Positions 1-43,842 of a stretch of 43,842 nt of DNA are shown here, in pieces. Position numbers and translations under genes: made by a program. Under the pieces are notes generated by a model, which had not been told where the DNA came from, made no database searches, and saw nothing but the letters and a program-made list of their open reading frames with translations. Origin of the DNA: an uncultured Bacilli bacterium (GTDB taxonomy: Bacteria; Bacillota_I; Bacilli_A; ML615J-28; CAG-313); the NCBI GenBank assembly GCA_944326155.1, contig CALVCV010000012.1, positions 1 through 43,842 on the forward strand, written 5' to 3'. Numbering within the stretch: the stretch's first letter is position 1; each line of letters begins with the position of its first letter.

Positions 1-52
1 GCACTTTCACGCCGACGATAGTAGTAACTTGCAAAAATAGGTAGCTGCCATC
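1..52 (+). rRNA. rrf: 5S rRNA, 3' end (partial)
   Basis: The first ~50 bases match the 3' part of a Bacillota 5S rRNA. The conserved GCCGACGATAGTAGT block resembles B. subtilis GCCGATGGTAGTC, and the gene closes with GGTAGCTGCCA, the 3' half of the terminal helix. The 5' part lies outside the window, so the terminal pairing cannot be checked. The position directly ahead of a tRNA cluster beginning Val-Thr-Lys-Leu fits an rRNA-tRNA operon. The exact 3' end is uncertain by a few bases. Confidence 0.8.
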
Positions 53-116
53 TCCTTTCTATTCTTCTTATATAATTTGATATTTGTCTAAGACATTCGT
101 AAACTTGTGCACGTAT

Positions 117-192
117 GGAGGATTAGCTCAGCTGGGAGAGCATCTGCCTTACAAGCAGAGGGTCGGCGGTTCGAGCCCGTCATCCTCCACCA
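117..192 (+). tRNA. tRNA-Val (TAC)
   Basis: Cloverleaf with acceptor GGAGGAT/ATCCTCC, anticodon loop CTTACAA on a TCTGC/GCAGA stem, and encoded CCA. First tRNA of the cluster after 5S rRNA. Confidence 0.97.
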
Positions 193-196
193 TTGT

Positions 197-272
<76 letters not shown>

Positions 273-282
273 TCTAGTGAAT

Positions 283-358
283 GTCCTCGTAGCTCAGTTG
301 GCAGAGCAACTGACTTTTAATCAGTGGGTCGGACGTTCGAATCGTCTCGGGGACACCA
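283..358 (+). tRNA. tRNA-Lys (TTT)
   Basis: Acceptor GTCCTCG/CGGGGAC with one G-T pair, anticodon loop CTTTTAA, encoded CCA. Confidence 0.97.
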
Positions 359-379
359 TCTTTTATCACGTATAAACAT

Positions 380-466
380 GCCTGAGTGGCGGAATAGGTA
401 GACGCGCAGGACTTAAAATCCTGTGGTAGCAATACCGTGCCGGTTCGACCCCGGCCTTAGGCACCA
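380..466 (+). tRNA. tRNA-Leu (TAA)
   Basis: Class II tRNA with a long variable arm. Acceptor GCCTGAG/CTTAGGC, anticodon loop CTTAAAA on CAGGA/TCCTG, encoded CCA. Confidence 0.96.
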
Positions 467-478
467 AATTTTACACGT

Positions 479-554
479 GGGTCCATAGCTCAGCTGGGAG
501 AGCACCTGTTTTGCACGCAGGGGGTCGAGGGTTCGAGTCCCTTTGGATCCACCA
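479..554 (+). tRNA. tRNA-Ala (TGC)
   Basis: Acceptor GGGTCCA/TGGATCC, anticodon loop TTTGCAC on CCTGT/GCAGG, encoded CCA. The acceptor has G-T at pair 3-70, the alanine identity element. Confidence 0.96.
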
Positions 555-576
555 TTTTTATAATAGATGGTTCTGT

Positions 577-653
577 GGCGGTGTAGCTTAGTTGGCTATA
601 GCGTCCGGTTCATACCCGGAAGGTCGGGGGTTCAAGTCCCTCCGCCGCTACCA
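577..653 (+). tRNA. tRNA-Met elongator (CAT)
   Basis: Acceptor GGCGGTG/CGCCGCT, anticodon loop TTCATAC, encoded CCA. The sequence closely follows the B. subtilis elongator tRNA-Met. G4 and G5 in the acceptor separate it from the lysidine tRNA-Ile2 that follows. Confidence 0.93.
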
Positions 654-665
654 TTTTGAAAGTAT

Positions 666-742
666 GGACCTTTAGCTCAGTTGGTCAGAGCCCCCGGCTC
701 ATAACCGGTTGGTCCTAGGTTCGAGTCCTAGAAGGTCCACCA
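666..742 (+). tRNA. tRNA-Ile2 (CAT, lysidine-modified)
   Basis: The anticodon is CAT, but the body (acceptor GGACCTT/AAGGTCC with C4 and C5) matches B. subtilis tRNA-Ile2, whose wobble C is modified to lysidine by TilS. The slot Met-Ile-Ser-fMet-Asp-Phe is the same as in the B. subtilis trnB cluster. The first anticodon-stem pair (27-43) is a C-T mismatch. The Ile assignment is inferred from body similarity and order. Confidence 0.85.
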
Positions 743-769
743 TTCGATATATTATAATTAAAAAAATAC

Positions 770-860
770 GGAGAAATACCCAAGTCTGGCTGAAGGGATC
801 GGTCTTGAAAACCGACAGGGTGTAACAGCCGCGGGGGTTCGAATCCCTCTTTCTCCGCCA
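770..860 (+). tRNA. tRNA-Ser (TGA)
   Basis: Class II tRNA with a long variable arm, acceptor GGAGAAA/TTTCTCC, discriminator G, anticodon loop CTTGAAA, encoded CCA. Confidence 0.96.
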
Positions 861-870
861 TTTTTCTCAT

Positions 871-946
<76 letters not shown>

Positions 947-949
947 TAG

Positions 950-1025
950 GGTTCCATGGTGTAGAGGTTAACATGCCAGTCTGTCACACTGGAGATCGCG
1001 GGTTCAAGTCCCGTTGGAACCGCCA
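950..1025 (+). tRNA. tRNA-Asp (GTC)
   Basis: Acceptor GGTTCCA/TGGAACC, discriminator G, anticodon loop CTGTCAC on CCAGT/ACTGG, encoded CCA. Confidence 0.97.
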
Positions 1026-1032
1026 TTATTTT

Positions 1033-1108
1033 GGCTAGGTAGCTCAGTCGGTAGAGCAATGGACTGAAAATCCATGTGTCGCCGGTTCGATCCCGGCCCA
1101 AGCCACCA
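1033..1108 (+). tRNA. tRNA-Phe (GAA)
   Basis: Anticodon loop CTGAAAA on stem ATGGA/TCCAT, encoded CCA. The acceptor halves GGCTAGG and CCAAGCC pair at six of seven positions; the fifth pair is A-A. The rest of the cloverleaf looks normal, so the gene is probably functional. Last tRNA of the cluster. Confidence 0.94.
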
Positions 1109-1120
1109 TAATGAAAATTG

Positions 1121-1155
1121 AAGAACTTAATCGAAAGATTAGGTTCTTTTTATAT
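1121..1155 (+). terminator. terminator of the rRNA-tRNA operon
   Basis: A 12-bp stem (1121-1132 with 1137-1148, one G-T pair) carries a GAAA tetraloop and is followed by a T-rich tract. It lies 13 bases after tRNA-Phe. Confidence 0.9.
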
Positions 1156-1709
1156 TTAAGTTACTAATAGAATTGTTTTAATCATTAGTCAAATTTTTAA
1201 AATAAAAAAGAGTAGCGTTACTCTTTATGCTTAAAATTATTAATTTATCATTTTATTAGTGTATTGATATTTTGGTTATCTATATATAGTTTAATATATT
1301 TGTAGAAATTTTTGTATTTGTTCGTCTATATTTTCTATTTCATTCATTATATTATTTATTGTTTTACAAAAAACAAGAAAAAAATGAGTGATATTGTTTG
1401 TATTATAAAAGTTAATTTTTTTATTATATTATTTTCTCCCTTAATATATATATATATATATATATATCATATTAAAATATAAAAAAATAATTAAAGAATA
1501 GTGGTAATTAAAATATTTTATAAAAATTAAAATCAATGTCTTTTTAAAAATATATACAATTTAGTTATACAAAAAAAACATATAAAATTATTTATGAACA
1601 GACAAATTTTATGCGTGATCTGTTCAATCGCAATTTAAGTTGTCAAATGAAAAAATTAATAATTTAGTAAATACTATAATTTTTTTTCTAGAGCACAAAA
1701 ATAAAAAAA
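1156..1709. other. AT-rich intergenic region before the insertion sequence
   Basis: About 550 bases with no convincing gene. It holds a minus-strand terminator near 1207-1226, an AT dinucleotide run at about 1444-1467, and a 7-bp inverted repeat (1596-1602 with 1619-1625). On the minus strand an 18-codon frame starts at an ATG near 1350 and stops upstream of the terminator. It may be the decayed end of a lost gene, but I see no recognisable product. Confidence 0.5.
1200..1226 (-). terminator. minus-strand terminator-like hairpin
   Basis: A perfect 8-bp stem (1207-1214 with 1219-1226) has a GCGT loop. On the minus strand it is followed by a run of six T. No intact minus-strand gene lies just upstream, so it may be the relic of a lost gene or serve the IS transposase about 530 bases away. 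Confidence 0.55.
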
Positions 1710-1756
1710 TGAAGTATATATATGAAATAGTCAAGTAAAAGTAGACACAAAAAAAT
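1710..1756 (+). repeat. IS terminal inverted repeat (orfB end)
   Basis: Pairs with 3034-3080. The first 19 bases (1710-1728) and the inner 16 (1741-1756) are identical to the reverse complement of the other end; the 12 bases between differ but keep the same length. Confidence 0.88.
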
Positions 1757-2572
1757 TTATATAAACCCTTGTTCAGTTCTATATTGAATGGGGGTTTTAT
1801 ATTTTAATGAATAAGCTAATCTTTGCGTATTGAAATAATTAATGTAATCTTTTATTGCCACATTAATATCATCTGCTAAATATATCTTAAAATCTTTATA
1901 TAATTCATTCTTTATCCAACCATTTAAAGATTCAATGACTGGATTATCAGTAGGTGTTCCTGCTCGACTCATTGATCTTTTTATGGTATAATTATCTAGA
2001 AGCTTATTGAAGGCTTTTGAGGAATATACTGTGCCCTGATCTGTGTGGAAGATAGTTTCAAGGTCTTTATATCCTCTTTTTATTTTAGCTTCTAAAAAAT
2101 CTTTACACGCGCTAAAATGGTTTGGCACTCCTGCACCATGTTTTGAAGGGCTTACATCTGAACCAATGATTTCATTATTGTAAACATCTACATAAAAAGT
2201 CCAATCATAGCTTTTACCTCTACAGTGAATTATAGTTGTATCAGACACAACAATTTGAAAAGGTCTAGATGGATTAAAGTTTCCTCTTACTATATTTGGA
2301 TACGTTATACTTTCTTCACCTCTTGGAACATATGTTTTACGAGCTTTTGAGCGTATATTTAAACTTTTAGATACTTTATGGCATAAATTATCACTGAATA
2401 ACCATCCAGTTTTATTTCTAATATTTTGTGCTATAGCTCTATATCCATAAGTTGAATGATGCTTATGGATATTTTTTATTTCATCAGCCAGTGTTATTCT
2501 ATTCTTTTGATAGTTATTTATTGTTCCTTTACGGTTTAGCCATTTATAGTATCCGCTTCTTGAAACATCCAT
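1757..2572 (-). CDS. IS3-family transposase OrfB (DDE integrase domain)
   Basis: Catalytic half of the transposase. From the ATG used here it is 271 aa with a DDE triad at D111 (SDTT), D178 (HTDQG) and E214 (IESLN); D178 and E214 are separated by exactly 35 residues, as in the IS3 family. The open frame continues upstream without a stop to about 2690 (encoding EIVETL...LCIVMDVSRSGYYKW, the conserved OrfB N-terminus). The functional product is therefore probably an OrfAB fusion made by -1 frameshifting rather than this ATG-initiated form. The stop lies just inside the left inverted repeat. No disabling mutation is visible. Confidence 0.9.
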   Translation of the reverse strand: MDVSRSGYYKWLNRKGTINNYQKNRITLADEIKNIHKHHSTYGYRAIAQNIRNKTGWLFSDNLCHKVSKSLNIRSKARKTYVPRGEESITYPNIVRGNFNPSRPFQIVVSDTTIIHCRGKSYDWTFYVDVYNNEIIGSDVSPSKHGAGVPNHFSACKDFLEAKIKRGYKDLETIFHTDQGTVYSSKAFNKLLDNYTIKRSMSRAGTPTDNPVIESLNGWIKNELYKDFKIYLADDINVAIKDYINYFNTQRLAYSLKYKTPIQYRTEQGFI

Positions 2573-2619
2573 TACTATACAAAGTGATTTTATATTAAAC
2601 TCCCGAGAAAGAGTCTCTA

Positions 2620-2985
2620 CTATTTCGTATTCTTTTCTGATAATTTCTCTAGGGCTAAAAGAACATCCTCCTCGGAGTACCCTTTTTTTAATCGTTCATT
2701 CTCGATTCTAAGTAACATATTTTCATATTCAAGTTGTTCAATAGGTGTTAATTCTTTTCGCCTTGAATATTTAGCTAATGGATTACCAGGTTTACGCTTA
2801 TTTTCTAAAGCTTTTATTCCACCTTCATTATAACGTTTAACCCAATTACTAATCATCCCTTGAGATATTCCTAATTCATTCATTAATTGAGACATGCTTT
2901 TTTCACCAGCAAGTACCCTTTTTATAATGTTATATTTTTCTTCACTTGACCATTCTTTATTTTGACCACCTTTAGATCTTCCCAT
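2620..2985 (-). CDS. IS3-family transposase OrfA (helix-turn-helix)
   Basis: 121 aa DNA-binding half of the transposase. The helix-turn-helix lies around residues 15-55 (SMSQLMNELGISQGMISNWV), followed by a leucine-zipper-like helix near 80-100 (LEYENMLLRIENERLKK). An RBS (AAAGGAG) sits 8 bases before the ATG. The codons TTA AAA AAA GGG near residue 100 hold a seven-A slippery run, and the orfB frame is -1 relative to orfA there. OrfA would bind the element ends and, fused to OrfB, carry out transposition. Confidence 0.92.
   Translation of the reverse strand: MGRSKGGQNKEWSSEEKYNIIKRVLAGEKSMSQLMNELGISQGMISNWVKRYNEGGIKALENKRKPGNPLAKYSRRKELTPIEQLEYENMLLRIENERLKKGYSEEDVLLALEKLSEKNTK
2683..2689 (-). 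other. programmed -1 frameshift slippery site (A7)
   Basis: On the minus strand, seven A residues in the orfA frame (A AAA AAA, then GGG) form a classical heptamer. Shifting to -1 here gives an open frame straight into OrfB. A possible stimulatory hairpin (GGGTACTCC...GGAGG...AGCCC) follows directly. Confidence 0.75.
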
Positions 2986-3033
2986 AATATCATCTCCTTT
3001 ATTATATTATAACATAAGAAAAAACGTAAACAC

Positions 3034-3080
3034 ATTTTTTTGTGTCTACGTTTATTTTATCATTTCATATATATACTTCA
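3034..3080 (-). repeat. IS terminal inverted repeat (orfA end)
   Basis: Reverse complement of 1710-1756, with 19 identical outer and 16 identical inner bases. The similarity continues into the adjoining A/T homopolymers, so the exact element boundary is slightly uncertain. Confidence 0.88.
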
Positions 3081-3084
3081 TTTT

Positions 3085-3225
3085 TTATTTATCATCTATA
3101 TTCCTATTTTCTTTTTTTAAATAAGGACATGTTTTAGAATTAATAATACAATTTCCATTGTAATAACAGTCACTACATTTTTGATTCTTAGTAGTTTTTA
3201 TTTTGTTGGTAAATTTAATTTCCAT
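3085..3225 (-). CDS. small Cys-containing protein (46 aa), unknown
   Basis: A 46-codon frame starts at an ATG preceded by a strong AGGGGG ribosome binding site. It has four cysteines: C17-x2-C20-x5-C26-x6-C33 in a Lys/Asn-rich background. The spacing could hold a zinc or iron-sulfur site, but I recognise no family. The stop lies only five bases outside the IS end, so the C-terminus may have been altered by the insertion. It is divergent from the hydrogenase-like gene at 3328. Support is the RBS and Cys pattern only. Confidence 0.5.
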   Translation of the reverse strand: MEIKFTNKIKTTKNQKCSDCYYNGNCIINSKTCPYLKKENRNIDDK

Positions 3226-3304
3226 AATATGTTAACCCCCTATACTTATTATGAACCATTTCAAAAAAGTTATGTAAATAAAAATATAAAAAAAGTCTAT
3301 ATGT

Positions 3305-3322
3305 TATAATATTAATGGGGTG
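3305..3322 (+). promoter_or_regulatory. -10 box and RBS for the 3328 operon
   Basis: TATAAT at 3305-3310 and GGGGTG at 3317-3322, six bases before the ATG. The short gap implies a very short leader. No good -35 box is visible. Confidence 0.55.
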
Positions 3323-3327
3323 ATAAA

Positions 3328-4440
3328 ATGTCTGTTTATGTGAATCATAAAGAATATGAATATATTGAGAATATCAGTATTTTTAATTTTATAAGACATC
3401 ATCAATTATTTTTACCATTTATGTCTGATAATGAGTTAGACGAATTATGTTATGTAGAAGTTATTGGTATGGATAATCTTGTTTCAGCTAAAACAACAAA
3501 TTTAGAAGATGGCATGCAAATTTTAACGCAAACCGAAAAAATATATACCTATTTAGAAACAGTTTTATCATATCCTAAAAGGGACATTACAAGTTTTATG
3601 CGTACAATGTCATTGGATGAAACAGCATATAATATTTTACTATGTGCTCCTGAATGTTATGAAAAATGTCTTGAAACTTATAAAGACAAAGGTTTTAATG
3701 ATATTATTAGTCTAAAACTTTTTCAAATGGTTAGATACTTAGAACTTACTCATGAATTCATGAAGAAAATAGCAAATAAATTAGATTATTTAAATTATAA
3801 TAAATTATTAGTTTTAGAGCCTTCTATTATAGAACCTCCTCTTAACATCACATCAAGTTTAAAACCTGCAGAAGAAATAGCCAGCATCTTACTTAAAACC
3901 TATTATAAACAAATATTAAAGGTAACAAATGATATTCATATTATATATGTAACAAATGATATAAAAGAATTTTTTTGTCAAGATACTAAAAGTAATTTAT
4001 ATTTGAGTATGATTGATGAAGTTGTGTTAGAAAATAATTTTGAAATTACAAACACAAATAGCCTATATGATGGAAAAATTACAAACGAAATATATAAAAA
4101 AAAGACAACTAATTTAACTATTAGCTGTGATTATTCTACAATTTTTAAGATTTTAAGAAAGATGGGTTTAAAAGAAGAATCTTTAGAGGTATTTGATAAA
4201 GATCAAGGAACATCATGTTTTGTAACTTATAAGGGACTTAGTTTAAAAATTTTATTTACAACTCATCTATTTACCAAAGAAGTTCTTGATACTTTAGACT
4301 ATGATTTGGTCGTAATTTGTTATCATGAATATCGGTTAAATGAAGAATATAATGAAATACTAACTGATTATAACTTAAATCACTTATATAAAAAACTATT
4401 AATTTTTCCAGGACATAGCGATATTTTTAGGAGAAAATAA
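3328..4440 (+). CDS. degenerate [FeFe]-hydrogenase-like protein without cluster cysteines
   Basis: 370 aa, not a family I can name, but it reads along its length like the HydA encoded at 35199 in the same window. Residues 3-72 resemble the N-terminal [2Fe-2S] domain (CYVEVIGMDNL here, CVVEIVGMRSL in HydA), but three of the four ligand cysteines are gone. The His-Cys and double [4Fe-4S] modules are absent. Residues 100-130 (YNILLCAPE...KGFNDI) match HydA YLVATFAPA...LGFDDI. Residues 177-193 (SLKPAEEIASILLKTYY) match HydA SCKSPQQMQGSMIKHYY. H-cluster positions TSCSPGW and MPCIAKK become LEPSIIE and VTNDIKE; only a VIC near residue 331 may retain one L3 cysteine. It cannot be a normal hydrogenase and may be a scaffold or regulatory pseudoenzyme. 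Its stop overlaps the next start by one base (TAATG), so the two are co-translated. Confidence 0.8.
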   Translation: MSVYVNHKEYEYIENISIFNFIRHHQLFLPFMSDNELDELCYVEVIGMDNLVSAKTTNLEDGMQILTQTEKIYTYLETVLSYPKRDITSFMRTMSLDETAYNILLCAPECYEKCLETYKDKGFNDIISLKLFQMVRYLELTHEFMKKIANKLDYLNYNKLLVLEPSIIEPPLNITSSLKPAEEIASILLKTYYKQILKVTNDIHIIYVTNDIKEFFCQDTKSNLYLSMIDEVVLENNFEITNTNSLYDGKITNEIYKKKTTNLTISCDYSTIFKILRKMGLKEESLEVFDKDQGTSCFVTYKGLSLKILFTTHLFTKEVLDTLDYDLVVICYHEYRLNEEYNEILTDYNLNHLYKKLLIFPGHSDIFRRK

Positions 4441-6356
4441 TGAATATTTCTAAAACGTTATTTAAAAATTTATCTAGATGTCATAATTTCATGGCGCTAT
4501 ATGATTTATATATAAATAGAAGTTTTCATGATATCAAAGCTATCAATACCAAGAAAAAAAGTACGGAGATTATGAAAGATATTTTTTTATTAAATAATAA
4601 TTTATTTGATAAAAAAAAGGAAAAAATCGAAGAACTACTTAGTGAAATGTTTGATGAAAATACTGGTGAAGACTTATTAAATTTAAAAAGTGATCAACTT
4701 GAGGCTTTTGCAAGTACTTTCACGGAGGTTGAAAGATTAGCAAGTTTATATATTGAACAAGTTTTTAAACAACCAGTTCTTGCTGCAGTAAACACATATG
4801 AACAAAAAAAATATGCTTATAAAGAAGAAGGCAATACTTTTTATTGCTACTTGGATTGTTATTTTGAAGATGAAAAAAATATTCAAATTTTCGAGGTTAA
4901 AGCAACTACATCCAAAAAGTTTGATGACTTTGGAATTACAATTAATAAAAAGCACTATGATTTTTTTACTTTTAATAATGGTATTATGGAGTATCAAGAT
5001 TTAACAACAAAGTTTACGGGAAAAGACCAAGAAAAAGTAAAACAAAAAGTTCAAACTTTACTAGATAAATTTTCTGATTGTGGTAAGTATATATATGATA
5101 TTAGTGTTGAAAGACATATTATTGAAAATAGTTTAAAAAAAGTTGGTGCTTTACATAAAAACATATCTTATTATTTGGTTGTTTTAAATGCCAATTATAC
5201 CTTTAGTGGTGTATATAAAGAAGGCGCACCTTGTTATGATATTGATAAAAATGGGGAGGCTTTGTTTAAAATTTATGATATGGATTTCCTTACTAGTGCA
5301 TATCAACCATTAATTGAAAATGAAAAAAAAGAAATAATTAAAAATAGTCAATTTTTGACGCTTGAAGATTCAATATTAGGTAAATGCTGCGAGTATAAAA
5401 AAACTACAGCTTGTAAATTTCACAAAATTTGTATGAAAGAAGTATTACAAGATGGTTCTATTTTAGAATATTTTAAAAAGCAATATGCGTTTAGCATCCC
5501 TACTATTTATCCTAAAAAAAGACAATATCTAGATGTATATGACTTAATCAATCAAGGATATCATAAAATTGATGATGTAAGGCCATATTTAACCAAAATG
5601 GATAATATCGTGCAATATGAGTGTTATGTTAATCAAAAAATATATATAGATCTTGTAAGAATAAACAAAGCCCTAGAAGGAATAAGTTATCCTATTTATT
5701 ATTTGGATTTTGAAAGTTATAATTCGCCATTACCTCGTTTTAAAGGAGAACACCCTTATACTCAGTCTTTATTCCAATATTCTTTGCATTTGGAAAAAGA
5801 ACCAAATATATGTGATTTGGTAAAAGATCATCATGAGTTTTTGGCTAAAGATCATTATGATCATCGTTTAGAGTTAATTGAACATTTAATACAAGATATT
5901 GATCTTACAAAAGGTGGATCGGTAATTGTATATAATAAATCTTTTGAAAAAACAAGATTAAAAGAATTAAGTTATATTTTTCCTCAATATAAAAAAGAAT
6001 TAGATGATATTAATAATCATATTTTTGATTTGTTAGAAGTATTAAAGGGCACAAAAAATCTAGATAAATTACCTAATCATCCGTCATTTACTTATTATAA
6101 TAATAAAATGCATGGATCTTTTTCAATAAAAAAAGTATTACCACTATTTAGTAATTTATCTTACAATGATTTAGAAGTCAAAAATGGTACAGAGGCCATT
6201 TTAGCCTATGGAATGTTACCCTACTATACAAAAAAAGAATATGAAGAAAAATATTTAGCATTAAGTTTCTACTGTAGACAAGATACTTGGGCAATGGTTG
6301 AAATTTTAAAAGGTTTAAGACAAATGATAGATAAAAAAATCAATCTAAATGATTGA
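4440..6356 (+). CDS. DUF2779 protein: Cas4/RecB-like nuclease plus DnaQ-like domain
   Basis: 638 aa. The N-terminal half looks like a PD-(D/E)xK nuclease: D139 followed by E152-V-K154 (FEVKATT). Cysteines at C14 and C316/C317, C325, C331 are laid out like the iron-sulfur cysteines bracketing Cas4 and AddB nuclease cores. The C-terminal ~220 residues match DUF2779 with a DnaQ-type exonuclease pattern: D423-F-E425 (YLDFES), an N499 region (IVYNKSFEKTRL), D530 and a final D615 (YCRQDTW). It probably acts on nucleic acid ends; the substrate is unknown. It is translationally coupled to the hydrogenase-like gene upstream. The pair is delimited by a promoter at 3305 and a terminator overlapping its stop. 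Confidence 0.85.
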   Translation: MNISKTLFKNLSRCHNFMALYDLYINRSFHDIKAINTKKKSTEIMKDIFLLNNNLFDKKKEKIEELLSEMFDENTGEDLLNLKSDQLEAFASTFTEVERLASLYIEQVFKQPVLAAVNTYEQKKYAYKEEGNTFYCYLDCYFEDEKNIQIFEVKATTSKKFDDFGITINKKHYDFFTFNNGIMEYQDLTTKFTGKDQEKVKQKVQTLLDKFSDCGKYIYDISVERHIIENSLKKVGALHKNISYYLVVLNANYTFSGVYKEGAPCYDIDKNGEALFKIYDMDFLTSAYQPLIENEKKEIIKNSQFLTLEDSILGKCCEYKKTTACKFHKICMKEVLQDGSILEYFKKQYAFSIPTIYPKKRQYLDVYDLINQGYHKIDDVRPYLTKMDNIVQYECYVNQKIYIDLVRINKALEGISYPIYYLDFESYNSPLPRFKGEHPYTQSLFQYSLHLEKEPNICDLVKDHHEFLAKDHYDHRLELIEHLIQDIDLTKGGSVIVYNKSFEKTRLKELSYIFPQYKKELDDINNHIFDLLEVLKGTKNLDKLPNHPSFTYYNNKMHGSFSIKKVLPLFSNLSYNDLEVKNGTEAILAYGMLPYYTKKEYEEKYLALSFYCRQDTWAMVEILKGLRQMIDKKINLND

Positions 6357-6367
6357 TTTTTTTATTT
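6333..6367 (+). terminator. terminator overlapping the end of the DUF2779 gene
   Basis: A 13-bp perfect stem (6333-6345 with 6351-6363) with loop TAAAT includes the last codons and stop of the gene. Its A-rich and T-rich arms could work for both strands, so it may also stop rimO transcripts arriving from the right. Confidence 0.8.
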
Positions 6368-6503
6368 TCACATGAAGAAAACATTCACAACAAACTTAAT
6401 ATCTAATAAAATGTTATCTCCTTGTATCTTATATAGTTATAAGTAAATAATTTATCAATAAAGATAGCTTTAAATTGGTCTTAACGTTTAACATATAATA
6501 TTT

Positions 6504-7814
6504 TTATTTTACTTTATTTTTAATTTTTGCATATAAATCATAACTATCTGTTTTAGTTATTTCAATATTAATTAAATCGCCAGGATGAATATCTTCTATC
6601 ATATTAGAATATATATATATATAACCGTCCACATCGTCTGGTGCATAAGCATAATTTCTTACACAATAATACTTTTTATTTCCATTATAACTATCTACTA
6701 TTGCAAGATAGGTTTTACCAATAAATTGTTTATTAATTACTTTTAAGAGTTGATTTTGAAAACGCATAATTTGATCACGTCTTTCATTCATTATTTCTTG
6801 AGGAATTTTAGGAAGCATCTTTTGGCTTGGTGTATCATCTTCATCTGAATATGTAAAGACACCTAAACGATTAAAACGTTGTTTTTTAACAAAATCTAGT
6901 AAAATATCAAAATCTTCATTGGTTTCTGATGGAAAGCCAACAATTAAAGTTGTTCTAATAATGACATGAGGAATTCTTTTTCTAATTGTTTCAAAAAGAC
7001 TTTCTAATTGGCTTTTTGTTGATCTTCTATTCATTTTTTTAAGGATTCTATCAGATGCATGTTGAATAGGAATATCAAAATATTTAGCAACTTTATCGTT
7101 ATTAGCAATTTCATCAATTAATTCGCTGGTAATTTCATCAGGATAAAGATATAACACACGGATAATTTTAATTTCATCAATTAAAGAAATTTGATGAATT
7201 AAGTCATGAAGACGGCGATGGTCTTTTTGATCAGTTCCAAATCGTGTGGTATCTTGACCAATAAGTGTAATCTCTTTTACCCCTTTTGAGGCTAAATTTT
7301 TTGCTTCGACAATCAAACTATCAAAATCACGACTTTTAAATGAACCTCTAATCAAAGGAATGGCGCAATAACTACAACGATTATTGCAACCATCAGAAAT
7401 TCTCAAATAAGCACTATGGGGTAAAGTTGTAATAACTCTATTTTGATAATCCATTTTATAGGATTTATTTGTCGCAAGAAGTCGTTTAAAAAGTTCATCA
7501 ATATGATTATAATCACGAATTGGAAAGTATATGTCAACTTCAGGGATACTTTCTTTTAAATCAGATAGATATCTTTCTACAAGACATCCCATTACAATCA
7601 CCGTTTTTCCTTTTTTGTTTTCGGTAACATCTAAAATAGTATCAATGGCTTCTTTTTTGGCACTTTCAATAAAACCACAAGTATTGATAACAATGATGTC
7701 TGCTGTTTTGATATTATTGGTAAGTTCTAAGTTATATTTTTGGGCAACGCCTAAAAAGAGTTCCGAATCAATTAGGTTTTTAGCACATCCTAGGGAAATC
7801 ATTCCAAGTTTCAT
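6504..7814 (-). CDS. rimO: ribosomal protein S12 methylthiotransferase RimO
   Basis: 436 aa radical-SAM enzyme that adds a methylthio group to an aspartate of ribosomal protein S12. The N-terminal UPF0004 domain has the auxiliary-cluster cysteines C10 (LGCAKN, with the RimO-type NLIDSE following), C46 (NTCGF) and C77 (MGCLVE). The radical SAM motif is C143-x3-C147-x2-C150 (GCNNRCSYC). A C-terminal TRAM domain is expected in the last ~65 residues. Length is normal for the family. The ATG follows an AGGAGA RBS. The GCAKNLIDSE signature favours RimO over MiaB or MtaB. It is divergent from pduL. Confidence 0.95.
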   Translation of the reverse strand: MKLGMISLGCAKNLIDSELFLGVAQKYNLELTNNIKTADIIVINTCGFIESAKKEAIDTILDVTENKKGKTVIVMGCLVERYLSDLKESIPEVDIYFPIRDYNHIDELFKRLLATNKSYKMDYQNRVITTLPHSAYLRISDGCNNRCSYCAIPLIRGSFKSRDFDSLIVEAKNLASKGVKEITLIGQDTTRFGTDQKDHRRLHDLIHQISLIDEIKIIRVLYLYPDEITSELIDEIANNDKVAKYFDIPIQHASDRILKKMNRRSTKSQLESLFETIRKRIPHVIIRTTLIVGFPSETNEDFDILLDFVKKQRFNRLGVFTYSDEDDTPSQKMLPKIPQEIMNERRDQIMRFQNQLLKVINKQFIGKTYLAIVDSYNGNKKYYCVRNYAYAPDDVDGYIYIYSNMIEDIHPGDLINIEITKTDSYDLYAKIKNKVK

Positions 7815-7895
7815 AAGCTTTCTCCTATATCTTTTTTAATATATATAAATTATATAACAAAATAAAAAAAATTTCAAATTTATTAGGTGTAATTT

Positions 7896-7924
7896 TTGAC
7901 CTTAAAAAATTTTTTTGTTATAAT
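7896..7924 (+). promoter_or_regulatory. pduL promoter
   Basis: TTGACC (7896-7901), 17-base spacer, TATAAT (7919-7924). Close to the sigma-A consensus, 42 bases before the pduL ATG. Confidence 0.85.
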
Positions 7925-7965
7925 ATAAATAGTATAAAATGAGAAAAAGAAGGAAGGATATTTAT

Positions 7966-8541
7966 ATGTCAAAACAATTTCTTGTAGAAACATCTGCACG
8001 TCACGTTCATTTAACCGAAAATGATTTTAAAACTTTATTTGGTGATGATGCAAAATTAACAGTTAAAAAGAATTTATCACAACCAGGTCAATATGCTTGT
8101 GAAGAAAGAGTTACTATTGTTGGTCCAAAAAAAGAACTTACTGGAGTATCAATTCTTGGACCTTTTAGAAAGGCATCCCAAGTTGAGCTTTCAGCAACTG
8201 ATGCAAGAAGCATAGGAATTCCTATTGTAATTAGAGAATCAGGTGATTTGCAAGCAACACCTGGATGTAAAATTATAGGTCCTAAAGGTACTTTAGAATT
8301 GCAAGAAGGTGTAATTGTTGCAAAACGTCATATTCATGCTACAACAGTTGACGCAAAAGAATTAGATGTTGTCGATAAACAAATCGTTAATGTTAAAATT
8401 AACACACCTGAAAGATCACTTATTTTTGGTGATGTAGTAGTCCGTGTAAGCGATAGTTATGCTCTTGCAATGCATATAGATACAGATGAATCGAATGCAG
8501 CAGGTATGGTTCTAGGCGTAATGGGCGAAATTATTAAATAA
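7966..8541 (+). CDS. pduL: phosphate propanoyltransferase / phosphotransacylase PduL
   Basis: 191 aa from the ATG at 7966, chosen because AAGGAAGG lies just upstream; an earlier in-frame ATG at 7939 lacks an RBS. PduL interconverts acyl-CoA and acyl-phosphate (acetyl or propionyl) with a zinc site unrelated to Pta. The metal-binding histidines are visible as SARHVHL near the start, KRHIHAT in the middle and MHIDTDE near the end, spanning both PduL repeats. With an acetate kinase (not in this window) it would give ATP from acetyl-CoA. No microcompartment genes are nearby and there is no obvious encapsulation peptide, so a housekeeping role is likely. Confidence 0.93.
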   Translation: MSKQFLVETSARHVHLTENDFKTLFGDDAKLTVKKNLSQPGQYACEERVTIVGPKKELTGVSILGPFRKASQVELSATDARSIGIPIVIRESGDLQATPGCKIIGPKGTLELQEGVIVAKRHIHATTVDAKELDVVDKQIVNVKINTPERSLIFGDVVVRVSDSYALAMHIDTDESNAAGMVLGVMGEIIK

Positions 8542-8621
8542 AAAAAGCAATATTTTTGAATGCACTCTATTTTCTGAGCACACTAAAAGTGTGTTATAAT
8601 ACAAGAAAAGGGTGCTTTTTT
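8541..8621 (+). terminator. compound hairpin after pduL, probable terminator
   Basis: An outer stem (8541-8549 with 8613-8621) runs into T6. GCACTC (8562-8567) could instead pair with GGGTGC (8610-8615). Inside is a perfect small hairpin (8579-8584 with 8588-8593, loop AAA). A TATAAT (8595-8600) sits next to that hairpin, so a promoter inside the structure is possible. Confidence 0.5.
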
Positions 8622-8878
8622 ATGCCAAAAATATAAACTAGAATGTAAAACTTAAAGTAAGAAAAAGAAAAAAAATTATCTTGAACAAAATGATTGCATC
8701 TTAATATAGGACTAGATTGTATAGTTTTTTATTCTTTTTGGATATCGAATTTTTAGATTTCACTTTATTTTGGTTTTCTTTTTTCATTCTTATAGCCAAA
8801 ATACAAAAAATAGTGTATAATATATATACAATATAATAAAACAAATAATAGATATGCTTTTAAACAAGGGTGATAAAA
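8622..8878 (+). other. gene-free stretch upstream of the mnmG operon
   Basis: AT-rich, no coding sequence recognised. TATAAT at 8816-8821 is the likely -10 box for the operon beginning at 8879; no convincing -35 is visible. A four-codon frame (ATG at 8622) directly follows the T-run and is too short to call. Confidence 0.45.
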
Positions 8879-9106
8879 ATGATTTGTCCAAAATGTCATA
8901 ATGAAAATAGATATGATGCCTTAACATGTGATTTTTGTATGGCTAAATTACCAATGACTAAAGAAAGAATTGAAGAAATTAAACAAAAAAGAAAATTAGA
9001 AAAAAAAGCAAAGTTTAGTAAATCAATGACTAAACTAGCAGGACTTTTACTTGGACTTTTCGTTATTATAGGTATTATTGTTGTTGCCTATTTAGTAAGG
9101 AAGTAG
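8879..9106 (+). CDS. zinc-ribbon, single-pass membrane protein
   Basis: 75 aa from the ATG at 8879. An in-frame GTG at 8870 overlaps the AAGGG RBS and is less likely. The N-terminus has a zinc ribbon, CPKC ... CDFC (residues 3-18), then a Lys/Glu-rich linker and one hydrophobic segment (about residues 50-72) ending in VRK. This is a common architecture for small membrane zinc-ribbon proteins of unknown role. It lies three bases before mnmG and probably shares its transcript. Confidence 0.8.
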   Translation: MICPKCHNENRYDALTCDFCMAKLPMTKERIEEIKQKRKLEKKAKFSKSMTKLAGLLLGLFVIIGIIVVAYLVRK

Positions 9107-9109
9107 AAT

Positions 9110-11038
9110 ATGAGTAGTGTTTTAACAAAAGAACAATTAGAAGCAAAATTACAAGAAAAATATGATGCGATTATTGTTGGTGGTGGACACGCTGGAATTG
9201 AGGCAGCACTAGCACTTGCTAGATTACATTTTCATACATTAATGATATGTGGTAGTTTTAGACGAATTGGAAATATGCCATGTAATCCTTCGATTGGTGG
9301 TCCTGCAAAAGGTATTTTAGTAAGAGAAATCGATGCTTTAGGTGGACAAATGGCTATTTCAGCTGATAAGACTTGTCTACAAGTCAAGATGCTTAATAGT
9401 TCTAAAGGACCTGCGGTACAAGCAATGAGGGTTCAATCAGATAAACTTGCTTATGCACGATATATGCAAAAAGTAGTAACTGAAGAGGCTAATCTTGATA
9501 TTTATGTTGCTTTAGCAGATGAATTAATTGTTGAAGAAGGCGCGATTGCAGGAGTAAAATTAGAGGATGGCACACGTATTTTTTCAAAAACGGTTATTAT
9601 TACAACAGGTACATATCTATCATCAAGAGTTCTTTGTGGTAAGACTGCTACTCCATCAGGACCTGATGGTGAAAATACTAACTATGGTTTATCCACATCA
9701 CTTAGAAATCTTGGATTTGAACTCATTCGTCTAAAGACAGGTACGCCGCCAAGAGTATATACTGATAGTATTGATTTTTCAAAAGGCCAAATTGAATTAG
9801 GTACGAATATGCCACTTACTTTTAGTTATCAAACAGACCCTAAAGATATGATTCCTTTTGATAAACAAGTGCCATGTTATTTGATATGGACAACGCCTAA
9901 AACACATGAAATTATAAAAGACCATCTAAAAGAATCAAGTATGTATTCGGGAATGGTTGAAGGAGTAGGACCAAGATATTGCCCTTCGATTGAAGATAAA
10001 TTAGTACGCTTTGCAGATAAAGAAAGACATCAACTTTTTTTAGAGCCTGAAAGCTTAGAAATTAATGAAACATATATTCAAGGTTTTTCAACTAGTATGC
10101 CTCATTACGTTCAAGAACAAATGGTTCATTCTTTACCTGGATTTGAAAATGCTAGAATTGCAAAATATGCTTATGCTATTGAATATGATGCGATTAATCC
10201 TTTAGAGTTAAAACCAACTCTTGAATCAAAAAAAGTAAAAGGTCTTTTTTTTGGTGGACAAGTAAATGGTACAAGTGGTTATGAAGAAGCAGCAGCTCAA
10301 GGATTAATAGCAGGTATTAATGCTAGTTGTTATCTAAAACATACACAACCACTTATTTTAAAAAGAGATGAAGCCTATATTGGTGTTTTAATTGATGACT
10401 TAGTAACTAAAGGGGTGATAGACCCGTATCGAATGCTTACTTCAAGAGCCGAATATCGCCTATTATTAAGACATGATAATGCAGATGCTAGACTTATAAA
10501 ATATGGGTATCGTGTAGGACTGGTTAGTGAAGAAAGATATCAAACCTACTTAAATAAACAAAAAGCTATTCAAGATGAAATGGAAAGACTTGCAAATATT
10601 AGAGTTACACCTAAAGTAAACATTAATCAATATTTAAGTCAAATTCCATCACCTGTTTTACATGATGGGATTAGTGCAAAAGATTTAATGAAACGACCAG
10701 AGATTCATTATTTTGATATTGTCAAGATGTTATCTTTATCCAATCCTTTAAATTATGAATATGGTGAATGTTTAAATACCCTTGTGAAATATCAAGGATA
10801 TATTGATAAAGCTTTCAAAGAAGCACAAAGAGTTTTAAAATTAGAAACTATTCCTATTCCTGAAGATATTGATTACAAACAAATTTTAAATCTTGCTAGC
10901 GAAGCAAGAGAAAAACTCATAAAAATTAAGCCATTAACTATTGGTCAAGCATCAAGAATTAGTGGTGTAAATCCTGCTGATATTTCAATTTTATTAGTTT
11001 ATATTGAAAGTCTAAGAAAGGTTAAAAAACATGAGTAA
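9110..11038 (+). CDS. mnmG: tRNA uridine-5-carboxymethylaminomethyl modification enzyme MnmG (GidA)
   Basis: 642 aa FAD enzyme that, with MnmE, modifies U34 in tRNAs reading two-fold codon boxes. The FAD-binding motif VGGGHAGIEAA is at about residues 22-32. Conserved GidA blocks follow: NPSIGGPAKG, RLKTGTPPR, FGGQVNGTSGYEEAAAQG and SRAEYRLLLRHDNAD. The C-terminal helical domain is complete. Length is slightly above the usual ~625 because of a short N-terminal extension. It overlaps rsmG by eight bases. The mnmG-rsmG-parA neighbourhood is typical of the chromosome near oriC in Bacillota. Confidence 0.98.
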   Translation: MSSVLTKEQLEAKLQEKYDAIIVGGGHAGIEAALALARLHFHTLMICGSFRRIGNMPCNPSIGGPAKGILVREIDALGGQMAISADKTCLQVKMLNSSKGPAVQAMRVQSDKLAYARYMQKVVTEEANLDIYVALADELIVEEGAIAGVKLEDGTRIFSKTVIITTGTYLSSRVLCGKTATPSGPDGENTNYGLSTSLRNLGFELIRLKTGTPPRVYTDSIDFSKGQIELGTNMPLTFSYQTDPKDMIPFDKQVPCYLIWTTPKTHEIIKDHLKESSMYSGMVEGVGPRYCPSIEDKLVRFADKERHQLFLEPESLEINETYIQGFSTSMPHYVQEQMVHSLPGFENARIAKYAYAIEYDAINPLELKPTLESKKVKGLFFGGQVNGTSGYEEAAAQGLIAGINASCYLKHTQPLILKRDEAYIGVLIDDLVTKGVIDPYRMLTSRAEYRLLLRHDNADARLIKYGYRVGLVSEERYQTYLNKQKAIQDEMERLANIRVTPKVNINQYLSQIPSPVLHDGISAKDLMKRPEIHYFDIVKMLSLSNPLNYEYGECLNTLVKYQGYIDKAFKEAQRVLKLETIPIPEDIDYKQILNLASEAREKLIKIKPLTIGQASRISGVNPADISILLVYIESLRKVKKHE

Positions 11039-11729
11039 CTATCGTCATTATTTAGAAGAATTAGTTGAACTAACAAATGAACAAAAAAAACAATTCGATC
11101 AATATTATAGGCTTTTAGTAGATACCAATGCTACGATGAATTTAACTACTATTTTAAAAGAAGAAGATGTATATATTAAACATTTTTATGATAGTATATT
11201 GGCCTTAGTTAAAAATATGCCACATGAGAATTTAAAAGTGATTGATATTGGTAGTGGTGCAGGGTTTCCAGGTATTGTTTTAAAAATTGTATTTCCAAAC
11301 CTCCAAATGACATTACTTGAGGCCACAAATAAAAAATGTGCGTTTTTAAATAGAGTAATTGACACCTTAGGTTTAAAAGACGTCTATGTTGTTTGTGATA
11401 GGGCAGAAAAATTTGTTACAAAAGCAAGAGAAAAATATGATATAGTAATTGCAAGAGCAGTTGCAAACCTTAATATTTTAGTAGAATTGGCCCTTCCTTT
11501 TGTCAAAATAGGTGGATTTTTTATTGCAATGAAAGGACAAAATGCTATAATAGAACTTGATGAAGCAAGTCATGCGATTGAACTTTTAGGAGGTACGCCG
11601 TATAGTAAAAATATTTATGAACTGCCACAAAATAAAGGAATTCGTTATATTGTTCAAATTAAAAAAATAAAAAAAACTCCCATTCTTTATCCAAGAGTTT
11701 ATTCAAAAATAAAAAACAAACCTTTGTAG
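11031..11729 (+). CDS. rsmG: 16S rRNA m7G527 methyltransferase RsmG (GidB)
   Basis: 232 aa SAM-dependent methyltransferase for G527 of 16S rRNA. Visible motifs are MNLTTI, the SAM-binding IDIGSGAGFPGI near residues 70-80, LLEATNKKCAFL, and ARAVANL. The start overlaps the end of mnmG (ATGAGTAA), giving translational coupling. Length is normal. Confidence 0.97.
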   Translation: MSNYRHYLEELVELTNEQKKQFDQYYRLLVDTNATMNLTTILKEEDVYIKHFYDSILALVKNMPHENLKVIDIGSGAGFPGIVLKIVFPNLQMTLLEATNKKCAFLNRVIDTLGLKDVYVVCDRAEKFVTKAREKYDIVIARAVANLNILVELALPFVKIGGFFIAMKGQNAIIELDEASHAIELLGGTPYSKNIYELPQNKGIRYIVQIKKIKKTPILYPRVYSKIKNKPL

Positions 11730-11741
11730 AAAGGAGCATTC

Positions 11742-12518
11742 ATGGGAAAAATTATCTCCATTGTGAACCAAAAAGGCGGTGTTGGTAAAACTACTACCGC
11801 AATCAACTTAGGAGCTGCATTAGCGATGTTTAAGCAAAAAGTGTTAATTGTGGATTACGATCAACAGTCTAATGCTACTATTGGGCTTGGAATTAATCGC
11901 GATGATATTTTATTTGATGTCAGTGATTTTTTTACCCATATAGGATTATTAAGAAGGGCTATTATTTCCACTAAAATAGATCGTCTTGATATTATTCCAT
12001 CTTCGATTAAACTTGCTAATATTGAGGAAAGTTTATATATGGTAGAAAATAAAGAATATCTTTTAAAAAAGAAACTTGATATGATTAAAGATGAATATGA
12101 TTTTATTTTAATTGATTGTCCACCATCTTTGGGGTTAATTGTTGATAATGCGCTTTTTGCAAGTGATTCGGTAATTATTCCTGTTGAATGTGGTTTTTAT
12201 GCTTATGATGCTTTGACCCAAATGATTAACAAAATTGATAAAATCCAAAATCAAAAAAATATTGATATTGAAGGGATTTTGCTAACTAAACTTGATAATA
12301 AAAATACTCTTGGGTATGAAATTGTTGAAAAAGTACAATTTTTATTCCCTGAAAAAATTTTTAAAACTATTATTAGTAGATCTTCACATATTCAAGAAGC
12401 TCCTCTTTATGGCCAAAGTGTGTTAACCTTTTCTTTTAACTCAAGAGGGTCAAAAGAATATCGTAGCCTTGCAAAAGAAATTCTTGAAAATAATACAATA
12501 AAAGGTAAAGGAAAATAA
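11742..12518 (+). CDS. ParA/Soj chromosome-partitioning ATPase
   Basis: 258 aa. Deviant Walker A KGGVGKTTT near residues 10-19, followed by DYDQQSNAT (Walker A') and a Walker B LIDCPPSLG near 127. Soj works with ParB/Spo0J bound at parS to segregate origins and regulate DnaA. Here no parB follows; the next gene is DUF951. The RBS is AAAGGAG, 12 bases after rsmG. It could also be a ParA-like protein with another partner, but position after rsmG supports the chromosomal soj. Confidence 0.93.
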   Translation: MGKIISIVNQKGGVGKTTTAINLGAALAMFKQKVLIVDYDQQSNATIGLGINRDDILFDVSDFFTHIGLLRRAIISTKIDRLDIIPSSIKLANIEESLYMVENKEYLLKKKLDMIKDEYDFILIDCPPSLGLIVDNALFASDSVIIPVECGFYAYDALTQMINKIDKIQNQKNIDIEGILLTKLDNKNTLGYEIVEKVQFLFPEKIFKTIISRSSHIQEAPLYGQSVLTFSFNSRGSKEYRSLAKEILENNTIKGKGK

Positions 12519-12520
12519 AT

Positions 12521-12715
12521 ATGATTGTAGCAACTGATGTTGAAGTAGGCGATATTTTAAAATTCAAAAAAAATCATCCATGTGGTTCAAATACATGGAA
12601 GGTTCTAAGAATAGGGATTGATTTTAAATTAGAGTGTACAACTTGTGGTAGAATGATTATGATTTCAAGGCTTGAGGCTTTAAAAAAAGCTAAAGCTTTA
12701 ATTAAAAATAACTAA
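12521..12715 (+). CDS. DUF951 protein (YyzM-like)
   Basis: 64 aa. Matches DUF951: VEVGDILKFKKNHPCGSNTWKV..G.DFKLECTTCGRMIM, with conserved HPCG and a CTTCG pair suggesting a small SH3-like or zinc-binding fold. Function unknown. In Bacillus the relative sits in the soj-spo0J region, consistent with its place two bases after parA. The RBS lies inside the end of parA. Confidence 0.88.
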   Translation: MIVATDVEVGDILKFKKNHPCGSNTWKVLRIGIDFKLECTTCGRMIMISRLEALKKAKALIKNN

Positions 12716-12718
12716 CAT

Positions 12719-12760
12719 AAAAAGCATTAAAAGAAAAAAATATTTTTAATGCTTTTTTAT
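12719..12760 (+). terminator. terminator after the mnmG-parA operon
   Basis: An AAAAAGCATTAAAA arm pairs with a TTTTTAATGCTTTTTT arm and is followed by T-rich sequence. It ends the transcript after DUF951 and separates it from the spoIIE-like gene. Confidence 0.88.
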
Positions 12761-12833
12761 TTTTTGGCTTTTTATGACATCAAAAATAGATATAATAAAT
12801 CACACGATTTAAAAATTTAGGGGGGGTCGTAAA

Positions 12834-15062
12834 ATGCTAAAAAAAATAAATATGATTATTGTTTGCTTCTTTTTAACTTTAACCATCAAAGAAGGTTTTT
12901 TATTTTCGCTATATTTACCAGTTGTTTTGTTTTATCTTTTTAAAGATTTTAAAAATCTAATTTATATCTATCCTACATCGTTTGTTAGTATTTTGTTTTT
13001 TAAAAAAGAAGATATTATAGTCTATCTTATTTTTATGATAGTTATGACGCTTTATTTATTTTTACATCAAATGTTAAGTAAAAAATACTTCTTTTTATTA
13101 CGAAAAAATAGCATTATAACAGCTCTTTTTATCTTTATTATAAATAGTATTGGCTTTTTTATTTATCCCAAAGAAACTATTCACATTGTTTTAAAACTAT
13201 TGTATACTTTTTTAAGTATAGCACTTTATTTCTTTTTTGATAGATACTTATCAAAATTTTTAAAAGATATCAAAGAAAATATTTTAGAACCATCACAAAA
13301 AGCTCTACATTTTTATAGTTATTTGGATGTTGTACTAGCCATTTTAGCAACCCTTGGGGCAAGTTACTTAGCCATAGGATCTATTCATATGGGAATTATT
13401 ATCGGGTGCTATTTTGCAATGTATATAAGTCGCAAATTTAAAAATATTGATAGTTTGGTTTACGCAAGTATTACCTTTTTTTTAGTATATATTTTTTTTG
13501 ACAACCAAGATGCAATTCTTATTATGGTAATTGCAGGGGCATATACAATAAGAAGTATATATACAATTGGACTTTTGAATCTTTTTTTAGCTATTTTAAT
13601 TTTTCAAAATCCAAATGAATCATCTGTTATATATATCATCATAATGGGAATTAGTATTCTTTTTGAAATTGCATCATATATCTTTTTCAAAATTCAAGTA
13701 GAAGAAAAGGATGAATATAAAGAAATTCATCAAGCTGCTCAAAAGAGTATCAATGAAGAAATTTTAAAATTTGCAGGATTCTTAGATCGCTTTGTCGAAG
13801 GCTTTAAAAATCCCAAAGGTTTTAATGAAAAACTAAGTAATGGTATTAAAACAATTATTGATAAACATTGTAAAAATTGTCCGCTTCAAAAAAGTTGTTT
13901 TAGTAAAAACAAAACTTTACTTTATCCGGTTTTTAAAGATATTTTAATGTTAAATGAAGACGCAATTTATAATTATGAAGATTTTGCAAAAACATGTTAT
14001 AAGTATCCTTCTATTTTAAATACTTCTAAACTTTTAAACGAAAAAATTAATTATCAAAATCCAGGAGGCGATGAAAAAGATGCCAACAATTATATTTTAC
14101 TTGCTCAAATTAGTGGTGTATCAAATGCGTTAAAAAACTATGTTATTGATACAACAAGTAAAACAGAACTTAACTATCAAAGTCTATATAATGCCAAAAA
14201 TTATTTAATTAAAATGGAATATTATGTAACATATTATGAAATTATGAGATGTTATGAACATGATTTTTTAATTAAAATTGGAATAAAAAATACCATCTTT
14301 ACAAAAATAAAACCCATTTTGACAACATTATATGAGACCATTATTCAAGAGGAAGTAAGTGTAGAACTAGTAGAAGAAGAAAATACTACCCTTTATATTC
14401 ATATTATGCCCAAATTAATTATTGATGTTATATATGCTTATGGCAATTTGCCAGCTTTAAATCAACCAATTAGTGGCGATAATTATTTAGTTAAAGAACA
14501 AGATAATGGCCATATTTTATTTGCAATATCTGATGGTATGGGAAAAGGTTATAGTGCTTTTTATGAAAGCGACATGACTCTTCATTTAGTAGAAGATATT
14601 ATTCATTTAAACATTGAATCTTCTACAGCTTTAGAAATTTTAAATACTTTCTATTTAGTTCAAGATTATCTAGAACGTTATGCAACTCTTGATTTTTTAG
14701 ATATTAATCGTCATAGTGGAATTGCTACCTTCTATAAAATGGGAGCAAATACAACCTATATTTTTAAAGCAAATGGAAAAATAGAAAAGATAGTAAATCA
14801 AAGTTTACCTCTTGGTCTTGACGAAGAAATTGCAGAAAAAAAGTATACCTTAGAAGATCAAGATTTAATTATTATGAGTAGTGATGGTATTTTAGAAAAT
14901 TTAATAGATAATGAAGAATTAGAAAAATTTATTCAATCTTCAACCTCACTGAACCCTCAACAATTGGTATATGAGATTTTAAATTATACGACAACGCATG
15001 ATTTAAAATCTAAAGATGATATGACACTTATTGTTTTGAAAATTCAAAGACAAAGTAGATAA
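12834..15062 (+). CDS. spoIIE: SpoIIE-like membrane PP2C phosphatase
   Basis: 742 aa with the SpoIIE layout. Residues 1-290 carry roughly nine to ten membrane segments. Next comes a regulatory region with the SpoIIE cysteine motif HCKNCPLQKSC (C346, C349, C355). The PP2C phosphatase occupies ~545-740, with metal motifs SGDN (547-550), SDGMGKG (566-572), SSDGILE (682-688) and KDDMT (727-731). In sporulating Bacillota SpoIIE dephosphorylates SpoIIAA at the septum to activate sigma-F. It is shorter than B. subtilis SpoIIE (827 aa), mostly in the middle, but all phosphatase residues I can check are present. No spoIIA genes are in the window. The RBS is a run of seven G (GGGGGGG) and a -10 TATAAT is at 12791-12796. 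Confidence 0.9.
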   Translation: MLKKINMIIVCFFLTLTIKEGFLFSLYLPVVLFYLFKDFKNLIYIYPTSFVSILFFKKEDIIVYLIFMIVMTLYLFLHQMLSKKYFFLLRKNSIITALFIFIINSIGFFIYPKETIHIVLKLLYTFLSIALYFFFDRYLSKFLKDIKENILEPSQKALHFYSYLDVVLAILATLGASYLAIGSIHMGIIIGCYFAMYISRKFKNIDSLVYASITFFLVYIFFDNQDAILIMVIAGAYTIRSIYTIGLLNLFLAILIFQNPNESSVIYIIIMGISILFEIASYIFFKIQVEEKDEYKEIHQAAQKSINEEILKFAGFLDRFVEGFKNPKGFNEKLSNGIKTIIDKHCKNCPLQKSCFSKNKTLLYPVFKDILMLNEDAIYNYEDFAKTCYKYPSILNTSKLLNEKINYQNPGGDEKDANNYILLAQISGVSNALKNYVIDTTSKTELNYQSLYNAKNYLIKMEYYVTYYEIMRCYEHDFLIKIGIKNTIFTKIKPILTTLYETIIQEEVSVELVEEENTTLYIHIMPKLIIDVIYAYGNLPALNQPISGDNYLVKEQDNGHILFAISDGMGKGYSAFYESDMTLHLVEDIIHLNIESSTALEILNTFYLVQDYLERYATLDFLDINRHSGIATFYKMGANTTYIFKANGKIEKIVNQSLPLGLDEEIAEKKYTLEDQDLIIMSSDGILENLIDNEELEKFIQSSTSLNPQQLVYEILNYTTTHDLKSKDDMTLIVLKIQRQSR

Positions 15063-15121
15063 TAGTGGTTTTTATGTAGTTTTTATGGTATAATAAAAAA
15101 AACAAAACTAAAGGATATGCT

Positions 15122-17548
15122 ATGGAACAATTTAGAAAAATTATTGAAGAAGAACAAAATATCATTTTTATATCATCTTATAAAATTAAACAAGAATTGA
15201 TTAAAAACTTTTCTAATAAACTTAGAAAAGTTGTTTTTAAAAGCTTTGAAGAAGTAAAAAAAGAAATCTATCCTAATATCAGTTATGATATGTTAGTAAA
15301 TAATATGCAGTCTGATACCAATTTAGAAGTCTTAAAAATTAAACTATCTAATAGTTATTTTATAACATGTGATAGTCATGATGGCTTATTACATGAATTA
15401 TTTTTTTATCATCAAAAAAATCACATGGATATGAAGCAAAATATGCTTTTTTATTATCAAAGTAAAAAAATATATTTAGTCAATTATTATTATGATGATG
15501 ATCTTATCAATCAGTTTTTAAAATGCTTATCAAATGTAGAATCTATTTTTACCCATCAAGGAAAAAATAAATTAGTTACAATTTATCAATTTGAAAATTA
15601 TGAAAATGAAATATTAAAAGTTGTAAATGATATTGCTATCTTGCTTCACGAAGGCATCATGCCTTCTAAGATTGTAATAGAGATGCCAAATGACAATTAT
15701 CTTAAAAAATTAAAAGAGTATTTTATGATTTACCAAATTGATTATATAATTTCTTCTAAGGCATCCTTATTTAGTTTAGATAGTATCAAGATTGTATACA
15801 ATTACCTTCTAAATTGTCCTGGTAAAAATTTAAATGAGACGTTAAAAAGTTACTTGGCAGAAAACCAAAATCCGTTTGTTACCAAAATTTTGCAAGCTTT
15901 AGAGCCCATTATTATATTAGATTTAACAATCGATGATATATGTTTAAGTCTTATAAAAGATGCCTTATCTTGCACATTTTATCAAGATGAAAAAACAACT
16001 AATGCGATTTTAATTGAAAATATTTTTGATCATATTTATGATGAAGATACTCATGTTTTCCTTTTAAATTTTAGTCATGGTGAGGTCTTACATATATATA
16101 AAGATGATAACTATTTAAAAGATGATATTAGAAAAAAATTATGTCTACTTACTAGTTTTGATAAAACGAAGAAAGAAGAACAAAAAATACTAGATTTTTT
16201 AAATTACTATCCAAATCTTCACATTAGCTTTGCAAAAACTGATGGTGAATCTTTTTATAATTTAAGCCCTTTAGTAGAAAAGTTAAAAATTAATGGTGAT
16301 GTGGAATTTGTTTTTCCAAAAATTCATATTTATGATATAGTATGTCGTCAAATGGCAAAACTTCGTTTTTTAAAAGCATTTCATATTTATCAGTTATATC
16401 AAGAAAAAAATGCAGATTATATAGAAGGATATGCATATTTCAAAGATTGTTTAGATGATTTTTATGATAGTAGTTTTAAGGCAACTCTAAAAGATTTAGA
16501 TTTAAAAAAGCAACCACTAACTTTATCTTATACCAAATTAAATGATTATTTTAGTTGCCCTTTTCGTTTTTATGTAAAATATATTTTAAATATTCAAGAA
16601 AAACTTGAGGATAATAATAGTTTATTTGTTGGTAGTATGTATCATTATGTATTAGAAAAAGTTATTAGAAAAATCTATCTTGAAAGTAAAAAGCAAGAAG
16701 AAGTTTTAGGAGAAATTGATACATATATTTTAGAATTTATTAAAAAGGAAAATAGCACCTTAGATGATAAAAGAAATTTCTATTTTCAAAAATTTGTTAA
16801 ATTTTTACATCAAGAAATTACTATTTTATTAGATTTTATGGATCACTCAAAATTTTGTGTATATGGTCTTGAACAAAAATTAGAAAAAATTCTTGATGAA
16901 AAAACGAAACTTATAGGTTTAATTGATAAGATTTTAAAATATGAAGACTATTATGTGGTAATCGACTACAAAACCAATCCTGTTAAACCGAGCTGGAATG
17001 CTTTAGATGTGGGAGTTGATTTGCAAATCCCTCTTTATCTTTTACTACTTCAAGCCACTTATAAAGATGCAAAAATTGCAGGGGGCTATTTACAAAGTAT
17101 TTATCAAAGCAGTCAATTTCCATATATAGATCAATCCTTATTTGAAAAGTTAAAAGAAGAATCTAGATATAGTGGTTATACGATACAAGATAAAAAACTA
17201 ATTATAGCTTTAGATACCAAAGCAGAAGACATTCCATTAAGTCTTCCAAAACAAATTTTTGCAAAAAATGGTTTTCATAAAAACTTCTTAAAGAAGTCAC
17301 TATCAGAAGAAGAGTTTAATAAAGTAATTTCTTATGTATATGACTTGATTGTAGTAGCAAGTCATAAGATAAGGGATGGAGTTTTCCCCATAACTCCTTT
17401 AGTTAATGAAAAAAATGAATCAGTTTGTCGCTATTGCAAGTTACAAGATATTTGTTTTAAAAGTGATTACATGAAAAAAAGTTATACGAAACATAGTGAT
17501 TTATCCTATATTTTAGAAAGGGGATCTCATCAAAATGAAGTGGAGTAA
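15122..17548 (+). CDS. addB: AddB-type helicase-nuclease subunit
   Basis: 808 aa, the second subunit of the AddAB double-strand-break resection complex. The C-terminal RecB-like nuclease is clear: IDYKTNP (D and K active-site residues) near 625, and four iron-sulfur cysteines at C479 (YFSCPFRF), C769, C772 and C778 (CRYCKLQDIC), as in AddB. The N-terminal helicase-like part is shorter than the ~1150 aa Bacillus protein and shows no Walker A motif, so it is probably inactive as a helicase. The RBS is AAAGGAT, with TATAAT at about 15090. It overlaps addA by 14 bases. Confidence 0.88.
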   Translation: MEQFRKIIEEEQNIIFISSYKIKQELIKNFSNKLRKVVFKSFEEVKKEIYPNISYDMLVNNMQSDTNLEVLKIKLSNSYFITCDSHDGLLHELFFYHQKNHMDMKQNMLFYYQSKKIYLVNYYYDDDLINQFLKCLSNVESIFTHQGKNKLVTIYQFENYENEILKVVNDIAILLHEGIMPSKIVIEMPNDNYLKKLKEYFMIYQIDYIISSKASLFSLDSIKIVYNYLLNCPGKNLNETLKSYLAENQNPFVTKILQALEPIIILDLTIDDICLSLIKDALSCTFYQDEKTTNAILIENIFDHIYDEDTHVFLLNFSHGEVLHIYKDDNYLKDDIRKKLCLLTSFDKTKKEEQKILDFLNYYPNLHISFAKTDGESFYNLSPLVEKLKINGDVEFVFPKIHIYDIVCRQMAKLRFLKAFHIYQLYQEKNADYIEGYAYFKDCLDDFYDSSFKATLKDLDLKKQPLTLSYTKLNDYFSCPFRFYVKYILNIQEKLEDNNSLFVGSMYHYVLEKVIRKIYLESKKQEEVLGEIDTYILEFIKKENSTLDDKRNFYFQKFVKFLHQEITILLDFMDHSKFCVYGLEQKLEKILDEKTKLIGLIDKILKYEDYYVVIDYKTNPVKPSWNALDVGVDLQIPLYLLLLQATYKDAKIAGGYLQSIYQSSQFPYIDQSLFEKLKEESRYSGYTIQDKKLIIALDTKAEDIPLSLPKQIFAKNGFHKNFLKKSLSEEEFNKVISYVYDLIVVASHKIRDGVFPITPLVNEKNESVCRYCKLQDICFKSDYMKKSYTKHSDLSYILERGSHQNEVE

Positions 17549-20500
17549 AGAACAAGAAAAAGCAATCTATGATGCGGGTAAAGATATTTTGGTAAATGCT
17601 GGTGCTGGTAGTGGTAAAACTGCTGTTTTAACCGAAAGATTGGTACAAAAAATTGAAGAGGGTATTAAAATCGATGAATTAATTATTCTTACATTTACGA
17701 ATCTTGCGGCAGGGGAAATGAAAGATCGTTTAAGAAATAAATTAGCAAAGAGTACCACAAAATATGCCAAAGAAGCTCTTTTATATCTTGATCAAGCAAA
17801 TATTCAAACATTTGATGCTTTTGTCAATGAACTTGTAAGAAAATACCATTATTTACTAAATATAAGTAGTAAAATCAATTTAGTTGATGATATGAGTTTT
17901 AAGATGATTTCCCTTGATTTATTAACGGAAATCTTTATAGAATTATATGCTAAAAAAGATGTTGATTTTTTCTTACTCTTAAATGCTTATACGACCAAAG
18001 ATGATGAGAATATCAAAAATGAATTGTTAGATTTATATCATAAAATGGTAATTTTTCCTGGATATGAAGAACTTTTAAAAAACACTCAAGAATTATTTAG
18101 CGATGGTTTTATTCAAAAAGTGATTAATAATATTATCCAGTATTTGACTGATATCAAAACAGAAATTGCCAAAGATATGGATAAACTTATTTTGTATACT
18201 GCTTCTAGTAAACTTAATCAACATTATCAGACCCTTCTATCTTTGTTAAAGACGCTTAACGAATGTGAGAGTTATGATGATTATTTATTCTTAAATAACT
18301 ACTCTTTTGCAAAATTGCCAACATATGTGGAATATGAAGAAGAAAAAGAACCATATAAAATGATTTATGGGGAAATTAAAAATTTGATAGATAAAATAAA
18401 AGATATGCTCATTTATAAAAGCAAGAATGAATTAATCAATCTTTATTTATCAACCAAACCATGTCTGAATACTATCTCTTATATTTTATTGCGATTAGAT
18501 TATAGATTAAAAAATTATAAGAAAGCACACAATGCCTATGATTTTAATGATATTGCGCAAATGGCGATTACCTTATTAGAAACAAATGAATCACTAAGAA
18601 GGTATATTCAATATCATACCAAAGAAATCCTAATTGATGAATATCAAGATACATCTGATATTCAAGAAAAATTGATATCTTTGATTGCCAATCACAATGT
18701 ATATATGGTAGGTGATGTCAAGCAGTCTATTTATCGATTTCGCAATGCTAATCCTGATATCTTTAAGAAAAAGTATAATGCATTATTAAAAGATGGCATC
18801 ATTGATTTAACAAAGAATTTTCGTTCGCGAAAAGAAGTTTTATCCTTTGTCAACTTGGTATTCGAAAACTTGATGAGTGAAAGACTTGGTGGCGTTGGTT
18901 ATGATGATGCACATGCTTTAAACTATGGGTTAACTAGTTATGATAGTTATTTTGAGGCTTCTTATGAACCTAAAATCTATACTTACAAAGAAGATGATGA
19001 AAAAAAATTTTCTAAAGCTGAAATTGAGGCGTTTTTGATTGCTAAAAAAATAAAGGAGTTTTTACAAACTAAAAAGATTGTTGATAAAGAAAGTAAAACA
19101 TATCGAAGTTTACAGTATCGAGATATTGCGATTTTAACAAGTGCTAAAGATAAATATGATTTATATAAAAAGATTTTTGAATATGAAGGTATTCCTTTGC
19201 AAATTTATAAAGATCAAGATTTTATAGCAGGAGGCGAAATTTATGCCATCTATAATCTTATAAAAGTTATTTATTGTTTATATGATGAAAAGTTTGCTAA
19301 AGACAATCTCAAAAAAGCTCTCACTTCAGTTCTTAGAAGTTTTATTGTCCAAATGTCTGATGATGATATTACATCTATCGTTATCTCACAAGATAGTCTT
19401 ATGAGATTGAAAGAAATTGATTGGATTCTATACCAAAAATTGCAAGATACCAAGAATCAAATAGGTAAAATAACTTTATATGAATTAATTGAATACATAT
19501 ATCAAACATTTGATATTTATCAAAAAATGATGACTTTAAGCAATGTGGAAAAGGCTGAAGCTACAATTACATATATGTATGAAATTATTAATAACTTAAT
19601 GATATTAGATTATACCTTATTAGATGTAATCAATTATTTTACGCTTTTAATCAATCAAGAAGAAAAATTTGCAATTAAAATGAGCCAAAAAAAACAAGAA
19701 AATAGTCATGCAGTAAAAATGATGTCGATTCATGCTTCGAAGGGTTTGGAGTTTAGTATTTGCTTTTTTCCCGAATTATACAAAGAATTTAATTTTCAAG
19801 ATTTAAATAAAAAATTTATATATAGCAAAGAATATCAAATTATCTTACCAATTAGTATTGATGGGATGTTACTTATAAATCCTTTAAAATTATTAGAGAA
19901 AAATAATTACCGAAAAGAGGAAATTAGTGAAAAGATTCGCCTTTTATATGTTGCTTTAACAAGAGCAAAAGAACAAATTATTCTTGTCATGCCTAAAATA
20001 AATGTTGAAGCATCATTGGATTTAGATATTGAGTCAAGTAAGATGAAGGCAAATAGTTTTTTTGACTTATTATTTTTGATTTGGCCAAAGTTAGTGCCTT
20101 TTGAACAAACAATTGAACTTTCATCTTTATCTTTAAGTAAAGATTATATATATACAAATATAAAAAATAAAATAGATACTACAAAATATGAAACATTACC
20201 TTTTGCTTTTTTTGATACAACCTTAAAAAAAAGAAGTCTTGTTACTTACAAGGCTTCTAAAGAATCAACGGATTTTAAAGATAAAAAAGGATTAGAATTA
20301 TTACAAATGGGTTTAGAATTTCACAAAGCTTTAGAGTTAAGTGAGATGTCTTATGAAACTTTAAACCGTTTACAACTTACTGAAAAAGTAAAAAAAGAAA
20401 TTATTGCTTTTTTAAAAAGTGATTTTATTCAAAGTAAAAAGATTATTAATCATTATCATGAATATGCCTTTTATGATGAAGAAGATGGCAATGCTATCAG

Positions 20501-20696
20501 TGGTAGTATTGATTTGGTACTGGATACGGCTGATGCGATATATATTATTGACTACAAATTACAAAAGACGCTTGACGTTGCATATATAAAACAACTGCTA
20601 ATTTATAAAAATTATATTCAAAAGTTAACTTCTAAAAAAGTATATACATATTTATATTCTATTTTTAAACATAAGTTTAAAGAAGTAACTTTTTAA
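17535..20696 (+). CDS. addA: AddA ATP-dependent helicase/nuclease subunit
   Basis: 1053 aa. N-terminal UvrD-like helicase: Walker A AGAGSGKT at ~21-28, LTFTNLAAGEMKDR, Walker B LIDEYQDTSD at ~366, GDVKQSIYRFR, motif V/VI blocks MSIHASKGLEF (~733) and LLYVALTRAKEQ (~810). A C-terminal nuclease domain has GSIDLVLD...IIDYKLQK near 985-1010. The motor drives unwinding and resection for RecA loading. The start overlaps addB, so the subunits are co-translated. The stop overlaps the convergent rhodanese stop by four bases. Confidence 0.96.
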   Translation: MKWSKEQEKAIYDAGKDILVNAGAGSGKTAVLTERLVQKIEEGIKIDELIILTFTNLAAGEMKDRLRNKLAKSTTKYAKEALLYLDQANIQTFDAFVNELVRKYHYLLNISSKINLVDDMSFKMISLDLLTEIFIELYAKKDVDFFLLLNAYTTKDDENIKNELLDLYHKMVIFPGYEELLKNTQELFSDGFIQKVINNIIQYLTDIKTEIAKDMDKLILYTASSKLNQHYQTLLSLLKTLNECESYDDYLFLNNYSFAKLPTYVEYEEEKEPYKMIYGEIKNLIDKIKDMLIYKSKNELINLYLSTKPCLNTISYILLRLDYRLKNYKKAHNAYDFNDIAQMAITLLETNESLRRYIQYHTKEILIDEYQDTSDIQEKLISLIANHNVYMVGDVKQSIYRFRNANPDIFKKKYNALLKDGIIDLTKNFRSRKEVLSFVNLVFENLMSERLGGVGYDDAHALNYGLTSYDSYFEASYEPKIYTYKEDDEKKFSKAEIEAFLIAKKIKEFLQTKKIVDKESKTYRSLQYRDIAILTSAKDKYDLYKKIFEYEGIPLQIYKDQDFIAGGEIYAIYNLIKVIYCLYDEKFAKDNLKKALTSVLRSFIVQMSDDDITSIVISQDSLMRLKEIDWILYQKLQDTKNQIGKITLYELIEYIYQTFDIYQKMMTLSNVEKAEATITYMYEIINNLMILDYTLLDVINYFTLLINQEEKFAIKMSQKKQENSHAVKMMSIHASKGLEFSICFFPELYKEFNFQDLNKKFIYSKEYQIILPISIDGMLLINPLKLLEKNNYRKEEISEKIRLLYVALTRAKEQIILVMPKINVEASLDLDIESSKMKANSFFDLLFLIWPKLVPFEQTIELSSLSLSKDYIYTNIKNKIDTTKYETLPFAFFDTTLKKRSLVTYKASKESTDFKDKKGLELLQMGLEFHKALELSEMSYETLNRLQLTEKVKKEIIAFLKSDFIQSKKIINHYHEYAFYDEEDGNAISGSIDLVLDTADAIYIIDYKLQKTLDVAYIKQLLIYKNYIQKLTSKKVYTYLYSIFKHKFKEVTF

Positions 20697-21004
20697 GCAA
20701 ACTTACTCACTACTGATCCCATAAAGTGGTCAATACCACCAATTACATTTACGACATGGTAACCAAGCCTACAAAGTAGTTTACAGGCGTGATAGCTTTT
20801 ATCGCCATTTTTACAAATAATAAAATATGTATGAGTTGTATTTAAAAAAAGATAATGTTTTTCAATTAACAATTGATATGGAATATTGACTGAATCTTCA
20901 ATATGATATAGTTCAAAATCTTTTGTATTTCTGATATCAATGATTTTAAAATGAAGATTTTTTTGATAGTATTTAAAAAAAAGAATTGGTGAAATTTCGT
21001 CCAT
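20693..21004 (-). CDS. rhodanese-like domain protein
   Basis: 103 aa from the ATG at 21004, chosen because AAGGAGG lies seven bases upstream; the longer frame to 21055 has no RBS. It is a single rhodanese fold: IIDIRNTKDFELYHIEDSVNIP followed by the catalytic loop IICKNGDKS with the presumed persulfide cysteine. Such stand-alone domains carry sulfane sulfur for tRNA thiolation, cluster assembly or detoxification; the substrate is not indicated. Convergent with addA. Confidence 0.9.
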   Translation of the reverse strand: MDEISPILFFKYYQKNLHFKIIDIRNTKDFELYHIEDSVNIPYQLLIEKHYLFLNTTHTYFIICKNGDKSYHACKLLCRLGYHVVNVIGGIDHFMGSVVSKFA

Positions 21005-21088
21005 AGTTGCCTCCTTAAATTCTAGTATGGTTATTATAACAAATCTTGCCAGCAAATAAAGTCATATTATGGGAGTAAAATAGTTTAC

Positions 21089-21117
21089 TTGAAAAAATAT
21101 TTAGTTTGTTATATAAT
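21089..21117 (+). promoter_or_regulatory. promoter of the PucR/CdaR-type gene
   Basis: TTGAAA (21089-21094), 17-base spacer, TATAAT (21112-21117). Confidence 0.8.
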
Positions 21118-21159
21118 ACAAATAACAAAAAAATTATAAATTAGAAAATGGTGATAAAA

Positions 21160-21996
21160 ATGATGTCTAGATTAAAAGACATTTATCAGGAGAAGTTCAA
21201 AGAAGAAGTAAAAGAGATTACCAAAGAGTATTATTATTTTTATAAGAATCAAACTAGTGATGAACTTTTCGCGATAACTAAAACAATTTCATCTAATGAA
21301 TATCAACTATTAAAAGAATTTTTTATTGAAAAACAAATTTATGACTATCAAGCACCTTATCAAGCAATATATGAATATCTATTAGAAAATAAAGCATATC
21401 CTTTCCATCATACTAGAATGAGAATGGTTATTTTTAGCCTCAATCGAGCTGACGTTGATATTGTTAAAAAGATGCTAAATGAAGTATATGCTAAGTGTTA
21501 CGTTGTAGAAATTTATAATTTATATATTTGTTTTTATGAAGAAAATCCAACTCAAATCCAAGACTTATTTGTAAGTTTAAGTATTGATTTAGGTTATGAT
21601 ATTATTTTACATGAAGGCTTCATTGTTAATGAGGCTTATTTAGGAAGACAAGTTCTTGAATATATTAAAATTTATCATGATTACATTAATATTAATAAAA
21701 AATCTTATACGGATTTAGCAGATATGATTTTAAACTTAGGTAGTATGGGTGATACTAGTTTAAAACTTACTTTAAAAAAGAATGTCATCTTACCACTTTT
21801 AGAAGATGTAACCTTAAAAGATATTATTAGTGTCATGTTAAAAAATGATTTGAATGTTTCAAAAACTGCAAAATTACTTTATATGAATCGGAATAGTTTA
21901 ATCAATCGCTTAGATTATATCTATAAAGAAACGAATCTTAATTTACAAAAATTTACGCATGCATGTGCAATTTATGTATTAGTTAATTTTTTTTAA
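21160..21996 (+). CDS. PucR/CdaR-type transcriptional regulator (C-terminal HTH)
   Basis: 278 aa from the ATG at 21160, which follows GGTGATAAAA, the spacing seen before other starts in this window; ATG at 21148 is in frame but lacks an RBS. The last ~65 residues match the PucR C-terminal helix-turn-helix (LKDIISVMLKNDLNVSKTAKLLYMNRNSLINRLDYI). The N-terminal 200 residues have no recognisable sensor domain. Family members control purine, glycerate or sugar use. The next gene is an ABC ATPase, but a terminator lies between. Target unknown. Confidence 0.82.
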   Translation: MMSRLKDIYQEKFKEEVKEITKEYYYFYKNQTSDELFAITKTISSNEYQLLKEFFIEKQIYDYQAPYQAIYEYLLENKAYPFHHTRMRMVIFSLNRADVDIVKKMLNEVYAKCYVVEIYNLYICFYEENPTQIQDLFVSLSIDLGYDIILHEGFIVNEAYLGRQVLEYIKIYHDYININKKSYTDLADMILNLGSMGDTSLKLTLKKNVILPLLEDVTLKDIISVMLKNDLNVSKTAKLLYMNRNSLINRLDYIYKETNLNLQKFTHACAIYVLVNFF

Positions 21997-22018
21997 AAAA
22001 ATTGTTTAAAAAATAAAA

Positions 22019-22060
22019 AAAAAAGTAACAATTTGCCTATGGTAATCTTGTTACTTTTTT
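22019..22060 (+). terminator. terminator between the regulator and the ABC ATPase
   Basis: An 11-bp stem (22021-22031 with 22048-22058) has a 16-base loop and trailing T run. A TATAAT follows at 22063-22068, probably the -10 box for the next gene. Confidence 0.85.
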
Positions 22061-22114
22061 AGTATAATGTTATTGTGTTATAAAAAAATAAAAGAAAAAT
22101 AGGAGGAAATTTTT

Positions 22115-23251
22115 ATGGCAACTGTTGAACTTAAAAATATCAACAAAATTTATAATAACAATGTTCAAGCGGTTTTTGACTTCAATTTAAAAGTTAAAGA
22201 TCGTGAATTTATTGTATTCGTTGGTCCATCAGGATGTGGTAAAACAACTACCCTTAGAATGATTGCTGGTCTTGAAGAAATTACAAGTGGGCAACTTTTA
22301 ATTGATGGTGAAGTAATGAATGACGTAGCACCAAGAGATCGTAATATTGCGATGGTTTTCCAATCATATGCCTTATATCCACACTTTACAGTATATGATA
22401 ACATGGCTTTTGGTTTAAAACTTAGAAAATTTTCACGTAATGAAATTGATCGTCGTGTTCAAAATGCGGCTGAAAAACTTGGTTTAAAACCATACTTAGA
22501 TCGTAAACCTGCAGCTTTATCAGGTGGTCAACGTCAACGTGTTGCGTTAGGTCGTGCGATTGTTCGTGATGCTAAAGTTTTCTTAATGGATGAACCTCTA
22601 TCTAACTTAGACGCTAAACTTCGTGTACAAATGCGTTCAGAATTAATCAAGATTCATGAAAGTTTAGGTACTACTACTATTTATGTTACTCATGACCAAA
22701 TTGAAGCTATGACTATGGCATCAAGAATTGTTGTTATGAAAGATGGTTGGATTCAACAAATTGGTGCGCCAAAAGAAATATATGATAAACCAAATAACAT
22801 CTTTGTAGGCGGTTTTATTGGTACTCCACCAATGAACTTTGTCAATGGTGTTGTTGGTAAAGATGGTGTATTCGAATGTGGTAGCCATCGTTTTGGTGTT
22901 GTTAGAATGCCTGTTCCTGAAGAACAATTTGAGATATTAAAAGAACAAAATTATCTTGAAAAGAATATTATTATGGGTATTAGACCAGAAAATATTTCTG
23001 ACCAAGAAGAAGATTTTGTAAAATATCCACAATGGACACATGAATTCAAAGTTGATATTTCTGAACTTTTAGGTGCTGAATCACAAATTAGAGTAAAACT
23101 TCCAGGTAAAGATATTACAGGTCAAGCTATTACAGCAAAAGTTCCAGCTCGTATTGATATTCATACAAATGATAATATTACATTAATGATTAATATGAAT
23201 AAATGTCATTTCTTCGATCCTGAAACTGAAAATAGAATTAAGAGAGACTAA
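22115..23251 (+). CDS. MsmK/UgpC/MalK-type ABC transporter ATPase
   Basis: 378 aa. Walker A GPSGCGKTTT at ~37-46, Q-loop FQSYALYPH, signature LSGGQRQR at ~134, Walker B FLMDEPLSNLDAKLR, H-loop THDQIEAMT, then a C-terminal TOBE/regulatory domain (~240-378). This is the CUT1 carbohydrate class, where one ATPase often serves several sugar transporters. No permease or binding-protein gene is adjacent, consistent with a shared ATPase. RBS AGGAGG. Codon usage is even and the start is clear. Confidence 0.95.
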   Translation: MATVELKNINKIYNNNVQAVFDFNLKVKDREFIVFVGPSGCGKTTTLRMIAGLEEITSGQLLIDGEVMNDVAPRDRNIAMVFQSYALYPHFTVYDNMAFGLKLRKFSRNEIDRRVQNAAEKLGLKPYLDRKPAALSGGQRQRVALGRAIVRDAKVFLMDEPLSNLDAKLRVQMRSELIKIHESLGTTTIYVTHDQIEAMTMASRIVVMKDGWIQQIGAPKEIYDKPNNIFVGGFIGTPPMNFVNGVVGKDGVFECGSHRFGVVRMPVPEEQFEILKEQNYLEKNIIMGIRPENISDQEEDFVKYPQWTHEFKVDISELLGAESQIRVKLPGKDITGQAITAKVPARIDIHTNDNITLMINMNKCHFFDPETENRIKRD

Positions 23252-23258
23252 TTATTAA

Positions 23259-23666
23259 GTGATAGAAGAAGATATATTATACCTTAAAAAAACTAATCGA
23301 GCAACTGTTATTAAAAAACTTAATCAAGACGAAATGATTATTGATAAAAGGCTTGAAGATTTGTTAGATAAATATTTAGAGACTGATTTAACAACGCTTG
23401 AAGGTAGAGTAAAAGCGACATCTAAGGTATACCATATCTTTAAACAAATACCAATATATCTAAAAGATACCATTGTATTTATACAAACTAATAATAAGAA
23501 ACAAATTGATAATATCTATATTAATAGTTATAATATTATAGATATGGTTAAGGATAAAAAACAAACAATCATAATTTTTGTGGATAACAGTTCTATCATT
23601 GTTGATAAACCCTATCATCTAATGAAAAAATATTATGATTTAAGTTTAAAAATTAAAAAATTCTAA
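23259..23666 (+). CDS. ComK-like protein (competence transcription factor family)
   Basis: 135 aa with a GTG start seven bases after the ABC ATPase stop and no strong RBS, so probably coupled. The pattern LEGR..AT......K.PI......F.QT.....DNIYIN..NI........TIIIFVDNSSIIV resembles ComK (GRK..T, KPPI, FFPT, WI....I, and a F.N...I strand), but it is shorter than the ~190 aa B. subtilis protein and lacks an N-terminal part. ComK activates DNA-uptake genes. The assignment rests on a pattern recalled by eye; alternatively an uncharacterised small protein. Confidence 0.5.
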   Translation: MIEEDILYLKKTNRATVIKKLNQDEMIIDKRLEDLLDKYLETDLTTLEGRVKATSKVYHIFKQIPIYLKDTIVFIQTNNKKQIDNIYINSYNIIDMVKDKKQTIIIFVDNSSIIVDKPYHLMKKYYDLSLKIKKF

Positions 23667-23690
23667 TAAATGTCAGAAAGGAAAATTAAA

Positions 23691-24923
23691 ATGGCAAAGA
23701 AAACGATTAAAGATTTAGATTTAAAAGGAAAAAAAGTTTTAATACGTGTAGACTTTAACGTTCCTATGAAAGGTGGCGTTATTACTGATGATAACCGTAT
23801 TGTTCAAGCATTACCTACAATTCGTTATGCTTTAGAACAAGGTGGAAAAGTTATTCTTTTCTCTCATCTTGGTCGGATTAAAACCCAAGAAGATCTTGCT
23901 AAAAATAGCTTAGCACCTGTTGCAAAACGTTTAGAAGAATTACTTGGCAAACCTGTTTTATTTGTACCTGTTACTCGTGGTAAAGTATTAGAAGATGCTA
24001 TCGCAAATCTTAAAGAAGGCGAAGTATTAATGTTTGAGAATACACGTTATGAAGATTTAGATGGTAAAAAAGAATCTAAAAATGATCCTGAACTTGGTGC
24101 ATATTGGGCAAGTCTTGGTGATGTATTTGTTAATGATGCTTTTGGTACTGCACACCGCGCACATGCTTCTAATCAAGGTATTGCAAGTCATTTTCCTAAT
24201 GATTCAGCTGCTGGGTTCTTACTTGAAAAAGAGATTAAATTTATTGGTGGTGCAGTAGATAATCCTGTGAGACCATTTGTTGCTATTCTTGGTGGTGCTA
24301 AAGTTAGTGATAAAATCTCTGTTATTGAAAACTTACTTAATAAAGCTGATAAAGTTATGATTTGTGGTGCAATGGCTTATACTTTCTTTAAAGCTCAAGG
24401 CCTTGAAGTTGGTAAATCAAAATGTGAACCAGATTTTGTTGATTTTGCAAAAGGATTACTAGAAAAAGCTAATGGTAAAATTATTTTACCAGTTGATGTT
24501 GTAGCTGCTGAAGTTTCTGATGAAGATGCAGCAACCGATTTCTTTGGTGCAATTGCAAAAGCAGATACTAAAGTAGTAGATGTAAACAATATTGCAAAAG
24601 ATGAACAAGGTCTTGATTGCGGTCCTAAGACAATCGCATTATTCAAAAAAGAATTAGAAGGTGCAAAGACTGTTGTATGGAATGGACCTGCTGGCGTATT
24701 TGAAGTTGAAAAATTTGCTAAAGGTACAAAAGAAATTTGTGAAGCATTAGCAAATCTTGAAGGTGCAACTACTATTATTGGTGGTGGTGATTCAGCTGCT
24801 GCAGCAATTTCAATGGGATACGAAGCAAAATTTACGCACATTTCAACGGGTGGTGGCGCAAGCTTAGAATATTTAGAAGGCAAAGCACTTCCTGGTGTTA
24901 CTTGCTTAAGCGATGCTAAATAA
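23691..24923 (+). CDS. pgk: phosphoglycerate kinase
   Basis: 410 aa from the ATG at 23691, preceded by AAAGGAAAA; an in-frame ATG at 23670 has no RBS. It makes ATP from 1,3-bisphosphoglycerate in glycolysis. Motifs: RVDFNVPM, the substrate-binding [31 protein letters not shown] and the C-terminal GGGDSAAA and STGGGASLE. Followed by tpiA; the pgk stop lies 11 bases before the tpiA start. Confidence 0.98.
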
Positions 24924-24933
24924 AGGTGTAGTC

Positions 24934-25698
24934 ATGAGAAAACCTATAATTGCTGGAAACTGGAAGATGTATAAAACAAGAGATGAAGCTTTATCATTTA
25001 TTTATGCTGTAAATGAATCGCTTCCCTCTATTGATGATGTTGATACAGTAATTTGTGCTCCATTTGTAGTGCTTCGTTGTCTTGTAAAACGTCAAGGTGC
25101 CAATTTAAGAATTGGTGCGCAAAATATGCATTTTGAAGAAAAAGGTGCATTTACAGGTGAAATTGCTCCTGAAATGCTTACCTCGCTTGGTGTAACATAT
25201 GTTATTATTGGGCATTCTGAAAGAAGAGCAATGTTCAATGAAACAGATGAATCAGTAAATAAAAAATTGCATGCCGCATTCAATCATAATTTAACGCCTA
25301 TTCTTTGTGTAGGAGAACATTTAGAACAAAGAGAACACAATCAAACCGAAGATGTTATTAAAAACCAACTTGTTAAAGATTTAGAAGGATTAACAAAAGA
25401 ACAAGTTAGAGATTTAGTAATTGCTTATGAACCAATTTGGGCTATCGGTACTGGTAAGACCGCAACAGCTGATGTAGCTGATGAAACTTGTGGTTTTATT
25501 AGAAGGGTTGTTGGTTTACTTTATGATGAAGAAACTGCAGATGCTATTAGAATTCAATATGGCGGCAGTGTTAAAGTAAATAACATTGAAGAATTAATGA
25601 AAAAACCTAATATTGATGGTGCATTAATCGGTGGTGCAAGTTTAGTTGCTGAAGACTTCATTTATTTTTCGAATGTAGCATTAAAAATAAAAAAATAG
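24934..25698 (+). CDS. tpiA: triosephosphate isomerase
   Basis: 254 aa from the ATG at 24934 (RBS AAAGGTG). Interconverts DHAP and [11 protein letters not shown] carries the catalytic Asn and Lys, IIGHSERR the catalytic His, [14 protein letters not shown] the catalytic Glu with loop 6, and IQYGGSVK the phosphate-binding loop. Same operon as pgk. Confidence 0.98.
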
Positions 25699-25700
25699 TT

Positions 25701-25744
25701 GAAAAAGTATATTAGATAAAAATCTAATATACTTTTTCTTTTAA
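25701..25744 (+). terminator. terminator of the pgk-tpiA operon
   Basis: A long perfect stem (about 16 bp, GAAAAAGTATATTAGAT arm) with an AAAA loop followed by TTTT. The strongest rho-independent terminator in the window. Confidence 0.93.
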
Positions 25745-25791
25745 AAAAACAATTTTTATGGTATAATATAAAAAAATAGCGGAGAAACAAT

Positions 25792-26469
25792 ATGGATTCT
25801 AAAGAACGTTATAAACAACTTATTAAAGAAAATAATGAAACAATTGGTTATTTAAGTGATTCCTATCAAAATATTGCAAACATATATATCAAAAAAGCCA
25901 GAGGATATGCCAACAAGAGTTTAGAAACTGAGGTAAAAATCAAAAAAGTTTTAGAAGAATTAACAAGTTTTGATGAAAAAAATCTAAATGTTAATCTAGC
26001 GATTCCTAATATAAGTGTATATGTTGAAGGCAATATTGCAAAACTTTCAAAAGCTGTTCATAGCAAATATAAAGTAACAGAGATTATTGCCGTAAGTATA
26101 TTTATTTTGCTTATTATTGGATATTTTGTTGCCAACTTTTGGTTAAATAAAAAACATCCATTACCTGCACCACAAAATATTAGTGTTGCGGTAAGACAAG
26201 ATAGAAATAATTGCTTTTATTTAACTTGGGATCCAAATGATTACGCCACAGAAGGTTATTATGTGATGATTTATGAAAATGACAAATTAATCAAAGAAGT
26301 CGATGTACAAAAGCAAGTAGATACCAATATTAAAAAACAATACTATCAAACAGATATTGTTTATGATGACACAAAGCAGTATAAGTTTGCAATCAAGATT
26401 CAAGAAACAAACGAATATGAAGAATCAGAAGTATCTATTATTTTTTATCCTATAAATAAGAATGTTTAG
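25792..26469 (+). CDS. single-pass membrane protein with an FN3-like exterior domain
   Basis: 225 aa, family not recognised. Residues 1-95 are polar and helical, with no signal peptide. One membrane segment lies at ~101-120 (TEIIAVSIFILLIIGYFVANFW). Residues ~130-225 look like a fibronectin type III beta sandwich (PQNISV...FYLTWDPNDYATEGYYVMIY). By the positive-inside rule the orientation is unclear (KKH after the segment). RBS GGAG; TATAAT upstream. It stands alone between two terminated units. Confidence 0.75.
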   Translation: MDSKERYKQLIKENNETIGYLSDSYQNIANIYIKKARGYANKSLETEVKIKKVLEELTSFDEKNLNVNLAIPNISVYVEGNIAKLSKAVHSKYKVTEIIAVSIFILLIIGYFVANFWLNKKHPLPAPQNISVAVRQDRNNCFYLTWDPNDYATEGYYVMIYENDKLIKEVDVQKQVDTNIKKQYYQTDIVYDDTKQYKFAIKIQETNEYEESEVSIIFYPINKNV

Positions 26470-26507
26470 ATGGCTATAGTTTATTTGGTAACAACATAAC
26501 ATAATAT

Positions 26508-26536
26508 TTGACAATTTTAAGAAAATATAGTATAAT
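26508..26536 (+). promoter_or_regulatory. rpsD promoter
   Basis: Perfect consensus TTGACA (26508-26513), 17-base spacer, TATAAT (26531-26536). It gives a leader of about 170 bases before rpsD. Confidence 0.92.
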
Positions 26537-26544
26537 ATATAAAG

Positions 26545-26700
26545 TGCGATAAATGCAGCATTCATTTGATTTTTAATCAATAGATTATCACGGGATATGG
26601 ATATGAGTAATCTCGCTGCTTAGGTGAAAGTAATTGGATAATCTAGTTAGAAATTGTATTTGAATTTTTTATCCCACAAATAAAAGTCTAAGGACTATAA
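26545..26700 (+). promoter_or_regulatory. structured rpsD 5' leader with predicted pseudoknot (S4 autoregulation)
   Basis: The leader folds by eye into a junction closed by GCAGC (26555-26559) and GCTGC (26615-26619). It holds one hairpin (26566-26571 with 26575-26580) and a second helix AGATTA/TAATCT (26582-26587 with 26608-26613). The loop of the second helix contains GGGATA (26592-26597), exactly complementary to TATCCC (26670-26675) outside the junction, which would form a pseudoknot just before the RBS. In Bacillota S4 represses its own mRNA by binding such a leader; I infer the same here. Confidence 0.75.
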
Positions 26701-26715
26701 AAAGGAGAAAAAAAC

Positions 26716-27315
26716 ATGGCACGTTATACAGGCCCAAGTTGGAAACAATCAAGAAGATTGAAATTTTCAGTATTAGAAAATGGCAAAGAATTACAAAAAA
26801 GAAATTATGCACCAGGTCAACATGGTCAAAGAAGAACTAAATTATCTGAATATGGTCTTCAATTACAAGAAAAACAAAAAGTTCGTTTTACATATGGTGT
26901 TAGTGAAAAACAATTTAGAAATACATTTACTAAGGCTGGTAAATTGGAAGGTAAACATGGTGAAAACTTTTTATTCTTATTAGAATCAAGATTAGATAAT
27001 TTAGTATATCGTATGGGATTTGCCACAACTCGTCGTCAAGCAAGACAACTTGTAAATCATGGACATGTTCTTGTTGATGGCAAAAAGGTAGATATTCCTT
27101 CATATACAGTAAAACCTGGTCAAACAATTGAGATGAAAGAAGCTTCTAAGAACTTACAAATTGTGAAAGAAGCTTTAGAAAGTTGTATATCTCGTTTAAA
27201 TTTTGTTAGTTTCGATGAAACAAAAGGTGTAGGTACATATGTTCGTTTACCAGAACGTAGTGAAATTTTACCTGAAATTCGTGAAAATTTAATTGTTGAA
27301 TTCTACAATAGATAA
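26716..27315 (+). CDS. rpsD: 30S ribosomal protein S4
   Basis: 199 aa. N-terminal [16 protein letters not shown], then [24 protein letters not shown], and the S4 RNA-binding domain ([41 protein letters not shown]), ending FYNR. It nucleates assembly of the 16S 5' domain. It is the zinc-free type (no N-terminal CxxC). RBS AAAGGAG. A single-gene unit with its own promoter, leader and terminator. Confidence 0.98.
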
Positions 27316-27346
27316 TTATAATTTCATATTGAAAATAAGCAGTAAA

Positions 27347-27376
27347 AACATCTTATTATGTATAAGGTGTTTTTTA
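27347..27376 (+). terminator. rpsD terminator
   Basis: A 9-bp stem (27347-27355 with 27363-27371, one G-T) followed by T-rich sequence. Confidence 0.85.
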
Positions 27377-27387
27377 TTTTATTTTAA

Positions 27388-27416
27388 TTGTAAAAATAAA
27401 AAAATTTTAGTATAAT
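27388..27416 (+). promoter_or_regulatory. promoter of the lipoprotein phosphoesterase gene
   Basis: TTGTAA (27388-27393), 17-base spacer, TATAAT (27411-27416). Confidence 0.8.
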
Positions 27417-27444
27417 ATTTATGTTTAATAAAGGAGATGAAATA

Positions 27445-29913
27445 ATGAATAAAAGATTAAGTAGAAAGATTTTTTTATTTGTCAGCATGATAATATTATT
27501 TATTACTCTAAGTTTTGTTAGTGCTTGTGCAAAAAAATATCATGTAACTTTTATGGTTGACAGTACTGAATACGAGGTAGTTGATGTAAAAAAAGGACAA
27601 ACTATTAGTGAAATTGATGCACCTAATAAAGATGGTCAATATTTTGTTTGTTGGTTGGATGGTAGTGTCGCATTTGATTTTTCAATTGCAATAGAAAAAA
27701 ATTATACACTCGTTGCAAAATATCAAACAGAGTGTGAAAAGAATGGTCATGCTTGGATTGACGCAACATGTACAATGCCTAAAACTTGTGAAATATGTGG
27801 TGTAACAGAAGGTGAATCTTTAGGACATAATTGGGTTGAAGCAACACACGATGCCCCAAAGACATGTACAAGATGTGGAGCAACAGAAGGTGAAGTATTA
27901 CCACTTGCTACATCAATTGAATTAAATTATAGTAATACTGAACTATTATATATTGGTGATACTTTTGATCTTGATCCTATTATTTATCCTGTAGGGGCTA
28001 TTCAAGATGTAACATATAGTTTAAAATCAGATAAACCTAATCTTGCAACAATTAGTGAGGATGGTTTATTTACAGCTCTTTCCGATGGTAGAGTATATAT
28101 TACAATTGTATCGGTTGATAATCCTACTGTATCATTTACTATGACTGTAGATATCCTTCATCCGCTTTTAGAAAATGAAGGTTTTGAAGTTTTTAATGTT
28201 ATGACAGGATTTGGTAGTGATGCCTCAAGTGAAATTGAAATTAATTATCATACATATAATACAATGACAGAAGTGGAATATACCCTTGCAAGTGATCCTG
28301 ATTTTACCAATGTCACAACCATTACTGGTGAAGGAAGTTACTATGCGGAAGAAAATACCACTATCTTAGAAGCAGCATTTGTTCCAAGAAATGTTTATCG
28401 AGTATCAATTAAAGGATTAAATCCTGATACGGAATATATATATCGTATCAATCAAGGTAACGATACATATACTGATGTATATCGTTTTAAGACTGCAAAA
28501 GGAGCTAATACTGATTCTGCATTTATTATCTTAGCAGATGTTCACTATTATTATGTAACAAAAGAAGATGGAACTTTTGAATCAACAGGTGCTGAACTTA
28601 GTGAAACAGTTATACAAAAAATTTTAGAAAAAAATCCAAATGTTGGGTTTGTTGCAACAGCCGGTGATACAATTGATCGTGGTGGAAGTGCTAAAACATG
28701 GGAAATATTTTTTGATAAATCAGAAAGTTTAACTTATTTACCTCGTACATCAGTTGCCGGAAATCATGAATATTATATTGAAGGTATGGGTAGTGCAGAT
28801 GGTACTTATCAAAAATTACATAGTGCTAATGTCTTTAATGGTCCATCATCACAACTTGGTTTAAGTTGCTATTTTGTTTATAATGACGTATTATTTATTA
28901 CACTTGATAATGAGAAAACAGATGGTCGTAATGAAATGTTAGTTTGGCTTGAAGATGTTTTAGCTAATGTTGATTATCGTTATAGTGTGATTATGATGCA
29001 TACACCTGTTTACTATGAAAATACTGAGACAAGTCAAAGAGATCGTGATGAAGTATTAATGAGTATTTTTGAAAAATATTGTGTTGATTTAGTAGTTGCA
29101 GGTCACTACCATGGCGATCGTTATCGTCCTAATTATTATGAAGGTGAAGATTCTCTTGATCCTTATCTTGGTGTCAATTATATGACTTTATCATTTGCGG
29201 GAGTGAAGAGTCAAAGTGCTAGTAACCCTGCATCAGGATATTTGGTAGAAACGCATGATGGAACTATTACTGTAAAAAGAATTGATGAAAATGGTAATAT
29301 TGTATCTACTAGAACAATGACTTCTAAAAAAGAACAACCAGTTGTATCGGATACGAAAGAAAATCTAATTAATTCTTTAAATTATACTTTAGATGAAGAA
29401 AATGGTACATATACACTTCATTTTGCAAATACGTTTTATGGCAATGTTAAAGAAGTAAAAGTAGAAGAAACCATTCATGGAAATATTCATACAAATGTTG
29501 TTTTCCCAACTCCTTCATATAATAAACTTGTCGTTGATGGATTACAAAAATTTTATGATTATCACTTCAACATTACAATTGTCTTTGAAGATGGTACAAC
29601 TTATGAAACAGAAACTTCAGTTGAGTTAGGACCAGATATTCATCTTACTGCCCAAGATATTACAACAAATTCTGCTATACTTACATTTACTGAAGCTGAT
29701 GCAAGTCTACTTTGGACAATCAAAGATTATGTAGTATACATCAATGGCCAAGAGGCTGATATCTTTGAATACTTAGATAATTATGAAGCTGTAACAAGTT
29801 ATGCTTTAACTGGTTTGGAAGATGGCACAGAGTATACTATTAAATTGGTAGCTAGAGATTATTATGGTAATCCAATGTTTGAATCTGAAGTTACGTTTAC
29901 CACTTTAGCATAA
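27445..29913 (+). CDS. surface lipoprotein with metallophosphoesterase domain
   Basis: 822 aa from the ATG at 27445 (RBS AAAGGAG); an in-frame ATG at 27421 coincides with the promoter. A lipoprotein signal ends in the lipobox VSAC (C28). Domains in order: an InlB/Listeria-type beta repeat (~32-95); two copies of a GH-W...PKTC..CG.TEGE motif (~100-150); a BIG2-like Ig domain (~155-240); a purple-acid-phosphatase-like FN3 (~245-355); a calcineurin-like phosphoesterase (~360-600) with ADVHYY, GDTIDRG, GNHEYY, MMHTPV and GHYHGDR supplying the two-metal ligands; and C-terminal FN3-like modules (~640-822). It is anchored outside the membrane and probably hydrolyses phosphoesters or nucleotides. A purple acid phosphatase is the nearest relative; substrate unknown. 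Confidence 0.9.
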   Translation: MNKRLSRKIFLFVSMIILFITLSFVSACAKKYHVTFMVDSTEYEVVDVKKGQTISEIDAPNKDGQYFVCWLDGSVAFDFSIAIEKNYTLVAKYQTECEKNGHAWIDATCTMPKTCEICGVTEGESLGHNWVEATHDAPKTCTRCGATEGEVLPLATSIELNYSNTELLYIGDTFDLDPIIYPVGAIQDVTYSLKSDKPNLATISEDGLFTALSDGRVYITIVSVDNPTVSFTMTVDILHPLLENEGFEVFNVMTGFGSDASSEIEINYHTYNTMTEVEYTLASDPDFTNVTTITGEGSYYAEENTTILEAAFVPRNVYRVSIKGLNPDTEYIYRINQGNDTYTDVYRFKTAKGANTDSAFIILADVHYYYVTKEDGTFESTGAELSETVIQKILEKNPNVGFVATAGDTIDRGGSAKTWEIFFDKSESLTYLPRTSVAGNHEYYIEGMGSADGTYQKLHSANVFNGPSSQLGLSCYFVYNDVLFITLDNEKTDGRNEMLVWLEDVLANVDYRYSVIMMHTPVYYENTETSQRDRDEVLMSIFEKYCVDLVVAGHYHGDRYRPNYYEGEDSLDPYLGVNYMTLSFAGVKSQSASNPASGYLVETHDGTITVKRIDENGNIVSTRTMTSKKEQPVVSDTKENLINSLNYTLDEENGTYTLHFANTFYGNVKEVKVEETIHGNIHTNVVFPTPSYNKLVVDGLQKFYDYHFNITIVFEDGTTYETETSVELGPDIHLTAQDITTNSAILTFTEADASLLWTIKDYVVYINGQEADIFEYLDNYEAVTSYALTGLEDGTEYTIKLVARDYYGNPMFESEVTFTTLA

Positions 29914-29916
29914 AAT

Positions 29917-29961
29917 AAAAAAAAGATAAATTTATTTATAAAAGATAAATTTATCTTTTTT
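29917..29961 (+). terminator. terminator after the lipoprotein gene
   Basis: A long AT-rich stem (about 17 bp, AGATAAATTTAT arms) follows the stop codon and ends in TTTTTT. Confidence 0.85.
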
Positions 29962-30054
29962 ATGATATTAGATTAGGTATAGGAAAAAATTAATTAGTAA
30001 ACAAAGAAAAAAATTGCTAAATTAGTCTAATTCCTAAAATATAGAATTAAATAT

Positions 30055-30083
30055 TTGTCAAAAGTAGCATGGTGTGTTATAAT
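30055..30083 (+). promoter_or_regulatory. promoter of the hydrogenase operon
   Basis: TTGTCA (30055-30060), 17-base spacer, TATAAT (30078-30083), 28 bases before hydC. The ~90 bases upstream contain several TTAG/CTAA half-sites, but I see no convincing Rex or Fnr palindrome. Confidence 0.82.
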
Positions 30084-30110
30084 AAATATGTTGATTTTAG
30101 GAGGTTAAAA

Positions 30111-30593
30111 ATGTCAGTTAAATTAGAAATGTCTGAGGATCAAATCAAATTATTAAAACAAAAGATTGCCGAACATAAACAAAAACCAGGTCCTTTAATG
30201 CCCACACTTCATGATGCACAAACCATTTTTGGTTGTATTCCTCTTGAAGTACAAAAAATTATTTCAGAAGAATTAGGTGAAAGTATTGCAAAAATCAATG
30301 GCGTAGTTACTTTCTATTCTAGATTTACGTTAGAACCTAAGGGAAAACATGTTATTGGTGTTTGTCTTGGTACTGCTTGTTATGTACGTGGGTCACAAGC
30401 TGTTATCGATGAATTTAAAAAATTATTAAACATAAAGTCTAATCAAACAACTGATGATGGACAATTTACATTACTTGAAACCAGATGTATAGGCGCTTGT
30501 GGTCTTGCACCCGTATTTACATTTGATGATGAAGTATATGGCACATCAACAGTTAAAACAGCAAGAGAAGTTTATAATAAGAATATAGGATAA
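30111..30593 (+). CDS. hydC: HydC/NuoE-like [2Fe-2S] subunit of NAD-linked [FeFe] hydrogenase
   Basis: 160 aa from the ATG at 30111, preceded by TAGGAGG. Thioredoxin-like ferredoxin with ligands C85-x4-C90 (CLGTAC) and C126-x3-C130 (CIGAC), after a helical N-terminal region (LMPTLHDAQTIFGCIP) typical of NuoE. It passes electrons between the HydB flavin and the rest of the complex. First gene of the operon that ends with hydA. Confidence 0.94.
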   Translation: MSVKLEMSEDQIKLLKQKIAEHKQKPGPLMPTLHDAQTIFGCIPLEVQKIISEELGESIAKINGVVTFYSRFTLEPKGKHVIGVCLGTACYVRGSQAVIDEFKKLLNIKSNQTTDDGQFTLLETRCIGACGLAPVFTFDDEVYGTSTVKTAREVYNKNIG

Positions 30594-30601
30594 TTCTTTT
30601 T

Positions 30602-30976
30602 ATGACAATTAATAAAATTGTTGAAGTAATTAGGGGTAAAGAATTGACTCCACCAATTAAACCTGCTAATTTTGAATTAAAATATGCATTTAGTGGTGAT
30701 TTAATGAGTGATGCTTTAATGGTACTACGAGAAGCGCCAGAAGGTTTTTGCGAAGCAGGAATCTTAATAACAGGAAATGTTACGATGCAAAGTATACGAA
30801 CAGCAGAAATGCTAGATTTTGCTGCAATTCTAATTACAAGAGGAAAAGTACCAACGAAACAAGTCCTAGATCAAGCCTATAATTCAGGTATTATTGTATT
30901 AGGTACAAATGATGTGTCATTTACTGTTTGTGGTAAATTATATAGTGCAGGAATCAAAGGACTAAGTGATTTATAA
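30602..30976 (+). CDS. DRTGG-domain protein 1
   Basis: 124 aa. Resembles DRTGG domains (AFSGDLMSDALMVL...GILITGNVTMQSIRTAEMLDFAAILITRGK.PTKQVLDQA...IIVLGTND.SFTVCGKLY), which occur as putative ligand-sensing modules. Paralogous to the gene at 31401. It ends at the A of the next start codon (1-base overlap). Confidence 0.8.
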   Translation: MTINKIVEVIRGKELTPPIKPANFELKYAFSGDLMSDALMVLREAPEGFCEAGILITGNVTMQSIRTAEMLDFAAILITRGKVPTKQVLDQAYNSGIIVLGTNDVSFTVCGKLYSAGIKGLSDL

Positions 30977-31392
30977 TGCAAGCAACAGGAAAATTTGTCA
31001 TTGAATCAATGGATTTAGATAATGCTGGTAACGCATCTAGCACCATTAAAAAAATGTTAACAGAAGCAGGTGTATCTAAAAGTATTATTAAAAGAGTATC
31101 GATAGCGATTTATGAAGCAGAAATAAATGTTGTTATTCATTCTTATGGAGGAACTTGTACATATTATATTGATGATGAAAAAATAAGAGTAGTTTTTGAA
31201 GATACAGGTCCAGGAATTGAAGATATTGAACAAGCATTAGAACCGGGTTTTTCTACTGCTAACAACCAAGCAATTACTTATGGCTTTGGGGCAGGCATGG
31301 GACTGATGAATATTAAAAATGCAAGTGATGAATTTGACATTACATCTTCACACTTGGGAACAACACTAGATATAAAAATATATTTTAATTAG
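30976..31392 (+). CDS. GHKL ATPase, RsbW/SpoIIAB-like
   Basis: 138 aa HATPase_c domain alone. N-box EAEINVVIHS, G1 box FEDTGPGIED, G2 box GFGAGMGLMNI. Resembles anti-sigma-factor serine kinases of the RsbW/SpoIIAB/RsbT type rather than sensor histidine kinases, as there is no dimerisation/phosphoacceptor domain. In this operon it may phosphorylate or remodel an accessory protein; no STAS partner is encoded in the window. Confidence 0.87.
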   Translation: MQATGKFVIESMDLDNAGNASSTIKKMLTEAGVSKSIIKRVSIAIYEAEINVVIHSYGGTCTYYIDDEKIRVVFEDTGPGIEDIEQALEPGFSTANNQAITYGFGAGMGLMNIKNASDEFDITSSHLGTTLDIKIYFN

Positions 31393-31400
31393 AGGAAAAT

Positions 31401-31724
31401 ATGCGAGTAATTGATATTTTAAATAAAATTGAGGGGAAGATTTTAACGAATGATCAATCTGATGTTTTTTTTGAAGGAATTTATGCTGGTGATTTGCTTA
31501 GCAATGTTATGTCACATGCAAGAGAAAACAATCTTCTTTTAACCATTATGTCAAATATGAATACGATTGCGGTGGCATGTTTATTAGATTTACCAATAAT
31601 TTTATTTGCTGAAGGAGTAATCCCAACTGATGAAATGATAGATAAAGCTAATGAAGAAAAGATTATGCTGATTAGTAGCAAATATAGTGTAGTGGATATT
31701 ATTCGCAAAATATATGGAATATGA
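31401..31724 (+). CDS. DRTGG-domain protein 2
   Basis: 107 aa, similar to the product of 30602 (shared AGDLLSNVM / SGDLMSDAL, and a P-T-DEMIDKA block), so probably a tandem-duplicated DRTGG module. The stop overlaps the PHP start by four bases (ATGA). RBS GAGGAAA. Confidence 0.78.
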   Translation: MRVIDILNKIEGKILTNDQSDVFFEGIYAGDLLSNVMSHARENNLLLTIMSNMNTIAVACLLDLPIILFAEGVIPTDEMIDKANEEKIMLISSKYSVVDIIRKIYGI

Positions 31725-32437
31725 AATATTATTATGATTTACATATTCACTCAGCTTTATCACCATGTGCTGATGTTTTAATGAGTCCCAATAATATTTT
31801 AAATATGGCCTCATTAAAAGGCCTCAATATTATTGCAATAACCGATCATAATTCTTGTTTGCAATTAGATGTTTTTGAAGAATTAAAAGATAGTTATGAT
31901 ATGTTAGTTATACCAGGTGTTGAAGTTGAAGTCAAAGAAAAATATCATGTGGTATGTTTGTTTAAAACCTTTAGTAAGGCTAAAATGTTTCAAAAAACAT
32001 TAGATTTTTACTTAGATAAAAAAATGCATGATGAAGTCATATATGGTGAGCAAAATTTGTTTGATGTTTTTGATGATGTTATAAGCAATTATCAAATTAG
32101 TTTAATGGGCTCATCTAATATTAGTCTACTTGACTTAAGAAAAATTATTACCGAATTAGATGGAATAATGATTCTTGCTCATATTGAAAAATATAAAGAC
32201 AATATATTTGAAAAAATGCAAACCATCTATTGTGATATTTTTGATACAATTGAAGTTAATTTTTCTTATGATATAACAAAAATACAGCCCCAATTAGATA
32301 AACTTTCTTATACCATTCTTAGAAATTCTGATGCACATCTAATTACTGACATCTTAGAGCCAGTAGAGACGATTGAGTTAGCAAATTTAGATATAGAAGC
32401 TTTATTTTCCAAGTTAAAGGAGAGAAAGCATGGTTGA
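31721..32437 (+). CDS. PHP-domain phosphoesterase
   Basis: 238 aa. PHP metal motifs: D6-L-H8-I-H10 (HIHSALSPCAD), ITDHNS, IPGVEVEV, ILAHIEK and the C-terminal NSDAH. These are the conserved ligands of the PHP trinuclear site, so it is probably an active phosphoesterase. The substrate could be a phosphoprotein or small phosphate. Overlaps the genes on both sides. Confidence 0.87.
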   Translation: MKYYYDLHIHSALSPCADVLMSPNNILNMASLKGLNIIAITDHNSCLQLDVFEELKDSYDMLVIPGVEVEVKEKYHVVCLFKTFSKAKMFQKTLDFYLDKKMHDEVIYGEQNLFDVFDDVISNYQISLMGSSNISLLDLRKIITELDGIMILAHIEKYKDNIFEKMQTIYCDIFDTIEVNFSYDITKIQPQLDKLSYTILRNSDAHLITDILEPVETIELANLDIEALFSKLKERKHG

Positions 32438-32963
32438 TTTATCACTACATATCTTAGATGTAGCAAGTAATGCTTTTAAAGCAAATGCTACATTAGTGAA
32501 AATTGATATTGAGGAAAAAGAAGAATATATCCATATTACCATTGAAGATAATGGCTGTGGTATGAATGAAGAGGAATTAAAAAAGGTTACCAATCCCTTT
32601 TTTACATCGCGGACGACTAGAAAAGTAGGATTAGGCATCCCCCTTTTTAAACAAACTTGTGAACAAACAGGTGGGAGTTTAACGATTACCTCTGAAGTAA
32701 ATGTGGGTACATGTATAGATGCGTGGATGAATATGCATAGTATAGATGCTATTCCTCTTGGGGATATTGGCGAAAGTATTTTTGTTTTAGTAACCAATCC
32801 TTATGATGTGGATGTGGTAGCAACTATTCGTTTTAAAGAACAAGAAAAAGTTCAATTTAAACTTGATACAAGGGAAATCAAAATAATTTTAGATGGCGTA
32901 CCTTTTAGTGAACCTACTATTATGGTTTGGCTAAAAGAATATATAAAAAGCAATTTATCTTAA
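32430..32963 (+). CDS. GHKL ATPase 2 (histidine-kinase-like ATPase domain)
   Basis: 177 aa. HATPase_c with N-box LDVASNAFKANA, G1 IEDNGCGMNEEEL, F-box NPFFTSR, and G2 VGLGIPLFKQTCEQTGG. The F-box and layout are closer to MutL or sensor-kinase ATPases than to the RsbW type at 30976. No transmitter His domain; the ~60-residue C-terminal tail is unrecognised. Overlaps the PHP gene by eight bases. Confidence 0.85.
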   Translation: MVDLSLHILDVASNAFKANATLVKIDIEEKEEYIHITIEDNGCGMNEEELKKVTNPFFTSRTTRKVGLGIPLFKQTCEQTGGSLTITSEVNVGTCIDAWMNMHSIDAIPLGDIGESIFVLVTNPYDVDVVATIRFKEQEKVQFKLDTREIKIILDGVPFSEPTIMVWLKEYIKSNLS

Positions 32964-33002
32964 AAATAATTTTGGATTTGAAAAATAAAAAGAGGAGGAG
33001 CT

Positions 33003-33389
33003 ATGAAAACTTTAGAAGAGTTAAAGAAAATTAGAGAAGAAGCTGCCAACAAGATTAATCTTAGAACAGCAAAAAATGGTTATCGTATTGTTGTTGGTAT
33101 GGCTACATGTGGAATTACTGCTGGTGCAAGACCGGTATTAGCAGCCTTTGTAGACCAAGTTGCAGCAAAGCATTTGGATAATGTTACAGTTACACAAGTT
33201 GGATGTATAGGAGAATGTGCTGTTGAACCAATTGTTGAAGTATATGATACCGAAGGCAATCGTACAATTTATGCCGAAGTACATGAGCCAGATGTTGAAA
33301 CAATAATAAATGAGCATATCATGGGTGGTAAAGTAGTAATTGAAAAAACTATTGAAGTGATAAAAAGCAAAAAAGAAGAGGTACTTTAG
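33003..33389 (+). CDS. HndB-like thioredoxin-fold ferredoxin of the hydrogenase
   Basis: 128 aa. Thioredoxin-like [2Fe-2S] family. Cysteines C36 (MATCGITAGAR) and C68-x3-C72 (GCIGEC) are present; the second cysteine of the usual first pair is replaced, as I recall for HndB-type proteins. It is an accessory electron-transfer or structural subunit of NAD(P)-linked hydrogenases. RBS AGGAGGAG. Three bases before hydB. Confidence 0.85.
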   Translation: MKTLEELKKIREEAANKINLRTAKNGYRIVVGMATCGITAGARPVLAAFVDQVAAKHLDNVTVTQVGCIGECAVEPIVEVYDTEGNRTIYAEVHEPDVETIINEHIMGGKVVIEKTIEVIKSKKEEVL

Positions 33390-33392
33390 AAG

Positions 33393-35186
33393 ATGTTATT
33401 ACGTGCACAAGTATTAGTATGTGGTGGGACAGGTTGCCTATCATCAAAATCTAAACAAATTAAAGAAGCTTTTGTTGAAAACATAAAAGCATTAGGACTT
33501 GATAATGAGATTCAAGTTATTCAAACAGGATGTTTTGGTCTATGTGAAAGAGGACCAATTGTTATTGTTTATCCTGATCAAACTTTCTATTCACATGTAG
33601 CAGTAGAAGATGTACCTAAAATTTGTTCAGAACATCTTTTAAAGGGTCGTATTTATGAACCTAAAGCCTATAAAGAAGCAACAGCAGATGAACTTGCAAA
33701 AATTAAATCTTTTGGTGAAGTTGGCTTTTATAACAAACAATTAAGAATTGCTCTTCGTAATTGTGGAGTAATTAATCCATTTGATATTAATGAAGCAATT
33801 GGTAAAAATGCTTATCAAGCTTTAGGAAAATGTTTAACTGAATATACTCCAGTAGAAGTTATAGATATTATTAAAAAATCTGGACTTCGTGGCCGTGGTG
33901 GTGGTGGTTTTCCAACAGGCTTAAAATGGGAACTTTGTGCTAAAAATCATGCTGATCAAAAATATGTAATTTGTAATGCCGATGAAGGCGATCCAGGCGC
34001 ATTTATGGATCGTTCTGTTTTAGAAGGCGATCCTCATAGTGTTATAGAAGCAATGGCTATTGCAGGATATGCAATTGGTGCTACAATGGGATATGTATAT
34101 ATTCGTGCTGAATATCCTGTTGCTGTTGAAAGACTTGAATTTGCCATTAAACAAGCAAGAGAATATGGTCTTCTAGGCAAAGATATTTTTGGTAGTGGTT
34201 TTGATTTTGATATTGATGTAAGACTTGGTGCTGGTGCCTTTGTTTGTGGTGAAGAGACAGCTCTTATTGCATCTATTGAAGGTGAACGCGGTATGCCAAG
34301 AAATAAACCGCCATTTCCTGCTCTTAAAGGACTTTGGGGTAAACCTACAATCATTAACAATGTTGAAACTTTAGCGAATGTTCCTGTCATTATTTTAAAT
34401 GGTTGGGAATGGTTCTCTTCAATTGGAACAGAAAAGTCAAAAGGAACCAAAGTATTTGCTCTCGGTGGTAAAATTAAGAATACTGGACTTGTTGAAATCC
34501 CAATGGGAACAACCCTTAGAGAAGTAATTTATGATATAGGTGGTGGATGTCCTAATGGTAAAGCCTTCAAAGCTGTTCAAACTGGTGGACCATCAGGTGG
34601 ATGCTTAACAGCTAAACATCTAGATACTCCTATTGATTATGATAACTTAACTGCCCTTGGCTCAATGATGGGTTCAGGTGGTATGATTGTAATGGATGAA
34701 AATAACTGTATGGTCGATGTTGCTCGTTTTTTCTTAGACTTTACTGTTGATGAATCTTGTGGTAAATGTACACCTTGTCGTGAAGGTACAAAGAGAATGC
34801 TTGAAATTTTAAATAAAATTATTCATGGTCAAGGTACTTTAGAAGATATTACTGCTCTTGAAGAACTTGCACATATGATTAAAGATTCATCACTTTGTGG
34901 TCTTGGTCAAAGTGCTCCTAACCCTGTTTTATCAACGCTTGCTAACTTTAGAGATGAATATATCGCTCACGTTGTTGACAAAAAATGTCCTGCTGGTGTT
35001 TGTAAAGCTTTGCTTACATATGTTGTGACTGATGCTTGTATTGGTTGTACAAAATGTAAGAGAAATTGTCCTGCAGATGCAATCACTGGTGAGGTTAGAC
35101 AAAAACATTATATTGATCCTACAAAATGTATTAAATGTGGTAGTTGTATTCAAGGTTGCCCTAAAGGTGCAATCATTGTTAAATAG
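33393..35186 (+). CDS. hydB: HydB/NuoF-like flavin subunit of NAD-linked [FeFe] hydrogenase
   Basis: 597 aa. N-terminal thioredoxin-like [2Fe-2S] domain (C10, C15, C47, C51). FMN/NADH-binding NuoF core with GLRGRGGGGFPTG (~165-178), NADEGDPGA and GAGAFVCGEETALI. SLBB region, then the [4Fe-4S] motif CGKCTPC (C456, C459, C462). C-terminal double [4Fe-4S] ferredoxin (CIGCTKCKRNCP from C549, and CIKCGSCIQGCP). It takes electrons from NADH and, in bifurcating enzymes, from ferredoxin, for H2 production by HydA. Length and domain order fit HydB of trimeric bifurcating hydrogenases. Confidence 0.96.
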   Translation: MLLRAQVLVCGGTGCLSSKSKQIKEAFVENIKALGLDNEIQVIQTGCFGLCERGPIVIVYPDQTFYSHVAVEDVPKICSEHLLKGRIYEPKAYKEATADELAKIKSFGEVGFYNKQLRIALRNCGVINPFDINEAIGKNAYQALGKCLTEYTPVEVIDIIKKSGLRGRGGGGFPTGLKWELCAKNHADQKYVICNADEGDPGAFMDRSVLEGDPHSVIEAMAIAGYAIGATMGYVYIRAEYPVAVERLEFAIKQAREYGLLGKDIFGSGFDFDIDVRLGAGAFVCGEETALIASIEGERGMPRNKPPFPALKGLWGKPTIINNVETLANVPVIILNGWEWFSSIGTEKSKGTKVFALGGKIKNTGLVEIPMGTTLREVIYDIGGGCPNGKAFKAVQTGGPSGGCLTAKHLDTPIDYDNLTALGSMMGSGGMIVMDENNCMVDVARFFLDFTVDESCGKCTPCREGTKRMLEILNKIIHGQGTLEDITALEELAHMIKDSSLCGLGQSAPNPVLSTLANFRDEYIAHVVDKKCPAGVCKALLTYVVTDACIGCTKCKRNCPADAITGEVRQKHYIDPTKCIKCGSCIQGCPKGAIIVK

Positions 35187-35198
35187 GAGGTCTTCTGC

Positions 35199-36995
35199 AT
35201 GGAAAATTTAGTAACAATTACAATAAATGATAAAACGATTCAAGTGCCATCTAACTACACGATTATGCAAGCAGCTGATTCGGTTGGTATTTTTATTCCC
35301 CGTCTTTGTTTCTTAAAAGATTTGAATGAGAATGCTTCTTGTCGTGTTTGTGTAGTTGAAATTGTTGGTATGCGTTCTCTTAAAAATTCATGTACAGTTG
35401 AAGTTGGTTCAATTCTTAATCGTGAAGGAACTGCTACTATCTGTACAAACTCTAAACGTGTACGAAATGCTGTTCATCATACATTGGAGTTGATTGCAGC
35501 AAGCCATCGCTTCGATTGTTGGAAATGTCCACGTGAACGAAATTGTGAACTTCTTACCCTTCTTAGAAGATATTCTATTGATAATAAAATAGCTGAATCT
35601 GGACATTTTGTTAAAAAACTTCCAATTTTAAATCAAAGTGATGCAATTGTTTTTGATTCAGCAAAATGTATTCTTTGTGGAAGATGTATTGCAGCATGCG
35701 AAAAATTAGCAGGCACAAGCGTTCTTAACTTTAATGAAAGAGGCTTTGTTACTTGCGTTGGTACAGCTTTAAATCATGATATTGAAGATTCAGGTTGCAT
35801 CTATTGTGGTAAATGTATTGGTGCATGTCCAACAGCTGCTATTCATGAAAAAGAACAAATTGATTTAGTAGAAGAAGAACTTGATAATCATGAAAATTAT
35901 CTTGTTGCAACTTTTGCTCCAGCTGTTCGTGCCGCAATTGGTGAAGAATTTGACAACCCAATTGGTACAAATTGTGAAGGTAAAATTTATGCATCTTTAA
36001 AAGCTCTTGGTTTTGATGATATTACTGATGTTAATTTTGGTGCTGATCTTACAATTATGGAAGAAGGAACTGAATTTGTACATCGACTAAAGAAAGCTTT
36101 GAATGGCGAAAAAACAGTTTTACCAATGATTACCAGTTGTTCACCTGGTTGGATTCGTTATATTGAACATTATTATCCCGAATATTTACCTAATCTTTCA
36201 AGTTGTAAATCGCCTCAACAAATGCAAGGATCAATGATTAAACACTATTACGCTTCTAAAATTGGTGTTGATCCTCATAAAATTAAAGTTGTATCTATTA
36301 TGCCTTGTATTGCTAAAAAATACGAAGCAAATCGTCCTGAAATGGAAAACGATGGCATAAGAGATATTGATTATGTATTAACAACTAGAGAATATGCTCG
36401 TCTTGTAAAACGATTTGGTATTGATTTTAATGCCCTTGAAGATTATATTCCTACAAGTCCACTTGCTAAATATACAGGTGCCGGTGTGATTTTTGGCGCA
36501 ACAGGAGGTGTAATGGAGGCAGCATTAAGAACTGTTTCTCATATTCTTGATCCAGAAAATGAAGATAAAATTGATTTTACAGTTGTACGAGGAGTTGAAA
36601 ATGGTATTAAAGAAGCAACGATTAAGATTGCTGGATTAGATGTAAATATCGCAGTTGCACATGGTAGTGTAAATTTACCTGAATTGTTCAAACGTATTAA
36701 AGAAGGTAAAAAACAATATCATTTTATTGAAGTAATGGCATGTACTGGTGGATGTATCAATGGTGGTGGTCAACCAATTGTGCCTGCTAAAATTCAAGAA
36801 TCTTGTGATGTAAGAGCTTTAAGAGCGCAAGTTTTATATCAAATTGACAAAGATACGCCATTACATAAATCACATGAAAATCCATCTATTATTGAAGCAT
36901 ATAAAGAATTCTTAGGTGAACCTAATAGTTCACTTGCACATAAGTTACTTCATACAACTTACTCTGCTAAAGAAAACTTTTCTAAATCCAAATAA
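35199..36995 (+). CDS. hydA: HydA, catalytic subunit of NAD-linked [FeFe] hydrogenase
   Basis: 598 aa. N-terminal [2Fe-2S] (C37, C48, C51, C65). His-Cys [4Fe-4S] with H103-x3-C107-x2-C110-x5-C116. Two [4Fe-4S] ferredoxin motifs (C157/160/163/167 and C200/203/206/210). H-cluster domain with L1 ITSCSPGW (C314), L2 MPCIAKKYE (C370) and L3 EVMACTGGCINGGGQP (C515, C519), then a ~70-residue tail with the small-subunit-like helices. Makes H2 at the H-cluster. L1 reads TSCSPGW where C. pasteurianum CpI has TSCCPGW. The maturases HydE, HydF and HydG are not in this window. RBS GGAGG. Confidence 0.97.
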   Translation: MENLVTITINDKTIQVPSNYTIMQAADSVGIFIPRLCFLKDLNENASCRVCVVEIVGMRSLKNSCTVEVGSILNREGTATICTNSKRVRNAVHHTLELIAASHRFDCWKCPRERNCELLTLLRRYSIDNKIAESGHFVKKLPILNQSDAIVFDSAKCILCGRCIAACEKLAGTSVLNFNERGFVTCVGTALNHDIEDSGCIYCGKCIGACPTAAIHEKEQIDLVEEELDNHENYLVATFAPAVRAAIGEEFDNPIGTNCEGKIYASLKALGFDDITDVNFGADLTIMEEGTEFVHRLKKALNGEKTVLPMITSCSPGWIRYIEHYYPEYLPNLSSCKSPQQMQGSMIKHYYASKIGVDPHKIKVVSIMPCIAKKYEANRPEMENDGIRDIDYVLTTREYARLVKRFGIDFNALEDYIPTSPLAKYTGAGVIFGATGGVMEAALRTVSHILDPENEDKIDFTVVRGVENGIKEATIKIAGLDVNIAVAHGSVNLPELFKRIKEGKKQYHFIEVMACTGGCINGGGQPIVPAKIQESCDVRALRAQVLYQIDKDTPLHKSHENPSIIEAYKEFLGEPNSSLAHKLLHTTYSAKENFSKSK

Positions 36996-37004
36996 TAAAT
37001 AAGA

Positions 37005-37044
37005 AAAAAGCCCTAAAAACAGCATTTTGTTTTTAGGGCTTTTA
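37005..37044. terminator. bidirectional terminator between hydA and the Crp-family gene
   Basis: AAAAGCCCTAAAAAC pairs with GTTTTTAGGGCTTTT around a short loop, with A and T tracts on both sides. It serves the converging hydA and Crp-family transcripts and overlaps the Crp-family stop codon. Confidence 0.92.
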
Positions 37045-37662
37045 AATACTTTGATTTAAAGTAAGATAAGTTTTTTGCTTTTCTTTTTCTTTTTTAATAA
37101 TATGCTTTTTTTCAAGAAAGGAAAGACTTCTTGAAACAGATGGCCTTGGTAAAGATAAAATTCTTGCTAAATTGCTAACTGATTCAATATAAATCTTTTT
37201 GGTATTTTTTTGCTTTTGTTCTAATTTTAGATAATAAATAATACGGTCTTCAATATTTTTGTGTTTAAAAAGTTTATTTTCTTGTTTAATATATAAGGCT
37301 TTTGTAGAAAGAAGTTCTAAGTAGGAAGCAAGAAACTGGTAGTTTGTTTTAAACAAATAAAAGAGATTTTCTTTACTAATATAACGAATGAGCGTTTTCT
37401 TTAAACATATACCATGACCCAAATATCGATTGTGTTTGGAAAACGCCAAAATATCCCCAAAATAAGCCTCATTTTGCAAAATAGTAATAGTTTCTTCTTT
37501 TTCTGTATAAGTTAATTCAATTACATCAATTTGACCATATATTACCATTCCTACTACATCACAAATCTGTTCTTCGTTAAAAACAACATCTTTTGCTTTA
37601 TAAGATTTAAGATAAGTATAAGTATTTAATTCATCATTTGTTAAATTATCAAATATATTCAT
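37042..37662 (-). CDS. Crp/Fnr-family transcriptional regulator
   Basis: 206 aa. Cyclic-nucleotide-binding-like beta barrel (~10-120) and a C-terminal helix-turn-helix (~158-195: VSNLARILSLPRPSVSRSLSFLEKKHIIKK). It lacks the N-terminal cysteine cluster of Fnr; Cys at ~28 and ~106 are the only ones I see, so an oxygen-sensing iron-sulfur site is unlikely. It is divergent from the solute-binding lipoprotein gene with a palindrome between them, and convergent with the hydrogenase operon. It could control either; effector unknown. Confidence 0.9.
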   Translation of the reverse strand: MNIFDNLTNDELNTYTYLKSYKAKDVVFNEEQICDVVGMVIYGQIDVIELTYTEKEETITILQNEAYFGDILAFSKHNRYLGHGICLKKTLIRYISKENLFYLFKTNYQFLASYLELLSTKALYIKQENKLFKHKNIEDRIIYYLKLEQKQKNTKKIYIESVSNLARILSLPRPSVSRSLSFLEKKHIIKKEKEKQKTYLTLNQSI

Positions 37663-37685
37663 AAATTTAGTTTCCCTTTTTGGTT

Positions 37686-37711
37686 ATATTGTAACAAATG
37701 TTACACAATAT
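37686..37711. promoter_or_regulatory. palindromic operator in the divergent Crp-family/transporter promoter
   Basis: TGTAAC (37690-37695), AAAT spacer, GTTACA (37700-37705). The outer bases ATATTGT and ACAATAT add a second, offset symmetry. The form resembles Crp/Fnr/HcpR-type sites. A TATAAT for the plus-strand gene lies at 37727-37732, putting the palindrome centre about 41-42 bases before the expected start site. Confidence 0.7.
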
Positions 37712-37783
37712 AATTGTAGCATATGATATAATATTTTAGCAAATAATAAACAATATAAAATTACACAAAAATTAGGAGGTTTT

Positions 37784-38716
37784 ATGAAAAAAAATTTTAA
37801 ATTGATATATATATTTATCATCCTTTTATTTACACTTGCAATTACAGGATGTGTAGATGATTCTAGCAAAAAAGTTTCTATCATTGTCCCTACTGGTACA
37901 CCTTCACTTGGTGTTGCCAGTGCGATTAATAATTCTAGTATTGTAGAGGTAAATATTGTAAGTGGTTCTGATCCACTAGTTGCAGCATTCACAAATGGTA
38001 GTTATGATATTGTTGTTGCACCAGTCAATCTTGGTGCAAAATTATATAATGCCAATGCAAATTTTGAATATGTATTATATAAAACTATTGTTTGGGGTAA
38101 CTATTATTTAGTTGCAAATGAAGAAATTTTAAGTATCGAAAGTCTTGATGGTAAAAAGGTATTAGTTTTTGGTAAAAATTCAACACCTGATGTTGTTTTA
38201 CAAACATTAGCAATTGCCAAAGGAATAGATGTTGAATTTGAATATGTTAATGACGTTTCAACTGCTAACTCATATCTATTAACTGGTAAAGCTGATATCA
38301 TAGTCAGTGCAGAACCATCACTTACTAAAATTAGTTCGAATAAGAGTTTTTATACTTTTGATTTACAACAAGCATGGAAAGATTTAACAGGTAGTTATTC
38401 TTTACCACAAGCTGGTATTTTTGTTAAAAAATCCCTAAAGAATAATCAAGCAGTTTTAAATGTTTTAAATAAAATGAAACAATCAGTTGATATGGCAACT
38501 ACTAATCCAAATGAATTAGTAAAAGATGCGGTAAGTGTAGATAGTAATCTTGCAACAATTGGTCAAGATACTTTAGAAAAAGCAATTGGAAATTGTAATT
38601 TACGTGTTGAAGAAAATGATCAAGAAGCAATTGAATTTTATTTTAAAAAAGTAATTGCTTTAGGAATTGGTGTTACTGTAGGAGGAAAACTTCCTGATGA
38701 GGCATTCTATTACTAA
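37784..38716 (+). CDS. ABC transporter substrate-binding lipoprotein (TauA/NMT1-like)
   Basis: 310 aa. Signal peptide with lipobox ITGC (C23), then a two-lobed binding protein of the sulfonate/nitrate/thiamine-precursor class: VSIIVPTGTPSLGVA, GSYDIVVAPVNLGAKLY, VWGNYYLVA, SLDGKKVLVFGKNSTPD and GKADIIVSAEPSLT. The ligand is not evident. RBS AGGAGG. The permease start lies inside its 3' end (20-base overlap). Confidence 0.9.
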   Translation: MKKNFKLIYIFIILLFTLAITGCVDDSSKKVSIIVPTGTPSLGVASAINNSSIVEVNIVSGSDPLVAAFTNGSYDIVVAPVNLGAKLYNANANFEYVLYKTIVWGNYYLVANEEILSIESLDGKKVLVFGKNSTPDVVLQTLAIAKGIDVEFEYVNDVSTANSYLLTGKADIIVSAEPSLTKISSNKSFYTFDLQQAWKDLTGSYSLPQAGIFVKKSLKNNQAVLNVLNKMKQSVDMATTNPNELVKDAVSVDSNLATIGQDTLEKAIGNCNLRVEENDQEAIEFYFKKVIALGIGVTVGGKLPDEAFYY

Positions 38717-39467
38717 AAAAAGGATTTTGTCAAGCTCGCTTTTTGTTAGTTCTTTTTTAGTAATTGTATTTTTTTGGATGATACTTGCAATTATTTATGA
38801 CAACGATTTGATTTTTCCTAATATTAATCAAATTGCAATAGCATTCATCCATATTTTTAAGGAAATAGACAATATCATTGCATTACTTTTAACGATTAGT
38901 AGAGTAATCATTTCTGTTATGATTTCATTTCTATTAGGATTTTTTGTTCTTATCATATATATTCTTTTTCCTTCAAGTATGGCCTTTTTTAATCCTATCA
39001 TTCAAATTATGCGTAGTACACCGCTTGCAGTATTATCAATTTTTATCTTTATTATTATTGGTGATAAAATAGGACCTTATGTCATTACAGTCTTAATGAC
39101 TTTCCCTGTCGTGATTGAAGGGCTTTTGACCGCAACAAAACAAATCAATAAGGATGTTATGGATGAGGTAAAAACATTGCAAGGAAGTAGTTTAAAAAAA
39201 ATAGTATATATATATATTCCTATTATATTTCCATATATTATGATGACGTTAATTCAAAGTTTGGGTATGAGTTTTAAGGTCATGATTATGGGTGAATATA
39301 TTTGTCAAACAGACGATAGCATAGGTAAAATTTTGTATGGCGTGAAGTCAAATATTGAAATGGATAGTCTAATTGCTTATGGAATCCTAATAGTTATTAT
39401 TGTAGTAGTTTTAGAATTATTTATTCAAATGATTAAGAAACACTTATTAAGAAATGTCTTATCTTAA
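38697..39467 (+). CDS. ABC transporter permease (SsuC/TauC-like)
   Basis: 256 aa with about six membrane segments. The EAA-type loop (EVKTLQGSSLKKIVYIYIPIIFP) is at ~165-190. Partner of the binding protein at 37784. No ATPase gene is adjacent, so the energy-coupling subunit must be elsewhere. The RBS GGAGGA lies within the upstream gene. Confidence 0.9.
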   Translation: MRHSITKKRILSSSLFVSSFLVIVFFWMILAIIYDNDLIFPNINQIAIAFIHIFKEIDNIIALLLTISRVIISVMISFLLGFFVLIIYILFPSSMAFFNPIIQIMRSTPLAVLSIFIFIIIGDKIGPYVITVLMTFPVVIEGLLTATKQINKDVMDEVKTLQGSSLKKIVYIYIPIIFPYIMMTLIQSLGMSFKVMIMGEYICQTDDSIGKILYGVKSNIEMDSLIAYGILIVIIVVVLELFIQMIKKHLLRNVLS

Positions 39468-39480
39468 AAAGTGTTTTTCA
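39438..39480 (+). terminator. terminator overlapping the permease 3' end
   Basis: AAACACTT (39438-39445) pairs with AAGTGTTT (39469-39476), with a smaller hairpin inside and T-rich sequence after. The left arm is coding sequence. Confidence 0.6.
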
Positions 39481-39539
39481 TTTTCTTGCAAAATAAAGGT
39501 AGATATATTATAATAATACATAAAAAGAGGTAACAAATT

Positions 39540-40316
39540 ATGTTTTTTTCAAAACCTGGAACATATCCACCTTGTAGGATGTTTTCATTTACGCATATTG
39601 CAGTACTTATTTTTTGCATAATATGTATTGCTTTTTTTGCTTATAAAACAAGAAATATTGGTAGTAAAAAATTAAACAACATTACAAAAATTATTGCCAT
39701 TAGTTTAGTCGTTTTAGAGAGTTGTAAAATCATTTTATCTTTTGTTAATGGACAAACCAATCCTGATAGCTATGTGCCTCTTTATTTTTGTTCTATTTTT
39801 ATTTATGCAACGATTTTGGCAGGTTTTGCGAAGGGAAAGTTAAAAAAATTAGGTGAAGCGTTTATTGGTAGCGGTGGTATTATTGCAGGGGGAGTCTTTT
39901 TAATTTCACCTTCAACTTCCATTGAAACTTATCCAATGTTTCATTTTTTATCATGTTATAGTATGTTATATCATAGTTTGATGGTTTATTTAGGAATTGG
40001 ATATTTATTAAATGGTGTAGTTGTTTTAAATAAAATTACTTTTATTAGATATATTATATATTGTCTATTTTTCTCCATTATTGCGATTGTTGCAAATAAT
40101 ATCTATAATACGAACTTTATGTTCTTAAGAGAACCTTATAATATTCCTCTTGCTTTCTTGACTCCTTTATCAACTGATTTTCCTGTACTATATACATTAT
40201 TTATTCTTATTTCTTGTATTGGCGTTACCTATATGCTTATTGATTTTATTGTTAGAGGAATCAAGTTTTTAACAAAAAAAGAGAGTGTGAAGTATGGAAA
40301 AGATAATTTTGACTAA
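39540..40316 (+). CDS. YwaF-like integral membrane protein (TIGR02206 type)
   Basis: 258 aa, six or seven hydrophobic segments. Resembles the YwaF/TIGR02206 family: SFTHIAVL near the N-terminus, a P-Y-FCSI segment (VPLYFCSIFIYAT) and a mid-protein H-F-SCYSMLYHS. Function unknown for the family. RBS AGAGGT and a TATAAT upstream. It overlaps the Nudix gene by 23 bases. Confidence 0.8.
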   Translation: MFFSKPGTYPPCRMFSFTHIAVLIFCIICIAFFAYKTRNIGSKKLNNITKIIAISLVVLESCKIILSFVNGQTNPDSYVPLYFCSIFIYATILAGFAKGKLKKLGEAFIGSGGIIAGGVFLISPSTSIETYPMFHFLSCYSMLYHSLMVYLGIGYLLNGVVVLNKITFIRYIIYCLFFSIIAIVANNIYNTNFMFLREPYNIPLAFLTPLSTDFPVLYTLFILISCIGVTYMLIDFIVRGIKFLTKKESVKYGKDNFD

Positions 40317-40752
40317 TATGTGTTTGATTGAAAATGAATTAACCAAAGAAGTGGTGGTAATCCATCGGGTAAAAAACTGGAAGGGGATTGCTTTTCCAGG
40401 AGGTCACATTGAAAAAGGTGAACCCATCATACCATCTGTGATAAGAGAAATCAAAGAAGAAACAGCTTTAGATATTTCTAATTTAATTTTTTGTGGTATT
40501 CGCGATTGGTATGATGAAAAACTGAATGAAAGAAATATTGTCTTTATGTTTAAAACGAATACATTTAAAGGAACGTTACAAAATGATAATATTGAGGGAA
40601 AACTAGAGTGGAGAACGCTTGATAGCATAATGCCTAGTGAGTATGCAAGTGGATTAGATAAAGAAATGGCTATCTTTTTTGATAATCAAATTTTAGAATT
40701 TTATTCAAATTATGATGAAAAGTCTAAAAGTTGGATATTAAAAAAATATTAG
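40294..40752 (+). CDS. Nudix hydrolase (MutT-like)
   Basis: 152 aa. Nudix box GGHIEKGEPIIPSVIREIKEETALDI (G-x5-E-x7-REUxEE, with Thr in place of the usual Gly after EE) at ~36-61. Followed by IRDWYDEK and a C-terminal W/E block seen in 8-oxo-dGTP diphosphatase-like members. Substrate not established. Starts inside the ywaF-like gene. Confidence 0.92.
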   Translation: MEKIILTNMCLIENELTKEVVVIHRVKNWKGIAFPGGHIEKGEPIIPSVIREIKEETALDISNLIFCGIRDWYDEKLNERNIVFMFKTNTFKGTLQNDNIEGKLEWRTLDSIMPSEYASGLDKEMAIFFDNQILEFYSNYDEKSKSWILKKY

Positions 40753-40760
40753 GAGGTATT

Positions 40761-41810
40761 ATGGATAACAAATTATTATTTAAATTATTACAAACACCAT
40801 CTGTTAGTGGCAATGAACTTGCCATTCAAAAAATGTTAATTAATGAGTTAAAAACCATTGATGATGAAATGATTACCCATCATAGTTATAATACGATACA
40901 TGTTGTCAATAAAGATGCCAAAGTGAAAGTAATGTTACTTGCGCATATTGATGAAATTGGCTTGATTATTGAAAAAATTGAAGATAATGGTATTTGTAAA
41001 TTAACAAACGTCGGTGGTATTAAACCTCAAATGTATATGGGTCAACATGTATGGGTGGTCAAAAATACATTAAATGGTGCATATGAATATATTCCTGGTG
41101 TTATAGGCTATCCTGCAAATTACAATAGCGCAAACATTAGTGTCAATGATTTAAATCTTGATTTAGGTTGTAAATCTAAAGAAGAGGCTTTAAAACTTGT
41201 CCAAATTGGTGATGTAGTCATTCATAAAGATAATGTTCAAGAATTGGCAAATCATTTACTTGCAAGTAGAGCATTGGATGATAAAATTGGTGTATTTATT
41301 TGTTGTGAAGTTTTAAAGCAAGTCAAAGAAAAATCCACAAATGGGGTATATTTTGTTGCAACTGTTGGTGAAGAAACAACCGGTAGAGGCTCATATTTTG
41401 CAAGCGATATGGCAGAACCTACTTGTGCAATTGCTATTGATGTAGGATCAAGTACTGATGTTAAATATAAAGAAAAATTTACTCATGATGTGACACTTGG
41501 TCATGGCCCTATTTTGACAATTGCATCACATGCCAATCAAAAAATATTAGAATTGCTAAAAGAAAGTGCAAAACGGCTAGGTATTCCTGTTCAATACTCA
41601 GTAGAAGTTTCTAAAACCTATACGGATTTTGATACGATTTATAAAAGAAATAAAGGAATTCCATCAGAACTAATCAGTATTCCACTTCGCTATATGCATT
41701 CTGCAACTGAAGTTTGTAGTTTAGATGATATAGAATATATTATTAAGCTACTTGTTGATTTCATTTGCAATTTGGATGAAAACGTAAAATTTAATTTGTT
41801 AGAGGTATAA
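40761..41810 (+). CDS. M42-family metallo-aminopeptidase
   Basis: 349 aa from the ATG at 40761, chosen for the AGGAGG directly upstream; an in-frame ATG at 40731 lies inside the Nudix gene. Motifs: LLAHIDEIG (first metal His and Asp), SRALDDKIG (bridging Asp), ATVGEETTGRG (catalytic Glu pair), AIDVG, and YMHSATEV (C-terminal His). Dodecameric peptidases of this family degrade peptides in the cytoplasm. Confidence 0.93.
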   Translation: MDNKLLFKLLQTPSVSGNELAIQKMLINELKTIDDEMITHHSYNTIHVVNKDAKVKVMLLAHIDEIGLIIEKIEDNGICKLTNVGGIKPQMYMGQHVWVVKNTLNGAYEYIPGVIGYPANYNSANISVNDLNLDLGCKSKEEALKLVQIGDVVIHKDNVQELANHLLASRALDDKIGVFICCEVLKQVKEKSTNGVYFVATVGEETTGRGSYFASDMAEPTCAIAIDVGSSTDVKYKEKFTHDVTLGHGPILTIASHANQKILELLKESAKRLGIPVQYSVEVSKTYTDFDTIYKRNKGIPSELISIPLRYMHSATEVCSLDDIEYIIKLLVDFICNLDENVKFNLLEV

Positions 41811-41812
41811 AT

Positions 41813-42025
41813 ATGGATATTATTATTGGTGGTATTTATCAACATTATAAAGGTGGTATCTATCGAGTAATAGGGGTTGCAAACCATTCTGAAACATTGG
41901 AAAAACTCGTAATCTATAAGTCTTTAGAAAACGATTCACTTTGGGCAAGACCACTTGTGATGTGGAATGAAGAAGTAGTAAAGGATGGTAAAAAATATTT
42001 ACGATTTACATATATAAATTGCTAG
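41813..42025 (+). CDS. DUF1653 protein
   Basis: 70 aa. Matches DUF1653: IYQHYKGGIYRVIGVANHSETLEKLVIYKSLENDSLWARPLVMWNEEV. A small beta-rich domain of unknown function, often near housekeeping enzymes. Two bases after the M42 gene. Confidence 0.9.
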   Translation: MDIIIGGIYQHYKGGIYRVIGVANHSETLEKLVIYKSLENDSLWARPLVMWNEEVVKDGKKYLRFTYINC

Positions 42026-42036
42026 AATCTAAATAA

Positions 42037-42078
42037 TAAAAATCACTTACATAAAGTATATATGTAAGTGATTTTTTG
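42037..42078 (+). terminator. terminator after DUF1653
   Basis: A 15-bp stem (42039-42053 with 42061-42075), loop AAAGTAT, then T run. Confidence 0.92.
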
Positions 42079-42081
42079 ATA

Positions 42082-42110
42082 TTGACAAAGGATAAAAAAT
42101 ATGTTAAAAT
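42082..42110 (+). promoter_or_regulatory. tmRNA promoter
   Basis: TTGACA (42082-42087), 17-base spacer, TAAAAT (42105-42110). A second TATAAT at 42111 is out of spacing. Confidence 0.8.
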
Positions 42111-42124
42111 TATAATATCAAAAA

Positions 42125-42492
42125 GGGTCTGTATTTTGGTTTCGACGGGATTTTTGAATTGATGTAAGCACGTCGTGGTTATGCACGTTAAAACATGAGA
42201 TTTAAATAAACGCAAATAATACAAATTACGCTTTCTGCTAGGCTTAATTAGCAGAAAACTACCAAAAGTGGTTTTATCTTTTATCATTACTTGTCTACGT
42301 GTAGGATAAAGGAAAGAGAGTAGGCTTTGAAAAAATATTGCTTTTCTAGATATTTTTTTAAGAAAAAAAGAAATAGTAGTCATTTATTTTGTTTATTCAT
42401 AAATGATTATGAAATTTTAAAATATACTAAACGTGTAGAAAGCAGAATGGATGAAGTTTCGGACCCGAGTTCGACTCTCGGCAGATCCACCA
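42125..42492 (+). ncRNA. ssrA: transfer-messenger RNA (tmRNA)
   Basis: 368 nt. The ends GGGTCTG (42125-42131) and CAGATCC (42482-42488) form the tRNA-like acceptor, followed by encoded ACCA. The 5' TTTGGTTTCGACGGG and the 3' GTTCGACTCTCGGC T-arm are conserved. The tag frame starts at the resume codon GCA (42212) and reads A-N-N-T-N-Y-A-F-C before TAG (42239-42241). The stop enters a hairpin (42232-42240 with 42249-42257). With the alanine from the charged tmRNA the tag would be AANNTNYAFC. It rescues stalled ribosomes with SmpB. Confidence 0.96.
42212..42241 (+). CDS. tmRNA proteolysis-tag reading frame
   Basis: Nine codons and a TAG stop, ANNTNYAFC. The first part parallels the E. coli tag (A)ANDENYALAA, but LAA is replaced by FC. 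The resume codon was chosen from the conserved ATAAACGCAAAT context. Confidence 0.7.
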   Translation, partial: ANNTNYAFC

Positions 42493-42504
42493 AAAAAAAT
42501 TTTT

Positions 42505-42530
42505 GTCTGATATATTTATCAGACTTTTTA
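42505..42530 (+). terminator. tmRNA terminator
   Basis: GTCTGATA (42505-42512), loop TATT, TATCAGAC (42517-42524), then a T run. Confidence 0.92.
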
Positions 42531-42724
42531 ATTTTTATGATATAAATATACAAGAAATGTTATGACAACAAAAGGAAAATCAAAATCAATGATGATAACA
42601 ACTATCAGTTAAATTATGAATGTATTTATTATAATGATTTAAATGTGCTAAAAGAAGAAGACACTAGCAAATAGAAAATTTAAAATAATAATAGATGGGT
42701 AAATTTACAAAATAAAAAGGCTTT
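42531..42724. other. short AT-rich spacer between tmRNA and the sirtuin gene
   Basis: No gene called. One plus-strand frame without an ATG start (about 42554-42674, stopping at TAG) reads like ordinary protein and could be a decayed C-terminal fragment, but it is too short to assign. Confidence 0.35.
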
Positions 42725-43444
42725 TTAGGAAGTTACTTTAGATAAAATTTCACCAATTTTATCATGAATAACTAAAGTTGCATATTTATCATAAGGTGTT
42801 TGTTCCTGATTAATTAAAACAAGATTTTTACCCTTAAAAAATTGGATAAAACTAGCAGCAGGATAAACACTCAAAGAAGTTCCCCCAACGATTAATGTGT
42901 CACAGTGTGATATATAATTAAGTGCTTTTTCAATATTTTTTTGGTTTAACATTTCACCATATAAAACCACATCAGGTTTGATATAATGATGGCATTTTGG
43001 GCAAATCCCTTTGTATTGCACAAGTTCATCTTCAGTATAAAAATGGTTGCAAAAAATACAATAATTTCGTTTTACACTACCATGTAATTCAATTACTTGA
43101 TGACTATTTGCTTCTTGATGAAGACCATCAATATTTTGAGTAATAATGGCTTTTAATTTTCCTATTTGTTCTAATTTGGTTAAAGCAATATGAGCTTTAT
43201 TTGGTTTAGCGTTAGGGTGTAGCATTTCTTTGATATAAAAATCATAAAATTCTGTTTTGTGTAAATTAAAAAAAGTAGAGGATAACACTTCTTCAGCCGA
43301 ATACTTATACTTATTTTGGTTAAAAAGGCCACTTGCACTTCTAAAATCAGGAATGTTACTTTCAGTTGACACACCTGCCCCGCCAAAGAAAACAATATCA
43401 TTTGATGTTTCAATAATTTTTTTTAATTGTTCAATTTTATCCAT
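42725..43444 (-). CDS. cobB: Sir2-family NAD-dependent protein deacylase
   Basis: 239 aa from the ATG at 43444 (GGGTGA upstream); a GTG three codons earlier overlaps the RBS. Rossmann motif GGAGVSTESNIPDFRS, TQNIDGLH, catalytic histidine in IELHGS, four zinc cysteines (CIFC and CPKC), then VVLYGE and GTSLSVYPAA. Removes acyl groups from lysines using NAD. One departure: SNIPDFR in place of the usual SGIPDFR. Confidence 0.95.
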   Translation of the reverse strand: MDKIEQLKKIIETSNDIVFFGGAGVSTESNIPDFRSASGLFNQNKYKYSAEEVLSSTFFNLHKTEFYDFYIKEMLHPNAKPNKAHIALTKLEQIGKLKAIITQNIDGLHQEANSHQVIELHGSVKRNYCIFCNHFYTEDELVQYKGICPKCHHYIKPDVVLYGEMLNQKNIEKALNYISHCDTLIVGGTSLSVYPAASFIQFFKGKNLVLINQEQTPYDKYATLVIHDKIGEILSKVTS

Positions 43445-43842
43445 ACCATTCACCCGTTTAATTATAACATAAAGTTTGTAGCATTAAAAGTTAGAAAATA
43501 ATAATTTATATTAAATAGAATGGCTTTGGTGCATCAAAGAAGAAATAACGATAATATCTCTCATTGTTATAGCTGTTGTACAAGGGTTAGAGATAAAGAT
43601 GCATGTATAAAACCTAACACATTACTTTATAGAAATCTTAAAGCTATTGTAACTGAAGATATAAGATATTTAATGAGTAATATTAATAAAAAAGAATGTT
43701 AAAAGTAGAAAATTACAAGCATAGATTAATCTATATCAAATTAATATGGATTTAAAGCAACTTGCGGTATAATAAACATAAGTATTCAAGTAATATGATA
43801 ATAAAAAAATACTCATTTCGAAAAATGAGCGTGACAAGGGAT
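43445..43842. other. gene-poor right end
   Basis: A TATAAT on the minus strand close to the sirtuin start is probably its -10 box. A plus-strand 60-codon frame (43520-43702, five Cys) has no RBS and no recognisable family; I do not call it. TATAAT at about 43769 (after TTGCGG) and a hairpin at about 43813-43830 (CTCATTT/AAATGAG, loop CGAA) suggest a transcript beginning here and running out of the window. Confidence 0.4.

Follow-up and report, generated by a model that had tools for sequence, protein, structure and literature searches.

What is left of a [FeFe]-hydrogenase when the residues that hold its metals are gone, and what might such a protein still be kept for? The question is raised by a gene at positions 3328–4440 on the forward strand of a 43,842-nucleotide stretch of DNA (the window), which is contig C12 of the 1.44-Mb genome G000; the host genus is referred to as g1. 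The gene encodes a 370-residue protein (P0001), which a first-pass annotation, made from the sequence alone, described as a cluster-less relative of the hydrogenase subunit HydA encoded in the same window.

The P0001 frame is intact and starts with ATG. A Shine–Dalgarno-like sequence (GGGGTG; 3317–3322, forward strand) lies 5 nt before the start codon, in agreement with the ribosome-binding site claimed for the gene; the promoter of its own that had also been claimed was not recovered, because a promoter scan gave no excess over shuffled sequence (31 versus 35.1 expected). The N-terminal 80 residues (3328–3567, forward strand) are a remnant of the [2Fe–2S] (β-grasp) domain of the HydA N terminus, in which C41 is the sole survivor of the four cluster cysteines. 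Residues 101–210 (3628–3957, forward strand) correspond, by hhalign and alignment, to the start of the H-domain, its first Rossmann-like half, in which the L1 loop is deleted and the L2 cysteine is replaced; a profile of residues 113–211 (A2) matches HydA H-domains. Residues 349–363 (4372–4416, forward strand) form a small-subunit-like C-terminal tail, NLNHLYKKLLIFPGH, recognized with a tail profile. P0001 alone has no Pfam match above threshold and only sub-threshold ones, such as Fer2_4 for the N-terminal domain (E = 0.0029); residues 5–80 also match, again below threshold, the NCBIfam NADH-dependent [FeFe]-hydrogenase family FeFe_hydrog_A6 (E = 5.6e-5).

Orthologues of P0001 were found in eight genomes from three genera (g1, g6 and g2) of one Anaeroplasma-like family, the genomes compared being mostly MAGs. 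All five g1 genomes carry an orthologue, with 32–38% identity to P0001; g6 has one homologue of 406 residues (L056/L070, 1315–2535), and g2 has two, of 319 residues (G005, L069:1400–2359) and 315 residues (G013, L111:3284–4231). No orthologue was found outside this family in a class sample of 395 genomes or a phylum sample of 392 genomes. Short frames among the class-wide matches (for example, G141:C16) were set aside, by position and length alone, as probably being either single-domain proteins or HydA genes truncated where a contig ends.

The HydA with which P0001 was compared (35199–36995, forward strand) is an intact group A protein of 598 residues, which scores over the TIGR02512 cut-off, matches NF040763 and has the motifs TSCSPGW (L1), MPCIAKK (L2) and ACTGGC (L3), the L1 motif being identical to that of Acetobacterium woodii HydA1. 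BLASTP of the two single proteins gave two weak segments in the same order (E = 0.001 and 0.057). In hhalign, a profile of the five g1 orthologues was collinear with the HydA profile over residues 2–208 (E = 4.3e-9 and 7.4e-10), and the controls were clean (reversed profile, E = 0.64; 30 column shuffles, E of at least 0.064; unrelated DUF2779 profile, E = 0.5). Run blind over whole genomes, the g1 profile recovered HydA genes of the order as two separate, correctly ordered pieces. Thus, the in-order resemblance to HydA noticed in the first-pass annotation is real. It also extends beyond that reading, as the motif N-x2-[IL/V]-Y-[KR]-x2-L-x2-P of the hydrogenase small-subunit tail is kept at the C terminus of the P0001 family. 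The tail profile matches the HydA tail with E = 2.1e-4 (score 24.5; the highest of 100 shuffles reached 17.5), and the tail holds four of the five columns that are invariant in all eight members; taken alone, the part of the C-terminal half that links the H-domain core to the tail gives no significant match (E = 0.065–0.13).

The g6 homologue passes the Pfam Fe_hyd_lg_C cut-off (PF02906; 29.1 versus 22.1 bits, E = 9.8e-7) and matches NF040762, ‘ferredoxin hydrogenase’ (E = 5.1e-10), as well as models of the hydrogenase N terminus, and P0001 itself is placed in the [FeFe]-hydrogenase superfamily by profile and orthology. Against the PDB, the family profile found CpI at E of about 3e-9, with weak matches to the alpha subunit of Thermotoga maritima and to HydA1 of Thermoanaerobacter kivui; a phmmer search of the same database with P0001 returned only designed PPR proteins, which are repeat-driven matches and were rejected as low complexity. 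In a phylogeny, the P0001-family proteins lie on very long branches and the tree did not resolve their placement among HydAs, so profile scores were used in its stead. The best HydA matches of the family are genes of the type found in a sister family, f2 (up to 66 bits), and the HydAs of the g2/g4-type clade and of G056 score 12–23 bits.

A first AlphaFold model, of P0001 with five sequences, was poor (pLDDT 46), and its Foldseek matches, the top three of which were hydrogenases, were taken as a hint only. The model of the g6 homologue, built from eight family members without templates, had a pLDDT of 65, with values around 85 for the β-grasp and H-domain core. In a Foldseek search of the PDB, it matched CpI (E = 2.5e-15, probability 1.00, about 580 columns), and the best 50 PDB matches, among those listed, were all [FeFe]-hydrogenases. 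The overall TM-scores to hydrogenases were only 0.42–0.48 with a large rmsd, so the relative placement of the domains in this model is untrustworthy. The first-pass annotation had held that a predicted fold unlike hydrogenases, or a confident match to an unrelated family, would tell against it; the g6 model revealed hydrogenase similarity and no unrelated family.

The alignment and a ligand table bear out the absence of cluster modules and the replacement of the L1 and L2 cysteines reported for P0001, and revealed that the L3 cysteine is gone too. P0001 lacks both the NADH-G-type Fe–S module and the 2×[4Fe–4S] module, and neither H-cluster ligands nor accessory electron-transfer clusters remain in it. 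None of the eight members has a cysteine at any H-cluster ligand position: L1 is deleted in g1 and replaced by Asp in the g6 and g2 members, and none of the eight has retained L3. Judged by its sequence, P0001 cannot be a hydrogenase, since every H-cluster ligand is lost, and we regard its descent from HydA with loss of catalysis as highly likely. The Fe–S modules are lost in the g1 and g6 forms; both g2 members lack the [2Fe–2S] domain and retain a complete 2×[4Fe–4S] ferredoxin module, with eight cluster cysteines, which precedes the same decayed H-domain. The H-part of g2 matches the g1 profile at E = 2.4e-10; its direct match to HydA is not significant (E = 0.09). Thus, different lineages retained different parts of one ancestor, and the cluster-less type proposed for P0001 holds for this protein but not as a family-wide trait.

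The genomic position of the gene points to the same ancestor. In five f2 genomes, single contigs carry, in this order, tRNA genes, hydCBA, ABC-transporter genes and DUF2779; the full 11-tRNA cluster is present in G022, G024 and G033, and one or two such tRNAs lie at the contig edge in G018 and G016. In g1, g2 and g6, the P0001-family gene sits between the tRNA cluster and DUF2779, as hydCBA does in f2, and a working hydABC is located elsewhere; G003 has no tRNAs upstream and G004 has an altered tRNA set. In the window, this ancestral hyd slot is marked by the 11-tRNA cluster (Val-Thr-Lys-Leu-Ala-Met-Met-Ser-Met-Asp-Phe; 117–1108, forward strand), with IS3-type transposase genes (rve and HTH; 1757–2985, reverse strand) inserted between it and the P0001 gene in G000. 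A conserved neighbour, a rimO-like radical SAM gene (UPF0004, Radical_SAM and TRAM_2; 6504–7814, reverse strand), is convergent with the DUF2779 gene. The slot accordingly holds a series comprising full HydA, a form with only the ferredoxin module and forms without a cluster module, and the best reading of the P0001 gene is a hydA paralogue left in the ancestral hydCBA slot.

The DUF2779 gene (4440–6356, forward strand; 638 residues; PF11074, E = 4.1e-39) overlaps the P0001 gene by 1 nt. DUF2779 proteins combine a DEDD-type exonuclease domain with a PD-(D/E)XK-like domain (PMC3985635), and the neighbour is probably such a PD-(D/E)XK and DEDD-type exonuclease; it has no PDB relatives by sequence. 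Its four cysteines (14, 317, 325 and 331) are conserved in 30–31 of 31 sequences, a pattern suggestive of a Cas4/AddB-type [4Fe–4S] site. A search with PADLOC for anti-phage defence matched neither P0001 and two of its homologues nor the DUF2779 protein. The family gene overlaps the DUF2779 start by 1–4 nt in all five g1 genomes and is separated from it by 0–2 nt in both g2 genomes with the gene, so that the two overlap or abut in seven of eight genomes. In G010 and G014, which also belong to g2, the tRNA cluster comes immediately after rimO, and the P0001-family gene and DUF2779 are both missing, whereas hydA is present. Both the tight spacing and this joint absence point to the nuclease, not HydA, as the partner, and tell against the role of regulator or scaffold for HydA that had been suggested.

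The likeliest role of P0001 is therefore that of a non-catalytic partner of the DUF2779 protein, a putative Fe–S exonuclease; we rate this role as a serious candidate at somewhat under even chances, because the adjacency may be a legacy of the old hyd–DUF2779 neighbourhood. Moreover, a single deletion could have removed both genes from G010 and G014, two ABC-transporter genes separate the pair in g6, a lipoprotein gene occupies the same slot in g3 (just as tightly in G006), and most of the host's order has DUF2779 without a P0001-family gene. The protein has retained the HydA chain fold, namely the N-terminal β-grasp domain, a shortened H-domain and the small-subunit tail; all H-cluster ligands have been shed, as have, in g1 and g6, all electron-transfer modules. 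In the proposed mechanism, it would be made by translation coupled to the DUF2779 gene and would use the conserved hydrogenase scaffold and the C-terminal tail to bind the DUF2779 protein, and it may stabilize the nuclease, help to load its [4Fe–4S] cluster or control its activity. We infer both the physical partnership and its purpose. A narrower version, by analogy, is that a stripped hydrogenase was recruited to serve an Fe–S exonuclease, either as its dedicated subunit or as a chaperone for its maturation, much as Nar1 does for nucleic-acid enzymes but in bacteria and with no clusters itself; this we put forward tentatively. The whole explanation that we prefer, a hydA paralogue turned non-catalytic DUF2779 partner, we judge to be evenly balanced.

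A role with HydA is less likely than one with DUF2779, and we consider it unlikely that P0001 is a non-catalytic regulator or dummy subunit of HydABC that competes or pairs with HydA, for example by limiting assembly on HydB (NuoF-like; 33393–35186, forward strand). P0001 is a HydA paralogue, and in four of the five g1 genomes its gene lies on one contig with hydA, some 30–41 kb away. The co-occurrence proposed as a check holds in one direction, all eight genomes with the family also having hydA, but not in the other, as hydA persists without the family gene in g3, g4, G010 and G014. Furthermore, the gene shares no operon with hydABC, and the loss of the N-terminal [2Fe–2S] domain in g2 differs from that of the Fe–S modules in g1 and g6, so that no common HydB-facing part is retained. 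It is likewise improbable that the emptied H-domain cavity is re-used for another ligand or metal, perhaps through C106-x7-C114 in g1, to give a redox or ligand sensor. All five g1 orthologues have both C106 and C114, the g2 members retain two [4Fe–4S] motifs, and Nar1, according to a proposal in PMC12621388, shows that an H-cavity may hold a different cluster; however, no cysteine is common to the eight members of g1, g6 and g2, which argues against a family-wide mechanism.

That the gene is a relic in slow decay without function would fit its fast evolution (33–40% identity between species whose HydAs are 83–85% identical), the progressive and lineage-specific loss of modules, and its absence from sister genera. 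Against this, all eight genomes have an open frame, at 15–40% identity, the fold-defining positions and the tail are conserved, as are synteny and the tight spacing to the next gene, and the closest pair (G001 and G002) has pS of 0.51 and pN of 0.14. The dN/dS of 0.18 for this pair, approximate because dS is high, compares with 0.05 for HydA and 0.10 for DUF2779. These observations show purifying selection, uphold the earlier view of an intact gene rather than a pseudogene and leave decay very improbable. As judged from sequence, P0001 would qualify as a pseudoenzyme: an intact, selected gene with a homologous fold and lost catalytic residues. Chance resemblance, or membership in an unrelated Rossmann-type family, could appeal to the weakness of single-sequence similarity and to the sub-threshold Pfam matches, but the profile searches, fold matches and synteny all contradict it, and after its refutation by fold and profile we give it next to no weight.

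Comparison with known systems sets P0001 apart from each of them. It shares with HydA of HydABC and group A enzymes (CpI and A. woodii HydA1) the domain order, the H-domain fold, the small-subunit tail and the ancestral gene position; unlike HydA, the P0001 family is without H-cluster ligands and has lost [2Fe–2S] cysteines (P0001 keeps one of four), with the Fe–S modules deleted in g1 and g6 and only the ferredoxin module left in g2. The first-pass annotation had stated that known non-hydrogenase relatives retain their clusters, which is the case for Nar1 (PMC12621388) and HydS (PMC13104023). Nar1/NARFL/CIAO3 is [FeFe]-hydrogenase-like without hydrogenase activity, and its link to Fe–S nucleic-acid proteins offers a functional analogy only: Nar1 is eukaryotic and has two [4Fe–4S] binding sites, whereas the cysteine table of P0001 contains none, and there is no sign of direct descent. 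Putative sensory [FeFe]-hydrogenases of group C/D (HydS-type) are likewise HydA relatives in a non-classical role; HydS has the H-cluster and accessory clusters, of which P0001 has neither, and it also lacks their combination of H-cluster ligands with a PAS or other signalling domain. The N-terminal β-grasp domain is of the same kind as that of NuoG/HoxU, but P0001 continues into an H-domain remnant rather than the molybdopterin-type domain of NuoG. Searches of open-access literature revealed no cluster-less hydrogenase paralogue.

The hyd operon of the window includes a NuoE/HoxE-like subunit (30069–30593, forward strand). In the order, genes for an anti-sigma/RsbW-like kinase (30976–31392) and a PHP-type hydrolase (31721–32437) lie between the NuoE-like and NuoF-like subunits, and genes for an ArsR-like regulator, an SsuA-like binding protein and a permease (37042–39467) accompany hydA across much of it. 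Elsewhere in the genome (G000:C8:38025–42152), two more [FeFe]-hydrogenase-like frames of 561 and 498 residues, perhaps of sensory types, lie about 3 kb apart, and such frames also occur in G001 and G002. HydABC with intact H-cluster motifs is present in the host's order, but HydG (TIGR03955) was found in none of 43 genomes of the order, and HydF gave no match over cut-off in 15 genomes of the host's family; each search gave a match over cut-off in exactly one control genome. Either H-cluster maturation differs in this order, or HydABC functions in the absence of the [2Fe] centre.

The apparent order-wide absence of HydG raises the question of whether HydABC works there without a normal H-cluster, a possibility that may explain why the H-domain could decay. 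P0001 also gives a first handle on the DUF2779 nucleases, which are widespread in the host's order and uncharacterized. The forms found in one slot provide an intermediate series that leads from a very metal-rich enzyme to a metal-free protein still under selection. With its gene intact beside that of a DNA-cutting enzyme, P0001 probably has a new job: in these wall-less gut bacteria, a hydrogenase-derived protein has kept its shape, lost the metal sites of its active centre and probably taken on a non-catalytic role.

Follow-up and report, generated by a model that had tools for sequence, protein, structure and literature searches.

A paralogue of the [FeFe]-hydrogenase subunit HydA that lacks the metal ligands is encoded directly upstream of a DUF2779 protein, a predicted DNA or RNA nuclease, and the two genes form a genuine operon, with a one-base overlap, a conserved extended -10 element and a terminator hairpin. 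The pair lies in the window, by which we mean the whole stretch of 43,842 nucleotides analysed here (contig C12 of a 1.44-Mb genome). It is plausible, if still short of probable, that the nuclease has the dead hydrogenase fold as an accessory or regulatory subunit. This reading fits best because the spacing of the genes is tight, the paralogue never occurs without DUF2779, constraint persists without catalytic residues and an extra gene accompanies the pair. The features of the locus are collected in Table 1.

Table 1 Features of the locus, in window coordinates
Feature	Position	Strand	Basis or remark
Cluster of 11 tRNA genes, the last tRNA-Phe	117..1108	+	syntenic anchor upstream of the locus
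IS3-family element	1740..3010 (about)	-	insertion separating tRNA-Phe from the small ORF; outside the unit
Gene for 46-aa four-cysteine protein	3085..3225	-	divergent from the pair, outside the IS
Extended -10 promoter element of the pair, TATGTTATAAT	3300..3310	+	in 7/7 adjacent-pair loci
HydA-like paralogue without metal ligands, 370 aa	3328..4440	+	ORF, profile, predicted structure
Paralogue, N-terminal 2Fe-2S-type beta-grasp region	about 3328-3558	+	3/4 ligand Cys replaced
Paralogue, H-domain shell	about 3556-4317	+	no H-cluster ligand
Paralogue, SSU-like C-terminal helix	about 4366-4437	+	
DUF2779 protein, 638 aa	4440..6356	+	ORF, PF11074
Terminator hairpin, overlapping the nuclease-gene stop codon	6330..6366	+	folding against shuffles
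RimO-like gene	6504..7814	-	syntenic anchor downstream of the locus

The paralogue keeps the hydrogenase H-domain fold. Its predicted structure is compact (pLDDT 80, pTM 0.80) and aligns with TmHydA (7p8n) with a Z of 18.8 and an rmsd of 4.0 over 265 residues. The alignment behind this model held four canonical HydA rows; independent support for the fold comes from profile A2, which was made from six paralogues, five of g1 and one of g6, with HydA and g2 rows absent (g1 to g6 denote genera of the window's family). A2 reaches clostridial hydrogenase I at E 6.9e-13 and also matches hydrogenase-like frames of many genomes. With the window paralogue, Pfam gave only a sub-threshold Fer2_4 match and the NCBIfam FeFe-hydrogenase models match weakly; the g6 member scores 29.1 with PF02906 against a gathering score of 22.1. 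Fold and profile match bear out the origin from a redox enzyme proposed in an earlier, sequence-only reading of this DNA.

Fold and domain order are those of group A HydA (e.g. HydA of HydABC). Unlike a catalytic [FeFe]-hydrogenase, the window member has no PF02906 match and the paralogue has no H-cluster cysteine; the corresponding columns of alignment A4 (324, 380, 528 and 532) hold Cys in none of the eight members. How the accessory cluster sites were lost differs from genus to genus, while all eight members retain the C-terminal helix and the shell of the H-domain. The g1 and g6 members keep the N-terminal beta-grasp region and are missing the whole ferredoxin domain; in g2 eight ferredoxin cysteines are kept and the N-terminal domain is gone. 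At the N-terminal 2Fe-2S site every g1 member has replaced three of the four cysteines; the fourth is kept in three of five. The window paralogue still has eight cysteines, two of which, C106 and C114, are shared by all five g1 members. K179, a lysine of the active-site region with a role in HydA, is kept in seven of the eight. Because the H-cluster cysteines, the loop with the last two of these and the accessory ferredoxin domain are all gone in g1, the paralogue cannot be a hydrogenase by known chemistry.

A protein of this kind might still act on a hydrogenase, as a subunit of the NADH-dependent HydABC complex that, in a regulatory or structural role, competes with HydA or docks beside it, the adjacency to DUF2779 being inherited. 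Each of the eight carriers also holds canonical HydA (in the window an ordinary HydA and its operon are found at 30069-36995, 31 kb from the paralogue), and the retained beta-grasp region of g1 and g6 would suit such a role. Of 19 loci in the sister family, 9 have hydA on the same strand as DUF2779 and 1.7-6.6 kb upstream of it. As this family often keeps these genes close, HydA and DUF2779 were neighbours in ancestors, before the paralogue decayed, and the pairing may be inherited gene order. We nevertheless consider a HydABC subunit rather unlikely. Five genomes of the family have HydA and no paralogue (G006, G007, G010, G011 and G014), the paralogue is seen only near DUF2779 and never in a hyd operon, and the N-terminal domain is entirely absent in g2.

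The paralogue and DUF2779 genes share one base, at TAATG, as the sequence-only reading had stated, and the promoter and terminator that it proposed for the pair in common were both recovered. The extended -10 element, read by eye, precedes the paralogue gene at each of the seven loci where the pair is adjacent. The hairpin has 16 pairs and a folding energy of -15.1 kcal/mol (z -6.5), with none of 200 shuffles equally stable; it was not listed by a G+C-stem scan. A consensus promoter scan of the region gave no excess over shuffles (25 found, shuffle mean 31.0). The window has seven occurrences of TATGNTATAAT, where shuffling predicts 0.66. We also note a TATGTAA motif 5′ of the extended -10 (window 3226-3327), which recurs in loci L008, L009, L074 and L075; being present in five g1 intergenic regions between divergent genes, it is a possible operator.

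The second protein matches PF11074 (DUF2779) with 134.2 bits against a gathering cut-off of 23.3. Its N-terminal PD-(D/E)XK region contains C14, C317, C325 and C331 together with D139/E152/K154, and its exonuclease domain (residues 416-638, about 5685-6353) contains D423, E425, D530, D615 and Y611. All 18 aligned DUF2779 proteins share, without variation, the four cysteines, the D/E/K of the PD-(D/E)XK core and the exonuclease D/E/D/D and Y. Fold and DEDD residues identify the C-terminal domain as a PolB-type 3′-5′ exonuclease; in the model (pLDDT 88) it aligns with Pol alpha (8g99) with a Z of 14.6 and an rmsd of 2.6 over 176 residues. The nuclease-domain model gave weak matches to RecE and EXO5 (E 0.05-0.07), and a sequence-only structure search with DUF2779 gave no matches. 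The invariant cysteines, the exonuclease residues and the Pol alpha match agree with the earlier description of this protein as Cas4/RecB-like plus DnaQ-like.

As judged from the alignment, all 18 proteins have a Cas4/AddB-type layout, with one N-terminal and three C-terminal cysteines around the PD-(D/E)XK core. The same arrangement is described for Cas4/AddB in an excerpt of PMC3466216, and DUF2779 shares with the Cas4/AddB/EXO5 nucleases the placing of these invariant cysteines around the D/ExK residues. It differs from them in its spacing (C317-x7-C325-x5-C331) and in the fused 3′-5′ exonuclease domain, and its metal is a prediction. An excerpt of PMC3985635 shows that an architecture of DUF83-like PD-(D/E)XK plus exonuclease had already been predicted for DUF2779; in this, and in the PF11074 match, the protein resembles the UU173-like DUF2779 proteins of Mollicutes. 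Unlike these, it scores below the cut-off of the NCBIfam UU173 model (52.9 bits against 225) and has a partner gene, which among the bacteria searched occurs only in the window's family. In Mycoplasma bovis, according to part of PMC7373297, a DUF2779 transposon mutant grew poorly with host cells.

Divergent from the pair is the gene for a small four-cysteine protein, present at all seven adjacent-pair loci, with a Shine-Dalgarno-like sequence before most starts. The sequence-only reading had noted an IS flanking the pair with a small Cys-containing ORF. The IS3-type element is indeed present, and the genome has further near-full copies of it on contigs C19 and C9; the association with the ORF did not hold. 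The element ends before the ORF, and six other genomes have the ORF at this position, which rules out that it is borne by the IS. The small Cys ORF is thus newly recognised as a conserved gene beside the pair and not IS cargo. The proteins share the motif K-C-x-D-C-x-Y-x3-C-x6-C-x-Y, in which K16, C17, D19, C20, Y22, C26, C33 and Y35 are invariant. Between G001 and G002 the gene has 10 synonymous and 6 non-synonymous differences (pS 0.43, pN 0.06). Searched against 395 genomes of the class, a profile of the small protein found only the seven adjacent-pair genomes below E 1e-20, the next match being partial at E 8e-4; as the profile was built from those seven loci, this result shows exclusivity, not discovery. 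Because the gene is conserved only at adjacent-pair loci, the unit probably comprises three genes. No family or structure match to the small protein was found in Pfam, NCBIfam or PDB sequences. It is likely an Fe-S or Zn binder, and its C-x2-C-x5-C spacing presumably resembles the Cas4/AddB triads.

The paralogue may be compared with eukaryotic Nar1/CIAO3/IOP1, which likewise has the hydrogenase fold without hydrogenase activity; an Fe-S nuclease as partner would be a further, hypothetical, point in common. The excerpted text of PMC12621388 presents Nar1 as a proposed Fe-S trafficking factor with two cluster sites and a C-terminal Trp. By analogy the metal-less fold would place an Fe-S (or Zn) staple into the Cas4/EXO5-like nuclease, or read or gate it, with the four-cysteine microprotein as carrier or sensor. 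If so, the three genes would together form a nuclease module of a new kind, linked to metal or redox state. Besides the fold of Nar1 itself, the Cas4/AddB-type cysteine arrangement of DUF2779 (as in the PMC3466216 excerpt), the exclusive encoding of the four-cysteine protein at these loci and the eight ferredoxin cysteines of g2 are in keeping with this bacterial parallel, which we judge unlikely all the same. The g1 and g6 members lack the cysteines of both site 1 (H-cluster-like) and site 2 (FS4A-like) as the excerpt describes them; of the cluster cysteines g2 keeps only the eight of the ferredoxin. In place of the terminal Trp, which g6 also lacks, g1 members end in FRRK, FRRF, FRRFV or CRR. 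Moreover, most DUF2779 genomes have the same nuclease cysteines and no paralogue. Within a limited library, a literature search found nothing on [FeFe]-hydrogenase pseudoenzymes or ligand-lacking relatives and nothing relevant on Anaeroplasma hydrogenase.

DUF2779 was matched in 38 of 60 genomes; loci were fetched for 36 of these, the partial matches in G045 and G057 being left out. The paralogue adjoins DUF2779 in all five g1 genomes and in two g2 genomes, with gaps of -4 to +2 bases; among 290 pairs of same-strand neighbours from the fetched loci, 16% are spaced as tightly. At the g6 locus (G009) two ABC-transporter genes lie between the paralogue, which is upstream, and DUF2779, and the small four-cysteine ORF was not found there. 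The neighbourhood check proposed earlier therefore finds the pair conserved: two genera supply seven genomes in which the genes are adjacent, and in an eighth genome they are nearly so, which makes this no single-strain rearrangement. Carriers make up 8 of 15 genomes in the family and 8 of 43 in the order. All eight hold DUF2779, which also occurs without the paralogue; genera g3, g4 and g5 keep DUF2779 with the paralogue absent, so the latter is not essential for the nuclease.

Searching 395 class genomes with A2 matched 117 at E 1e-3. A wider spread of the paralogue was considered and rejected, the listed non-carrier matches being short segments, most of them within 550-940-aa frames, with the appearance of ordinary hydrogenases. 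A2 finds the g2 member of G005 at E 1.5e-7, via its C-terminal part; as the profile has no g2 row, the g2 proteins belong to the same family as the g1 and g6 paralogues. The other g2 member (G013) was missed by A2 and found with profile A1, which includes its own row. A scan across genome contigs gave five paralogue loci, all in genomes already known to carry it.

The tRNA cluster lies upstream of the unit in G001, G002, G005, G013 and G009, and in the window the unit is flanked by this cluster and by the RimO-like gene. In G010 and G014 about 240-250 bases separate tRNA-Phe from RimO, and paralogue, DUF2779 and small ORF are all absent; these are empty sites. They are no proof of a functional bond, because one deletion can remove neighbouring genes. 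No DUF2779 match was obtained in G010, G012 or G014, and G012 is also without a close RimO locus. An operon of nuclease and partner whose presence varies within one genus could serve in anti-phage defence or work like a toxin-antitoxin module, DUF2779 being the effector, and the sequence-only reading had raised defence. This now appears very improbable. None of the four proteins tried matched a PADLOC model at E 0.1, PHROGs gave no phage family below E 1e-3 except ferredoxin (with the g2 member), the same tRNA/RimO site is used across three genera, and DUF2779 is widespread in relatives. A role in DNA repair or nucleic-acid turnover is possible.

Both genes are under purifying selection. By the Nei-Gojobori method dN is 0.15 and dS 0.86 for the paralogue (dN/dS about 0.17) and 0.09 and 0.91 for DUF2779 (about 0.10), values that refer to the closest pair, G001 and G002, other pairs being near saturation. 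The paralogue evolves far faster than HydA. In the hydrogenase tree its eight members lie on one side of a branch (100/100), their place being unsure because of long branches and odd composition. The DUF2779 tree groups g1 with g2 (100/100) and places g6 with g3-g5. Because it splits g6 from g1/g2, the trait needs two changes: either it was gained once, early, with later losses, or it was gained twice. The location after tRNA-Phe, which g6 shares, would favour the early gain.

The loss of all catalytic ligands, the genus-specific domain losses and the fast evolution could mark a slowly decaying relic, a hydA duplicate that persists before a useful nuclease gene as a hitch-hiker carrying its promoter. 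We hold this to be decidedly unlikely, given that the ORF is open in all eight genomes, that dN/dS is low in the closest pair, that 56 of 370 positions are invariant in g1, that length and overlap are conserved and that a compact fold is predicted.

On the accessory-subunit reading, a copy of HydA would have lost its redox function and survived as a subunit that binds DUF2779 in an accessory or regulatory role, the two proteins being made from one promoter by coupled translation. DUF2779, with its Cas4/AddB-like PD-(D/E)XK domain, putatively metal-stapled, and its PolB-type exonuclease domain, would do the chemistry on nucleic acid, and the dead hydrogenase fold may fold, anchor or gate it. 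The divergent four-cysteine protein would serve the same three-gene unit. If correct, a hydrogenase fold without any cluster ligands has been reused as the partner of a bacterial nucleic-acid enzyme, in parallel with eukaryotic Nar1, and DUF2779, a common unstudied nuclease of Mollicutes, gains its first candidate partner. The data suggest that in these wall-less gut bacteria an old metabolic fold was reused as a nuclease helper.

Several other features were observed. ARAGORN places a tmRNA at 42125-42492 of the window with a very short tag, ANNTNYAFC; the terminal Cys is unusual for a degradation tag, and the prediction may be in error. In the region 30069-39467 of the window, the NADH-dependent [FeFe]-hydrogenase operon has DRTGG-like and PHP-like genes between its subunits, and Crp-like, solute-binding and permease genes come after it (37042-39467), a series often ended by DUF2779 in the sister family. 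Locus L012:5599-9194 (G044, contig C22) encodes two tandem HydA-like proteins that lack H-cluster ligands at several positions and keep the accessory cysteines; they lie within a NuoE/NuoF-like and Rnf-like cluster beside cytochrome bd-like genes and are apparently another case of hydrogenase reuse without an H-cluster. At L106:3155-11315 (G000, contig C8) an AdhE-like gene precedes two further hydrogenase-like genes, of which one apparently encodes a PAS domain, and a gene of PP2C-like type; the cluster resembles those of sensory hydrogenases.
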